From positions 4,278,001-4,342,000 of the forward strand of contig NC_016472.1 of NCBI RefSeq assembly GCF_000226095.1: DNA of 64,000 nt, read 5' to 3'. This DNA is from Thermothelomyces thermophilus ATCC 42464 (taxonomy: Eukaryota; Ascomycota; Sordariomycetes; Sordariales; Chaetomiaceae). Within the stretch, counting starts at the first letter, position 1, and the number at the start of each line of letters is the position of its first letter. Below, piece by piece: positions 1-64,000 of this stretch. The notes beneath the pieces were generated by a model. The model saw only the letters and a list, made by a program, of their open reading frames with translations. It did no database searches and was not told where the DNA came from. The translations under genes were made by a program, and so were the position numbers.

Positions 1-1
1 C

Positions 2-967
2 CCGGTTCCCACTTCGGAGCCCGCTGAGCCCACTTCGGCCCCTGCTCCCACTTCGGAGCCCGCTGAGCCGGCCCCTGCCCCTCCCTCGTCGTCGTCCAAG
101 GTGGCTCCGTCCCCATCTCCGTCCCCTTCGTCCCCGTCCAAGGGCCCTAATCCCGACAACAACGGCAAGCGGTGGGCCATGACCTACACCCCGTACGCCG
201 AGACTGCTGAGGGTGGCTGCAAGAGCGCCTCCGAGGTAATGGACGATGTCGCCGCCATTGCCAAGGCGGGTTTCAAGGCCCTCCGTGTCTACTCGACCGA
301 CTGCGACACCCTGCCCAACGTTGGTGCCGCTGCTCGCGCCCACGGCCTCCGCCTGATTGTCGGCATCTTCATCGGCAAGGTCGGCTGCGACAACAACAGC
401 CCCGACGTTGCCGACCAGATCAGCGCCCTCAAGGAGTGGAAGGAGTGGGATCTCGTTGACCTGTGCGTCGTCGGCAACGAGGCCCTCTTCAACGGCTTCT
501 GCTCCGTCTCCGAGCTCGCCAGCCTCATCGGCCGCGTCAAGTCGGAGCTCGGCTCGGTCGGTTATAACGGCCCCTTCACCACCACCGACGTCGTCGCCGC
601 CTGGACCAACAACGACGTCTCGGCCATCTGCGACGCCATCGACGTCACCGCCACCAACGCCCACGCCTACTTCAATGCCGACACCGAGCCCGCCGATGCC
701 GGCAAGTTCGTCGCCGGCCAGCTGGCCATTGTCGAGAAGGTCTGCGGCAAGCCCGGCTACGTCATGGAGACCGGCTGGCCCTCGGCCGGCAACTGCAACG
801 GCGTCGCCTGCGCCGGCGAGGCTGAGCAGGCCACCGCCATCCACTCCATCGAGCAGGAGCTCGGCAACAAGGCCGTCTTCTTCTCCTTCCGCAACGACCC
901 GTGGAAGCAGCCCGGCGAGTGCAACTGCGAGCAGCACTGGGGCTGCGCCAACGTCTTCGGCGTTTAA
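2..967 (+). CDS. GH17 glucan endo-1,3-beta-glucosidase, 3' part (5' end outside window)
   Basis: An open frame runs in from the window edge and encodes 321 residues ending at TAA. The visible N-terminal part is a Pro/Ser/Thr/Glu-rich linker (about 55 residues), typical of the stalk of cell-wall-bound fungal glucanases. After it comes a full GH17 (beta/alpha)8 barrel starting near RWAMTYTPYAE. The proton donor Glu is in VVGNEALFNG (codon 479-481) and the nucleophile Glu is in VMETGWPSAG (codon 767-769). Several Cys near the C-terminus (GECNCEQHWGC) probably form disulfides. By family it should cut or rearrange beta-1,3-glucan in the wall (BtgE/Scw-like). Signal peptide and start codon lie upstream and cannot be seen. 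A GTG at 101 lies inside the linker and is not a plausible start. The linker DNA carries a direct 23-bp repeat (8-30 and 47-69) encoding PTSEPAE. Confidence 0.93.
   Translation, partial: PVPTSEPAEPTSAPAPTSEPAEPAPAPPSSSSKVAPSPSPSPSSPSKGPNPDNNGKRWAMTYTPYAETAEGGCKSASEVMDDVAAIAKAGFKALRVYSTDCDTLPNVGAAARAHGLRLIVGIFIGKVGCDNNSPDVADQISALKEWKEWDLVDLCVVGNEALFNGFCSVSELASLIGRVKSELGSVGYNGPFTTTDVVAAWTNNDVSAICDAIDVTATNAHAYFNADTEPADAGKFVAGQLAIVEKVCGKPGYVMETGWPSAGNCNGVACAGEAEQATAIHSIEQELGNKAVFFSFRNDPWKQPGECNCEQHWGCANVFGV
8..69 (+). repeat. 23-bp direct repeat in GH17 linker
   Basis: The sequence starting CCCACTTCGGAGCCCGCTGA occurs at 8-30 and again at 47-69, in frame. It encodes the PTSEPAE unit of the low-complexity stalk. 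The upstream part of the array, if any, is outside the window. Such coding minisatellites vary in copy number between strains in fungal wall proteins. Confidence 0.8.
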
Positions 968-3009
968 GCTCTCTTCCAGCCGACTCTGGTCCGCACGCCT
1001 CCCCCTCTCACTTGTGGGCAGCTCATCTTTCCACAATATATAAATTCTATTTCTCAGCCGGCAGCTACGCCCCGTCTCCCGTCATGATCTAAGTTTGTAT
1101 ATATATATATGTGTGTGTGTATCCCCCCGTTCACCTACTTCTGATCGGTGGCCTGTCAAGCAAACATATTTATATATATGTACACCCCGCTAGGTCAAGG
1201 GCAATGAGAAATCCGCTTCGGTTGGAAATACCCACAAAGGAGAGACACCCAACCGGCGTCTTGCGCGATGGACGAAAGAGAGAAACAAAACTTGTGGTAA
1301 TGTGTGCTGTTGTCCGGTGTGGAGTTCGTTATGATGTCGTTTATGATTTAACCGAGCACGCCGTACTTCCTATTCATAATGTGTATATAATTGAGCCTGA
1401 CCTTGGTTTCTTTCCTCTTAGCCTGTTGTCAGCCAATCCTCTCTGTCTTCTGTGCCTGCCGAATAAGTCAGTCCCCCAACTTTTCCGGGTTGCCCGTATG
1501 TATCGACGACTCCGACGTGACCACTCCCATTGCTTTTCCTGGAGACTACCTAGGGGTGCCTCCGCATTAGGTTCAAGGCTGAGAAAGATGGTCCCCGGGT
1601 AATCCGAGCACCGAAGCCCGCTTTGGGAAAAAAAAACCAAGGTTCCTTGACTGGTTGTGTCCAGCACAACACCCCCTCTACATGTATGTACAGTACTTAC
1701 CTACTTACATACATACCTTACATACAAGTATGTACGTATGTGCATATAACTCAAGCACAAGCGCGGGACCGGGCGCGACATGAGACGTCCATAGCTCCCT
1801 TCTACGCCACTAACTAGCTCTTGAGCGAGACGCGGAACACCAGGTCTTTACTTTTCTCCTTCAATTCCTATGCTATAATATAGGTGCCGAGAGTGGGCGT
1901 AGCCACGACAAGGGAATGGCCCGGGCAAGAGTTCCCGTCAGTGTCGGGTATCTTATCTTGTCTGGGAAGAACTTCCCGCCGCTACCGCCGCCGCTACTGC
2001 TGCTGGTAATGTGTGAAACATTGGCTGGCTTCCTTCCCATTGTGTGTAATTCGTACACTACGGAGTCCCAAAGGAAGTAATAACACACAAGCCCATCCCA
2101 TCCCCACTCATGATCTTGTAGCGAGTATTGCTGTTGTACTTCAACACCTGTCGAGGCTCTGCAGGTACTTCAATCGAGGATATTGCCAAATTTCAAAACG
2201 TCATGAGCCGTATTTCCTACGCTCGGATGAATTGAACGGAGAGGCAAGGGCGTGTACGGTGCCTCAACTATCATGCTACCATGGTTATATATAAATGCCC
2301 GTCCACATCGCCCACTCATGGAACGTAAATGCTCGACTAAGCGGAACCATAAGCCCATCAAGCCTCCTGGTTGCCAATGATCAACAACCTATTTCTTGAT
2401 TCATCATGCCCAGAGCCTTGATCATCCCAGAGGATTATGACCCGGATTTCGGCCCCGTTCACTGGTGGGCGTTTAGTTGTAGGAGTTTGAGGATTCTTCC
2501 CATGTCCATTCTCAATTACGCCCACCTGCACAGTCATAGTCATAGCAGCGCGCAGAAGAACGCTGAGTGACAACTCCTGGCAGAAAAATATTCTGCGAAG
2601 ACCCAATATCTTGTGCCTAAAGCACTTGGTGTCTGTCTAAGACGCAGCATCCATTGTCCCAATCACTTTTCTAGCGCGGTTTCCCACCCAAGCCCCCCCT
2701 TTTCATTCTGTCCGGCGGGGTCTTTCTGTGATGCTGGGCTGAAGAAAGACGAAGCCTTCGGGAGATCGCGGCTCCGACAATGAGCTTCGGGCATCGTGGC
2801 CTCGCATCATCATGGAAAAGAGATCGATGTGCTCGCAGTATTGGGCTCCATCATCTTGTGCGCCAGATCGATGATGTTGTGTGTCGAGCCCTTCGATGCT
2901 TCAAAGACTTCTTGGCTAATGTCTTTTCCTGATGCTTTCCGTCGCGTTGGATGGGTTGCTGGTGGTGAACTCATATGCTGTTGCTCGTATCCAACGCTCC
3001 CCAGCATCC
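968..3009. other. Intergenic region between GH17 gene and WD40 gene
   Basis: No supported gene lies here; the open frames have no coding character. The stretch holds a (TA)n(TG)n microsatellite near 1096-1122. It also has a TACATAC/GTATGTAC-rich tract at about 1681-1745 and one near-match to the dispersed word TACGGAGTA at 2059-2066. The two flanking genes converge, so it holds both 3' ends. Confidence 0.6.
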
Positions 3010-5251
3010 TCAAAACGGGTCCAGATCGACGTGAGCAGCAGCTTTCCCGCGCATTCGATACCGGCTTTTTCTGGACTGCCTCTCCTCGGTGAACACCGAC
3101 TGCGGCCAGTCTTGTTTGTCCTCGCAGTCCGAGTTCCGTGAGCATTCGTCTCCTTGGCCGCACCTTTCCAGCTGCAAGATGCCTCCACGCGCGCGGTCGC
3201 AGCAAAGCACCAGAAGATCTTGACCACCATTCTCGAAGGAAATACCCCCGAGCTCACTGAACACGTCGACCGTCTGCTTGGATCGGAAGGTCTGAGCATC
3301 GATGATGTTGATGAAGTCGGCCTCCTCGGCGGCGACAAGAACCCGCTTGCCGCTGCCGATGGGCGAGAAGCGCAGACTCCGCACGCCCGCCATCTCGCTT
3401 CGTATCGTACAGACAGAGACTGCGTTTCCTGCGCTGTCAGTGAACCGGCGAGCATCCCATATCTTGACCGTCTTGTCCTGGAACGCCGTGGCAATGGTCC
3501 ACCCATCGTCAGCCCAGTCACAGGCAAAGCCGTAGTCCCGGTGTCCGGATAACCTCTGTAAAATATCTGGCTGGCCTTTTGGAAAGGTCGACTCGGCGGC
3601 CGTGATGATTACATCGAGGCTGTCGCCCACCATGACGCGTAGCCGTCCGTCCGGTGACAAAGCAGTGCAATTCGGGGCGAATTCATGCACTTCTTCAGAC
3701 AGCCAGGTCTCGGCGGCGAGATCCAGGACACGGAAGCAATTATCGTTGGACGCAAAGGCCGCCAGGGGAGTCGTCGATGTTCGGGCCTGATAAACAGCCA
3801 CGTGGTTCGTGATGCCACTGACGCTGTTTGTGATGACACCTTCGTGGCAGGCTGTGTTGTCTGGCTCGCCCGAGTCCAAGTGGCGAAGCAGATACTGGCC
3901 ACTAAAACCGCCCGCAACCAGAACACCGTGGCCAGCGGCCAAGGTCGAGACTTGGGAGTGAGGGGCGTCGCTCAGCTCCATGACGGGTCGACCGTGGCCG
4001 GACATGGGGTTGAACTGCTGGACGGAACCAATAGCGGGGTAGAATACGCGCGAACGCGAGGTGCTCGCAAGCACGTTGCGCAGCTGGAAATGCGACAGGT
4101 GAACGTTCCACCTGATGTCCATACGCCGAAATCTGAAGAAACTGTCCCTGCGCGGAAGAGCAACGTCCGGGAGATCGGGCTGCGGCGTGATGAATCAGCT
4201 TTCCCCTTCCGCTTACCGAGTAGCAAAGCCAGCAGGACGCACTCACCGTCCACCTGTCCGAGCCAGGAATGTTCATATAGTTGCTGTATGTCAATAGCCG
4301 GCGCTCCCTGGCGTCTCGTCTTGTAACCCCTATGTCTTCCCAGTCAATTCCCTGGAAATCACACTGATCCCCCTCCAGGTCGTCATATTCAATTGACTTG
4401 TCCTCGAAGGACAGGAGCCTGTTGACCCTAGCAGGCCAGGGACAACTCCCTCGAGCCGTGCCGTGCAAAATCCGGCTCTGGCGCGCCCAGTGGTGGAGGA
4501 AGTCAACCAGGCCGGGGTTGGACGATCCGATCGTCGCAGGGTTCGGGTTTGAGAGGGAGAACGGGTGTGTCCAAGCGAGTCCCGGAGGAAGCGGATCCCA
4601 AGCGAGGGCGGCGAACGGTGCTGTGGCCATAAACGTTGCGGCCTGTGCATGGGCGCCAATGGTTGCGGTCTGCGCTTCGGGTGTCACGGCTGGATCGGCT
4701 GCGATATCAGACTCCGGGTTGCTGCTGCCATCCGCAGCCCAGGGAAGCTCGGCGTCGCTGTCTGACCCTATCGAATCATCGGTGTCCGGGACCCCGTCGG
4801 CAAAGAGCTGGTTGACCACATAGTCCACCAGTGGCGCGCCGGCGTCATCCGACATGTCCAGGCTGTCTGAATCGTAGGGATCCAGATGATCTTGATAGGT
4901 GGCGGGCTCTCCAAGAGAAAACTGTTGGGAATGGATGGGACAGGCGTGTTGACCAGCTGAATGGAGCGCGATGTCGACATCGTCATCATCCGTGCCCTCG
5001 TCGTCTTCCCCTTCCTCCTGGTCATCGTCTGGCTCGTCAAGGCCCTGATCCTCGTCGTCGGCGTCGTCGAGGGTATAGGACGACACCTCGCTTTCGTGAT
5101 CGCGGTTGCTCTCGCTATCGGGATTGAGTGTTGCTTGCGATGAAGAGACCGAGGAGTCGGTGGCGAGAGGCCCGAGTCTGCGGGGGAGATCATGCGCAGG
5201 CGGTGACGCCATGGGGAGAGGCGCCATGATCGGCATGGCGGAGAGTGGCAT
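3010..5251 (-). CDS. WD40 repeat protein with acidic N-terminus, two exons
   Basis: Exons read 5251-4247 and 4179-3010 on the minus strand. The 67-bp intron (4180-4246) has donor GTGAGT, a CTGAT branch site and acceptor GCAG, phase 0. The product is about 724 residues. Residues 1-330 are low-complexity with a strongly acidic Asp/Glu stretch (EDQGLDEPDDDQEEGEDDEG). The second half has degenerate WD40 repeats, the clearest being DKTVKIWDARR near residue 572 after GHRDYGFACDWADDG. The RRMDIRWNVHLSHFQLRN stretch at the exon 2 start and the overall form recall the uncharacterised S. pombe C2A9.03-type WD40 family; this is from memory. A propeller suggests a protein-interaction scaffold, and no catalytic motif is visible. 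The last 40 residues are Arg/Lys-rich and less protein-like, so the true C-terminus may differ through an unseen intron. Confidence 0.8.
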
Positions 5252-7992
5252 CTGAAATACGATGCGGTGAGCTGGGCGGCAGCCGGTGACGCGGGCTACA
5301 TCGGCCCGGCTGGGGGATGCCCTTCAAATTCTTGCTTTCCCAAATGCCGCCCTTCCGCGTCCTTTCCACTCCGCCACTCGGGCGCGAGGCGTTCTGCTTA
5401 ACCGACCGAATGCCCTGTGGGGTCCAAAATGGAATAGGCGCGGACCAGCGACTTGGGTCGCTCGGCCAGGGGACAGACCAGAGGGAATCGAGCCAGTCGC
5501 CGACGGTTATCACGCCCGTCGACGACCACTAGTCCACCCTTGGAGCGGGAGGGCTCAGTCTCAGCGGCAGCTGTGTGTGTGCCTTCCACGTCGTATTCCG
5601 ACGTCGAGTCGGGGAGATGGCTGGGCAATACGGATTATATATATATATGTGTGTGTGTGTGTATGTGTGAATGTATGTACGGAGTACGACTTTCAGATAG
5701 ACGTCGGGAAAAAAAAAAAAAAAAGAATCAAAGAAGAAGAGAAAGACCCCTGTCTTGCTTTTTAGAGCGGGTCGCGTCGAGAAGAGGAGGAACAAGCCCG
5801 ATACTTGAGAGCAATACCTGGAAGTCCAATATGTCTCCCAGGTTGCTACACTCGCCCCAGATTCGGTAGAAGTGACGAGTGAACGACGAATTGGGCTGCT
5901 GATGAGTGGGGATTCCGGAGGTGCTGGGGTGCTAATGTGGACTCGGCCGCTGCTACCCAGTGCAGATGCATGACCGGGTCTCAGCTTCGCACTGTTCTGG
6001 AGAAGGCAGACAGACTAGGGTATCAACTGGTGTAATCCGTAGTGTACTGTCGAAAGAAAGGCAAGCCTGGCGAGATGCTCGCTTGCTTTGCCTTCCACCA
6101 AATTTCTAAGCTTAATGTACCTTACGCATGTGCAATCGGTTACATATATTGAATTTTGACCCTGCTGCCCATACTAGAAGGCACTCTCTGTATGTAGTAC
6201 ATACATACATACCAGGTGCCCACCTTCTACAGTCATGTATGTACCCCCCCCCCCCCCCCAAAAAAAAAAAAATGGAAAGGGCGCCCAGCCATCGACTTTC
6301 CCCATTGAACTCCGCCTCTGGGGTCCGAACCTCTCCGGCTTCAATCTGTTGGTTTCTCGCCCATGACTCCCAGATACAACAAAACAGCAACAACGACAAA
6401 AAAAGCAAATCAAGGAGAAACTCTGGGTTGCAGGACCCAACCATCTCCTCGCGCTGTGTAGCGTATGTACTGTACATACATACATTACATACTCGAGTGG
6501 GAAGAGGTGGGGGACCGCAGACAGATGGCCAGCGATGTGTATACTCCGTACTTAGTGTGGTAATGGACAATGAGCCAGCAATTTCCCAAGTCGGCTTCGT
6601 CGAGTCCCGATGGCAGGCACGCAAAAATGCATGCTGCATGCGGGGTGCTGAGTTGGGGGAGCTTCGGGCTCCAAGACGGACAGACAGAGGAACTTCGGAG
6701 CCATGCCACCAGGCCGTGCAACCCACCCCTTATGCTCAACTTGTCGCCTTGCATCAGCCGTTCCGAGTCACGGCTTCTTCGCCTTTCCTCGTACCCGCAC
6801 TCTGTGACCACCCGACGCGTCGCCGTGGTTGGGTCGAGACGCACGATCCCTCAGGTGGACGGTTGGAGGCGCACTACCTGCCGTATGTGTATGTACCTAC
6901 ATACATACATATATTAGGTCCTCATGCTAACCGCCACTATGCTCGTAGTGGTGCTACCATGCTCAGTAAAGAAGCATAGTGTAACTATGGGGATAGTTAC
7001 ACTAAGGGAAGGGATTGTCCGCTGCTCCAGTCCCGCGGCAACCCCATTACACGCACCCTCCCCGGTCTCGTCTTGACCCAACGTGGCTCTTCCCCTTTCT
7101 CCAGTGCAAAGGAACAGCGCCCGTCAATGTGATGCATCACAAAAAAGCTCATGGGCCTGCATGCGCTGCGTGGACTGCGGTTGGCTGCATCATCCCCCAT
7201 TTCCACGTTGGCGGGTCTTCTGGGTGGCTGACCGCTGGTGTGGCTTTCACTCGATCCTCACCGGATGTCTCAGGAAACCGATTGGGAGACCACTGCCCAT
7301 CTTGGCTTGTGACGGTGGCGTTCGGTCAAGAGTTCGTGGCGCCCCTCCGTTCTGTTTCTGCGCGGGGGGGTGTCTCCCACAGTCGGACCGGTCCGACCAG
7401 GAAGTGTAATCCGTGCCGAGCAGTCATCTTTTTGCTCTGCAAGGAACTTCAGCACCACGCAACAGCATGATGCTGGGGTCTGCGGCAGACAAAACCTCCA
7501 TGACGCTTGAAAATCAGACTGATATTGATATTAACAGCGTACTAAGGAATCTTCATGCGACTATGTATGTACAAGCGCCGCCATGCTCATCATAAACCAA
7601 GGCATTGAGAAGGGCCAAGACGTGCGCCATCCAGATGCTATCCACGTCCCGTCTAACCGCTGGTATCATGGCCGATGAAAAATAAAAAACAGGGCCTGAG
7701 GGCAGTGTGAGGAAAAGCGAAGATAAGCACGGAAGAAAATTCGCCGAGTCTCAAACCACCAAACCCCTCCCATCCTTCCTCTCCCCATCCTTCGTTCCCC
7801 AAAAAAACAAAAAAAAAAAAAAAAAATATTCCGCCAACACGACGCTGGCAACCCCTCAGCTGAGAGCCAAAATAAAGCAGCCGCGCTGGCATGAACGGGT
7901 CTAAGCCGCTGAAGAATATCACTCCAAGCAAGCAAGGAGTTGGGAAAAAAAAGACCAAGAAAAAAAAATACCTCCGAACAAAAGTCCCAAGC
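5252..7992. other. Intergenic region between WD40 gene and chitin synthase
   Basis: No supported gene. It contains a (TA)n(TG)n microsatellite at about 5637-5662 and an A-tract near 5709-5724. A C16 run joins directly to an A13 run at 6244-6272. ATAC/GTAT tracts lie near 6196-6215, 6470-6492 and 6893-6912. Two copies of TACGGAGTA sit at 5678-5686 and 6542-6550 (the second inverted). A perfect inverted repeat is at 6977-7004 and a 14-bp palindrome at 7128-7141. It is upstream of the WD40 gene and downstream of the chitin synthase. Confidence 0.6.
6977..7004. repeat. Perfect 12-bp inverted repeat with GGGG loop
   Basis: TAGTGTAACTAT at 6977-6988 is followed by GGGG and then its exact reverse complement at 6993-7004. 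A second, weaker inverted repeat (CCACTA, six-base spacer, TAGTGG) lies just upstream at 6934-6951. It lies in noncoding DNA about 1 kb downstream of the chitin synthase stop. It could form a stem-loop in RNA or a cruciform; no function is shown. Confidence 0.7.
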
Positions 7993-10900
7993 TCAATGAT
8001 CCGAGTAGTAACCGTCGTACGGACCATGGCCATGGGATAGGCTCCCGCTGCCGACAACGTTTTCAGTTGAACCCCAATAGCTGTTGTTGCGGATTCTGCG
8101 GTCACGCTCAAACTCGGCCCACCGCTTCATGGTGATCTTGCTGCTGTCGAACTCGCCCTCGTACTCGATGCCTGCTTTCTTGGTCTTCTCGTTCGCGGTC
8201 TTTCTGGTGTCGCCCCAGGAGAAATCGTCAAACTTCCAGAAAGAGTAGGTTGGGAGGATAAAGTTCCAGACGGGCAGCGAAAGCAGGTAGATTAACATCC
8301 AAAGGACATACGACCAGCTGTGTGCTGTGACGACGATCAGCACCGCTGGCAGGCCGAGAATCAAGGCGAGCAGGACGAGCGGGATGATCTGTGGAGGCGA
8401 ATGAATGATGGAAATAATGACTAACAAACCAACGTTAGATTCAGGGACACCGCTAGGGCCGAGGGCCGACCTTATTGTACTTACCGACATAGAAAGTGAA
8501 GGCAATGGCGGCGGGCAAGACAAGGGTGCCGATGAGCTCGATAAAGACGATGAACTGCATGCTGAAGCAGAACGTGCCACACAGATCCTTGACAAGGACG
8601 AGCTCCATCAGATTGTGAATGGTCGAGTTGATCCACCGACGGCGTTGGGAAAGCAGCACCATGAACTTGTCCGGCACCGTCGTCTTGCATACAGCCTGCG
8701 GCACGAACACCTGCTTGCGCTTGGGGAAGGTTCGCAGCATAAGAGTCGACAAATACCGGTCCTCTCCCAGAAGCAAGAGGTTCTTCTTGTGCAGGGTATC
8801 AACCACGTTCTCCGAGTAGTGCTCAACCACATCTGGGTTCGCCAGGATCGGGACCCAGTAATTCTGAGCGCCCTTGGGCGCCTTGATGCGGTACATGCAG
8901 AAACATCCGGGAAGGCAGGTGACACCGCCAAAGACCGACTCGAAGGACTTGGCAAGATGATGGGAGATGAAGTACTCGAAGACCTGAATGGCCGAAACCC
9001 AACTGGCCCGCTTGTTCGCAATCTTGGTTTCGCCGCACAAACCCATGATCTCCGGGTCTTTGACCATGGCAGATATCATGTGCGTCAGACTGTCGGGGAA
9101 GACTTTCGTATCGGCGTCCACCATGAGTACGACTTCATAGAAGTCGGGCGAGATGCCCGTAACCTTCCACAGTCCGTTAAACATCTCGTACTCGAGTTCT
9201 GTCATCCGCTCGTCGAACATAACCTTTTGGAGGAAGGACATCAGGATGATCTGACTGTCGCGCTTGCCGCGGTTCCCCGGTTTCGCCTTGGTCGCTTCGT
9301 CCGGAGTACCGCATTTCACGACAACCATCATGGGAACCCGCTGCTGCTTCTCCGGCGGAATGGCCGAGTTCGCGCCGTAGTCGTAGAAACCCGAGTAGAC
9401 CTTGGCCATGTTGTGACGCTTGGAGCCGGTGGCAACGGCGACGTACGAGAATGCTTGGACTTCCTCCGGCGGGGTGCTGTGATCCTTCAACATGCCGAGG
9501 ACAATGTCCGGGGTCGAAAACTCTTCTCCTTTCCCCTTGATGATGCCATCGCAGATGACGAGGATCACCTTGTGACTGTTTGGATAATCCGTCATGGCAA
9601 TCGAGTCCAAAGTCGTACGAATACCAAGCTCACCCTCCGAGTATGCAGTAACCAAGCAGATCGCATGGGCCAGGGGGAAGCCGAAGGGCATCCAGTCCGA
9701 AGGAGGCTGAGGAACCACGGCCTCGTGGATGAAGCCAGCAGGCCCGAGCCCGTCAGTGGCGCTGTTACTCGTGGCATACGGATCGGACTTGAGGAAGCTT
9801 GACCGACTGTCGTTACCTTGCCGATATATCGAATTGGGGCTGAGGAGTTGGCCGGCGGCGTTCTGGCTCGTCATGGTGGTGGGGACCCCAGACTTCCGAT
9901 TAGCACGTTCGTTGCCGTAGACGGCCGAGAACCGAGACGTTGTGGGTAGAATGCTGCTGCGCTTGCTTTGCCGGTCGGAAGAACCGTTGACGCTGCTGCC
10001 AATGTCTCCTGGCATGCGGGGCGGAGCGCGGTAGATGTCCTCACTCCAGTCCTCAATCTGCTTGTTGCGTTTCCGCGGGTCCGACGTCTGGGACGTCTTG
10101 GCGGCAGCATAGGTTTTGCTTATGAACCATTGGAAGACCAGAGCGAGCACAAATCTTGCGATAACAACAGAGAGAATCAAGACGAGCGAGATATACAAAA
10201 CGACCTGAGACGCGATGCACCCGACGGTGTCCGTATCGACAACCCCGACCTTCAAGATCTCCTCGAAGCACTCGGCATACTGCTTGTCGTTGGAGGACTG
10301 AAACGCGCGGGTGATGTCGCGCCCTCGGATGGCCTGGTTTGCTGCCGAATTGCGGTCCCTCAGCTCCTTGAAGCGGTCGGGATAGGTAACCTGGGAGTCG
10401 TTGAACCAGTTCAGAAGGTCTAGATCAAGAACGTTACCCGAATAGACAACCAGGTTGCGGGAATTGTTCTTGATGTCATCCCAGGTGAAGTAAACGTCAG
10501 CCGCTCCAGTGAGTTGCAGATAAAAGGAGTCGCGGGCGGCAGCGCTGGTGTGACAGGCGTAACCGAGGTAGTATGGGATTGTCAAGTTGGGTTTCGACGA
10601 ACCATCCTGGTTGAACGTTGTGCAAGGGAAGTACCAGGCCAGATTGCCGTCGTCATCGGTTGGGACGTCGGAATCCGGGGCTGCTTTGATGAGCCCCTTG
10701 CACTTGCCATTGACGTTCTGGAACAGGAAACTCCCGTCCTTACCGCCGTGCTTTTCCGGGAGGTCAAAAAGCACGTTCGCGCCGCTGCCGTCCAGACGGC
10801 GGGGAATGCCCTCCGCCGGAGGGTGATGGGACTGCGAAAGATCGTAGGCCGATCCGTGGAAGATCATGTAACCGGTCCCGACCTCATTCACACGTAAACG

Positions 10901-11722
10901 CAACGGCGGGTTGCCGCAGACGACTTGGGTAAACCCGAACGTGAGGAAACCGACAACGGCCATGATGAAAAGAATGATGCTGATAAGACCCATCTTTTCC
11001 CTCCAGGCCCTCTGCTGGGCCTTGGAGGGCAAACCAAAGCATTTGAGAGCGAATCCGGGGGCCCAGAACGTCACGATGGCGCAGTAGATATTCCAGAGAC
11101 TCGGTGGCCGCAACTGCTCGTCCACTTCTCGTTGACGCTTCGATTTCAAGTCTTTGCTGATCTTGCCGTGTTTCGCCCCGCTCGATGCCTTGCCCCTTGT
11201 CCGACCTGACTTCTCCGCCTCGGCCGCACGGTGCTTTGTTGATCGATGCCTCCTGGGCGGGGTGACGTCTGAGAGAGCCTCGTCGTTCCTCGAAGCGGAG
11301 CCCGACAGGTCGGTCGTCCCTTCCAGATCTTCCACGATCGGGTCATTGCCCGTCGAAGAAGGCAATGTATTCATGTTTGCAGCATGTTTCCGGTAGTGAT
11401 AGTTCGGGTGGTCTTTCCCTATCCTATTCCTCTCCGGGCGGACCAGGCTCCTCTTGCGCTGAAAAGGGGGGTCGATGGGCTGTCCATGGGGTGACGAGGG
11501 CGACAAAGGGGTTCTCTCTATTTCCGGATTAGGAGACGCAATAGTCTCGGCGAAGGAAGATGCTGATGGCCCACGTTGATGGAGAGATTGCCCGCCGCTG
11601 ACCGGAGCATAGCTGCCGGCCTCGAGATCGGCAGGGCGCGACTGGCGCCGCGACTGCGAGTGTCGGTAGCTATGGCGTTCTTCGTACGAGGGCGTCGCGC
11701 CCGGTCTCTCGGGGAGTGACAT
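7993..11722 (-). CDS. chs-4: Class IV chitin synthase (Chs3-type), two exons
   Basis: Exons read 11722-8485 and 8420-7993. The 64-bp intron (8421-8484) has donor GTAAGT, branch CTAAC and acceptor TTAG. The product is 1221 residues, the usual size of class IV enzymes. Start is the ATG at 11722 (MSLPERPG); the frame is open slightly upstream but without an ATG. It polymerises UDP-GlcNAc into chitin at the plasma membrane. Residues 1-240 are a disordered cytosolic tail containing [15 protein letters not shown] membrane span lies near 242-264, a luminal region carries [19 protein letters not shown] (cytochrome b5-like in this class), and a second span lies near 511-535. The GT2 core has MVDADT (about 866), GEDRYLST (about 987) and QRRRWINST (about 1024), followed by C-terminal spans. 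The enzyme class needs an Skt5/Chs4 activator, and the next gene encodes one. Confidence 0.96.
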
Positions 11723-12417
11723 GGTTGCTGGGAAAATCAACCAAAATTAGCGATCGCGATCAGAGATGAGAGAAGCACGGAGCGCGATCGAGCGGGAGAT
11801 CCGCCCAATGCGATCAGGCCTCTTGTTGGCGATCGCCTCGACAGCGCGACGACAGCGGAAAGGAATGGGCGGAGGAGCAACGCGGTCGATGTTTGGAGAC
11901 TAGAGACCGGCCAATCACCTCGCAGGCCGAGAACGTTGTTGGCGCCACCGCCAGCGAAAGAGAGAGAAAGGTGACCTACAAGGTGCAAGGTTTTGGCCCG
12001 GAAACGGCTAGTTGAGACCGGATGGAAGTTGGCGTCCTTGCAGGCTGCTGCCCAGTTCTGCTGCAGGGGGGCGAGGAGGCCACTCAGAAGTGGGCGCAAT
12101 GTGTTGATTGCCGGGAGAAAAAAAGGAATTTTTGTGCGGTTGATCCGGATTTCACCAAACGAAGGAAGGAGGCGTTTGAATGCTTGAGTGCCTCGTGTTG
12201 ACCAGGCTGCTATTCCGTGCTCCGCAAGATTCAAAGGCGGTGCAGCGGCACAGGAATAGGTAGAAGTGGGCGAGTCGGCTGAGTTGAGCAATGAAGCGAA
12301 TTAAACCGGGCACCGGGCGCGAAGAGGACGGCGACTGGCTGGGCGAAAGCAAGGCGGCACGGGATTTAGCAGCGGTTTCAAGGGCAACGGCAATCGAAGA
12401 CAATCGAGTCACCCTCG

Positions 12418-12512
12418 CTTCCGGCTTCCCGCCTCCTGCTTTCTGCTTCCTGCTTCCTGTTTCTTGCTTCTTGCTTCTTCTTGCTTCTTGAGTCCTGCTT
12501 CCTGCTGCGTGC
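12418..12512 (+). repeat. CT-rich degenerate minisatellite (TTCCTGC/TTCTTGC units)
   Basis: About 95 bp of imperfect 7-bp units such as CTTCCTG, TTTCTTG and CTTCTTG occupy this interval. All purines are on the opposite strand. It lies about 700 bp upstream of the chitin synthase start. Similar purine/pyrimidine tracts are frequent in fungal promoters and 5' leaders; function here is unknown. Confidence 0.65.
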
Positions 12513-15231
12513 TGCACAAAGTCGAATGAAAAACAAAACCCGGCGATGTGTCAATGGCTCCAAGATAGAAAGCCAACGAGCGGCACCGGAGATATGATAT
12601 AAAAGAACGAAGCAAAGCAGTACTTAACGAGGGACAGAAGTATCGGAGCTCGTGTAGTGAGCAAAAGGATAGCTGACGGCGCTCAGAGAGGAAGAATGTC
12701 AATCGGCCTTCTTGATTCTGGAATCTGGACACCTTCGAACCTGACCTGTTCTGGTCTTGGAATTCAGGGGTGATCGCGCACCGTGCACGGCTGACCCCTT
12801 GCTTCTCGCTTCTTTTGCACCACAAACGTCAGTTTTACCCACAACAGGCCGCCAAAAAGAGACCAATACGGATATGGGATCCTGTTCTCGTCCAAAAACG
12901 TCGCGGGGTTAGGGTTCTCATACGTAGACTTTAGGAGTTGGCTCGGGACCAAGCGGTACATAAACCGTCCGCTGCATACGGACTGTGAGCTCCATAACAG
13001 GTAGGGAATGTAAATACTCTGTGTTCTCCATACTACCTGTACATCTACTCCGCAGAACCTGACTCTAGGACAGGGAGAAGAGGCGTCACGGCATGAACCA
13101 GCCTACCTCTATAGAATCTTTAAGAGAACAAGCAGCAAGTTCTACAAGTACGCAGTGCAGAAGGTTCATCTCAGGGCGCCGGATCCTTCCAACACAGTGT
13201 TCTGTTGCTTGGCTTTTTCTCTTGATCACTTCTCCGGAACATACGTATTGTATGTACGGACGTACGGAGTAGTGCATGGACCTGGATGGAGCTCGTATCG
13301 GTAAACTACGAATTTGATTACGGCGTGAGCACTGCCAAGACCTAGGCGCTGTGTGCGTGGGGCACTCGCCAGATTTCGATTTCGATCCGCAGTCTGATCC
13401 CCGCCCTATAATTCAACTCTCCTTTTGAATGATTGTATCGCAAGTGACATCAGTCCGCTGCTGGACCCTTGCTCAACCTGCTGCATTCACAACGCCACAC
13501 GCTGTACAACCCCGATCCCGACAGGTTGGTTTCCACCGTCGCCCGTCCGTCGGTACGATCCGACTTAGCTTCCCCAACTCGGATCTGGTAACAACCCAAA
13601 TTCGGGACTTGGGGAATATTCGAATAGCGCAGGATCGTGTCACTTTAGAATTCACTACGTTCTCAAGAACTCACCCAAGCACCTAATAACTACACTAATA
13701 AGCAGGGGTTGGTTGCATCAGTGCCACTTTCGTGTTACCATCTCGTGTGAGCCGCTCCGGCTCCTCCTGTGTACGAAGTAAAAAAAAAGCTCAATGCCGT
13801 CACGGGCTCGGCCGACTCATGCCTGGGATTACAAATTCCTCATGCATCCTCTATAAAGCATACAAGCATGCTTGTAACTACGCAGCGTTTCGACGGCAGG
13901 TCCTTTGTGCTCAAGTACATACACACATCGTTTTGCGCTACGCACGGCAGCGCTCCGACAGACCCTACATGTATTGCACATACCTACATGTACAGTACGG
14001 CGTGACCGGATGCACCATGTGTGACACCGGCTCGAATGGTGAATGTCGGCGTTCAAACGTCTGCGATTGCTGAATGTGTCCAATATAGTACCGGACGTCT
14101 ACACGACGCATCCGGCAAGGACAAGGCGATTCGCGAAAGTTGAGCTGCTTCTTGTTTCGAGATGGTTTTGACTCCTCTGTTCCCAGTAAGAGCTCGGGTC
14201 TGGGGCGCGGGTCCGTAGGATGTGTCAGGCTGCCAACAGCAAGATGATAACGCCTCCCTCAAATGTCCCACGGAGCGCTGCGGACAATCGTCTGCCTTGG
14301 ACCTACATGGCCCAACGGTCTCAGATGTTGTCACAATACCGTACAGATGATTGAACCGGCGGATTTGCCTCCTCATCACGGGTGATGTTGAACCATGCCA
14401 ACGCAGGCGTGCTTTGGCTGGAGGAGGGATGCACGAACACTGCCTCAAATACCACTCATCCACACCGTCGACAACTGTTGAGAGCCGACCTTCTCATCCG
14501 CTGGCGCGGAAATGTACAAGCTACCAGGGATGTAGACAGTGGGAACTTTTCTTTTGCTTCCTTTCATGGAATATAAATACATGTATGTATATAACGATCC
14601 TTTTTCGTCTGTTTGTACTGTTTCTTCGATTTTGTCGGCGACGACAACCATATCAGCCTTGTTCCGAAACCCGCTCCGGAGGGGCAACGTGGCCCGGTGA
14701 CGACCAGATGTCCGGATGATCTGCAGCGTGGTGCGGAGCTGTCGGAAATATCTGTAAAGTCGGTGCCCGTTCTTTAGTGGTGGCCGAAGCCACTGAAGAG
14801 CCCAGTCGACAGTAGCTAGTTAACCCTGATCATATGGTCACGCTCTCGACTGACGGCTTCAGCATCAACCACGGCAGGGCATGCAAATCCATGAATTCTA
14901 CCATCTTCTTCCGCCACATAAACCCGCGGTGTACTATATGTATGTACACTAGTGTGCAGTTTCTGATCTCGTGGCGGGGAATCTCGTTGATGCTGCGGCT
15001 GAAACAGCCCAGCCAACCAACTGGTTTCCCACGCTGCGCCACGACATGGTAAAGCATGCGAGCTAAAACAATGCGCGAAAGACTCGGAGACTGAAATGGA
15101 AAGCAGGCAGTAGCTCGCAGCAGCGAAAGCGAATTGGACCTTTGAAACAGTGCGGAAGTGGAAAGCGGCAGCAGGCTATTAAGAAAACCGGCTCGTGAGC
15201 TGTCCGGTGGAAATCTCGCAGTTTGTTTGAC

Positions 15232-15245
15232 CTACCACGTGGTAG
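15232..15245. promoter_or_regulatory. 14-bp palindrome with CACGTG core
   Basis: CTACCACGTGGTAG is its own reverse complement. The CACGTG core is the site bound by many bHLH proteins, including the Pho4/NUC-1 type encoded in this window, and a 14-bp perfect palindrome is unlikely by chance at one spot. It is about 1.9 kb upstream of the activator gene and 3.5 kb upstream of the chitin synthase. Regulatory use is inference. Confidence 0.3.
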
Positions 15246-17157
15246 TCGTATGTCAGGTATGCCCATACGGGTGTACGGGCGTACACTATTACACTTGGTT
15301 CTTGGCCAATGCAAGGCCGGGACCGGGAGCGCAGAAAACGGAGAAGCCCCGATGTGGGCACAGAGCCCTGCAGCGCAAAATATGAACTAGCATACGAAGT
15401 GCACGTAATGTCTTGCAATGACAGGAGGCACAGCCGAGACCATAAAGACGTTGCTAAACCGAGAGCGTTCAGGGCCCGCAGTTAGTTACTGCTCATACAA
15501 TTTTGCGTATGACGACTTGGCGCCGCTCTTTCTGCTGTCAAGGTCACCAGGTATCGGAGTACGAGTTGGATCTAGTTTGGACGGGTGCCTAACACGGAAA
15601 ACTCGGCTGTGGCTTCTCTTCCCGCCCCGCCCAACGAAATGTTGGTGTGAACCGGCGGAGAGCAGCAGTCCAACTCAGCGGAGACAACTTTGTTAAACGC
15701 GCCCGCTTCGTTGGCCCGTGTGCGGCTTGCTGGTGCTGGTTACGGTGCTGAGCGCATCCATCCTCTGGATTGCGCGATTTGCAGTCGAGGCTGATCGCTT
15801 GCTTGTACTCCCACAATTTGCACAATGCCTGCATGGGCAAAAAGACGCACAGATGTCCTTCTGCGAACTGGGCGAAATGTGGCATGCAGGCGGTCAGCTA
15901 GAATAAACCCACCATATTCTGTATGTGTGCGGATAATTCGAAGCAGGGGCGAAGCCACCAAGGAAAACTGACCAAGGAAAAGGAGCACACTGGTTTCTGC
16001 AATTGGACGATGAAAATCCCCCCGTGCAGGTGGGCGAGTGGAGACCCGAGCTTCCACCTCAGGTCAGGTACGGTACCTGTAAATAGGCAGCTCGGCGCCC
16101 AGGCGCGAGGCTCAACTGGCGCTTGCTCGTTTCCTCGGAGCCTCCGTTTTCGCTGCCGTATGGTCAGCCAGGCATAAGGTAATAAATAGTGCAACTACTC
16201 CTGCGTGCATGTCTGCATACCTACCCACATAAGGTGCCTAGACGCCTACTTACCTACAAGACTCCCGGTAGGTAGCTACCTTAGGTACCTAATGTCCGGA
16301 GCCTCAACTATTGTAGTGTAATCCATAATACATAATAAAGGCAAGCACGCCAAGGGAGCCCGAAGCTCCGGTCTGGGGTGTAACCGTCCACTAGTTACTT
16401 GCCTTTCTGCCATGCACGCGAAAAAGTCACCATTAATTCGTGCACTAGTCAGCATTACGGGGCAGAGATTCGCACCGTCGGGCGCTCCGTTCTTGCACTT
16501 GGCAAGGCCACCACCGGCCACCCACAGCCCACGCTGAGACGGCCCACGGGTGCCGGGACGTCTTCCCTCGCCGATCCGTCTCCAGCTGCTGGAACAGGGT
16601 GCAGTCTCCTCCTCCACTCTTCTGCCTCGTATGTCCCGTCTCGGGTCGCCCGTCGAGCCTACCTCAACCCCCCCTTCCGGTATTCTCATTCAACCCGACG
16701 CTCGCTGACTCCTTCCCTTTTTTTCAATCGCTCGTCGCCGTCCCCTTCGCTGCCGTGTCGCCATCGTCGCTTCCACTCGTTTGGTACTGGACGTGCACCG
16801 GCTGGCCGTAACTGCAACCTTCTGTGGCTTCCATTTCCTGCGAGCCCACTCGTTAGCGGAGACATCATAAGTTGAGCGGCCGATCCCCAGAGACCCTGCG
16901 CTTTTTGGACGAACGATCCAGCGGGCCAAACAATTCTTTCCAGATGCTCGAGCGTAACGACGACAATCGAGCGCAGTAGACCCCCCAGTTTGCCAAACCG
17001 CCCTAATATTCCCCAAGCGCTTCGGAATCGAAAGCTTTAGTACAAGCATACGTTACGCTCACCCGGCCAGCGGACTGCCTCCGCCAGTAACCACCCCCCC
17101 CCCCCCCCAGCGAATCCCCGACTCTCTCGGGCGACGTCGCTCACCTCACCGCCCGCA

Positions 17158-19489
17158 ATGGCGGCCGTCGGCTCTCAACCGCCGTCCGCGCCAGCCTCGC
17201 CCAGCAGCCCCAGTCGGAAACCCGTCGGTGGGATGCATGGCTTGTCCCCCATCGAACGCTACGACTGGGGGGAGAATGTGAAGCCTCTGTCCGGCATGCC
17301 CGTATCCGAGTCGCCGAGGCTACGACAGTCTCCCGTCTCGCCCGTCAAGGTCAACTTTCAGCCCGACGACTGGGCCAGGCCATCCACCGGGAACATCGAG
17401 ACGCACATCCCGCACGGCCAGCCTGCCCCCCTCCCGGCCCTCGACCGTGCCCTTCCAAAGACGCCCGATGCCCCTACACCTCCCCCGCACACGCCTTCCT
17501 CCCATCCCGAGCACGGCCATGCGCAGACTTCAGCTCCCGATGCCTCAGATTTTCGGCCGGCCTCCAGTAGCACCCAGAAACCGTTAGAGCCGCAGACCGC
17601 CGCCGCCCTGAGTTCCAAATTCGATGAGCTGAGCATGAGCGACCAGCTCGGGGGAGCAGGGGAGAACCGAAACAGCAGGGAGTCGGACGCCACGGCTAGT
17701 ACCTCGCGGCAGCAGACGTCCATCGAGTCGTCAGCAACCACAAGCGCTAGCTCGGTCTCTGGGATCCTCGATTCCTCAGACATTCAAGACAACTCGGCAG
17801 ATGCATCTGCAGAGAGCTCTGTCATCGACGATCCCGCGCTCCGGCCCGAGCCCGTCCCTCAGTTGCAATATCACCATTCGGCCTTTCTTCCACGCCCCGC
17901 CAGCATGGCGGTGACTCAGGATCCGCGAGCTCAGTCAAACCCGAACCTGGCCGAAGGCGGGGCTATCAACCGCCACCTAACGCCAACTACCAACGCCCAT
18001 AGGAGGAGCTCGTTACCGCGGCCGCAATCTGCGTACTCGGCGTATTCGGACCTGGGTCCCCGCGGGCGTTCCCCTGGCCACTTGGGCGGCTCACAGATCC
18101 GGGCTCCCTCGGCTCACTCTCGGAAATCTCCCGAAACGCGCCCATCCTCGTTTGCGGACTTGCTCAACGTGCCGTACCCGCAGCCGGCCCCGGCGCCCAT
18201 CACGTTTGACAATTCCCAGCTACGGTCCGTCGTGGGGAACAATGCGTCTCTGCTCAGCACCGAGAAGACTCTGGAAATGTACCGGCAGAACGTGAAGAAG
18301 ACAAACGACTTTTCCATCCTGTATTCTTTTGCAGTCTTTTTGATATCCACCGCTCAGGAACAAGGTTTGGATTTCGAGGATCTGAAGAAGGCCAAGAGCC
18401 CTAAGCCCGGATCGGGAACACCGCCTCAGTCGTCCCCATACGAATTGATTCGGGAGGCTCGCGCCATTCTGCAGAAGCTGGCAAACAACAGCTACCCATT
18501 TGCCCAGTACTACCTTGCCGATGGCTACGCGTCGGGCTTGTTCAGCAAGGGGAAGGAGGACTACAACTCGGCATTCCCGCTTTTCGTCCTAGCTGCCAAG
18601 CACGGCCACGCCGAGTCGGCGTACCGCGCCGCGCTGTGCTACGAATTCGGCTGGGGATGCCGCAAGGACCCGGCCAAGGCTGTGCAGTTCCTCCGCACCG
18701 CGGCCTCCAAGAGGCATCCGGGAGCCATGACGAGGCTGGGGAAGGCCTGTCTGTCGGGTGATCTGGGAGAGAAGCGGTATCGGGAGGGTATCAAATGGCT
18801 CAAGCTCGCGGCCGAAGCGGCCGACACCATCTATAATGCCGCTCCCTACCACCTCGGCTGCTTGTACGAGACCGGATATGGTGACGACGTTTTCCAGGAT
18901 GAGAGCTACGCCGCCGAGCTCTTCACCCAGGCCGCAGACCTCGGCCACCCCGAGGCGAACTACAGGATGGGTGACGCATACGAGCACGGGAAGCTCAACT
19001 GTCCCAGGGATCCGGCCCTCAGTGTACATTTCTACACGGGCGCCGCCGAGCGCGGTCATGCCGCAGCAATGATGGGCCTCTGCGCTTGGTATATGGTAGG
19101 CGCGGAGCCAGTCTTAGAGAAGGACGAAGAAGAAGCCTATGAATGGGCACGGAAGTCGGCTGAGCTAGGTAAGTATTTCTGCCGATGCCAATTTCGCCGC
19201 CCTCACGGAGAGCTAACTCAAGCCGTTCGATTTGTCAGGTTACGTCAAAGCGCAATACGCTGTTGGATACTTTACCGAGATGGGCATAGGATGCCGCCGA
19301 GACATTCTCGAGGCGAATGTTTGGTACGTCAAAGCCGCCGATGCGGGCGATGAGCGCGCAAAGCAGCGCCTTGCTGCGATCCGCGCTGCGGTCAGCGGAG
19401 GGACGCCGATGGACGCCGCACCGCCTCGGAATGCTAAGGTCAGGAAGAGCGGCGGCGACGGTGACTCCAAAGAGTGCATCGTAATGTGA
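17158..19489 (+). CDS. SKT5: Chitin synthase activator, Sel1 repeats and CaaX box (Skt5/Chs4 type)
   Basis: Exons are 17158-19168 and 19239-19489. The 70-bp intron has donor GTAAGT, branch CTAAC and acceptor GTCAG, and rejoins AELG to YVKAQY. The product is 753 residues. Residues 1-345 are Pro/Ser-rich and disordered. From about 425 to 715 run Sel1-like repeats, for example GHAESAYRAALCYEFGWGC, PYHLGCLYETGYGDD and YVKAQYAVGYFTEMGIGC. The protein ends in CIVM, a CaaX box with Met at the last place, which predicts farnesylation; yeast Chs4/Skt5 ends similarly. By family it recruits or activates a Chs3-type (class IV) chitin synthase at sites of wall growth. Its divergent neighbour is exactly that enzyme. 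Fungi often have several paralogues, so which orthologue this is remains open. Confidence 0.93.
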
Positions 19490-20679
19490 AAGGTTTGGGG
19501 GGTTGGGAAAGAAAAAAAAAATTCGACACTGCGGTGAGCCAGCGGACGGGACTGATTAATTGTTTAATACGTCTCTTTGACACAAGCGCCCCATGGTCCG
19601 GCTGATCCTCGGGGGGGCCTCAGTCGGACGGTTGAATTGTTGAGGCGTCAATAATGTCAACGGTAATACTTTCTTGTCTTTTTTTTTATTTTGTTTTGTT
19701 TTCTTTTTAGATTCATCTCCCTGGAATCGGGCATGCGGCACCTCGCCTCGCAACACCAACTTATTATTGTTGTCACGACTTCGATTCTCTCGGGTGGAGT
19801 TGGTTATGGGGACTAGCCGTGCCCAACTGTGCTCGGCAGTCCGGTGATCCACGGGGGGTGCATGCCAGAGATTCTCCTTATTTGGAGACTCTATTTACAG
19901 CTGGACAAGTACATAGCAGCATGGGAACATCGAAAGAGGGTTAGAGAGGAGGGTCAGAGATGAATTTAAGCGGAAGAATGGAAGGGGGTAGTTCGCCTGC
20001 TCGGTGTCTGCCTACCCCTTTTGCATCTCAGCACACACTCCTTTGGTGGTTTGGCGTCAGGCGCACACTGTTATTCCGTTTGGATTATGTCTAGGCAAGA
20101 AGAAGACGATAATGAGCTTCGTACTTACAAAAAGGAATCGATCATGTCCAGGTAGTGTTCTCACCTTGACTCTCCCGATGGTTAGTGATTAGTTCTATTG
20201 CACCGGGCGACCCAATGCACCGTGAGGATCATTTTTTTGGAGCCAATGTTCTATCACCAGCGGCTTCCAGCACGTAGCAATTGACGAGGCGAGGAGGATC
20301 CGAGGCCAATCCTCACGATACAGTGGGAGGGCATATATACAAAGCGTCGTTGCTGAATGTAACACAGCCAACAGACCAAGATTAGGGAAAGCAAACCTTT
20401 CCGCGCCATGATTAATGTAGAAGAGAGCGAGGGACAAAAAAAAAACACACCAGAAACTAGCCGAACTCCGAGTCGCTCCAACGCCGAGCTCACAACCTGT
20501 CTACACACAACTGATTTGGTCCCAGATGTTCCCCTATATCCAGGGTTCCTCTTGCTTTTAGATCCCATCATTCCCGCTTCCAACGGACCCGGACGATCGA
20601 TGACATATGTTTCAAACCCATGCTGACACAACGAGAACGCTTGGGCATCGCGAATGTTATATATATAACCATCTTTGTC
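19490..20679. other. Convergent 3' region between activator and transporter
   Basis: No gene seen. The stretch contains short A/T tracts (for example near 19509-19518 and 19679-19690) that fit 3' untranslated regions of the two converging genes. Nothing else stands out. Confidence 0.6.
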
Positions 20680-22599
20680 TCACAGCCGCCTCAATCGGGC
20701 CGTCGACCACGCCGCCACCAGGGAGCTCAGAGCGCCCAGAAACATGCAGACGGCGATGGCATTGGGCCCGGTCGGGTCGCTATGCTCGCTGGGAAGGGCC
20801 TCGGTAGCCAATTCGGGGCTCTTGCCGGGCTCGAGCAGCGCAAAGACGACGCCGCTCATGAGGGTGCTGAGAAACTGTGGAATGGTGACGTAGATGTTGA
20901 GGATTCCAAAGTAAACGCCGCTCAGTTCGCCCGTCGAAGTGTGGGGGGCGCCGCCGCCCGAGGCGCGGCTGCTCTCGAGGGCCGCCGGGCCATGCTCGAG
21001 GCGGAGCAGCTCGATGCTGCTGATGTCGTTGGAGAGCCGGCGACGGGGGGTCACGGGGCGGATGGCCGGGCCAGCGGCGCCGCTTAATTTGTTGACCTCC
21101 ACCCCGAGGAAGGTGACCGGCGCCCATTGGGAGAGGCACCAGGGGATGCCGCAGAAGGCGACAATGGCGGTGGCGAAGCGGAAAGACGTGGCGAATGGGG
21201 TGAAGAACATGGCGAGCGCGAACAGGACACTGCTTGCGACCCACGCGGTCAACAGGTCGGGCTTGACCTTGTTGAAGGCCTCGATCAGGGGCTTGAGGCT
21301 AGCGGGTGGGCGGTGGGTGAAGGTCTCGTCTTCGGGAGCTTGGATCAGGGCCGGGAGAATCCAGGCGCTGGCGAATGACACGGTCGAATATACGGTCAGG
21401 GCCATGCTCCCAATGCGGCCCATGTTGCCCAGCGCATCGTTAGAAGCCCTGGCGTCGGGGGAGACGTCGTAGCGGAAGTAGGTCTCGCCGACCCAGGTGC
21501 TGCTGTAGATGATAAAGGGAAACCAGCCAATCCATGACCAAAACACAGCGTTGCATATGCCCCGGATGCGAGGGGGCAGCGTCAGCAGCGTGGAGTAAAT
21601 CTGCCGGACGACCTTGAACCGACCCTGGGCCCGCCGAGGGTCGCGCCGCACCGAGACGAGGACGCGCTCCGTGACAGCCCAGCACGTAATGGACGAGGTG
21701 AGCAGCATGCCCAGGGCGGCAATGATGGTGAGCTGCTTGAACTGGGTGTCGCCCAGCGTTGGGCCAAAGATCTGCACGAGGTCAAGGGCTCCCATGGCAT
21801 AGCCGATGATGTGGCCGAGCGAGTTCATGCGGCTCGCTGTGGGCAGTCAGAAAGCTTGCGAAGGGCACGAATGCTAGTCGGTCGAACTTACACCAGGCAG
21901 CCCCCGCCTGCTGCTTATGTATTGGCAAAGTGTCGACAACGAGACTCCTCGCGCAGGACATGACTGGGCGCTCGGTGTTAGCGGCACACGGCATCGCTGC
22001 TGAAGGACTTGGGACCAATTTGTGGGTGGGATATGGATCTCACCTGCATTGATGGAAAAGTCCACGCAGTAGAGGGATAGGACGGCCAGCATAATGGTCA
22101 ACGCCCGGGCTGTCGTCGGGTCTGTAACGAGAGAGCCCACGATTTCCTTGGTGAAGCCCAGAGCCAGAAGACTGAGGGCAACAACTACGGAGCCAACAGC
22201 GATGATGGGCCGTCTCCTGCCCCATCTTGACGTGGACTCGTCAGCGATGACCCCGATGATGGGTTGCACGATCAAGCCCGATAAAGGGCCGGCAACCCAG
22301 ACCAACGATGTCTGTCCCTTGGACAGTCCGAGCGATAGGAGGTATGGCGTGCAGTCTGCAGCATGCAAGCTTTAGCGTTAACGTCCGCCTGGGTTGTGCG
22401 CGGGGTGGGAAGCACAACGTACATGTCATTTCAACGCCCCAGGTGAAGCTGCAAGTAGCAATGGGTCAGCAACTCGATGTCCCATGCGAACGCAACGCGC
22501 ATGTACGGACGTAATACCGATAGAGACGCAGGTCAAGAGCACCATGCGCATGGTCTCGGAGCTACCCTTCACCTTCGGCTGCCCTGCCCATGTCGACAT
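20680..22599 (-). CDS. SUT-type sugar:proton symporter (GPH family), five exons including a 26-nt microexon
   Basis: Exons read 22599-22511, 22448-22423, 22355-22044, 21963-21892 and 21836-20680; all phases agree and give 551 residues. Introns are 62, 67, 80 and 55 bp. The last two show CTAAC or CTGAC branch sites. The first intron needs a non-consensus donor GTCCGT. Its splice gives SIGITFTWGVEMTYCTPYLL, which matches the first helix of plant SUT and S. pombe Sut1 carriers. The loop between helices 2 and 3 has the hallmark RWGRRRPII, and VVDTLPIHKQQAGAAW follows in a later loop. About twelve membrane spans are expected. It should import sucrose, maltose or related alpha-glucosides with protons across the plasma membrane. 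A long hydrophilic loop (PVTPRRRLSNDISSIELLRL) precedes the last spans. TATATA lies about 105 bp before the ATG. Confidence 0.88.
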
Positions 22600-24834
22600 C
22601 TTGAAGAGAACGTCGTCGTCGGGGTAGAATTGGATATTGTAGGCGCCAGCGTGGCCGACCCTGGTATTGTAGTGTCGACCCGTCCGAATCTCAGCCGTTT
22701 CAACGGTATATATCCCCCAGAAAGCAGTGCTTTCTCCTTCTCGACTATGCTTCCCGGCGTTTCAGTGTTCGGGCGGTTTGCGGGTCCCGTCTGCGCGACT
22801 CCTGCTCGGCGGGATAAGCCTCGTAAATCGTGTAACCGGATGTGATTCGACTTCTAACGTCGACTGCCATGACGAGGCCCGCGTCAGCAACCTTCTCTGC
22901 ACAAAACCATGACCACTGGCACCTCTAGACAGAGCAGCCCATCGGCGTGGCCAGCACAGGAGAGAGGCTGCATATGACATCCACCTCGGCAACGGCTCAT
23001 TACCCTATCAAGACATCGGTAGTAGCTCGCCCAACACGATCATGGCAAAGAATCGGGCCCACGGCGCACAAACGCACTCGCGAATTCGTCGATTTTGGGG
23101 TGGGTAGGAGCGACAAGTTGCTCGGTTACGGCTGCTACTTCGAGTCGGGGCACAGATCGAGTCCGGCTGAGCTGGCGATGAATGGATAGATACAACGAGC
23201 GACGAAGAAAAAGAACAAAGAAAAAAAGGAGAAGCGAGGGTAAAAGTACAGCTACTATGGGAAAAGGCCTGCAACCGAGTATTCCGTAGTGTAGATGGGG
23301 AACGAGAACAGGAGATGCGCATAGCTGTTATCTTGTGTTTTTGGTGGGCCGCTGCGTCAATGCCTGGGTGCCAAGCTCTCCCAAACGGCCGGGGGATGTG
23401 CGGCAGGCCCACCGCGAATAGGGGCCTCTGTGACGTGCATACTCGACGGATTTAATCCGTACAGTACATAACTGGGATGTAATGAAACGGGTACTGTACG
23501 ATACAAGTCGACTTAAGGCACCTAGAAACAAGCCAGATACGGACAGGAGGCATTCTGCTGGCTCGAATACCTCTTGTATAGTGCAGACGTTTAGTAGCGC
23601 GGTGTATGTATGTGTATGTACGCACTTCCACAGAAGAGAAATATGTAAGACCCAGGGTCGTTAATGCAAGACTTTCCTCGGATATCTTATATGCAGTTCA
23701 CACTTTGGTGGGTACTACTCCGTACATGTAAGACACTTTGGAATGTACGTCCGTATATACAATACATACATACATCAGGTGGCCGGAGCAACGCATGCCC
23801 AAGAACAACCAAGGCAAACCAACGCCTCTTCGTGCTTCCGTGAGAGGATGGTTCCAGCTCAGCAGTAAAGGGTCGCAGCCAGATGCGCGAGCACCTTGTT
23901 ATGGGTGCCGCAGGTGTTGTATGGATGTACGGAGTACTGTACTTAATTCTTGCCTTGAATCGGATAACTAATGATAATCTAGCAACATCTTTGCGCCCGG
24001 TCAACGCCTTGCGCTCAGATCTCGCGGCCCGTCCCGTTAAGTCGGTGTAGCGTGCCAACTAAGTCGTCAGATCAAGGATGTTTTGCATTTCAGCTGTCCT
24101 TTTGCAGAGCTAGCCAAAATCTACCACTACGGAGTAGTTGGGTAATCAAAACTTGACAAGTCTTCGGATGCGGTGTGACGGGAATCGGATGCGCTGTCCT
24201 CCCAGTCATGGGCTTCGGGTAAAGGCCGGCGAAACGGACAATGCCTGCCAGGGTCCCGTACATACCCTAAATCATCCGTATGTACTGTACTGTATGTACG
24301 GATTACTGTACATAGTTAAGTCCTTCGGCTGCAGCCGCTATCAAGGTACCTACCCCACCATGGCGACGCGGGGCACCATTGATGCCACTTGGGCGCTCTG
24401 GTTTGAGAACGTGGGGCGCCCAAAAAATCGACCTCTGACTCGATCGAGACAGCTCGAACCCGAGGCAGCGGACCGCGATATCTTATGCGACGACAAGCGC
24501 CTGGCTCTCTCGGTCATCGACGAGTACCTGACAGAGTGAACTATCCTGCAATTGGTCAAGAATACACAAAGACTACCTTACTGCAGGGTGCGTCTAGGGA
24601 CCGAAAACCATCCTGCCACTCGGCTGTTCCACAGCCTAACCCCGCCATTGTCACACCGTTTGTTGTTTGGTTCCTGTCGCCATGCCACCCTTCCCACCTG
24701 GACGATTGGACTGACAAGATTCACTTGCTTTTGGAGATCACAGTTTCTCAGCTACGCAATCCGCTTGCACCATATACCCTTGCCAATCACCCCTTGGCTT
24801 GACGTCTCAGCGGTATATCTTTCCTTAAACCGCC
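22600..24834. other. Divergent intergenic region between transporter and HIS1
   Basis: The stretch holds TATATA at about 22707-22712, a possible TATA box for the transporter. It has three TACGGAGTA words (23716-23724 inverted, 23928-23936, 24128-24136) and ATACATAC tracts near 23761-23774. A GTACTGTACTGTATGTAC-like patch lies at about 24281-24300. A 59-codon frame at 24360-24539 upstream of HIS1 is listed separately. No other gene is seen. Confidence 0.6.
24360..24539 (+). CDS. Possible small protein or HIS1 upstream open frame (59 aa)
   Basis: The ATG sits in a strong context (CCACCATGG) and the frame encodes 59 residues with ordinary, non-repetitive composition, ending in LALSVIDEYLTE. I do not recognise it. 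The stop codon is 296 bp before the HIS1 ATG, on the same strand. If HIS1 transcripts begin far enough upstream, this would be an upstream open reading frame that lowers HIS1 translation. Amino-acid biosynthesis genes in fungi are often under general amino-acid control, and a TGACTC half-site of the Gcn4/CPC1 type lies at 24436-24441, inside this frame. Equally it may be chance. Confidence 0.3.
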   Translation: MATRGTIDATWALWFENVGRPKNRPLTRSRQLEPEAADRDILCDDKRLALSVIDEYLTE

Positions 24835-26138
24835 ATGGATCTGGTCAACCAGTGTGTCAACACCACGCCCATCCCACTCCCGTGACATTCCCTGCTTTGC
24901 CCAAGACACCCTCTGCCGTCATGCTTTGTAGGCTGACCCACTCAAAAAGCTTAGAAGGCCGGCTCCTCTTTGCAGTTCCCAAGAGTATGTCCCGCCCACA
25001 GTGACCTCGTTCGGGTTCAGTCCCACCATCCATCCATTCATCCCTCGGACCCCGCGATTACTGACCCCGCAAAACCCGCGTTCAAGAGGGCCGTCTCCTC
25101 CAAGCGTCTCTGAACCTCCTCGAAGGCGCCGACATCCAGTTCAAGCGTGAGAACCGCCTCGACATCGCCCTCGTCAAGAACCTGCCGATCGCCCTCGTCT
25201 TCCTCCCCGCGGCCGACATCCCCACCTTTGTCGGCGAGGGCCGGGTCGACCTGGGCATCACGGGCCACGATCAGGTGCAGGAGCACGATGCCGGTGTCCG
25301 GGCGCTCGCGCGCGCCCGGCGCATGAGCAACGAGTGGGATCCCAGCAGGACTGGCAGTGCCAAGCCCCAGGGCTGCGAAACCATCATGGACCTCGGTTTC
25401 GGTGCTTGCCGCCTGCAGGTCCAGGTGCCCGCCAAGGGAGAGTACACCGAGAGCAAGGATTTGATCGGCAAGAACATTGGCACCAGCTTCGTCCACCTCA
25501 CGCGCGAGTACTTTGCTCGCCTCGAGATGGAGCAAGAGGGTATCACGGACCCGGCCCAGATGGAGGGGAGGAAGCTGCGGACAAAGATCATCGAGCTCAG
25601 CGGGAGCGTGGAGGCGGCCTGCGCACTGGGCGTCGCCGACGGTATTGTCGATCTTGTCGGTGAGTCTCGGGCTGAACAACCCCTTCACCCCCCTTCCCTC
25701 CTCTCTTTATTTCCAGCCGACGTATAAGCCTCTTAGACTGATGATCCTCTCCTCCCCTCAGAATCCGGCGAAACAATGAAGGCGGCCGGTCTTAAAGCCA
25801 TCGACACCGTGGTCGAGACGTCCGCCATCCTGATCAAGTCAAAGGCGCCCAGCAACCCGGCGCTGGTTGATCTCATTGCCTCGCGCATCCGCGGCGTCAT
25901 CACGGCCCAAAAGTACGTCTTGTGCCAGTACAACGTGCCGCGCGCCAAGCTGGCCGACGCGACCCGTGTCACGCCGGGCAAGCGCGCCGCCACCGTCACC
26001 TCGCTCGATGAAGAGGGCTGGGTGGCCGTCAGCGCCATGGTGGAAAAGAAACGCATCGCTCCCGTCATGGACGAGCTGGTCCAAGTCGGCGCCGAGGATA
26101 TCTTGGTTCTTGATATCCACAACACGAGGAGTAGCTGA
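24835..26138 (+). CDS. HIS1: ATP phosphoribosyltransferase, four exons
   Basis: Exons are 24835-24851 (17 nt), 24950-24984 (35 nt), 25087-25659 and 25762-26138, giving 333 residues. Donors are GTGTGT, GTATGT and GTGAGT, with CTGAC branch sites in the first two introns. The rebuilt N-terminus MDLVNHLEGRLLFAVPKKGR matches the yeast His1 start closely, which supports both tiny exons. It condenses ATP with PRPP, the first and feedback-controlled step of histidine synthesis in the cytosol. EGRVDLGITGHDQV lies in the catalytic half. The PRPP loop is in DGIVDLVESGETM. The C-terminal regulatory domain carries TPGKRAATVTSLDEEGW. Compared with yeast there is an extra loop of roughly 25-30 residues after GHDQVQEHDAG. 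It is probably a lineage trait, since the frame stays open. Confidence 0.96.
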
Positions 26139-26838
26139 ACAAGTAATGGCCAAGATGGAGGCCTAGAGTATAGATCAAAGGGGGAAAAAAGTAAAAAAAG
26201 GGAGCATATGACATGATGGTGCCCTGCCATAGACTGAGCGTCAACTTTGCATCGGACTCGCTTCTCTCGAGAACAACCCAGTTGTTTGGAACGTATCGAT
26301 CTCAGTCAGTCAGCTGGACGTGCAGGACTGGGCATAGTTTCTCCTTCCTGGGAGGGCATACCAGTGACGATAGATTCTTCTAAGAGCAAGTTTTGTCACC
26401 ATACAATCAACGACACAGAGTTGGCGAGCATCAAAAAGAAAGAAAAAAAGGTGTACAATTTCGGTCAATCTTGTGTGCAGACCCCTCACTCTGGAACAGG
26501 GGGGTATCAAGTGAAAGAAACGCTGTGCGCGCTTCACGACGGCCGACCCGCCCTCCCCAAACGCCATCCCGAACGAAATCCGTAGACCAAAACACAAGCA
26601 ACCTTGAGATAGGAAAATAAAAAGGCAGTCAAGAAGCCAAGTATACCGAACGTGCCGCAGGCACATCCCACCAACCGCTTCACCCCTGCCAGATCCGTCG
26701 AGGGAGGAGGGGTACTCGAAAGAAATAACAACTACAACCCAGGCGGACGAAGCCAAGTAGATACATGAGAAAAGGCACAGCAAAAAAAAACAAGGGTAGT
26801 GAGAGAAAACAATGGCGTTGCCAAAATCACGGCCATAA
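26139..26838. other. Convergent 3' region between HIS1 and SRC1
   Basis: About 700 bp with A-rich patches (26184-26200, 26433-26450, 26780-26791) consistent with two 3' untranslated regions. I see no gene or repeat. Confidence 0.6.
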
Positions 26839-29162
26839 TCAGTAGATAGGGCGGCTCTCTTCCCACTCCCGGTGGATAGCCTTTCGCTCCAACCCGTGGG
26901 GTGCTGAGCTGTCGTCAATCTGCCCCTTAACTTCCGAGTCCCATGATACGCGTGCGCTCTTGCGCCGGCGGGACGCTGCACCATCGCCGGCGCCGAGCCT
27001 GCTGGGTCCTATCCACTCCCAGGCCCTGCCCACCTCGCCATTGCGGCCCTCGCGCTGGCCGGTGCGAACGTTGCTGTTCTGCTCCACAACGGCGCGCACG
27101 CGCTGCCAGAGGCGCTCCCGGTCCGAGAGGTTGTGCATTGAGCGGAGGACATCATCACGCAGGTTGGGCAGGAAAAGGAAAGCGTCCTCGTCGCCTCCCT
27201 CAAAGGCGACTTCTTTTTGGTTTGCGAGGCGCTCGAGGACCTCGTCGACCAGACCGGGGACCTGCGCCGCCAGAGCGCGGTTGTGCAAGAAGCGGCGGCG
27301 ACCGTAGAGGATGGAGAGCAGCGAGAGGATCAGTCCACCAATGCTGAGTCGATGTCGCGCCACTCCAAGCTTGACCGACCGCCGGAGCGCACAGGAGTAC
27401 GAAAGGCTAGCGAGAGAGGTGGACGATATTTTGGTGGTTGGAAAGGCGGAGGCACCTCCGGTTCTATGGGTCCGGCGACGGGTCTGGTTAGTCCAAGGGT
27501 CAATAACTGTGGTGTAGAAACCAATATGCACAACGGAGACCGGCTTCGTTGCTGCATGAAGGACGGGATACTGTAAGCGAAAGAAACTTACTCCGGGGTC
27601 TGAGTTTCCTCCTGCTGAACTTCCACCTCGTCTCTCGCCTTGATTTCTCCAATGGCCGCGGACCAAAGCTCGTCAAACTCTTCGGCAGCCATCCTCTTGC
27701 TTCGCTTCTTGTTGAGGATCTCCTTCAGCTCCTGCTCCTCGATGGCGGGGCTCTCCAGAGGTTCACCCTCGGGCTCGAGGGGCTCACCACACTCATATTT
27801 GGCCCTCCGGTCACGTAGTTCCTCGACTGCCTTGTCGGCGACGGCCTGAACACGCCGGGCCTTTTCGCCGTCCGGCTCGCACGTAGGAGGCAACGGGACA
27901 AGACCACCGAGAGAGAGCGGGTGCGGCTTCAGGATGAAGTCGGGCTCACAACGCGCCGTGAAGTCCTCGTAGCAGTACGCGTGCGGGGGGCAGGGTTCGC
28001 ATTGTGGCTCCAGAACTCCAGTGAGCCAGTCGGGGACTTGGATGTTCTGCATGTCATGGATGTCGAACTTGGAACCCAGTTCCACAGCCCAGTCGGGAAG
28101 CTGAATGTTGGCCGGGACGAGCTGGGTTGGCTCCCTGCCAAGCCCACAGTATCCCACCGCAATCTTCTCCTGCCTGTACCAAGCGGCGTAGGCAACGAGG
28201 AGTGTCGTCACGAGGACCCATATGGGGGTCGACAGGCTCGAGCCGCGCTTGGAAGGCGGCGGAGTCCTCCGCGCGATGGCCACCTCTGGGTTAGCGGCCT
28301 CTTCCTGTGTGAGCGCCAGCTGCTCATCCGGCGTGAATTCCTCGTCGGACTCGATCTCTTGTGTTTGCTGCCGAGCGACCTGGCTGACGGGGACCTCGAT
28401 GTCTCGAGAAACAGTCGTGGAAGGCTCTTTGGCGTCGGCGACGGCATATCCATCCGTTTGCCGACGAGTGGTGGACTGCGCTTGTCTCAGCACCGATTCC
28501 AGGCCGCTCGTCTTGCGCCGATCGGTCGGTGTCTTCAGAGGCGAGGCGGGGGAATTGGCCCCGCTCTGGAAGGGGTTGTCGTTGGTGAAGACGCTGGCGG
28601 TCTCGGGAGTCCGCTTGAAGAAATCCTCTTCCTCCGGCGGCTCAAGCTTGGGCGCCGGAGTCATGCGACGGGTGGATCGAACAGACCGAGGCGGCTCGGC
28701 GTGATCCGGGGCCATGTCGGTGTCGGATGCGGGCGGCGGTTGAGCGCTCGCCGATCGTGATTGCCTCTTGCGGGGGCTTTCTCTGGGCGGCACCGGCGTT
28801 GCTAGACCGTATTCGGGCTCTTCAGATTCGCGCTTGATCCTGGTTGTCTTCCTGGGCGAGCGAGACCGTCTTGTTGAGGGCGGGGGGGGCAGTTCCTCGT
28901 CGTGCAGGTCAGTGCTCGTGGTGCTGTGGGAATCGGCGTCCACGATGCCTCTCGTTGTGCGCTTCGCCCGGGCGCGGGAGGCCAAGATTTGTTTTGATTG
29001 AGGCTGAACATGCTCGTTGAAGAGGTCGATGAGCTGGGGCTTCTTGGCTTGGGACGGATAATGGACATTGTGGGTGACGAGAATAGAGCGCAGGCGCGGG
29101 ACGGTCAGAGACCACGGATCGAAGTCCGGCTGAAGGTAATCTGCGCTCTCCGAGTCCGACAT
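26839..29162 (-). CDS. SRC1: Inner nuclear membrane HeH/Man1-Src1 domain protein, two exons
   Basis: Exons read 29162-27592 and 27463-26839, giving 731 residues. The 128-bp intron has donor GTAAGT, a perfect ACTAAC branch site and acceptor CATAG; phases agree. An N-terminal HeH (LEM-like) helix pair lies at residues 15-52 (LTVPRLRSILVTHNVHYPSQ). A basic, Ser/Thr-rich linker follows, then a membrane span near 309-330 (STPIWVLVTTLLVAYAAWY) and a lumenal Cys-containing region. The second span is near 561-578, and the C-terminal Man1-Src1 domain contains LPNLRDDVLRSMHNLSDRER and VRAVVEQNSNVR. The order fits fungal Src1/Heh1/Heh2, which tether chromatin and rDNA and work with nuclear pore quality control. 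Start is the first ATG after an in-frame stretch lacking one. It converges on HIS1. Confidence 0.93.
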
Positions 29163-29875
29163 GAGGGCGATGTCGATGGTCGAAGAGGGTAAGGGAGGAA
29201 GAATGAGATGCGAAATCGCAGTCCCAGTGACACAGTCGCTGGAATGGACGGAACGACCAGGCAAGGAGCTTATCTACAGCGATTGGAAACTGAAGCTGCC
29301 AAGCGTGTTGCTGCCAGAGTGAAACTAGCTCCGCGAATTCATTCAGCTGTAGAACAATCGAGCAGGTAATGAATGGTCGTTAATTTGCTTCGCAGCTGGG
29401 GTGCAAGATTGTCTCTTCCGACCAAATCGATAAGGCGATGCGGCGGCGGGGGGAAGCGAACAGTTGCCCGGACACGGTAAAAAATTGTTGACGTGGGAGT
29501 GGATAACGAAGCGCCGCCCCAATAGCGTAGAGAGCCAAAACAAAACCTGGCCTGACAGATGACGAAAGCGGAGTGCTGGTTGCTGTGTGGCAACAGATGG
29601 GGCTTTCAGCTCAGCCACCTCATGTGGCGTGTGGCCCACAATGAGCGCCACACACTTCATTTTGAACTCATTCATCAAGGGTACAACGAACAGCAGCCAG
29701 ATTTTAAATCAAGACCCCTAACCCTGAATAAGCGACATGAGTACTCTTTTCTTATGCCTCTGAAACCTTGCCCTGTTAGTCCCCGCCCTCACCGTCGCCA
29801 TCAGTTCCTGATCCATCAACCTCACTCCATCTTTCAGTCACTGTCCCTGTACTCTATCTCTCTGTATCTGCTACT
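29163..29875. other. Intergenic region upstream of SRC1
   Basis: No gene is seen in this 700-bp stretch. It should hold the SRC1 promoter and the 3' end of the small frame at 29876-30088. No notable repeat is visible. Confidence 0.5.
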
Positions 29876-30088
29876 CTATGTGCCTTGTTGAGTTTCTTTC
29901 ATGGCCGGTTCCCTCGAGCCAGAGACTGTGGTAGATGCCTCCTCCCTTTTCTCCCCTTTCCGTTCCTTCGCACCGTCCGTCTTGTCCCTATCCGCGCTCT
30001 CGAGAATCTCGGCTTCGGCTACTGCCGCGGCCGTCGTGATGTCGTAGAGATCTGGTTCCGGCTGTGCCGCGGATTGGTTCTGCGACAT
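29876..30088 (-). CDS. Possible small charged protein (70 aa)
   Basis: An ATG-initiated frame encodes 70 residues. The first half, MSQNQSAAQPEPDLYDITTA followed by Ala/Glu-rich helix-forming sequence, has GC-rich third positions like the neighbouring genes. The second half is Lys/Glu/Arg-rich. There is no membrane segment or known motif, and I do not recognise a family. It lies between SRC1 and the bHLH gene, all on the minus strand. Composition suggests a real small disordered protein, but the length alone is not strong evidence. Confidence 0.4.
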   Translation of the reverse strand: MSQNQSAAQPEPDLYDITTAAAVAEAEILESADRDKTDGAKERKGEKREEASTTVSGSREPAMKETQQGT

Positions 30089-30894
30089 GATGCAGGGAAT
30101 GCGAGGGAGTCCCGTGATATGTTCGCGCCGCGCTTCGTTTTTACCCCAGTGTTACCGTTCGGTGGTGCTTTTCCCACTGCTTCTGTAGTGTCAGGCAAAG
30201 TAAGGATCCAGGAGACGGATGTTTACAGGATGCACTGGTGTGTAGTGGATATGTTGGACCAAAGTTGACTCTTGTGGCAGAAGAGTAACTTTTGGCTGGG
30301 CGGGTAGTGGACTCATCTGCTTCTATTTGCCACCCATGGCCATTTCCTTCTTGCTCTCTATTTCCACTCTCCTTGCCCACTCCTCATGTGCCTGAGAACA
30401 TCTCAGTTCACTTACACAGACCAGCGGATGCCCCTCCCTTGTCCACGTGTCGGCATTCTCCCGCCCGATCTTCCGGACCTCCAAAGACGGCAGGCATGGG
30501 TATATAGGGTATTCGAGAAATCCTTGGTACAGACGGCAATCCTAGCCAGCAAACCCCGTGAATATTCAAGTCTTGATTTAGACTACTTCCTGGGTATTTC
30601 CGCCTTCACTTTCTAGTATACATTTTATCATGCCAACTATGTCCCACACATTCCTCCCTTCGTCAAATATACCGCACCTTACGAGAATTACTAGAGACAA
30701 TTATCTACCTCCACAACGAGCACCGTGTTCTGCCGTTGCGCGGCTCCAAGAGGAGCCAACCCCGATCTATCCCGCGACGCCATCGTAACTCTTTTTTTTT
30801 TTTTTTTTTCCCCCTCCATGTCTCCTATGTCCATTTTCATACCCCCTTGAACTCCCGAGATCCAACGTTGCTATTCATCAGTTTCCCTGTAGGC
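30089..30894. other. Intergenic region with T19 tract and CACGTG
   Basis: This stretch lies downstream of the bHLH gene and upstream of the small frame at 29876-30088. It contains CACGTG at about 30444-30449 and a T19 run at 30792-30810. No gene is supported. Confidence 0.5.
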
Positions 30895-33071
30895 TCAAGC
30901 CGCCTCCTTTTCCTCCGAGGCATTCGCCTTGGCCTTCATTTCGAGTTTCCTCTCCGCCTCCTCCGCACGCCGGTTCGCTTCGGCAACCTCCTGCTTCAGC
31001 TGTTTGATGTACTCGATCGCCATTTCGACGGTACTAGCCTTGCTGCTCGGCACGCCGCCCGCCTTGTCTTTCTTGCCGTCACTGCCCTCACCCTCGCTGT
31101 CCTTCGGCGGCGGCCGGGGGAGCAGCGCGGCGATCTCCTGGAGCGCCGAGTTGATCCTGTTACGGCGGCCTTGCTCGGCAATCTTGTGCGAGGTGCGTTT
31201 CGAGGTGAGGTTCGTCGAGAGCTCGCTCGGGTATGAAACGCCGGGGAGTGTGTTGCCCTCGAGGATGCGCTGGTAGTTCGACTTGGTTGCGAGGAGGAGG
31301 GAAGCGGCTTCTTCGACATCAGGGCCGCCCGGCAGGAGCGGTTTGATGTTGGGTGATATCCTGGGCCTCAAAGCAGGCGAGACCGGGATAGAGCTGACAC
31401 TCCCTCGCTTCTTGCTTCCTCTCGGGAGGAGCTGGGGAGTCTTCTTGGGGCCGGACCCAGGCCCAGCGAGCAGCTGCGGGCTTTGCGTCGTAGTAGCCGG
31501 GGTGGCTGGCGGCTTCACGATAGCAGGCGAGGAGGAAGGCGCCATTGAAGAAGTTTTAGAAGAAGAGTCGGCCTCCTGAGAGGATCGTCCCGGCGTAGGG
31601 TCGTTGGTTGATGCAGCAGCCTTGCTCAAGAAGTTCGCCGATTCGGGAAGCTCGAATGTTTCGATGTGGTCCGTATCGACTACCTCCTGACTGTCAGCTC
31701 TCCGGCCCGCGCTACGGGTACTCGGCGAGCTCAGCTTCATCAGCGATGCAGGAGTCGCCGGGGACGCGAGCCCTGGCCGCCGGGGTTGCAAAGTTCCAGG
31801 AACCGCGCTGGCCTGTGGCGCGATAGATGGGGACGGCTTCGCAGACCGAGGTTGCGGGACAGGAGGCGGAGGCATCTCAATAGCGGTTGTGTCGTTCAGT
31901 GTTTCGGGGGAAACCGAGTCCTCAGAATCCGTTACCCCTGTGGTGGAAGAAGAATTCTGCATCATCGGTGTCGGGAGCAACTGCGAATCTTGGGGAGATT
32001 CTACATTTTCAGCGAGCTCGCTCAGCACCTGGGCATTCAAGCTTGGAGTCGTCGTGGTTCTCCTTCGCAGAGGCTTCGAGATCGGTGACTGCTTGATCCC
32101 GGCCTTTGGCCTCGCTTTCGCCGCATTCTTTCGCGCCTTTTTGGTCAGATCTCCAGGCGCGGCGTTCGACGTTGGAAGTGCGGACGATGAGTCCATGTCC
32201 AGATCAGCAGACGAGTTCGTGGTCGTCACGTTGTGCATCTGATCAAACATGGCAAGAGGGTCGCTCTGGGCGTGTAGAGCTGGGGATGTTAGAGGGCTAA
32301 AATAAGGCCCCGAAACCCCAAACTGCGAGTCGACAGAGAAGTGGGTATCAAGGGGCGTGACTGCCGGCGAGACCAGCGGGGTGAATGACATCTGGCAAGA
32401 GAAGTTAGCACGCCTGACTCTCCGTTGAAGATAACCATACTCGGACTCACATCTGGCTGGTCTTTCATCCTCTGATACCGGTACTCCATGGCCTGTTGTT
32501 GCTGTTGTTGCTGTTGCTGTTGCTGTTGTTGTTGTTGCTGCTGCTCTGGCCCGCTGGACTGGGGGTAGTAATGGTCTGAACCGGGTTGGAGCTCGAGGCT
32601 CTGAGGCGTTGGAGGGACCATGCCATTCTGCTGACGGGCGAAGAAGGCGGCCTGCTGTTCCTCGATATGCCTCTGCTGGTGGCGCAACTTTTGCTGCTGG
32701 AGAAATTGAATCTGCGCGTCAATCGAATCAACAATGGCTTCGTTCGGCGTGGGCGGCGGCATCATTGACACGGGCACGCCCTGATGTGGGGCAGCGGTGG
32801 TGAGAGTCGGCATATGGTGCTGCATAGTTGATACCGCTGGTGATGGGAGAATTGGCGCATCGGTGCCAGTCATTGGGATGTCGATTTGCTCCCGGGCATG
32901 TTGCTGCAGTAGCTGGGGGCCGGTAGAGGATTGAAATTCCTCGAAGTTGTAGTTGATGCTATCGCTCATGTTGCCCATGCCATTCATATCCAGAAACTGC
33001 TGGAAGTCATCTTCAGGCCGGGCGGGGTGGTGGACTGCATGGTCACCAACAGCCCAACTTGACGAGTCCAT
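30895..33071 (-). CDS. nuc-1: bHLH transcription factor, NUC-1/Pho4-like, two exons
   Basis: Exons read 33071-32451 and 32391-30895, giving 705 residues. The 59-bp intron has donor GTGAGT, branch CTAAC and acceptor GCCAG, phase 0, joining QPD to MSFTPLVSPAVTPLDTHF. That junction and the basic region SHKIAEQGRRNRINSALQEI (residues about 605-625) match the NUC-1 family as I remember it. Helix 2 runs through ASTVEMAIEYIKQL. NUC-1 turns on phosphorus-acquisition genes under phosphate starvation and is held back by the Pho80/Pho85-type kinase (PREG/PGOV). About 18 consecutive Gln, encoded by mixed CAA/CAG codons, sit before AMEYRYQRMKDQ. The long middle region is Ser/Pro/Thr-rich, fitting phosphoregulation. 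Orthology is likely but not proven without a tree. Confidence 0.87.
32494..32545 (-). repeat. CAA/CAG trinucleotide tract (polyglutamine)
   Basis: Interrupted CTG/TTG units on the plus strand encode about 18 consecutive Gln in exon 1 of the bHLH gene. The mix of codons makes the tract less prone to slippage than a pure CAG run. Length variation between strains is likely. Confidence 0.85.
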
Positions 33072-35763
33072 GACGGGTTTCGAGATGTTCGGCTGCCTTT
33101 CCCACCGGCCGCGTATGCGCGACGCCAGGGCTCGGTGTTGTCTGAGTTCCTTAGTTAATTCCTGCGTACAAAGGCGAAGATCGGCTGCTGGCGAGACCCG
33201 GGCGAGCGGGAGTTCCTGCAGAGAGCCGGGCCCTTTGTCTCAATTCGAGACTCGCCGTGGCGCAGAAAACACTTCAATTGCACGGTACCACGGCCGGTTC
33301 ACGGAACGCAAGCTGGAGGAAGCCGCCGGGAGACGGCCCGCGAGAGAGTAAATGACTGTTAGTGAAGATATTGACCGTGTCGATGAGTCTGTTAGCAGCG
33401 TCGCCTCGAGCGTCGACGTTAGCAGAGTCGGGGACCCCGAGGCAGTGGGGGGGGATGCAGAATGAAATGGGCAGACAAGCCTGGGCCCGCCCTCTCGGCC
33501 AGCGCCCTGCGGCCATGGTGCCCCGCTTCCTTCATTGCTCCACAGCCATCCCTCTTCAGCTCGCGCAGGCAGATCTCTCAGTCCATCAAGTGCTGGAAGG
33601 GCAAGGGAAGGGGGTGGGAGGCCCGGGTAATCTCCCTCATACTGTGTAGTTGCATTACCGAGCTCTACTTGGCACACACTAAGAGTTTTCTAGTCGCTAG
33701 GTTGAGAACTAACGAATCCTCCGCGGAGTTTTCGAGGGGGGAGGACCTACAATATGTAGGTACATACATACCTACAAGTTCTCGATGTATTGCACATAGG
33801 TAGGTACAGTACATACATACGTAAGGACCTACACAGTATGCTCTCGTTATGCGACACTCGTATACTTGAACCAATGGTCTGTCGGGATATTTTCTCGATT
33901 GCCGGGTGGCGGAAGAAGTGCAATCGTTCATGACAGGAGCAACAATAGAAGAACGATGAACCGAAACAGAGGAGCATGGCTAGAAGATAATCAGGTCGAC
34001 ACATTCAGATTGCGGTTGTGGTTGCAGTTGGCATTCCCGAGGTTAGGGTGCTGATTTCCAATTTTCACCCGTTGCCACTCTAGCTGTGGGTTGCGTGGGG
34101 GTAGCGTTGCGCTGGACCGCCAAGATTCGTGTCAAACAGCAGCAATGGTGAAAGCACAAGCCAAGGGTTACCCAAATGATTCAAACCTCACCAATGAAGT
34201 GGCGAGTACCTGATTTACATACATACGGTACGGAAGGTACATGCAGTATATGAATAGTAAGCCGCTGTAATTCGTACAGTGAACAAACCGGTCCTGCAAT
34301 GTATGTATGTATGTACATACATACCTTACATACAATAGCGTCACGTATTGTGCACCTGCTTCGTTGTGTCCACTCAGAAATCTGAAAAGTTCTGGCAGAT
34401 GCGCGGCAGGTGAAGAAGGATCGAGGACTTCCAGCACCTCGTAACCGTCACGTCCAAACAGTGCCGCTCTTCGGTACCACAGACCAGACGCGGGTTGAAT
34501 CGTTGATGCGCCAACAACTAACAGCGTGGCGTTGTGCACTCTTATTCGGCTGACCGAGGGGACACCAAGAGGCGGGAAACCGCGGCCGGGACACAGTCAC
34601 GCAGGAGCGCAGCCTTCATCGGAGTGGATGGGGGCTTGATCAACCCTGTGGTCGACAAACCTGACTAACGCATTTGCGTGTGGGGTCTCGCGGGGAAGCC
34701 CACACCTCTCCCATCGCTTTGTTGTGCTTTCGACCTCAACAGCGCCTTCAAGAATTCGTATCCTACTTTGCACACTATAACGAGTACAGTGCGGCGACGG
34801 GTCGCCTAGCGAATAGCTCTTCACTCAATGGTTACACAACTCCGTGCTTGAAGGGCACCAGGTGCGGATGAAAGTAACGTGGGCACATAGCACCTAACTT
34901 GGCTTCTTTCTCGACCTCCTTCTCTCCCGGCTCTAAGTCACTGCTTGTAATAAGGTTGGCCTAAATGATGAGACTGCGAGAGTAAGGTTTGGTAATGCGT
35001 CTAGTATTTACCAGATTTTGGTTCGGTAGCTAAATCGCCAAACCGATTAGACACATCCACCACGCCATACATACACAGGAGAAGCCCCTGGCTTTGCTCA
35101 CCCAACACTTGCTCATCATCTCGGCGTGATCTCCCCTCCTCCTCGACCTCTCAGCATGGAGAACCAACATATTACCCCCAATGCGCGCCGACCGGTAGGG
35201 ATGAGAGATAGGCTTTATGTACTATATTGACAAGAAATTCGACGAGAAGCCAATGACACTAAGACGCTGGAACTGAGAATTTTCAAGGGAGAAAAATAAA
35301 GAGGTCGGATGAAGACAGTTGGAAAGGGACACACGCAACCGACCCCGGGTCGCCAGTTGCAAAATGCCAGAAAACGATGACGAATCGAGGGCCGCGCCAA
35401 GGTGTACATACAGGGATATAGTACCAGATATTAACGGAGAAACGAAGAGATTGGTATATGCACACACCCAAACACAGAGAGAAAGGAAAATAAGTTGCTC
35501 GGCAACTCCTTGGAGCGTCGGGTATGACTGAGGAAAAGGGCGGCGAAGTGCTGCTCGCATGGCGGGAAACGGTGGGTGCTGAACACCAGGTTCGGAAGTG
35601 CAAGAAGATGGAGGTAGCCGCCGGGAGACAAGAAGACCCCTCGGGGGAATAGCGAGCTGAACGCAAAATTCCCAAGCACGAGGGGGTTCTGTCGTGGTAT
35701 TGTCAGGCTCCGGGAGGAATCTGTCGCCGGGGAGAGAACGAATATGGTGAAGAGCAGCTCTCC
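33072..35763. other. Intergenic region upstream of the bHLH gene
   Basis: About 2.7 kb without a supported gene. It holds the bHLH promoter and the 3' end of the Kelch-like gene. Notable contents are GTAGGTACATACATACC-type tracts at about 33755-33830 and 34205-34335, with a 20-bp palindrome at 34305-34324. Such long upstream regions are usual for fungal regulators. Confidence 0.6.
34305..34324. repeat. 20-bp GTAT/ATAC palindrome
   Basis: GTATGTAT, central GTAC, ATACATAC: a perfect palindrome made by a tetranucleotide tract meeting its own complement. It is in noncoding DNA, followed at once by CTTACATAC. Confidence 0.75.
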
Positions 35764-38127
35764 TTAATTGGCATTCAGGTTGAGCCAGCTCATATCGTCA
35801 CGGACGGGGGTTTGTTCTCGCTGTGGAGGAGCCGGTCGAGACGGCCCTTGTGACGGGGGCTTCAGGCCTTGTGAGGCGGGGGCAAGAGCTGTCGGATAGG
35901 TACCGGTGAAGGAATCGTTTAGGGACCGGTCGGCGCCCCAAGGTTTGTTGGCGGCGGTTGGATCCCATGCATCTTGGACAGATTCTGGGATGCCGCTGGA
36001 GTATGCCGATGCCGACAAGTCACTGACGGAACTGATGGGGCGCTGCGTCTCGATCTGGCCGCTCATGCCTTCGTTTAGCTTTTCGTCGTACACAGCGATA
36101 GTCGGGCTGTGCGCATTGACCCGGCTGAGAGACATCCGGGACTCGGCAGCCGCGGGGAATAGAGGTGGTACGGTCGCGCTATCTTGCGTTATGCGGTGCG
36201 GGTTGCTATAGTTGGAGCTCCCTACCGAGCGCAACGTTGTCCGTTGCGAGTTGCTGACGGTGGAGCTGTCGCGGGCGACGGCGATGTTGCTGTTGCTGTT
36301 GCTGTTGCTGTTTCCGCTACCAAACCCCAGGAGGTTCAGAGCTGACCCGCCAGACCAGTACCTGTTCCATCCAGAGCTGCGCCGCGTAGTCCCTTGTTCA
36401 TCGCCTCCTGTCGGTAGCGTCCGGGCCCTCGGCTCGGCCGTGTTGGCCGCTAATGGGGCAACCTTCGGGTCCTGAGCATCCTGCTGAAGCCGCAAGGGTG
36501 GAACGTCCGGGGCCGGGTGAGGGATCGGCTTGCTGATGGTGTTTTTGAAGGCACTGTATATGCTGTCGGACGACTTCCGTTTGCTCTCGTTGCTCGACTT
36601 GCGGCTGAGCCCGGCCGTCAGCTTGCTCTGGCCCGCGCGGCCCATCAAGATGGCCATTGAAGAGAAGGAGCTTTGCGAGCCCTGTGGTTTGTGACCGCGG
36701 AACCCTTGGCCGAACGCCAATGTCTCTTTCGCAAAACCGAAATCGTCCTTTTCATCCAACGACGCCCCGTTAGACTGCCTGGCATGGCCGGCATCCATCT
36801 GAGCTCTTTGGTTCTTGCGCCTCCTGATACATATGTACAGGAGGGTCAAGATGACTGCTAAGCCGAGAATGCCTCCCAGAACACCGCCAAGAATGGTGTT
36901 GAGATGCGGGTGAGAAGTGTCCGAGACTGGCGATGGATCCGCTTCAGTTTGAGTTTGGGTAGCCACTGCTGGGCTGGTCGCGCTCGCCGAGACGGATGTG
37001 GAGGATGACGAGAGAGTCGTCGACGTTGGCGTCGTGGTCTTGGCTGACGTTGAGGATGATGTCGAGGAGGTTGTCGAGGACTCGGATGCAAGGATCTTGA
37101 CTTGGATGAGCTTGGATTCGGGGTCCTCCCAGCTGTTCTCTCTGGCGTTGAACATGCATAGTAGGTCGTCATCAGCAGCAGTCCCACCGGCAATGACGAC
37201 CATGCCGTCTGGTCCCTGAGCGAAAGCAAAATTGCTCCTGGTCACTCTGGGCGCTCCGGTCGAGTTGTATGGTGGCCAGTTGTTGAGGGTCAGCGGCTCG
37301 TCAGCCCTGGCCGCCTTCCTACTCGACTCATGTTGCTTCCTCCTCGACAGCCGTCTCCGGGCAGGCGCAGCCTCCGGAACCGGCTCGCCGGGGCCGGTGA
37401 ACAAGACCGTCCGCTTCACTGCATTCGGCGACACCGACATATCGAAAGTGATGAGATTCTTTGACCCATCATCACCCGTCATCACCACCGCTTGAATGGC
37501 CGAGGTGTCCTTGGGCAGTGGTGCTGCGAGCGAAGCTCCCGAGTCCTTCCACGTCCCGTCGGCGGCGCTGAACAGCGTGACCTGGGTATTCCACGTGCTG
37601 CCGCCGAGCAAGACGGCCTCGCCGGCAGACCAGGGCAGCAAGATCGGATTGAGTGCTGGTGTTCCACCTGTGGGGTAGGAACTCACCGCGTACGGCGCTG
37701 ATGCGCCGATAGTGAACGTTTGCGATGATGGGGCGTTTTGGCCGTTTTGATTGCCTGCGTAGACGAGGATCGAGTCGGTGCTGTTGATGTAGACCGCATT
37801 GTGTCCAACCCGCTGGTGCGTAGCCTTAGTCGACAACTTGATCGACTCCCACTGGCCCGTCGCGTATGTATATTTTTGCAGACCATGATAGCCTTCCGTG
37901 TCGCTGACACCGCCGACGACGAAGAAGGCCGATGTCGATGGCGTCCCTGTAGTCGACCCCACGCAAACACCGCCGGTCACCTTTTCACCCTGAGGCAACA
38001 CCTCCCATTCCGCCCCTGGCTCTAACCGCAAAGATTGGAACGCATCGGCAGAGTATGTGTAAAGCGTGTTGTTGAATATGACCGAACACGCGTTGTTCAA
38101 CGCCGTCTTCGGCTGAGGCAACGGCAT
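35764..38127 (-). CDS. Single-pass membrane protein with Kelch/galactose-oxidase-like ectodomain
   Basis: One exon encodes 787 residues from the ATG at 38127. Residues 1-340 show degenerate Kelch-like blades (FFVVGGVSDTEGYHGLQKY, GMVVIAGGTAADDDLLCMF). Residues about 350-405 are Ser/Thr-rich, then comes one membrane span (about 412-434, GGVLGGILGLAVILTLLYIC) with the basic stop-transfer RRRK. The C-terminal 350 residues are disordered, Ser/Pro-rich and contain an Asn-Ser repeat. This form suggests a surface sensor or adhesion-type protein, with the Thr/Ser stalk a target for O-mannosylation. No signal peptide is present at the chosen start. An in-frame stop lies just upstream, and AG at 38129-38130 could be a splice acceptor, so a 5' exon may be missing. 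Similar proteins have been labelled CLF1 splicing factor in databases, which the domains here do not support. Confidence 0.8.
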   Translation of the reverse strand: MPLPQPKTALNNACSVIFNNTLYTYSADAFQSLRLEPGAEWEVLPQGEKVTGGVCVGSTTGTPSTSAFFVVGGVSDTEGYHGLQKYTYATGQWESIKLSTKATHQRVGHNAVYINSTDSILVYAGNQNGQNAPSSQTFTIGASAPYAVSSYPTGGTPALNPILLPWSAGEAVLLGGSTWNTQVTLFSAADGTWKDSGASLAAPLPKDTSAIQAVVMTGDDGSKNLITFDMSVSPNAVKRTVLFTGPGEPVPEAAPARRRLSRRKQHESSRKAARADEPLTLNNWPPYNSTGAPRVTRSNFAFAQGPDGMVVIAGGTAADDDLLCMFNARENSWEDPESKLIQVKILASESSTTSSTSSSTSAKTTTPTSTTLSSSSTSVSASATSPAVATQTQTEADPSPVSDTSHPHLNTILGGVLGGILGLAVILTLLYICIRRRKNQRAQMDAGHARQSNGASLDEKDDFGFAKETLAFGQGFRGHKPQGSQSSFSSMAILMGRAGQSKLTAGLSRKSSNESKRKSSDSIYSAFKNTISKPIPHPAPDVPPLRLQQDAQDPKVAPLAANTAEPRARTLPTGGDEQGTTRRSSGWNRYWSGGSALNLLGFGSGNSNSNSNSNIAVARDSSTVSNSQRTTLRSVGSSNYSNPHRITQDSATVPPLFPAAAESRMSLSRVNAHSPTIAVYDEKLNEGMSGQIETQRPISSVSDLSASAYSSGIPESVQDAWDPTAANKPWGADRSLNDSFTGTYPTALAPASQGLKPPSQGPSRPAPPQREQTPVRDDMSWLNLNAN

Positions 38128-39867
38128 TCTGGCTGGCTCTTAAGGTCGGCAGGTCAAGACTGACGACCTACGCGGTTTGGTGCCTGCAGCGAAGAGGACG
38201 CGGACCTCGGTGATTGCGCCCTCGTCAGCAAGACATGTCGATTCCAATGCTTGATTTGGCGCGTCCGTGTTGTTCGTTGTTGGGTATTGGGAAACAGCAG
38301 GCGCAAAAACCGCCAATTCAAACGGGTGAATGTTGAGGACCAGCCCCTGTTTCCAGAAGGGAGAAAGACGATCGACGCAACCAAACTTCTGGTTGTTTCC
38401 GAAAAGTCAACGGCGAGGAAACGAGGTGTGGCACCCTGAGGAACCCCCGTGTCGCAGAATGAGGAGAAGGTTACGTGGACTTGGGGCCACTGCCGCGAAA
38501 CTAACTGATGGAACGCTTTCAATCCTCCTGCGAGAGCCCCTGCCAATGATGGTCTCACGGTGTACCGAGTCCTGTCGGAATTGTGCGAACGGGCGACGGG
38601 AGGGATCGTGAAAGAGGAAGCGAACAGGATGAGGCTCTTCTTGCCTTGTTGAAGATGGCAGAATGCAAACTGTGAGCAGTCAAGTGCCAGCTTCGCAGAG
38701 CTGAGCGCGGTGACCCTGATGAGCTCCCCAGGCAAGTCGGTCGGAAATGAGCCAAGAACGGGGGTTCCTGGAGGGGGAAAACTGACCAAGAAGGGATGCC
38801 GTGTGCCTGGTCGAGTTAGGGGCGCGAATGGGGCCGAACAGGGATTCCTGGGCGCTCATTTGTGGTTCTTCATGCAGGCGACCTTATGGCCCCTCCAATA
38901 ACGGTGACCGCCTGGGGTACCGCCGAGTGCAAGGGACCTGTCCTTCTAGCGGGGCTGGATGATCGAGAGGGAAGAAGGAGCATTTGCAGAAAAGAGAAGG
39001 TCAAGGGAAGCACCAAGCGCAAACTCGTTCCACGACACCCGACTAGTAGGCATGGTTTCTCCCCTGTCTCGCTTCCTGCTCCGGTACCTTTGATAAATTC
39101 TCGACCTCCACCTCGCGAGTTCCAGCGGTCACTACACTACTCCGTACTTGCAGTAACTAATGCCTTGTGTTACTTCGGGGGTCGGCCGAAGAGATCGTCT
39201 GTATTCTTAACGGCGTAGGTTTTCAGATGCATCCTTTCCGACGGGCTAGAAGTTGTCATTTCTTTCAGAGTAAATAGGACCGGGAAGTAGAAGAAACTCG
39301 AAAGAAAACAGTCTTCGCTTTCGCTCCGGAGGCTCTTGAAGCTGGCCGACAATTCCGTGAGGAACAACCAAGGCTTATTATTAGGAGGCGGTCTTCGTGT
39401 TGACAGCCAGCCCGTATCACGCTCGGCTGGTCAATGTCGTACTATGCAGGTCCTGAGCAGTACTACATAGTAATTACACAGTCAAGTATCCGTACACTTC
39501 GGATTGCTGTCACGGCATGTGTAGTTATGGGCAGTGGACCGAGTGCCAACAAATGGGAGCCCTTCTTTTGCCCTCTCTGAAACGCTAGAACCTCTGCGAG
39601 GAAACCGCAGCTAACCAAAGGGGGGAAAGTACCCTCCCTTTGGTGTCCAAATGGAGAAGGGACGCTCCACTTCCCGCCCAGCCTCTCAGACCACGCGGCC
39701 ACAAGGCAGCGCGATGGTCCAAGGGTTCGGTGAAAATTCCACTGCTCGGTTCGACATCACTTGCAGAATGCAGCGGTTACTCTCAACACTACTTCATACT
39801 TCGTATTACGAATACGCTACCAGCCTGTCAAGCTCACAGAACTGCAGTCCCGCGCGGCTCTGCGAGG

Positions 39868-39918
39868 CATCGTCAGAGCTGCTGACGATGATTGGCCTCA
39901 TGAAAACTTGACATGAGG
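39868..39918. repeat. Two adjacent inverted repeats
   Basis: CATCGTCAG (39868-39876), five-base loop, CTGACGATG (39882-39890). Five bases later comes CCTCATG (39896-39902), nine-base loop, CATGAGG (39912-39918). Both pairs are perfect. They could form consecutive hairpins in a transcript; no gene is known to cover them. Confidence 0.65.
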
Positions 39919-40295
39919 ATTGTGAGGCTTCGGAGCGCACCCCGCCCACAATCCGTCCCGATCACACTCCCGACCCGCCGCTACAATGCCGGCCTGCCCT
40001 CCAACGACACTGAACCCCGTCAAGCCAGGATGACGGTGGCTTCGGACCGGAGAAGCACTACACTAAAGGATTAAGCGCCAAGGCGTCCTCATTTTGGATG
40101 CTGTACGGATTAACTATCGTTAACGAGCTAGGAGCATCTCGCAACGAGATCGATGGTATCCCTTGTCGTCTGAGATTTGACCTGGATGTGACACGAACGC
40201 AAACGGACCCTTCCCTCCAAACGCAACTGCACACTCCATCATCACGCCCAGGTATGGCACTCGGTTCAGTCAAATGTTCGGAGTAACTACCTACC

Positions 40296-40329
40296 TATGT
40301 ATGTATGTATGTACATACATACATACATA
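40296..40329. repeat. 34-bp perfect palindrome of GTAT/ATAC units
   Basis: A 15-bp arm of TATG repeats meets a central GTAC and is mirrored by its exact complement, so the whole 34 bp equals its reverse complement. It is a tetranucleotide microsatellite inverted on itself. Such tracts can extrude as cruciforms and tend to be unstable. Confidence 0.85.
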
Positions 40330-41465
40330 CGCAGTATGCTGTCCTTTTGCCAGTGGCTGCCGGAGTTGGGGAACGCTGCTCTGTACGCTAGGTGTGTAGA
40401 GCGGGCAGATATATCTCCCTTCATCTCTTGTCTATGCCTCCTTTGTCCATCCACTGGTCCTTCACCATGCTCTTCTTCCTCTGCTTCATTTGGTGTCTGA
40501 GATAGAGATCGAACCTCGCGTGCAGAGAACTTAATCGCAGAATCAACATCGCGAGTAGATTCGGTACATGTAAGACTTTTGGCGATGTCGGCCTTTTTTA
40601 GTGTGCAATCATATCGATCGACCAAATGAACGGGAACGGCTCTGACCTAGAAGAGGTAACATGTTCGCTCCAAATTTTTTCTTGGATAATTGATGTTTAG
40701 TCTGTGTCATAAACCTCTTCAACACTTGCGAGTTGCTCTTGCGCTACTACAGCGTCTGGAACACAAATATACGGACCAAAGAATCGTGAGAAAAGGCAAG
40801 AACAAAAGATTGCTGTCCGGATCGTCTGCGACAGCCACAGCGTTCCTGATAAGTTGGGCAGGTGAGGCAGATTCCTCTGCTGCCGCGTGATCCTCCCCTG
40901 GTGGCATGACGAAATGCCATGGCGGGCGTTGTCCCAATCCTCTCAACGGATTCCCCTACACGTCATATGTGGGTTTAGATACTCTCGTTCACGCACACGT
41001 TGGACAAATGTGGCAAACAGAGACGCTGCGCAATGTTGAGTCTGGGTATCACGCCAATGCCATGTCCTTCCGTCTAGAGATGATCCTCTCCATGCCCATC
41101 AACGCCTCGAGATGATTTCAGTTAAACGGCACGCTTTCCAAAACCCGCCCAACCCGAGACCAGACCGAAGAAGAAAAAAAAAAGGCGGCACACCACCACT
41201 CCTGATGCTCAACTCCCCCGAGACACAGATAAACTTGAACCGACTATGACAGGTCAAGGGTCAATAATTTTCAATCGCTCCAAAACCTATAATTCACTCT
41301 TTTCCCAACCTTGGTTTCGCCTTTTCCGGTTCATATCAAATCTCGCCCATCCGTTATCTAACCACCCGTTCTCTTGAGCATCGTTAGCCACCAGCAGCGT
41401 GTACATCGGGTTGAAGCTTCAGGCACTCACCTCACATCTACAGTGCTACCACTCCCTCCCACAGA

Positions 41466-43473
41466 CTAGGCAGGGTGAGTGAAAGCCTCTGGTGGCAGTT
41501 CGGCTCTCTTCTCCTGAAACGACCTGAGCGCCAATTCGAAATTCCAATCGGCGACGCCGGCCAAGCAAAGCCGAGAATACTCCGCAGTCATGCCTGTTTG
41601 CCGAGACAGCTCCTCAATCATCTGGGCACGGATGGCATCGTCCAGCATGGGTGGTTGGGTCGGGACGGCGGGCGATGGGACAGGCGCCGGGACAGGCGCC
41701 ACGGCGGCGGGAGCTTGAGCGGCGACGGTCGGCGTCTGTTGCGAGATTCGGTCTCGCAGCGTAAGCTCATCGCTGATTACGCGGTAAGGATGCGGAGCAC
41801 CCGGTTTGCTCGGGCCAAGAATGAAAGAACGAGAGAACTTGCGGGTGCCAGGGAGCTGCTGTGCAGGGTCCATTTCTTCGAACCGGCTGTAGACAGTGAT
41901 AGCTAGGCCCATGGCTAGACCTTGTCCAGTAGGGTCGGCCAAGCTTGGGAAGGTGTGACAATCAATCTGCCACTCGTCGGGGAGATCCAGACTAGGATGC
42001 CGTGTAGCGGGTAGCCGGGCCCAGAGCTCGGCGATCAGATTGCTTCCAGTGAATAGCCGCTGATGGGCAGATGGGTTTCGGAAGCCTATCGTTTCCAGGT
42101 TCCTGGAGTAGTTTTGATAAGTGCTCGGGTTAAGCTCGGTGCCAATGTTGAGCGAGAAGGCGGATTCGTCATCGTAAAACTGCCTGGCTAGAGCGGGCCG
42201 GTCTTGATCATACATGGTGAAGAAGCTGCGGAGGAATGTACTGGCCACGTTGTTGCCCCCGTCCCGAAGGTTAGACGGCAGGTAAGGCAGAGGTGTAGGG
42301 AACCACGCCTTGAGGGCTTCGGCGGCCTCTTCCGGAGTCCGAACTCGGTGTCCGTCTAAGATCTGAAGACTCGGAAACCATTCGATAACCTGAGCGGGAT
42401 AGTTTTGCGAGCTCGCGACAGGATTGCCAACCATGTGAAGCTCCTCCAGGAGCCGAAATTCATGGCGCCACTTGGAAAGTTTCGACATGTCCTCGAGCTT
42501 GTTACCGCTGATGTCGAGACGGCGGAGGCGAGGCAGGGTGGTAGCTAACGTGAAAACTTCGCCGACGTCGTGGATGTCGTTATTTGCAATGGTAACGGCC
42601 TGGATGCTTGCTTCTTTTTCGGCGGCGCTCTGGTAATTCGTGGCCGTGAGACGCATGAGTGCCTTGAACGACTTCTCCGCCAGGGCCCTGGTCTCAAACG
42701 CGCCCATGCTGATGAGCGTTTGGTCAGCTCCCAGCGCTGAAAGATCCAGAAGTTTCTGTTCCACGTTGTATCGAGAAGCCAGAACCCCCAACAACTTGTC
42801 TTTTGTTTCTGACGGTTTCGGTTCGGGACCGTCGGCGGATTGGTTGCCAGGTCCAGGCATCGGCTCGCTTGTTTCCTCGATGGTCAGGGAGGCGCCCGCA
42901 TATGTGTAGCCGTTCAGTCGTAACAGATGGGGAGCGTCGGCTGGATTGACCTTGAGCCAGACATGGTCTCCGCGAATCACACCCTGGACATGTGTGTTAA
43001 AAGGAGGTACTCAGAGCAGAGGGTTGGGGATTTAGGAAACGTACCCGACCGAGCGTAATGGGCCGTTCCTTGGAGGATTTGCGCTCGAGAAAGTCGAGAA
43101 GCGAGCGAAGACCGCCGTCGGGATTGCTGGCCGCTTTACTGTCTTTGAGGCCGTGGATCTTCAGAGTGACTTTGTTGGGTTGCTTCACATTGCGAACGGT
43201 GCCATCCTGCTCCGACATAAAATTTCGAACGTTCTGGGCGAGCCTCGTCGACGACCGGGCGCCTCTCCCTCCTTTAGATGCGCGACTTCCACGGGCGGAA
43301 TGGGCTGCAGAACTAGATGGTGGATTGCCGGCACTGACGCTGTCCATGGCAATGTCGCCATCGCGATCGGTCCGTGGGGTGCCCCGGCGCTTTCCGACGC
43401 CACCACCGCGTGTGCCCCGCAGGCTAGGCCGACTACCGTGGCTGCTAGCACGAGGACCCGTGGGAGGCGCCAT
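41466..43473 (-). CDS. MEX67: mRNA export factor Mex67 (NXF family), two exons
   Basis: Exons read 43473-43045 and 42983-41466, giving 648 residues. The 61-bp intron has donor GTACGT and acceptor TCCAG, phase 0. The N-terminus (MAPPTGPRASSHG) is Arg/Gly-rich, and KVTLKIHGLKD begins the RNA-binding fold. Leucine-rich repeats lie at about 275-335 (LPRLRRLDISGNKLED). An NTF2-like domain (about 386-550, NVASTFLRSFFTMYD) should pair with Mtr2. The C-terminal TAP-C/UBA domain (about 592-648, MTAEYSRLCLAGVADWNFEL) should bind FG nucleoporins. It carries mRNPs through the nuclear pore. An in-frame ATG further upstream exists, but MAPPTGPRA fits the family better. It is divergent from MPH1. Confidence 0.95.
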
Positions 43474-44338
43474 TGATGTTCGCAGAAGTGTTGAGGGACG
43501 CAAGAAAGTGCCGCCAAGTTTGTTGGAGGAAGAGAAGGTAAGTGGGGGGCGAGTGCCGCGAGGCGCGAAAGACCTGAAAGGCTGCACTAGGACGGGAAGT
43601 AACGTAGGTGGAGCCACCCCACCGTGCATGCCGCAAAGAAGCAAAGAAGCTCTGAGGCTGAAAGCTCCACGCCAAGCTTCCAAGGGTAACTATCTTATGT
43701 TCTTGAGTACTAGTAAGGTACTGAGTGTACCTAGGTATGTACTTAGGTACGAACTACTGCTCTCAAGATACCTCCCCTCCTGTTGACCAGCTAGGGTCCA
43801 GTGCACCCACCTTGTCCACGGAAAACGAGTCTACGTCACCATGGTGCGTGGATTATCCGCCAAATCTTAGACGCGGTATGTTTGCCCTGTAGGGTTTGTC
43901 AGTACCTACTAACGCACCTCGGGTAGTTCATCAGCTCCTAAGGCAGCAAGTGAAGCAGCCTGATTATCCCTGCCGTACTCCGCATGTATTATACAAGCTG
44001 AATGTAATAGTAATTCGCAAGCATTTTACCATTTTCACATCTCAAAATCCCATCACGTGCGCTGGCGCGAAGGCGCGTCTGTTCCGTCGCGTCCCTCGCT
44101 TCGTGATTTGTTTGGAGGGGCCTGCAGCTGGGCAACCGGTTTGCTGGCTTGCGAAGCGCCTGACGACATCACCACCCGGGCGCCGCCTCGAGTTCGCATA
44201 TCGTGGCTGTAACGAGGAGATATGGCTCGGCCTAGGCAACTTACTTCGGTCATTGTCTAATGTGCGTGCGCCTTTCCGCTTTGTCTCCTCCTCATTTTTG
44301 GCTGCCGCAACCCCTAAACGGAGTCCGACGCGTCAGCA
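43474..44338. promoter_or_regulatory. Divergent promoter region MEX67/MPH1
   Basis: 865 bp separate the two start codons. The stretch contains ATCACGTGC with a CACGTG core at 44054-44059 and an AGGTACTGAGTGTACCTAGG-like patch near 43717-43735. It has no frame with coding character. Both promoters must lie here; individual elements are not proven. Confidence 0.5.
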
Positions 44339-47300
44339 ATGGAGGACGAAGACTTCGACGACTTCCCCGATGAGGACATGATCCAGGCCCTTACCCAGGC
44401 TACGGATGCTGCAGCGGCGCCTCTGACTGGGCAGACGAACCGTCGCGACCCCGACGTTGATGCCTCTCCATCCAGCCCATCAGCGCCCCGCTCGCACCTA
44501 CCCGACGTGCTCGGAAGCTCCGCATCACTCAGCGGGACCCCAACCACCGGAGCCAGAGCAGATGGGTCTGCCTGTGACTTGCCTTCAGGCTTGTTCGATA
44601 GTTCGCCAGAGAAGCCCAGCCATGCTCCGACCGGCGGCCCACGCCGAATTCGAACATCGGCCCAAAAACAAACCTTCCGCCAGACGACCCTTTGGGGCAG
44701 CACGATCCGGGAGGATCGCCCGACCGGGCTGCAGACCACTAACGGTCGCCCATTCCGTGCCGATCTGCCCCCGGAGACCCCGACGCACCACGAACTCAAC
44801 CATGGGGAATTGTCAACCTGGGTCTATCCCCTGAACCTGGGACCGATCCGAGACTATCAGTTCAGCATTGTCAAGAACGGCCTCTTCAATAACACCCTCG
44901 TGGCCCTGCCCACCGGCTTGGGCAAGACCTTTATTGCTGCGACCATCATGCTCAATTACTTCCGCTGGACCAAGCGTTCGAAGATCGTCTTCGTGGCACC
45001 AACAAAACCCCTCGCGTCCCAGCAAGTCCAAGCGTGTCTCAATATTGCCGGCATCCCACGGTCACAGGCGACACTTCTAACAGGCGAGACCCCTCCGGTC
45101 TTGCGCGAGGGAGAGTGGCAGAACAAGCGGCTATTCTTCATGACCCCGCAGACCCTGATGAACGACCTGTCCAAGGGGTTCGCCGATCCCAAATCAATCG
45201 TGCTCCTAGTCATCGACGAGGCCCACCGGGCAACCGGGGACTACGCCTACGTCAAGGCCGTCGAGTTCATCAGGCGCTTTTCGAAAAGCATCCGGATCCT
45301 CGCACTTACCGCCACGCCGGGGTCGACGGTGGAAGGTGTACAGGAAATCATTGACAACCTCGGCATTTCCCACGTAGAAATCAGGACCGAGGAGTCAATC
45401 GACATCCGCCGATACGTCCATTCGCGTAGTATCGACACCGTGACCTTCGACCCTTCGGATGAGATGCACCAGGTGAGGGATCTGTTCTCCAAGGCCCTTA
45501 AGCCTCTGGTGGACAAGCTGAGCTCGCAAAACATCTATTACGGCAGAGACCCGATGAGCTTGACGACGTACGGGCTGCTCAAGTCCAGGAATGAGTGGAT
45601 GGCTGGCCCTGGAAGGCACGTCAACCAGGGCACAAAGTTCATGATGGTGGCCGTGTTCAGCATTCTTCAGAGTCTGGCCCACCTCATCAAGCTGCTCAAT
45701 TTCCACGGAATCAAGCCCTTTTACAACGGTCTAGCCGAGTTTAGGGCTTCCGAGGAGGCTAAGCCGGGACAGGGCTCGAAAATAAAACGGCAGCTCCTTG
45801 CCGATGAGAACTTCCAGAAGATGATGTCCATGATCGAACGTTGGATGAGGCTGGACGAGTTCAACGGGCATCCGAAATTGACCTATCTCTGCGAGAGGCT
45901 CGTCAATCACTTCATGGACGCCGGCGAGGGCGCCAACACACGAGCCATTGTCTTCAGCGAGTACCGCGACAGTGCGGAGGAGATTGTTCGCCTCTTGAAC
46001 ACTCAGCCGCTCCTTCGCGCCACCGTATTCGTCGGACAGGCTGATTCGAAGAGGAGCGAAGGAATGAAGCAAAAGCAGCAGATCGAGACGATCGAGAAGT
46101 TCAAGAAGGGCGTCTTTAACGTCCTCGTGGCCACCTCCATCGGCGAGGAAGGCCTCGACATCGGTCAAGTCGACCTGATCGTCTGTTACGACGCATCGTC
46201 CTCCCCGATACGCATGCTGCAGCGGATGGGGCGTACGGGGAGGAAGCGGGCGGGGAATATCGTCCTCCTCTTGATGAAGGGAAAAGAAGAGGAAAAGTTC
46301 CTGGAGGCCAAAGACAATTACCAGAAAATGCAGCAGCTCATCTGCAACGGCGACAGCTTTACCTTCCGCCACGACCTCTCTACGAGGATCTTGCCGCGGG
46401 AGATTAGGCCCGAGGTTGACAAACGGCTTGTCGACATTCCCCTCGAAAATTCGCAGGACCCGTCTCTTCCCGAGCCCAAAAAGACAGCAGCCGAACTGAG
46501 GAAGAAGCCGGCAAAAAGGAAGTTCAATATGCCCGACGGCGTGGAAACCGGCTTTGTGAAGGCGTCGTTTTTTGGCCAGGCTGCCGGGCGGACCGCGAAG
46601 GCCCCCAGGGTGCCAGCAGAAACCGATTTTCTCGCTGATGTGCCCGAGCTGGAAAAGGTCCTATTAAGCAAGTCGCAGACAGACCACTTTGAGAGAGTCT
46701 ACAAGAGCCTTCCGAAAGCGCCATTCGACAAAGTGAAAGAGTTGGGGCTGGACGAGATCAACCTTGGAGCCCATCCAGCTGCCCAGCGCGTGCTTCGTCG
46801 CACCGTCAACCTGAAGCATGGCGAGTACACGAAGAGATGCGTGAAGCTCTTCAGGACCTTGGGCAAGTATCAGGATCCGTTGGCGCACTTCTTCCCTCCG
46901 TACGCTGAAGTTGATCCAAAATCGTGGGAACAGTTGCCAGTCAAACCGTTTGCAGACGATATCCTTGATCAGCCGGTCAGGGGCGACAGATTGCCAGCAG
47001 CTTCCACAACAAGCAGCAAGACTCCTGCGAGACCCAAATCGAGTTTGGGTCGCATCAGCGAGTCTGAAGAGACGGGTAACAACGAGGAAGATCACGAGGA
47101 CGACGACGAGGGGGCCGTAAACGGAGAGACAACACCGCAAAGGCGTCGAAGGCGTGGCGGGAGGACTGCTAGGAAGAGCCACGGTCGGCTCAAGAGTGTG
47201 GGCGATCACCTCGAGGATCTGGGAGATGATTGCATGCGAAGCAGCGATATGGAAGAGACGGATGGCTCCGACAGCGGTGCCGATCTCGACGACTTTATCG

Positions 47301-47656
47301 TTGCGGACGACGTTTTCTCATCAGGCAACCGGCAGAGATCAACAGGGCCTACAAGTCCTGGATCGTCTAGCCTCTTCCTTAGAAAAGGACGCACAGAGCA
47401 AGATCCGACGACGGCCGAAAGGCCGTTTTACGAACCGATCGAGTTCGATCCAACCCAGGACACAGACGACGAGATGCCGGATCTGATTGAGCTTCATGTT
47501 CAAAGCACGAAGAAGGCGGCAGGACCGCCGAGATCCAGGACGACATATTTGGAAGAGGAGGACACTGATTATAGTCTATCGGAGCTGTCTCCGCGCAGGC
47601 CGCAGGCGAAGAGGAGGCGACAAGTACTTGCCGATAGTGACGATGACGATGACTGA
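44339..47656 (+). CDS. MPH1: ATP-dependent DNA helicase Mph1 (FANCM family)
   Basis: A single exon encodes 1105 residues, the usual size for fungal Mph1. It begins [20 protein letters not shown], and an FRQTTLWG motif comes before the helicase core. Walker A is PTGLGKT (about residue 190) and Walker B is the DEAH box in [13 protein letters not shown] (about 291). Motif III is LALTATPGS. The C-terminal helicase lobe has [12 protein letters not shown] and motif [14 protein letters not shown] (about 628). The insert between lobes, [15 protein letters not shown], is typical of FANCM/Hef. It unwinds and reverses forks and D-loops to limit crossovers, acting in the nucleus. The acidic, disordered tail ends in DSDDDDD. 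No intron is apparent. Confidence 0.97.
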
Positions 47657-48069
47657 CTTGTCGGGGTGTTTGCGGCTTGCTCGTTGCACAGGGGCTCATC
47701 GCTGCAAGAGTTGGACAGGCGGGCCGGAATAGGAGATACCCAGATGTTGCTCGTGCTAAAGTTTTGGACTAGTGTGCTGTCTGTCATTGCCCTGATGATG
47801 TATGCCGCGGCTGAATTGATCATAGCCTTTCTCCCCCCCCCCACGGGGAGGTATCTCTACGGCACATGACGTTCCAGTGACCATTTCTGCAGCAGAAGAC
47901 ATCTAAACATCATCTTGTTACTTTGTACGCCGAGTAATCCTTGGTGAATTGACCACTCCCCCCATGTGTATACGCCACACTTCCGGGCACTGGAAATTAG
48001 ACGTACTTTGCAGCACTGAAACGGCGAACTCGCACAACACACCCTTCGCCACCACCCCTTTCTTTTCCC
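47657..48069. other. Convergent 3' region after MPH1
   Basis: 413 bp containing a C10 run at 47833-47842. No gene or structured repeat seen. Confidence 0.5.
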
Positions 48070-48801
48070 TTACCTCGTTGCGCCTCTTTTCCTGTCGCCT
48101 CTCGCCTTTGTCACGAGTTCAAGTCGCGGAGACGGTTGCTCAATTTCGCTCTCGAGGTTCTCAAGGCTGCTCTTCTTCTTACTCTTTCGGGGTGACTGTG
48201 TGTCGAAACAGGGGCCCGTGTAGAGCTTCCAGCTGTGGGCGCCAGCGAAGGGCGGAGAGCTCCGCAGTCCGTCGTACACGGGGTAGCGACCTGGAGTCAC
48301 TAAAGTTGCGGTGTTGAGATTACGCGATTCGATGCTCTGCGGCTTGTGGTCGGCAAGTCCGGCAGCGGACGGCGCCGCTCCTCGTGCTCTCCTCCTTGAT
48401 GTCGGCTGGCCAGTAGCTCCAGAAGCATGAAGCACTCCCCCGCGCGCTTCCCGCCACCGCTCTCTCAGCCGGGCAAACGTCGCTGCCCGGAGCCGAGCCG
48501 ACCCGGCATTGCCCTGCGCTTCGGTTGTCCCCAGTGGCATTTGGGGTACCGACCGATTGGCTCTCTCCAAGGCCGTAGCCTTCACTGCAGGTAGCCTGTC
48601 GAGAACATCGGTGTTGCCCCGAAGGTAGGCCTTGGTCTCCTCGTGGAAGTGAGGAAGGATGCGGTATGGCACGTCGGTTCCAGAGTCGTCTCGCGTGCAT
48701 GATACTCCGCCTGCCTCCCGTCTCGTCGTGGTCTTGCCCGTCGTCTCCCTAGGTTCTCTGAGGGCCACTAAGCATCCCAACGAAGAGAGGACGCGGTTCA
48801 T
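48070..48801 (-). CDS. Hypothetical protein, 243 aa
   Basis: An uninterrupted ATG-initiated frame encodes 243 residues with no recognised domain. It is basic and Arg-rich, with a more ordered-looking central stretch (VPYRILPHFHEETKAYLRGN) and a conserved-looking segment TATLVTPGRYPVYDGLRSSP. It has a Lys/Arg-rich C-terminus (SPRKSKKKSS) that could be a nuclear signal. No signal peptide or membrane span is present. It converges on MPH1. Coding is likely from length and composition, but it could have an unseen intron and I propose no function. Confidence 0.55.
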   Translation of the reverse strand: MNRVLSSLGCLVALREPRETTGKTTTRREAGGVSCTRDDSGTDVPYRILPHFHEETKAYLRGNTDVLDRLPAVKATALERANRSVPQMPLGTTEAQGNAGSARLRAATFARLRERWREARGGVLHASGATGQPTSRRRARGAAPSAAGLADHKPQSIESRNLNTATLVTPGRYPVYDGLRSSPPFAGAHSWKLYTGPCFDTQSPRKSKKKSSLENLESEIEQPSPRLELVTKARGDRKRGATR

Positions 48802-51800
48802 CTTTTCTGAATGGCCGAGGAACTGTGACTGATCAACTTGTTAGTAAAGGCCGGGTCAGCTCAACAAATCAGTTTCGTACAAGAAATGGAAGAGCGACAA
48901 GCAGGTAAATTCGACTTGCCCACGGTACTCGACCAATTCTAATATTTGTCCAGCCAACAGCGCCTGGTGTCTCTCGGGAACGAATAACCAATTCCGGGTC
49001 GGGGACAAACAAGGAACATGACAACTTTTCCACGATTACCGTGATTCTGTGCCTTTCTTTGAATCAGTGACAACAATGAAATGGCCAGCCAACGTTGACA
49101 AAGAGCACCGTTCTGATGAGAACGTCGATTTTTCTTTGCTCACCCAATTCGGCAGCTGTTCCGGCTTGCTTGCGGTTCACTTCTTGGGATGAGAATGAGA
49201 TTATGACACGAAAAGTCCTTGGCTTTGTCGTCAATCAGCCACCCTGAGCAGGTATTGAGGCTAGTCAATACGGGAGCCGCTGGTCACGGTCTTTGTTAGG
49301 GTGAGTAAACAGCCCATAACTCTCTCCGAGCCAGCCACGTGAGTACAGGAGGACAATAGAACAATGCCATTGTCTAAGCTCACGAGTGCTTTGTGAGATA
49401 GAGTTTTATTTTAATCTCACAACGTGCTTGTAGCCTGCCTGGACCGTTATTGTTCAACCTTGAACTAAACAGGGCGCAGACTCTTGCAAAACACAGGGAT
49501 AGCGCAGGTTAAATCGCTGGTCCGAAAAGAAGGATGCCCATCCCAAGCAAGGTGCGGGTCTCTTAGGAACGGAGTGCATTCTATTTTCCGAATATTATGA
49601 CTGGGAGCATGATAGAGTACCTTGAGAGAAGACACGAAGGAGCAAAGATAGCAAAAAGAACCCGCAGAACCATCTCAAGCCTTCCATTCCAAAGGCGTAA
49701 CCAACGGTCAAGAGAGGGGCCTAATCTTGACCATCATCTGCTGTCTCCCTGCCATGCAGCCTGCAGACGGCCTACAAGAAGACGCCGGGTAGAACGCATC
49801 TCGGCCACCTCGCCCCGTCTGTCCGTTTCATCTATCTCCGTTGTCGAGACTGATGAGGACGCAAGGTGAAGAGCAGCCCTGCGATCGTTTGACAGGAGAT
49901 GGTGCTCCTTTGAAATTCACACCACAAAAATGAGCGACAAGTAGAGCCGCTGCCCAAAGGCGCGAAGCAGGAAGGAGCAGAGGAAGAGGGGAGAAACAGG
50001 CGAAAAGTGAACCCTCGCTTTCTGAACATAGCATGGCTCTGGACCTTCCTTCTCTTTTACAGAGTACGTGCCATGAGTGGAAGAAAAAAAGAAAAACTAA
50101 AAGGCAAGAATGACACAACACAGACATTCCTACAGCTTCCCACCTTCTCAGGGACAAAATCATTTCGTCGACGCGAGACCATTGCATTTCCTGCTGCCTT
50201 GCTGACATGACACAACGAGCCACCGAGGACACGACAAGGAGAAAACCGACAGTGCCGCCTACCTTGGCACCTTGGGCAGTTTCCTTGATCTTTGAGGCCG
50301 ATTCCAGTACCCCGCTCAGTAGAGAGTTCATGAATGGGATAGGCCCGCGGTTGAGTCAATCCGCAGGACACGTGTCCCACAAGTCGATGCGCCTTTTTAC
50401 CTGCTATTTGCGTGGCCTTCATTGAGAGTGAGGTACGCAAGTATGCAGTCCACCCAACCCAAACGTGGGGAGCACGGGTGAAGAATTCAGGTGCCTAGTG
50501 AGGGTGAGGGGGATGAGGGAGGGGTTGGAGACAACGGCCGCGCACTTGCGTCGCTGATAGTTGCGTTCCTTCTTCCCCTAGGCACTTGCGCTCCCGATTG
50601 AGGCTCCCCAATTCTCTGCTGTCTCATTCGTGGGCGTGAAACACTCGGCATGCTCTCGTAGGGCTGAGATGCGTGTCCTTCCCCACACTTGGCTTGACGC
50701 ATGGGGAGCAAGATGGTGTAATGTTGGCCGGATGTGTTGCAGGGCACTCCATCTCCCGAGGCCGGCCCCCCCCCCCCCCCAAGTTTCTGCAAACCGGACA
50801 CGGGCGGACTGGCTGCATGAAGCTCGCAGCAACGCAACCAATCCGCTTTTTCTTTTTCGAGTGCATGGCGAAAACAACGGTATGCTCGCTGCCTCCCTGC
50901 CCAGGGATCGGCCCAGCCCTACGAGGACGGAACCCAAAGCGGGACGCTGCAGGGCCACAAGGACCACGCGCGGGCCAATCTCGAGGGCCGTTGGGGGGGC
51001 TTTGTGTATCAGTCCCATGTCTCCGTGTGCGATAGTCATATCATCGCCCGAGATGTGGGTAATCAACCTTCCCCTCCTCTCGTCGTCCTCAATCACTCTT
51101 ACAACGGCGTGTTTCCAAGACAGTGACTGACTTGCAGTGCCAACCGCATGAATCGAGTGTAATCTGTCTACTGCAGACGGACGCGTCTTCAGGCCGTCTG
51201 TTTGTTTGGGCCTAGTCAGCAGCGGGAAGAGCCGGCAAAGCTCGACGCTTCGTTCTGCTTCTCTCACTTTCCAGGGCCCCCCTTTGTTTCCTTTTCGTGA
51301 ACCCCTGCTTTGGGAAAGGGAGGTGGGGGGTAAACCGACTTGTCGTGGTGTCCTTTTTGTTGGTGTATTCGTTGTGCACAGAGAAACGGACTGTTACGGA
51401 GTACGGACGTATGTACATACACTACAGTACATGCACCACACTAGTGTCGCGGCCGCGTCTTGTCCCGGAACTCGGCCTGCGCGGGCGTAGCATAACTGGC
51501 TGACACGAGCCGTCCGAGCCACAAGACTGCAGCAGCCGCACTCGCGGTTTCGCCGACAATGAGAGGAAGGCCTGTCTGTGGCGGACAGTGTAGTGTCTGT
51601 ATGTCCCACCTCTAACTACCTGAACACTGGATGACTTGCCGATCTCATTCGTAGGACAGGCGGTCCTTGTTCTGTTGGGGCGCTCTTCGCAGCGCACCAG
51701 CAACGAACCGTAACGGTCGACAAGTGGGGGAGCTCGCTCTGCCCACATATCAACAGCTTACTCTGTAGTGGATGTAGTGTAGAGAGCATGAAAGCAGGCG

Positions 51801-53410
51801 CACACTCCTAGTCAGCGAATTGCTGCATGCCAAACGTGTTGGCTGAGGAAGCCCTCAAACCCTGTCTTCATTGCTCCGTCTTGTGCATGCCGTCAGATTA
51901 AATGAAACGTGTTCTTGAATACCCTGGGAGAGGTCTATCCCAACTCGAAGCACCGTTCCCTCTGTTCCTTTCGAAACGCTAAAACGCTATGCATGCGTCG
52001 TGGCGGCGCTTGGAGTAACAGCTCCGCCACCCAAGCCGTTCCGTCCGTGGTCGTGGTGGACCCATTACCAACATTGTATCCGTCTGGGCCGGAGCTGTCG
52101 GCCGCGTCGTTCGATTGACCTGATACCCGAAAGGACAAGGCCCCGGCTGCTGACCGGATAACTGGAAAGTTGGTTACAAAGTACAGTTAGCGCCAACATC
52201 CTATACGCAATTGCACTGCGGCACCGAAAGCATATTTGGAGCGATTGACGTGTCTCGTCCTCAACCGATCGTCGGCACCGCAGCAGCATTCGTCATTTCC
52301 TCGCGCTCCTGGTTTGGGTTTCAACGTTCCGGATCTGTCTGCCTCCAAGAAGAAAGACGCCAGGAGATGCAAACTCCAGAAGTAACGGATAGTGAGTAAC
52401 GGATTACTGCAAGTACGGCTGCCCGGCTGCGATGCACCAAAAGTCAGCGGCTGGTTTTGGTGCTTCGGCCACTGCTGGGAAGAACCCCGACGAGCGTCGA
52501 GTCTGATGGCCTGGGACTTCCTCCTGCAACAGTTAGCACAGTGGCTCACCACAGTTGCTGATGTTCCTTCTTAACACCTACCATTAATAGTTAGTTACAT
52601 GAATTGTCACTACCCGAGACCGATCAATAGCGTTCCATTGGCTGTGCAGGATGGATTCTACTTTGGCCAATGGCGTGCTAGTGCTGCTGCGCTGCGCCTG
52701 CCTGGGGATCCACTTCTGACGGGGGATCCTGGTCGCCCGAGCAGGCAGCAGCGTCAACCGTCCACCGCATTTCTCATCATTCCTCCCGGCGCCCGGTCGC
52801 CGTCGAGCCTCCTTCTCCCGATTTCCCACCGCGCCCGCCCCCGTGTCGTTCCTCATTTCTTCACGCCTTTTTTCTTCCTGAGGCCATTCCGTCAGACCAC
52901 CTGCAGCCCATTTGTCTTCTCTTGCGCCTTACTTGCACCAGAGGAACTCTGAAGCTCAGACCAGACGGCCAAGGCCCCGCCGCTTCCCATCCCCCCTTTG
53001 TTACAGCACTTCTGTTCCCCCCTTCGGGGCGAGTTTATCTGGCCCAACACACCTTTGGTTTTCGCGCTCTTTGCTCTCTTCTGCCAGCAACAGGCCAACC
53101 TGTCGCCGGGTCCTGATACGAAGGAGTCTCGGGTCCCTGGCGTTTGCCGGCTTGTTCTATTCCAGGCCTGGTGAGTGCGTTCGCATCGCTTTCCTCGAAA
53201 AGCCCCTTCGAGGGTTTGCTCCTGCTGTCTCCTTCCTGGGGCGGTGGGACGCATCCTGTGTTCGACAGAGCAGGTCAAATGTGACTCACGCTCCCGGTTC
53301 ATCTCGGCCACCCAGTGAACTTGCCGACAGCTGACCTCGGGGGCTTGACACAGTGTTCCGGCCGCCGGTTGCCACAAAGCGTCTTCTATTCCCCGCGTAT
53401 ACCAGCAGTC
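48802..53410. other. Long intergenic region upstream of the C2H2 regulator
   Basis: About 4.6 kb with no gene I can support. It contains CACGTG at about 49337-49342, a TGAGTCA AP-1/Gcn4-like site at about 50353-50359 and the 12-bp palindrome GGACACGTGTCC at 50366-50377. A C15 run lies at 50766-50780, and TACGGAGTA at 51395-51403 is followed by GTATGTACATACACTACAGT. An ATG at 50331 on the minus strand starts a short frame next to the TGAGTCA and CACGTG sites, but no complete gene can be built from it. Confidence 0.55.
50353..50377. promoter_or_regulatory. TGAGTCA site next to 12-bp CACGTG palindrome
   Basis: TGAGTCA (bZIP/Gcn4-type) and GGACACGTGTCC (bHLH-type, perfect palindrome) lie within 25 bp. 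They are just upstream of a minus-strand ATG at 50331. The pairing looks promoter-like, but the gene it would serve is not established. Confidence 0.3.
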
Positions 53411-55780
53411 ATGTCTTCCAATCCCCGCAGGACGCCGGTGACTCGCTCCGGCTCGAGGGGCCTGAGCATTAAGACCAATGTGTCCCTCAAGAAGGGTGCG
53501 ACTTTTCACTCCCCAACCTCGCCGCTGGAATCCCCCGAGCCTGTCTTTACGCCGCCCTCCTTGCCTCGCCGGTCGCACACCAGCTTGGACGATGTCATCG
53601 ATGCTCACCGTCGCCGGGTTGCCTTGACTCTCGGAGACATTGACAAGACTCTTACCGGCCTTGTCAAGGACGACTCCACCGCCACGCCCGTCCGCAAGAC
53701 TCTGCGAGACGACACGCTCCCTCTTCCTCAAGGTGTGCTCAACCACACCCTGGACTCGGTCATGGGCAAGGGGCAGCCGGCCGAGCGCCGGGTGCTCCGG
53801 CCTCGCATCCGCCGCCCTTCTCGCTTTCACGAGTCCGATAGCGGCTTGGGCACTTCGGTCGCTTCCACCAAGGAGAAAGAGGATGCCGGGAAGAAGGAGA
53901 AGCAGAGCAGGACAACCGCCGTTACAAGGTCGGCTGCTGCTCGGTCGGCCAGTGCTGCAACCCCCGCTGGCCTCAGCCCTTGCGCTACGAGCCGCATTTG
54001 CGAGCATACCCTGAAGCCGCTGCTTGCGAATGCCAGCTTCAAGGACTTCCACCCGCTCCTCCTGGAGTGCCCGCGAAAGATGCAGGAGAAGCAGATTGTT
54101 TGCCTCAGGGACCTCGAAAAGACACTGCTTCTCGTCGCTCCTGTAAGTGAGCTCCTTGCTGACCAAGGTGTGAGGGGAGATACTTACCGCGCCTTGCTTT
54201 TGAAGGAGAGGACCAAGGTTGCCGAGCTCTACCTCGACTTCTGCCTCACGACCATCCGCTGCATCCAGGCCACCGTCGAGTATCTCAGCGACCGGGAGCA
54301 GACTCGCCCTCGCGACGTTCCGTACAGCAGCGGGTACTTCATCGACCTCGTCGACCAAATCCGGAACTACGCTCAGCAGCTCGCCGACGCCAAGGAGAAA
54401 GGCAATCAGGACGAGATGGACGTCGATCCGTACGTGCAGACTCATCCGCTCGCCTCCACTGATCATACTGACGTGTCACCTAGCACTGATGAGATCAAGC
54501 TTCATGGGGGCATTCACATTAATGGACGCCCTGCCGAGCTTGTCCGCGTCAAGAAGAACGGCAAGATGATCTCGATGGCCACCGGCGAGCCGATTGAGAA
54601 GCTCGAGGAGGAGGCCGACGGCACGGTGCGCTTCAAGCGCTCTGCCAGCGAGGAGCTCCGGGACGAAGAGGAGATCATGCGCTCGATGGCCAGGCGCAAG
54701 AAGAACGCCACCCCCGAGGAGCTCGCTCCAAAGAGGTGCCGCGAGCATGGTTGCAACAAGGAGTTCAAGCGCCCCTGTGACCTGACCAAGCACGAGAAGA
54801 CGCACTCGCGCCCTTGGAAGTGCCCTGTTACTACGTGCAAGTACCACGAGTATGGGTGGCCGACCGAGAAGGAGATGGATCGCCATCACAATGACAAGCA
54901 CGCGGCTAGCCCTCCCATGTTTGAGTGCTTGTACAAGCCGTGCCCATACAAGTCGAAGCGGGAGTCCAACTGCAAGCAGCACATGGAGAAGGCCCACGGC
55001 TGGACCTATATCCGCACCAAGACCAACGGCAAGAAGACCTCGAGCGCGAGTGTCAACGGTAACTCGGCGCATCCGACTCCTCAGCTGCAGAACATTCCGA
55101 CCCCCTCCAGCGAGCACAGCATGGGAGTGGCCACTCCCCCCGATACCTGGGGCCAGGTCTACGGGAACAGCAGCCTCGACTTCCCCGCGTACATTCCCAA
55201 TGACGCCGACTTGAGCATGATTCCTCAGGAGATCTCTCTTGATTTCTCTCCCGTCGACAACCCGACCCCATCCACGGATTCTGGTATGGACCACAACTCA
55301 GCCTACCAGGACATCGGCACGGACTTCACCTTGTATGACGACATCTACAGTGCCCGCGTGCAACTGCCCACTCCTCCTCCTATCCAAACCAACCTTTATC
55401 CCAAGCAACTGCCCCAGCAGTTCAACCCCTTTACCACAGCGGACTTCTGCCAGCCGCAGCCTCAGCCGCAGCCGGCGCAGCTGTCGCCAACTGGCCAAGG
55501 GAATGCCATGCTGTACACTCCGGATTCGCTTGCTGAGGCGGATGAGGGTTTCGATGAGCATGGTGAGTTCGCCGCCATGGCTAATGCCGTCAACGGCGGA
55601 GACTTCATCCTGTTCCCCAATGGCGGAACTTCGAAGCCGATGTTCCATGAATCCCTGTTTGCGACAACTGAGGCTCCTGGCCTAGCTGCGAGCCACGCCC
55701 ATCCGTCGTCTCAGGACTTGCTGAACGCGTTCAACGTTGACTGGTCCGCACACGACCTCAACGCTTTCTTGCCGTATTAA
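53411..55780 (+). CDS. C2H2 zinc finger transcription factor
   Basis: Start is the ATG at 53411 (MSSNPRRTP); the frame is open further upstream but only with a GTG. The frame is open throughout. A 63-nt segment at 54143-54205 has a GTAAGT donor, a CTGAC branch site and an AAG end, and looks like an in-frame intron. Spliced length is 768 residues, unspliced 789. A helical region (about 190-330) precedes three zinc-finger-like units at about 421-510: CREHGCNKEFKRPCDLTKHEK, the atypical CPVTTCKYHEYGWPTEKEMD, and CLYKPCPYKSKRESNCKQHM. The C-terminal third is Pro/Gln/Ser-rich, like an activation domain. The finger set resembles fungal RfeC-type regulators from memory. Targets are unknown. Confidence 0.88.
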   Translation: MSSNPRRTPVTRSGSRGLSIKTNVSLKKGATFHSPTSPLESPEPVFTPPSLPRRSHTSLDDVIDAHRRRVALTLGDIDKTLTGLVKDDSTATPVRKTLRDDTLPLPQGVLNHTLDSVMGKGQPAERRVLRPRIRRPSRFHESDSGLGTSVASTKEKEDAGKKEKQSRTTAVTRSAAARSASAATPAGLSPCATSRICEHTLKPLLANASFKDFHPLLLECPRKMQEKQIVCLRDLEKTLLLVAPVSELLADQGVRGDTYRALLLKERTKVAELYLDFCLTTIRCIQATVEYLSDREQTRPRDVPYSSGYFIDLVDQIRNYAQQLADAKEKGNQDEMDVDPYVQTHPLASTDHTDVSPSTDEIKLHGGIHINGRPAELVRVKKNGKMISMATGEPIEKLEEEADGTVRFKRSASEELRDEEEIMRSMARRKKNATPEELAPKRCREHGCNKEFKRPCDLTKHEKTHSRPWKCPVTTCKYHEYGWPTEKEMDRHHNDKHAASPPMFECLYKPCPYKSKRESNCKQHMEKAHGWTYIRTKTNGKKTSSASVNGNSAHPTPQLQNIPTPSSEHSMGVATPPDTWGQVYGNSSLDFPAYIPNDADLSMIPQEISLDFSPVDNPTPSTDSGMDHNSAYQDIGTDFTLYDDIYSARVQLPTPPPIQTNLYPKQLPQQFNPFTTADFCQPQPQPQPAQLSPTGQGNAMLYTPDSLAEADEGFDEHGEFAAMANAVNGGDFILFPNGGTSKPMFHESLFATTEAPGLAASHAHPSSQDLLNAFNVDWSAHDLNAFLPY

Positions 55781-57717
55781 ATCCGATTACCCAAAGAGGC
55801 AAGGATGCTTATGCGACAAGTGCCATGAGTGTATATGGAGAGAGAGTTTATGCTTGGCATGTGGTTTAATTGCGTACCGGTTTTCAGTTCCGTGGTGGCT
55901 AGGACATGAACCTTGTTATGATTAATGAATTGAGCGAGCGTGGGCGATTCAATGGACTGGCAGTGTGTGGGGTCGAGAGATACATTCGAACTGTCTCTAT
56001 TCTGTAACCTCCTCTAACTCCTGATTGATTCTTGATTTTTTTTTTTTTTTTTGAATGACTCCTCGCTCTCCAATCTACGGTGGCTGAAGGGGGGGATGCA
56101 GAGCAGATGGAATTGAAATCGGGCCTGTTTCCTGAAGTTTTAGCTGGGAACCATGTACTGCGATCTTGAGGTCAGGTAGTTTAAGCCGTGATACGTTATT
56201 CATGCTTTCGAACATGTGCGGAAATCTCACCTTCGAGGCTCGTTGCCCGTGTTTCCGTCTCCTGGCTGATATAATGTTCATTCAACGGTCCAAAACTTGT
56301 CCTTTGTGGTCATCTCGACCAGGTCGAGGTACAGGGGACCGTGCGCAGGTAATGTGGGGCCCGATGGCGGCTCGGCGGAATATTTCTGCTTCTCGGCGAA
56401 TAGCTTGGTACCTGACTCCTTGCCAAACTTTTTTTTTTCATGGTACAGTAGCGGCCCCAGCGAGATCGTCAGATAGGGGCACGGAGAAACTTGCGGCCTG
56501 GCGGTTTAATTTGATCGATTGATTCCAGTCAATCTCCTCGAACTCGCCTCCCATCTGGTGGTGCTGTCCCCGCACCAGCTTCTCGTCCCCCGAGCTTCCT
56601 CAAGGTATGTCCAACTTTTTTTTTTCATGCTTTCTCGTTCCGACTGGTCGACCACCCTTTCTTTCATCTGCCTTCCTCCGTGGGAAGGGCAGGATATGGG
56701 CATGCGGATCAGACACTGGCAAACAAACCAGAAAGAAGAGAAAAAAAATAAAACAAGCGAGAAAGAAAGAAAGAGCAAACAGAAGCACCGCATGATGATG
56801 TGCGCAACGCCGGTTGCAACCCTCCAAATCATTCATAATAGGAAGAGCCGTCTGAACCTCCCCGGGGCCGGGGCTTAACAACCTCGCCCCCTTCGGCTGG
56901 CCAGCTGTCCCGTCTCTTCCCTCTCTCCTTCATCTTGCTCGCTTCCTTCTCCAAAGGGAGGGGGAAACGCCTGCACCGTCATGTGCTTGCGGGGCTGAGG
57001 GTTGGAGCGAGAGGGAGAGGGGGCAGCTGGGCGGTGGGGTTGGTGGTGCTTACAATTTGGGTTTCTGAAGGGGCTTTTGTTTGCTTTTTTTCTCTTTTCT
57101 TTCTTCGTCTTTGCTCTCGGTCGGGCTTTCCTTGACGTGCCCTGATGTGTTACTGATTTCTCCGAGTCTTCCCTGGTTTAGGCCGAGCGATGTTGATCTC
57201 ACAATCGACACGGGTAGATCGCGTAGCTAAGCAATAGTGATACGGTAGGTCCGCTTTTGACATGAAGAAGCTCGGTTTGATCGGATTGTCGGAAAAAGGC
57301 TGCTGGAAGTTTCAATCGTGGTGAAGCTGGCACCCAGTCTTTCCAGAGCCTTTCCACAAAACTGGCTGCTGGAAGGCAACACTCACCATCTATTTACAGT
57401 AATAGGAAAAAACGGCAAGATTTATATACTATCAATATTAATGATCCCACCCGTGGCGCCTGTGCGAAAGCGACGTGGTTCCATCCTTTCTTTGCAAAAT
57501 TGCTCTTGAATCTGATATCTCGGTTTTTGTGAATACAAGGCATTGGGATCAATATTGCCCGGGCCGGACCCCCGAGGCTTCGAAGCTTTCTGGTAAAGCA
57601 CCCAAGAGCATACAAGACACCGTTGGCTACATGTTGTTGGTTTCATTGACCTCAGCTGAGAATCTTACACTCCTCATCTTGTACAAGGTGGACCCGTCCA
57701 TATTACGTCGCGAGTCC
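55781..57717. other. Convergent 3' region between the C2H2 gene and PMT4
   Basis: About 1.9 kb with T/A runs (near 56035-56052, 56429-56437, 56617-56626) and no supported gene. Frames here are short and built from low-complexity AG/CT sequence. Confidence 0.55.
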
Positions 57718-60167
57718 TCACTTCGCAAAGTGCAAATCGTAGCCAAGCCACTTCCTCCTCAGGACCTGGTCGACCGACAGGCCTGGGTAGCCGTAGGTCA
57801 GTGGCAGGAAGAAGTACCAGCTGGCGGCAACAGCGATGAGGATGACGACGGTGGCGATCCACGAAGCCACCATGCTCTGGCCGGCAAACCGCTCGCGCGC
57901 GCTCAGGTGGCGCTTCTGCACGCCCGTCTTCTTGCCGGCCTTGGCGGCCTGGTATGCCACTTCGTGCTCAAGGGAGTCCTGGGCGAATATAAATTCGACT
58001 ATGGCGCCTGTCACTAGGGCAGAGGCGAGGTGGGCGGGGAGATAGTGATGAAGGAACAGCTGGCGACCCATGACGTAGAAGGGGAAGTAGTGGGTGGCCC
58101 AGGCGAGGAAGAAGAAGCCGGTCGAGTTGTACAGGCGAGAGCGCGAGCCTGGTGATATGTGTTAGTGATGCTACCGGCGGGAAAGCAAGAGCTTCCTCAC
58201 TTACGGTGATCCAAGGCGTCAATTCCGCGGCGCAGTGAGAATTGATCAGCCAGAACGATACCGGCGTAGATGGCCAAAACGCTACTGGCGATCCACCATC
58301 CGACAGGGTTTCCGAGGAAGTAGATCTGCTGGCGGGTCTCGTTTTGGGTCCAGAAGCTGACACCGCGTAGCAGGAACGGCCACTGGTAGGGCAGCGACGC
58401 ATAGGGATGGCTGGCGGTCAACTGATTGTTGTGCCAGAACATGGAACGCTGCAGCTCGAACCACTTGCGGAGGAAGGGGAGCGTCTTGACCTTTCTCTCC
58501 GGTTTTTCGCGACGCTTATGGTCGGGCGGGAGGGACACGATGTCCTCGACGAGCCAGACGTTGGAGCTCGGTGCAATCTGCTTGTTTCCGTTGATTTCCT
58601 GCTGCTTGTAGCCCCAGTCAGGGAGCGGCTTGGGGTGAGTCCACATGGCGACTTTGCTGGGGTTGTGGATGAGCTTGAAGTGGCTGGAAACACTCTTGAA
58701 CTCCTGGCCATCCTTGCCGTGCTCAATGCGGATCTCGAACAGGGTATCAGCAGCCCGCTCGCCATAGGCGTCCGCAATCGAAACGGTGGTAAATTCCTGG
58801 TTGGTAGGGTAGTACGGGGAGGCGACATCGTGGGACAGCAGGATGGTGTCTGTCCCCAGGTGGCGAAGCCTGACGAGGTCGTGGTTCCTGACATGGCGGC
58901 CCAACTTCTGGTCATCGGCGCCGCCAGGAAGGATCTGCCAGTAGTTGTTGGTATCATTGAAAGGATAGCCGGTAACCTGCTGGCCCTGGCTGGAGACACG
59001 GCCATCGTCGTACCTCAGGGGGTAGCGATCCGGGTGGCTGTGAAGATAGACTTTGGTCTCCTTGTGTTTAATGAGAATGGTGTCGTAATAATCAATGGTG
59101 ACGGCATTGGCCAGCATAATGTTGTCACTGAGCGTTTCCTGGAACTCGGGGGTCATGAAGTCGTCGCCGGGTCCGGAGCGGGTGAGGATGGAGAAGTGGA
59201 CTTGGAACCAGAAGAGATAGAAAAGGAAGGGCATGATAATCAGGCCAAAGGCACGCGCAGCGAAGTGCTTGCCGAACTCGGCCAGGGTGAGGGCGCCTCC
59301 GGGCCTCTTGATGTCCAGCAGGTCCCAGAGGTCGATGACGACAGCCGAGCCGATGGTGATGAAGGCAAACAGACCGACATATTTCGTCGAGATATCGCAC
59401 GACAATGCGAAGCCAGTCAGGATGAGCCACTTCCACCACTTCCTCGAGAACGGCTCGTGGCGCAACTTGTAGAATTTAATGTAGCAGAGTAAGCTGCAGG
59501 CCATGGCAAAGACGAGGGTGGCGTCGAGCAGGATCAGGCGTGTCTGGCCAATGTGGGCATTGTCGAGAAGGATCAGGCCAGCAGCGATGATGCAAGCCGG
59601 GAGACTGTATCCAGATTCCCACATGATCAGGTAGGTGACGGAAACGGTCAGGGCGCCGAGGATGGCGGGCAGCGAGCGGAAAGCGACATAAGGAACCTTG
59701 TTCACGATGTACGAATCGCCGATGTTCTCGAAGTGGAAGTGGCCATCATAGCCCACCAGCCAGCCCATAAAGGCGAAGAGAAGCTTGCCGAGCGGAGGGT
59801 GGACGTCGAAGAAGTAGGTCCTTTCGAGGTAGTACGAGGCAAACTAGGAGAATCAAACGATCAGCGGCGAGCGCCATCGGCGGGAGCCGGTTGAAGGAAG
59901 AATATATACCTTGCCGAAGTGAACCTCATCGAAGACGACCTCGTTGGGATGGCTGATGCCCCAGAACCGGGTGAGGAAGGCCAAGGCAGTCATGACAACA
60001 AAGACGACCTTGAAGTCGCGCTCAGAGTTTTTGGAGGACTTCTCGGCGGCAGCCTTCACGAGCTTATCGAGCTCAACATCCGAGGAGGCGCCATCTTTGG
60101 GTTTCTTAGTCGAGACGCCGACATTGCGCTGTCGCAGGGTGCCCTGGGGCGTCGATGTCGAGGCCAT
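57718..60167 (-). CDS. PMT4: Dolichyl-phosphate-mannose protein mannosyltransferase, PMT4 subfamily, three exons
   Basis: Exons read 60167-59910, 59843-58205 and 58148-57718, giving 775 residues. Introns are 66 and 56 bp with CTGAT and CTAAC branch sites, and all phases agree. It transfers mannose from Dol-P-Man to Ser/Thr of secretory proteins in the ER membrane. VVFDEVHFGKFASYYLERTY, then FFDVHPPLGKLLFAF, is diagnostic. The Asp-Glu in the first lumenal loop is catalytic, and the KFASYYLER wording is PMT4 rather than PMT1 or PMT2. SGPGDDFMTPEFQETLSDN and DDGRVSSQGQQVTGY mark the MIR-domain region, followed by C-terminal spans. PMT4 enzymes act as homodimers and prefer membrane-anchored Ser/Thr-rich clients. 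The upstream neighbour is divergent. Confidence 0.95.
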
Positions 60168-61234
60168 GTCGGGCAGACTGTGAGAAAGGAAAGATGTGTC
60201 AGTTGACGCGTCTTTGGGGTAATGCAGGCGCAGGCACGGAAGAAGAGGGGAGGCAAGCAACCCGGGATAATCGACGTGCAGACGCAAACACGATTGCCAT
60301 TGTCGACAAAGCAGAGCTGTGCGAGAGGACCAACATACATACCTCGCCAATCGCGCACCACTGAAACCCGGATTCAAACGTCAATGAGAAACCCGCCCCG
60401 AAAGTCGGGAAGCAGCCAAAAAAAGGAAAATTAACGACAGTCAAGAAGGTGAAGAAGGATGGGATTGTGTATGAAGAGGAACAGTTAAGGGTGTAGTATG
60501 TTAAATTGGGTTGAACCCCTTACGGAATGCAGCACGCAGCAAAGCCTCCTGACAGCAGGGCTGCTGATGCATGGGACGGTTCAGCTCTGACCACTCCACC
60601 AGCGCCTGTGATTTTTCTGGACACCTGGCGTAACCTCGATCCCGCCAAGGGGCGAGACTTCAAGGTGCGCCAAAGCTCAGCAGAGGGTGGTCCAAGCTCC
60701 CTTCCCAGTCTGGATCCGGTCAATGTGAGAAGCCGCTTGTTCGGAATCTAGGAGACTCTATTATCTAAGCACTGGGGTGGACCAGAGAGGAATTGGCCTT
60801 GGAAGGGCGGGAATTCGAAACTACCTACTCACTTGGGTAAGTAATACGTGATCTTTTACATCAGTGCTTGGCTACTACCTCGAACACTGTTCCGTGTGAT
60901 GCATCATTATCATTATAAATCGCCTACGCCCGAGGTGCTTCTCTGTCCGGAGTCTTCGCCGCCAAGCTCGGGCCCGGCTCCGGCCTGCGGGGTTAGCCCG
61001 ACTCTAGCCCTTCGATGCCGATCGCTCCTCGCTGTTTCATGCCCGAGAACCGGAGCGGGACAATCAGATAGCCTTCTAATTGAGTCGTGCCCGATTCACA
61101 TTTAAGAAGCAGGCATGTCCCCCACTCGAATCGCAGCAAGACAAGCTTTTCCAGCCCTTCTTCAAACAGCCTCGAGCACCCGCACAGCACTACGACCTAG
61201 TATTCCCCGCCCCCTGTCACGCCCACGACACACC
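60168..61234. promoter_or_regulatory. Divergent promoter region PMT4/RidA
   Basis: About 1.07 kb between two start codons with no gene seen. It includes GTGATGCATCA at 60896-60906, whose palindromic core TGATGCATCA also occurs in the 7128-7141 palindrome. Promoter function follows from position only. Confidence 0.45.
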
Positions 61235-61849
61235 ATGTCTGCCACTCCCGTCTTCACCAAGAACGCAGCACCGCGTAGGTTACTGCTGAACTTTCCGTTG
61301 CTTTTGTTGTTGTTGTTGTTGTTGTTGATGATGATGATGACGACGATGACGAAAGATGCTTGTCGACAACAGCCGATTGCTAACATGTGTGTCTAGCTGC
61401 CGGCCCTTACGTACGTTCACGGGTGTTTTCGCGGATGCTAATGTCCAGTCGGCGACGCTGACCGTTTCCCAGAGTCAGGCCATCAAGACCCCCACTGCTA
61501 TCTACTGCTCGGGCCAGATCCCCTGTGATGCCGAGGGCAACCTTATCGAGGGCACCATCCAGCAGAAGACTGCCGCCTGCATCTCCAACCTCAAGGCCGT
61601 CCTCGAGGAAGCTGGCTCGTCCATTGAGAAGGTGGTCAAGGTCAACGCCTTCTTGACCGACATGAGCAACTTTGCTGTGAGTCCCGCAATGAGACCTCGG
61701 AGATGGTGCACAATGCGCTGACCCTATCACAGGCCATGAATGAGGAGTATGCTAAGTGGTTCGTTCACAAGCCGGCTCGCAGCTGTGTCGCAGTGAAGCA
61801 GCTCCCCAAGGGCGTCGACGTTGAAATTGAGTGCATCGCGCTTCCGTGA
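61235..61849 (+). CDS. RidA/YjgF family enamine/imine deaminase, four exons with a 14-nt microexon
   Basis: Exons are 61235-61274, 61397-61410 (14 nt), 61473-61676 and 61733-61849, giving 124 residues. Donors are GTAGGT, GTACGT and GTGAGT, and the last two introns have CTGAC branch sites. Splicing rebuilds [20 protein letters not shown], the RidA N-terminal signature. The conserved Arg is in [20 protein letters not shown]. The trimeric enzyme hydrolyses reactive 2-aminoacrylate-type enamines made by PLP enzymes. The short N-terminus has no clear mitochondrial presequence, so a cytosolic Hmf1-like form is more likely than Mmf1. Intron 1 is 122 bp and carries GTT and GAT triplet runs. Confidence 0.94.
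61299..61352 (+). repeat. GTT/GAT trinucleotide tract inside RidA intron 1
   Basis: About nine GTT units run into GATGATGATGATGACGACGA-like triplets. The tract fills much of intron 1. Triplet changes here do not affect the protein but alter intron length. Confidence 0.75.
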
Positions 61850-62485
61850 GAATCAGGGAAAGCCACCAGTGAAGAAGTTAAAAAAAGAGAATGTCATAGC
61901 AACGACGAATACAAACGCTTCGTTGTCTATGAAACCTTGACCTCAGACAACCACATTCTGGCCCAGGGACTTTGTCTATGATCCAGTTCGTCGGAGCTTC
62001 CGGAACTCACAGATGGTGGGGCCAGGGAAGGGCGATGACGAATGAATACCCTCCAACATCTTAACGGCCCCTGGCATATCTGAGACCAATCCGCCTATTG
62101 TATCCATGCCTTTGGGATTAACCAGAAAACTTAGTCTTTTTTTTTTTTTTTTTTCTTTTGGCCTTGGGATATTTAGAGTACTGCCACATCAGCGCGCCGT
62201 ACCAAAAGCCCAATTGTCGAATCGAGAGGTGTGTCACGTTACGTTTCGCGTCTTAATTGGCCCATCGATGGGCCAAGCTCTCTCTCATTGACCATCACAG
62301 TAAAGAGGCCGCGTCAGTCGCTGGTTGGGGCCCAACGCGCGGATTTGTCCTCGAGCCATGAATTTATCTTTTCACTCTTGCATCGACTGTCGCATCGAAT
62401 GTCTAACGACTGATGAACCCAACCTTGCTCGCTGGTCCTGCACTGCACCTCGCATCAACTGACCCGTCGATCGGACCCCTTAACC
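61850..62485. other. Intergenic region between RidA and small membrane protein gene
   Basis: 636 bp containing a T18 run at 62137-62154. No gene seen; it should hold the RidA 3' end and the next promoter. Confidence 0.5.
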
Positions 62486-63233
62486 ATGCCGCCGCCAGTC
62501 GCGGCAAGCGCCGATCGAGGTGACGCTCGGCGTCTTCGAAAACCGTCAACGCTCTACAAGGTATGTTCCGAGATGTATATATAATAATATGTGTGTTGCA
62601 TGTGTGCGTGTGTGTGTATGAACGGGTGTCCCGTTCGTGTCATTCCTCTGTCACAGAGATCGCCCTAGTCATCTATTTTCCCTTAACTCAGTCCCTGTCG
62701 CCTCATCCTCCTTCCTTTCTACACGTTGATCATGATGAGAATCAAGTAGACTGATACAGACAACACCAAAGCTGGTCATGACCCCCGTCCTCTTCGTCTC
62801 CTTCCTCCTCTCCCTCGCCCTCGTCGACCTGCGCTACTCGTCCCTCCGCGCCCTCTACCACGCCGACAGTGGCGACCAGCCGCCCGGCCGCCGCCGGCTG
62901 CCGGGCTGGCTGCACAGAATCATCTACCGCTACCGGCCGTACCGATACGCCGTCGCGGTCGATGGCGACGGCCGACCCGTCGGGACCACCACGACCCCCC
63001 GGAGCCCGGGGAGCCCAGAGGGTGGGGCCACCCCTTCCAGGACGGCGAGAGAGGCGGAGGATTACTACCACAGTAAGCAGCGGGAGCTGATCAAGATGGA
63101 GGCGGAGGAGGCATTTGAGATCCGCGGTGTGGTTGTCTTGGTGCTGGGCTTCGTTGGGTTGGCGGTGCTGTGGGCGGCTTGGAAGGTGGTCAGCTGGGGG
63201 GTAGGGGCTGTCTACCGGTCGATGACATCTTGA
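62486..63233 (+). CDS. Small two-span membrane protein, two exons
   Basis: Exons are 62486-62560 and 62760-63233, giving 182 residues. The intron is 199 bp, with donor GTATGT and acceptor ACAG, phase 0, and includes TG repeats. The ATG at 62486 gives MPPPVAASADRGDARRLRKP before the splice. A shorter form would start at the ATG at 62778. Membrane spans are MTPVLFVSFLLSLALVD (N-terminal third) and GVVVLVLGFVGLAVLWAAWK (C-terminal). Between them lies a Pro/Arg/Gly-rich loop with HRIIYRYRPYRYAV and a charged helix (AREAEDYYHSKQRELIKMEA). I do not recognise the family. The shape fits an ER or other endomembrane protein, and no enzymatic motif is visible. Confidence 0.65.
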
Positions 63234-63488
63234 GTCCAGGGATCAATGATTGGAGTTCTATAACGAGACATATCGATTCGGCATTTTTTTTTTTTTTTTT
63301 TTTGCCTATGACAAATCTGGGGTAGAGTTGTTGTTGTTGACGATATTTATGCAAACCAGATATCAAAACGGTTGGTTGCTACAACTCTAGTTGTTTCCTC
63401 GAATGGCGAATCTTGAGAAGGTATGTCCATAACGGAATACCTGTATGTACTGTACATACATGAAATCCGATGGAAAGGTCGTGATCAC

Positions 63489-64000
63489 TCAGGATTCTTC
63501 TGGTCGGCGCCAGACGTATTTTAGTTCCATTAGCCCTTTTCCGAACCCTTCAAACCAGGATTCGCCAGCTTCCTTAAACCCCTCTCTCTCATACAAGCGT
63601 CTGGCAACAGTCAGGGAGCGCAACGTCGACAGATGACACTCACGAAACCCAGTGTCTTTCACAAACTGCATCGCCGCTGCCAAGAGCCGTTTCCCGATAC
63701 CCAAGCCCCGGGCCGACTTATCGACGATGAAGGCCCTGAGTCGCGCCACTCCCTCCAGCCCGGAGCGCTCGCCGTCCACGTACACTACACCTACCGTCCG
63801 CTCCCGGGGCGAGGCCGCCGGGTCCTGAGCCGGGGTCGTCATGACGGCGGACCAGACCTGGTTCACTGGCCGATCCAGGCGGCGTATCAGGTCGCTGAGG
63901 GTGGCGGAAAAGCTGGCTTCAAACTCGCGGCCCCATCCGTTCCTCGGGTAGTAGTAGTCCAGGTGCATCTCGACGGTGCGGGCCAGGACGCCGGGGCGGT
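63489..64000 (-). CDS. GNAT N-acetyltransferase, 3' part (5' end outside window)
   Basis: The frame is open from the window edge to the stop at 63489-63491 and encodes about 170 residues. It starts RPGVLARTVEMHLDYYYPRN, resembling the [H]RPGD/V...HG/E..Y segment of stand-alone GNAT modules related to bacterial MarR-GNAT fusions. The acetyl-CoA loop is SARGLGIGKRLL in motif A. Motif B is LSTLRSLTVARRLYEREGFK. GNAT enzymes move an acetyl group from acetyl-CoA to an amine; the substrate cannot be told from sequence. The ATG at 63968 is internal, not the start, since the conserved reading continues upstream. Confidence 0.85.
   Translation of the reverse strand, partial: RPGVLARTVEMHLDYYYPRNGWGREFEASFSATLSDLIRRLDRPVNQVWSAVMTTPAQDPAASPRERTVGVVYVDGERSGLEGVARLRAFIVDKSARGLGIGKRLLAAAMQFVKDTGFRECHLSTLRSLTVARRLYEREGFKEAGESWFEGFGKGLMELKYVWRRPEES

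Follow-up and report, generated by a model that had tools for sequence, protein, structure and literature searches.

Does the back-to-back placement of a chitin synthase gene and an Skt5/Chs4-type activator gene in Thermothelomyces thermophilus ATCC 42464 mark an enzyme and its own activator, and, if so, what keeps the two together? The locus lies in a stretch of 64,000 nucleotides (contig NC_016472.1, positions 4,278,001 to 4,342,000), called the window here. A first-pass annotation of this DNA took the arrangement to be surprising by comparison with yeast. In Saccharomyces cerevisiae, Chs3 likewise comes with a Sel1-repeat activator, Chs4/Skt5. The two yeast genes are not adjacent but both are on chromosome II, so that their description as unlinked stands in the sense of adjacency. 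We conclude that the Thermothelomyces genes are the known, conserved head-to-head chs-4/csa-1 pair of filamentous Ascomycota, a class IV synthase with its Skt5/Chs4-type activator, and we give this reading a probability of about 93%. The layout is real, conserved, already described, and ordinary.

Organization of the locus

The features, in window positions, are as follows.

7993..8420, minus strand: class IV chitin synthase exon 2 with the stop codon, covering Chitin_synth_2 model positions 419-527 (in-frame join)
8485..11722, minus strand: class IV chitin synthase exon 1, from the ATG, with DAD, EDRYL, and QRRRW (motifs, Pfam, class expressions)
11723..17157, no strand: divergent region that carries the 5' leaders and promoters of the two genes, without a recognised gene (Pfam, coding score, Rfam, ARAGORN)
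17158..19168, plus strand: Skt5/Chs4-type activator exon 1, a low-complexity N-terminal part followed by Sel1 repeats
18610-18711, 18847-18948, 18949-19059, and 19060-19170, plus strand: four of the five Sel1 matches (within 18610..19168)
19239..19489, plus strand: activator exon 2, with the last Sel1 match (19247-19351), the CaaX tail CIVM, and the stop codon

The synthase (minus strand, 11722-7993) and the activator (plus strand, 17158-19489) face away from each other, and the ends that the first-pass annotation gave for both genes were exact to the base. The synthase gene has a single 64-base intron (GTAAGT...TAG) and a product of 1221 amino acids. Exon 1 scored 784.6 bits against the Pfam model Chitin_synth_2 and 106.6 bits against CHS4, and it combines the Chitin_synth_2 domain with the DAD, EDRYL, and QRRRW motifs of class IV. 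The regular expressions in PMC4141765 place the protein in the same class, with both class IV expressions matched and none of the others that were run, namely those for class VII (three), class VI (two), and division 1 (one). The four Pfam families that exon 1 (1079 of the 1221 residues) matched include no myosin motor model, as befits class IV, which has no such domain. A cytochrome b5 domain is described for class IV chitin synthases; at E ≤ 0.001, exon 1 returned the CHS4-like PF22997 at residues 410-494 and not PF00173 (cytochrome b5). At the same threshold, matches to the synthase among solved structures comprised 11 distinct sequences, from other chitin synthases and from hyaluronan synthases. 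One scan of viral contigs with six peptide patterns gave no match to exon 1.

The activator gene, also with one intron, encodes 753 amino acids ending in ECIVM, and so has both hallmarks of the Skt5/Chs4 type, a Sel1 array (110.6 bits for Pfam Sel1 in exon 1) and a C-terminal CaaX box. It holds five of at least 18 Sel1 matches in the genome. The match at 19060-19170 extends two bases into the activator intron. Solved structures matching the activator at E ≤ 0.001 were general Sel1 proteins only (17 distinct sequences), and no Chs3-Chs4 complex was named among the matches to either protein at that threshold.

The region between the two genes

The divergent start codons are 5435 bases apart, and the claim that no gene lies between them was borne out within the reach of the searches. 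Of the 12 stop-to-stop frames in the gap that reach 120 amino acids, Pfam covered 10, all but two overlapping ones, and gave no match at E ≤ 0.01. Rfam gave no match across 7000-20500, and an ARAGORN search of the window for tRNAs came back empty. Coding scores in the gap peaked at 17.9, in a minus-strand stretch (11839-12180) immediately upstream of the synthase; among 200 block shuffles (mononucleotide, in blocks of 200 bases), 5 did as well or better. The two main exons scored 278 and 195, figures raised by a codon table trained on seven coding stretches of the window that include the synthase and the activator. A genuine small exon reached no more than 21.3, so that the gap may still hold a short or intron-rich gene. 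With that qualification, the genes are adjacent and head to head, with no recognised gene between them, as in the chs4-csa1 divergent pair.

The pair in other fungi

The arrangement is in print for both Aspergillus and Trichoderma, which removes the surprise attached to it and, on the strength of published genomes, supports the proposal of conserved linkage. Pacheco-Arjona et al. 2014 (PMC4141765) describe an adjacent, divergent pair of class IV synthase and Skt5-type activator in six Aspergillus-group genomes, the same layout as here. That paper also puts the activator within the class IV block in three Fusarium species and three Sordariales (C. globosum, N. crassa, P. anserina), adjacency going unstated there, and it associates the expression of synthase and activator in A. 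oryzae. In T. atroviride and T. reesei, chs4 and csa1 are likewise head to head (PMC7053769, 2020); the expression reported in the portion of the paper that we draw on is that of chs4, not csa1. Neurospora has the same kinds of protein, and in N. crassa CSA-1 (NCU09322) was identified as interacting with CHS-4 (NCU09324) (PMC7389182). Their two locus numbers of separation could accommodate an intervening NCU09323. This interaction favors the further proposal that enzyme and activator act together.

By extension to Thermothelomyces, the Sel1 repeats of the activator would bind the synthase, and the CaaX box CIVM, probably farnesylated given its terminal Met, would help to hold the activator at the plasma membrane; yeast Skt5 is farnesylated (as cited in PMC12561907). 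The activator would then activate the enzyme or anchor it at septa and growing tips, and the linkage might persist because joint expression is favoured.

Why the genes stay linked

This last step is where the evidence divides. Plain synteny, in which slow rearrangement has kept an ancestral neighbourhood and separate promoters occupy the gap, would compete only with the explanation of the linkage, and we consider it plausible, at somewhat less than even odds. The 5435-base gap fits it, being long for a shared promoter and giving no indication of a simple or compact bidirectional one.

The surroundings fit it too. In the Aspergillus cell-wall cluster, a glucanase and a class V myosin lie nearby, whereas neither was found in this window: GH17 (glucanase) had three genome matches and DIL-domain (class V myosin) two, the latter on contigs C2 and C7 only, with none of either in the window. 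These searches ran exon by exon, so that split genes can be missed; the window extends no more than about 8 kb past the synthase, and the genome search took in the remainder of the contig. Trichoderma has a glucanase directly after csa1 (PMC7053769), whereas the next recognised gene here is a SUC1/MFS-type transporter, followed by HisG, and both look unrelated to the cell wall. The Aspergillus cluster is also described as counting a Ser/Thr kinase, PP2A (WD40), and another WD-repeat protein; a WD40-type frame is present at about 3010-4194 on the minus strand, with matches below curated cut-offs. That frame may count against plain synteny. So do the reports of the pair, either adjacent or within one block, in fungi ranging from Aspergillus to Sordariomycetes, and its associated expression in A. 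oryzae (both PMC4141765).

Alternatively, the gap could act on both genes as a regulatory block that tolerates distance and sets how much class IV synthase is made relative to activator; this would hold the pair together across filamentous Ascomycota as the rest of the neighbourhood reshuffles. We regard this as unlikely. As to favoured joint expression as the cause of the linkage, published deletions of the synthase give no clear sign of strong selection on joint dose: loss of chs-4 caused no growth or shape defect in N. crassa (PMC7389182), and in T. atroviride loss of chs4 slowed hyphal elongation, with GlcNAc content at 83.7 ± 14.6% in the mutant and 99.7 ± 6.1% in wild-type cells (PMC7053769). 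Motif counts lend support to no named shared regulator. The Rlm1-type pattern CTANNNNTAG was absent from the window, where 4.94 matches would be expected; CGCGAAAA occurred there four times (2.66 expected), once within the gap, at position 16417, and four or more were found in 30 of 100 shuffles.

The partner of the activator

The reading as a chs-4/csa-1 pair also supposes that the activator serves its neighbour. It could instead be a general Sel1 adaptor for several chitin synthases, in which case its position would say little about partner choice. Three genes of this genome were classed as Skt5-type, and Neurospora likewise has three such regulators (PMC7389182, PMC12561907). The two unlinked paralogues are far off (C1:6.53 Mb and C5:3.52 Mb), and one of them (L023) matches CSR-3 by its architecture and CVVM tail. 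CSR-3 of N. crassa is proposed to target CHS-2, a sign that Skt5-type proteins are not confined to class IV (PMC12561907). A CaaX box ends all three Thermothelomyces genes, which speaks for a general adaptor and led us to reject the box as a way of telling the linked paralogue apart. The finding of CSA-1 with CHS-4 in N. crassa, where the two genes are two locus numbers apart (PMC7389182), points the other way, and we judge a general adaptor to be improbable. The activator in the window is most likely the CSA-1 orthologue, an assignment made by linkage.

Chance adjacency in one strain is negligible, both because, in a genome of about 9500 genes (PMC4061905) of which three are Skt5-type, the odds that a randomly chosen upstream neighbour is such a gene are ~3 in 10,000 by our own estimate and because the pair is published from other genera (PMC4141765, PMC7053769).

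Significance

Because the CaaX tail is common to the genome's three Skt5-type paralogues, it is unusable for picking out the partner of a class IV synthase. The core pair is present in T. thermophilus though the window lacks two other reported members of the cluster, the glucanase and the class V myosin. One more filamentous ascomycete thereby joins the published enzyme-activator gene pair.

Divergent class IV chitin synthase and activator genes

We conclude that the head-to-head pair formed by the chitin synthase and its activator is confirmed, conserved and already described. Exon joins on both strands show that the end points proposed for both genes in the first-pass annotation are correct to the base, and with Pfam they bear out its divergent order of a Chs3-type synthase and a Skt5-type activator with a CIVM tail.

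11722-8485 and 8420-7993, minus strand: class IV chitin synthase; in-frame join of 1221 residues with EDRYL and QRRRW
17158-19168 and 19239-19489, plus strand: Skt5/Chs4-type activator; join of 753 residues, C-terminal ECIVM

Synthase exon 1, which encodes 1079 of the 1221 residues, matches Pfam models Chitin_synth_2 (784.6 bits) and CHS4 (106.6 bits); it returned no myosin model and no cytochrome b5 model, the latter described for class IV. Among the class expressions of PMC4141765 (section 16), run here for classes IV, VI and VII, the synthase matches 2/2 for class IV, 0/3 for class VII and 0/2 for class VI. The activator holds 5 of the 18 Sel1 matches found genome-wide (counts are lower bounds), and its exon 1 resembles Sel1 proteins with known structure.

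According to the cluster descriptions in PMC4141765, activator and class IV gene adjoin divergently in six Aspergillus-group genomes, and in three Fusarium genomes, C. globosum, N. crassa and P. anserina the activator lies inside the class IV block (adjacency is unstated there). The same source reports that in A. oryzae the synthase and activator genes, a glucanase and a kinase show associated expression. In two Trichoderma species, chs4 and csa1 are described as head to head (PMC7053769). In N. crassa, CHS-4 is NCU09324 and CSA-1 is NCU09322, and CSA-1 is given as an interaction partner of CHS-4 (PMC7389182, citing Fajardo-Somera et al. 2015). The comparison of gene order proposed for other Sordariomycetes thus has its answer in these Fusarium, Sordariales and Trichoderma reports (PMC4141765, PMC7053769), and that published answer favors conserved linkage.

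The intergenic region

From start codon to start codon, the gap measures 5435 bases. That no gene lies between the two was also borne out, with weak power for short exons: there were zero Pfam matches in 10 of the 12 frames of at least 120 aa inside the gap, zero Rfam matches over 7000-20500 and zero tRNAs over the whole window (ARAGORN). Codon usage scored highest (17.9) in a minus-strand stretch, 11839-12180, that directly precedes the synthase start; 5 of 200 block shuffles reached this value, and the two main exons score 278 and 195; because the training set included both genes and one true small exon scored just 21.3, this measure has limited power for short exons. Repeats of at least 20 bases comprise one two-copy pair, one inverted pair and a five-copy stretch, which is possibly part of the synthase leader:

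12418-12518, upstream of the synthase: CT-rich stretch, a 42-base unit in five imperfect copies spaced 14-17 bases apart

The Rlm1-type pattern CTANNNNTAG occurs 0 times in the window (1-64000), where shuffles predict 4.94 occurrences (sd 2.36), and a cell-cycle-box-like site is near chance frequency. Nothing in the gap data points to a compact bidirectional promoter; the two genes may share control over a longer range.

Neighborhood of the pair

The published Aspergillus block contains a glucanase and a class V myosin, whereas neither was found in this window, which reaches only ~8 kb beyond the synthase and therefore covers the block incompletely on that side. GH17 has 3 matches genome-wide and the myosin DIL domain has 2 (contigs C2 and C7), with 0 of either in the window. 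The recognized neighbors are as follows.

3010-4194 (with 3902-5323), minus strand, beyond the synthase: WD40-type frame; THOC3 propeller, E 2.4e-12, below the curated cut-off
20680-22371, minus strand: SUC1/MFS-transporter-like frames; plant sucrose transporter SUC1, E 2.8e-5, and MFS_2, E 1.7e-8
25065-25727, plus strand: HisG (ATP phosphoribosyltransferase) exon
44318-47656, plus strand: 1112-aa frame with DEAD/ResIII and Helicase_C domains
58197-59843, minus strand: protein O-mannosyltransferase (PMT) with MIR domains

The WD40-type frame, just upstream of which lies an acidic frame, may or may not correspond to a WD40 protein from the PMC4141765 list. The transporter-like frames, probably a single gene, are the first recognized past the activator and convergent with it; HisG is the second. 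The PMT gene also belongs to the cell-wall/secretory pathway and lies ~39 kb from the pair.

Sel1 paralogues

A Sel1 search of the genome (38,744,216 bases, 7 contigs, the window being C1:4278001-4342000; published as 38.7 Mbp, 7 chromosomes and ~9500 genes, PMC4061905) yielded five loci, three of them classed as Skt5-type by similarity: the window gene and the two below.

C1:6523500-6529500 (C1:6.53 Mb): L021, proline-rich N-terminal part, tail GECSVM
C5:3519500-3524500 (C5:3.52 Mb): L023, tail region at ~3540-3675 of the locus

L021 is 45% identical to the window gene over 280 residues; L023 is 29% identical to the window gene over 358 and 34% to L021 over 283. L022 (two weak Sel1 matches) and L024, which by its look we take to be Hrd3/Sel1L-like, have just distant similarity to the Skt5-type genes. 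In L023 the repeats lie toward the N-terminal end, the C-terminal part is long and proline-rich, and a CVVM tail is read across one last intron with its donor after the cysteine codon, leaving a final exon of just three codons and the stop. N. crassa CSR-3 is reported with this same architecture and the identical CVVM tail (PMC12561907), a likeness that makes L023 a CSR-3-like paralogue. N. crassa, too, has three Skt5-type regulators. With the CSR-3 counterpart so placed, the window gene probably corresponds to either CSA-1 or CSA-2. Its position beside the class IV gene favors CSA-1, and L021 is likely the CSA-2 orthologue. Since a CaaX box ends all three Skt5-type genes, the tail does not mark the linked one.

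A second divergent pair

Two further synthase genes (L025, L026) lie head to head at C1:9558430-9572191.

C1:9558430-9559953, minus strand: class V-type synthase, a class we infer, as none of the published expressions is specific to class V
C1:9570588-9572191, plus strand: class VII synthase, matching 2/3 published expressions

This is the known csmA/csmB-type arrangement, reported from 95 Pezizomycotina species (PMC5353729) and, with a gap of 2957 bases, from Magnaporthe (PMC3276572); a gene-order survey lists one conserved divergent chitin synthase pair, classes not given (PMC2871058). It parallels the class IV/activator pair within one genome, so that all division 2 synthase genes found here are in divergent pairs.

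Proposed mechanism

In N. crassa, deletion of chs-4 alone is described as leaving growth and shape without defect (PMC7389182). The T. atroviride chs4 deletion is reported to slow hyphal elongation, with GlcNAc at 83.7 +/- 14.6% in the mutant and 99.7 +/- 6.1% in wild type (PMC7053769). For N. crassa CSR-3 without its CaaX cysteine, PMC12561907 describes unaffected localization on normal medium, and less accumulation at the fusion point with more lysis at half calcium. These CSR-3 results call for caution before the tail is treated as a plain localization signal. In yeast, the activator contacts the synthase through its Sel1 repeats, and prenylation of its tail contributes to membrane retention. 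On the basis of yeast biology and the Neurospora data, the activator's Sel1 array would bind the synthase in T. thermophilus, a presumably prenylated tail would help keep the activator at the membrane, and the synthase may thereby be active at sites of wall deposition.
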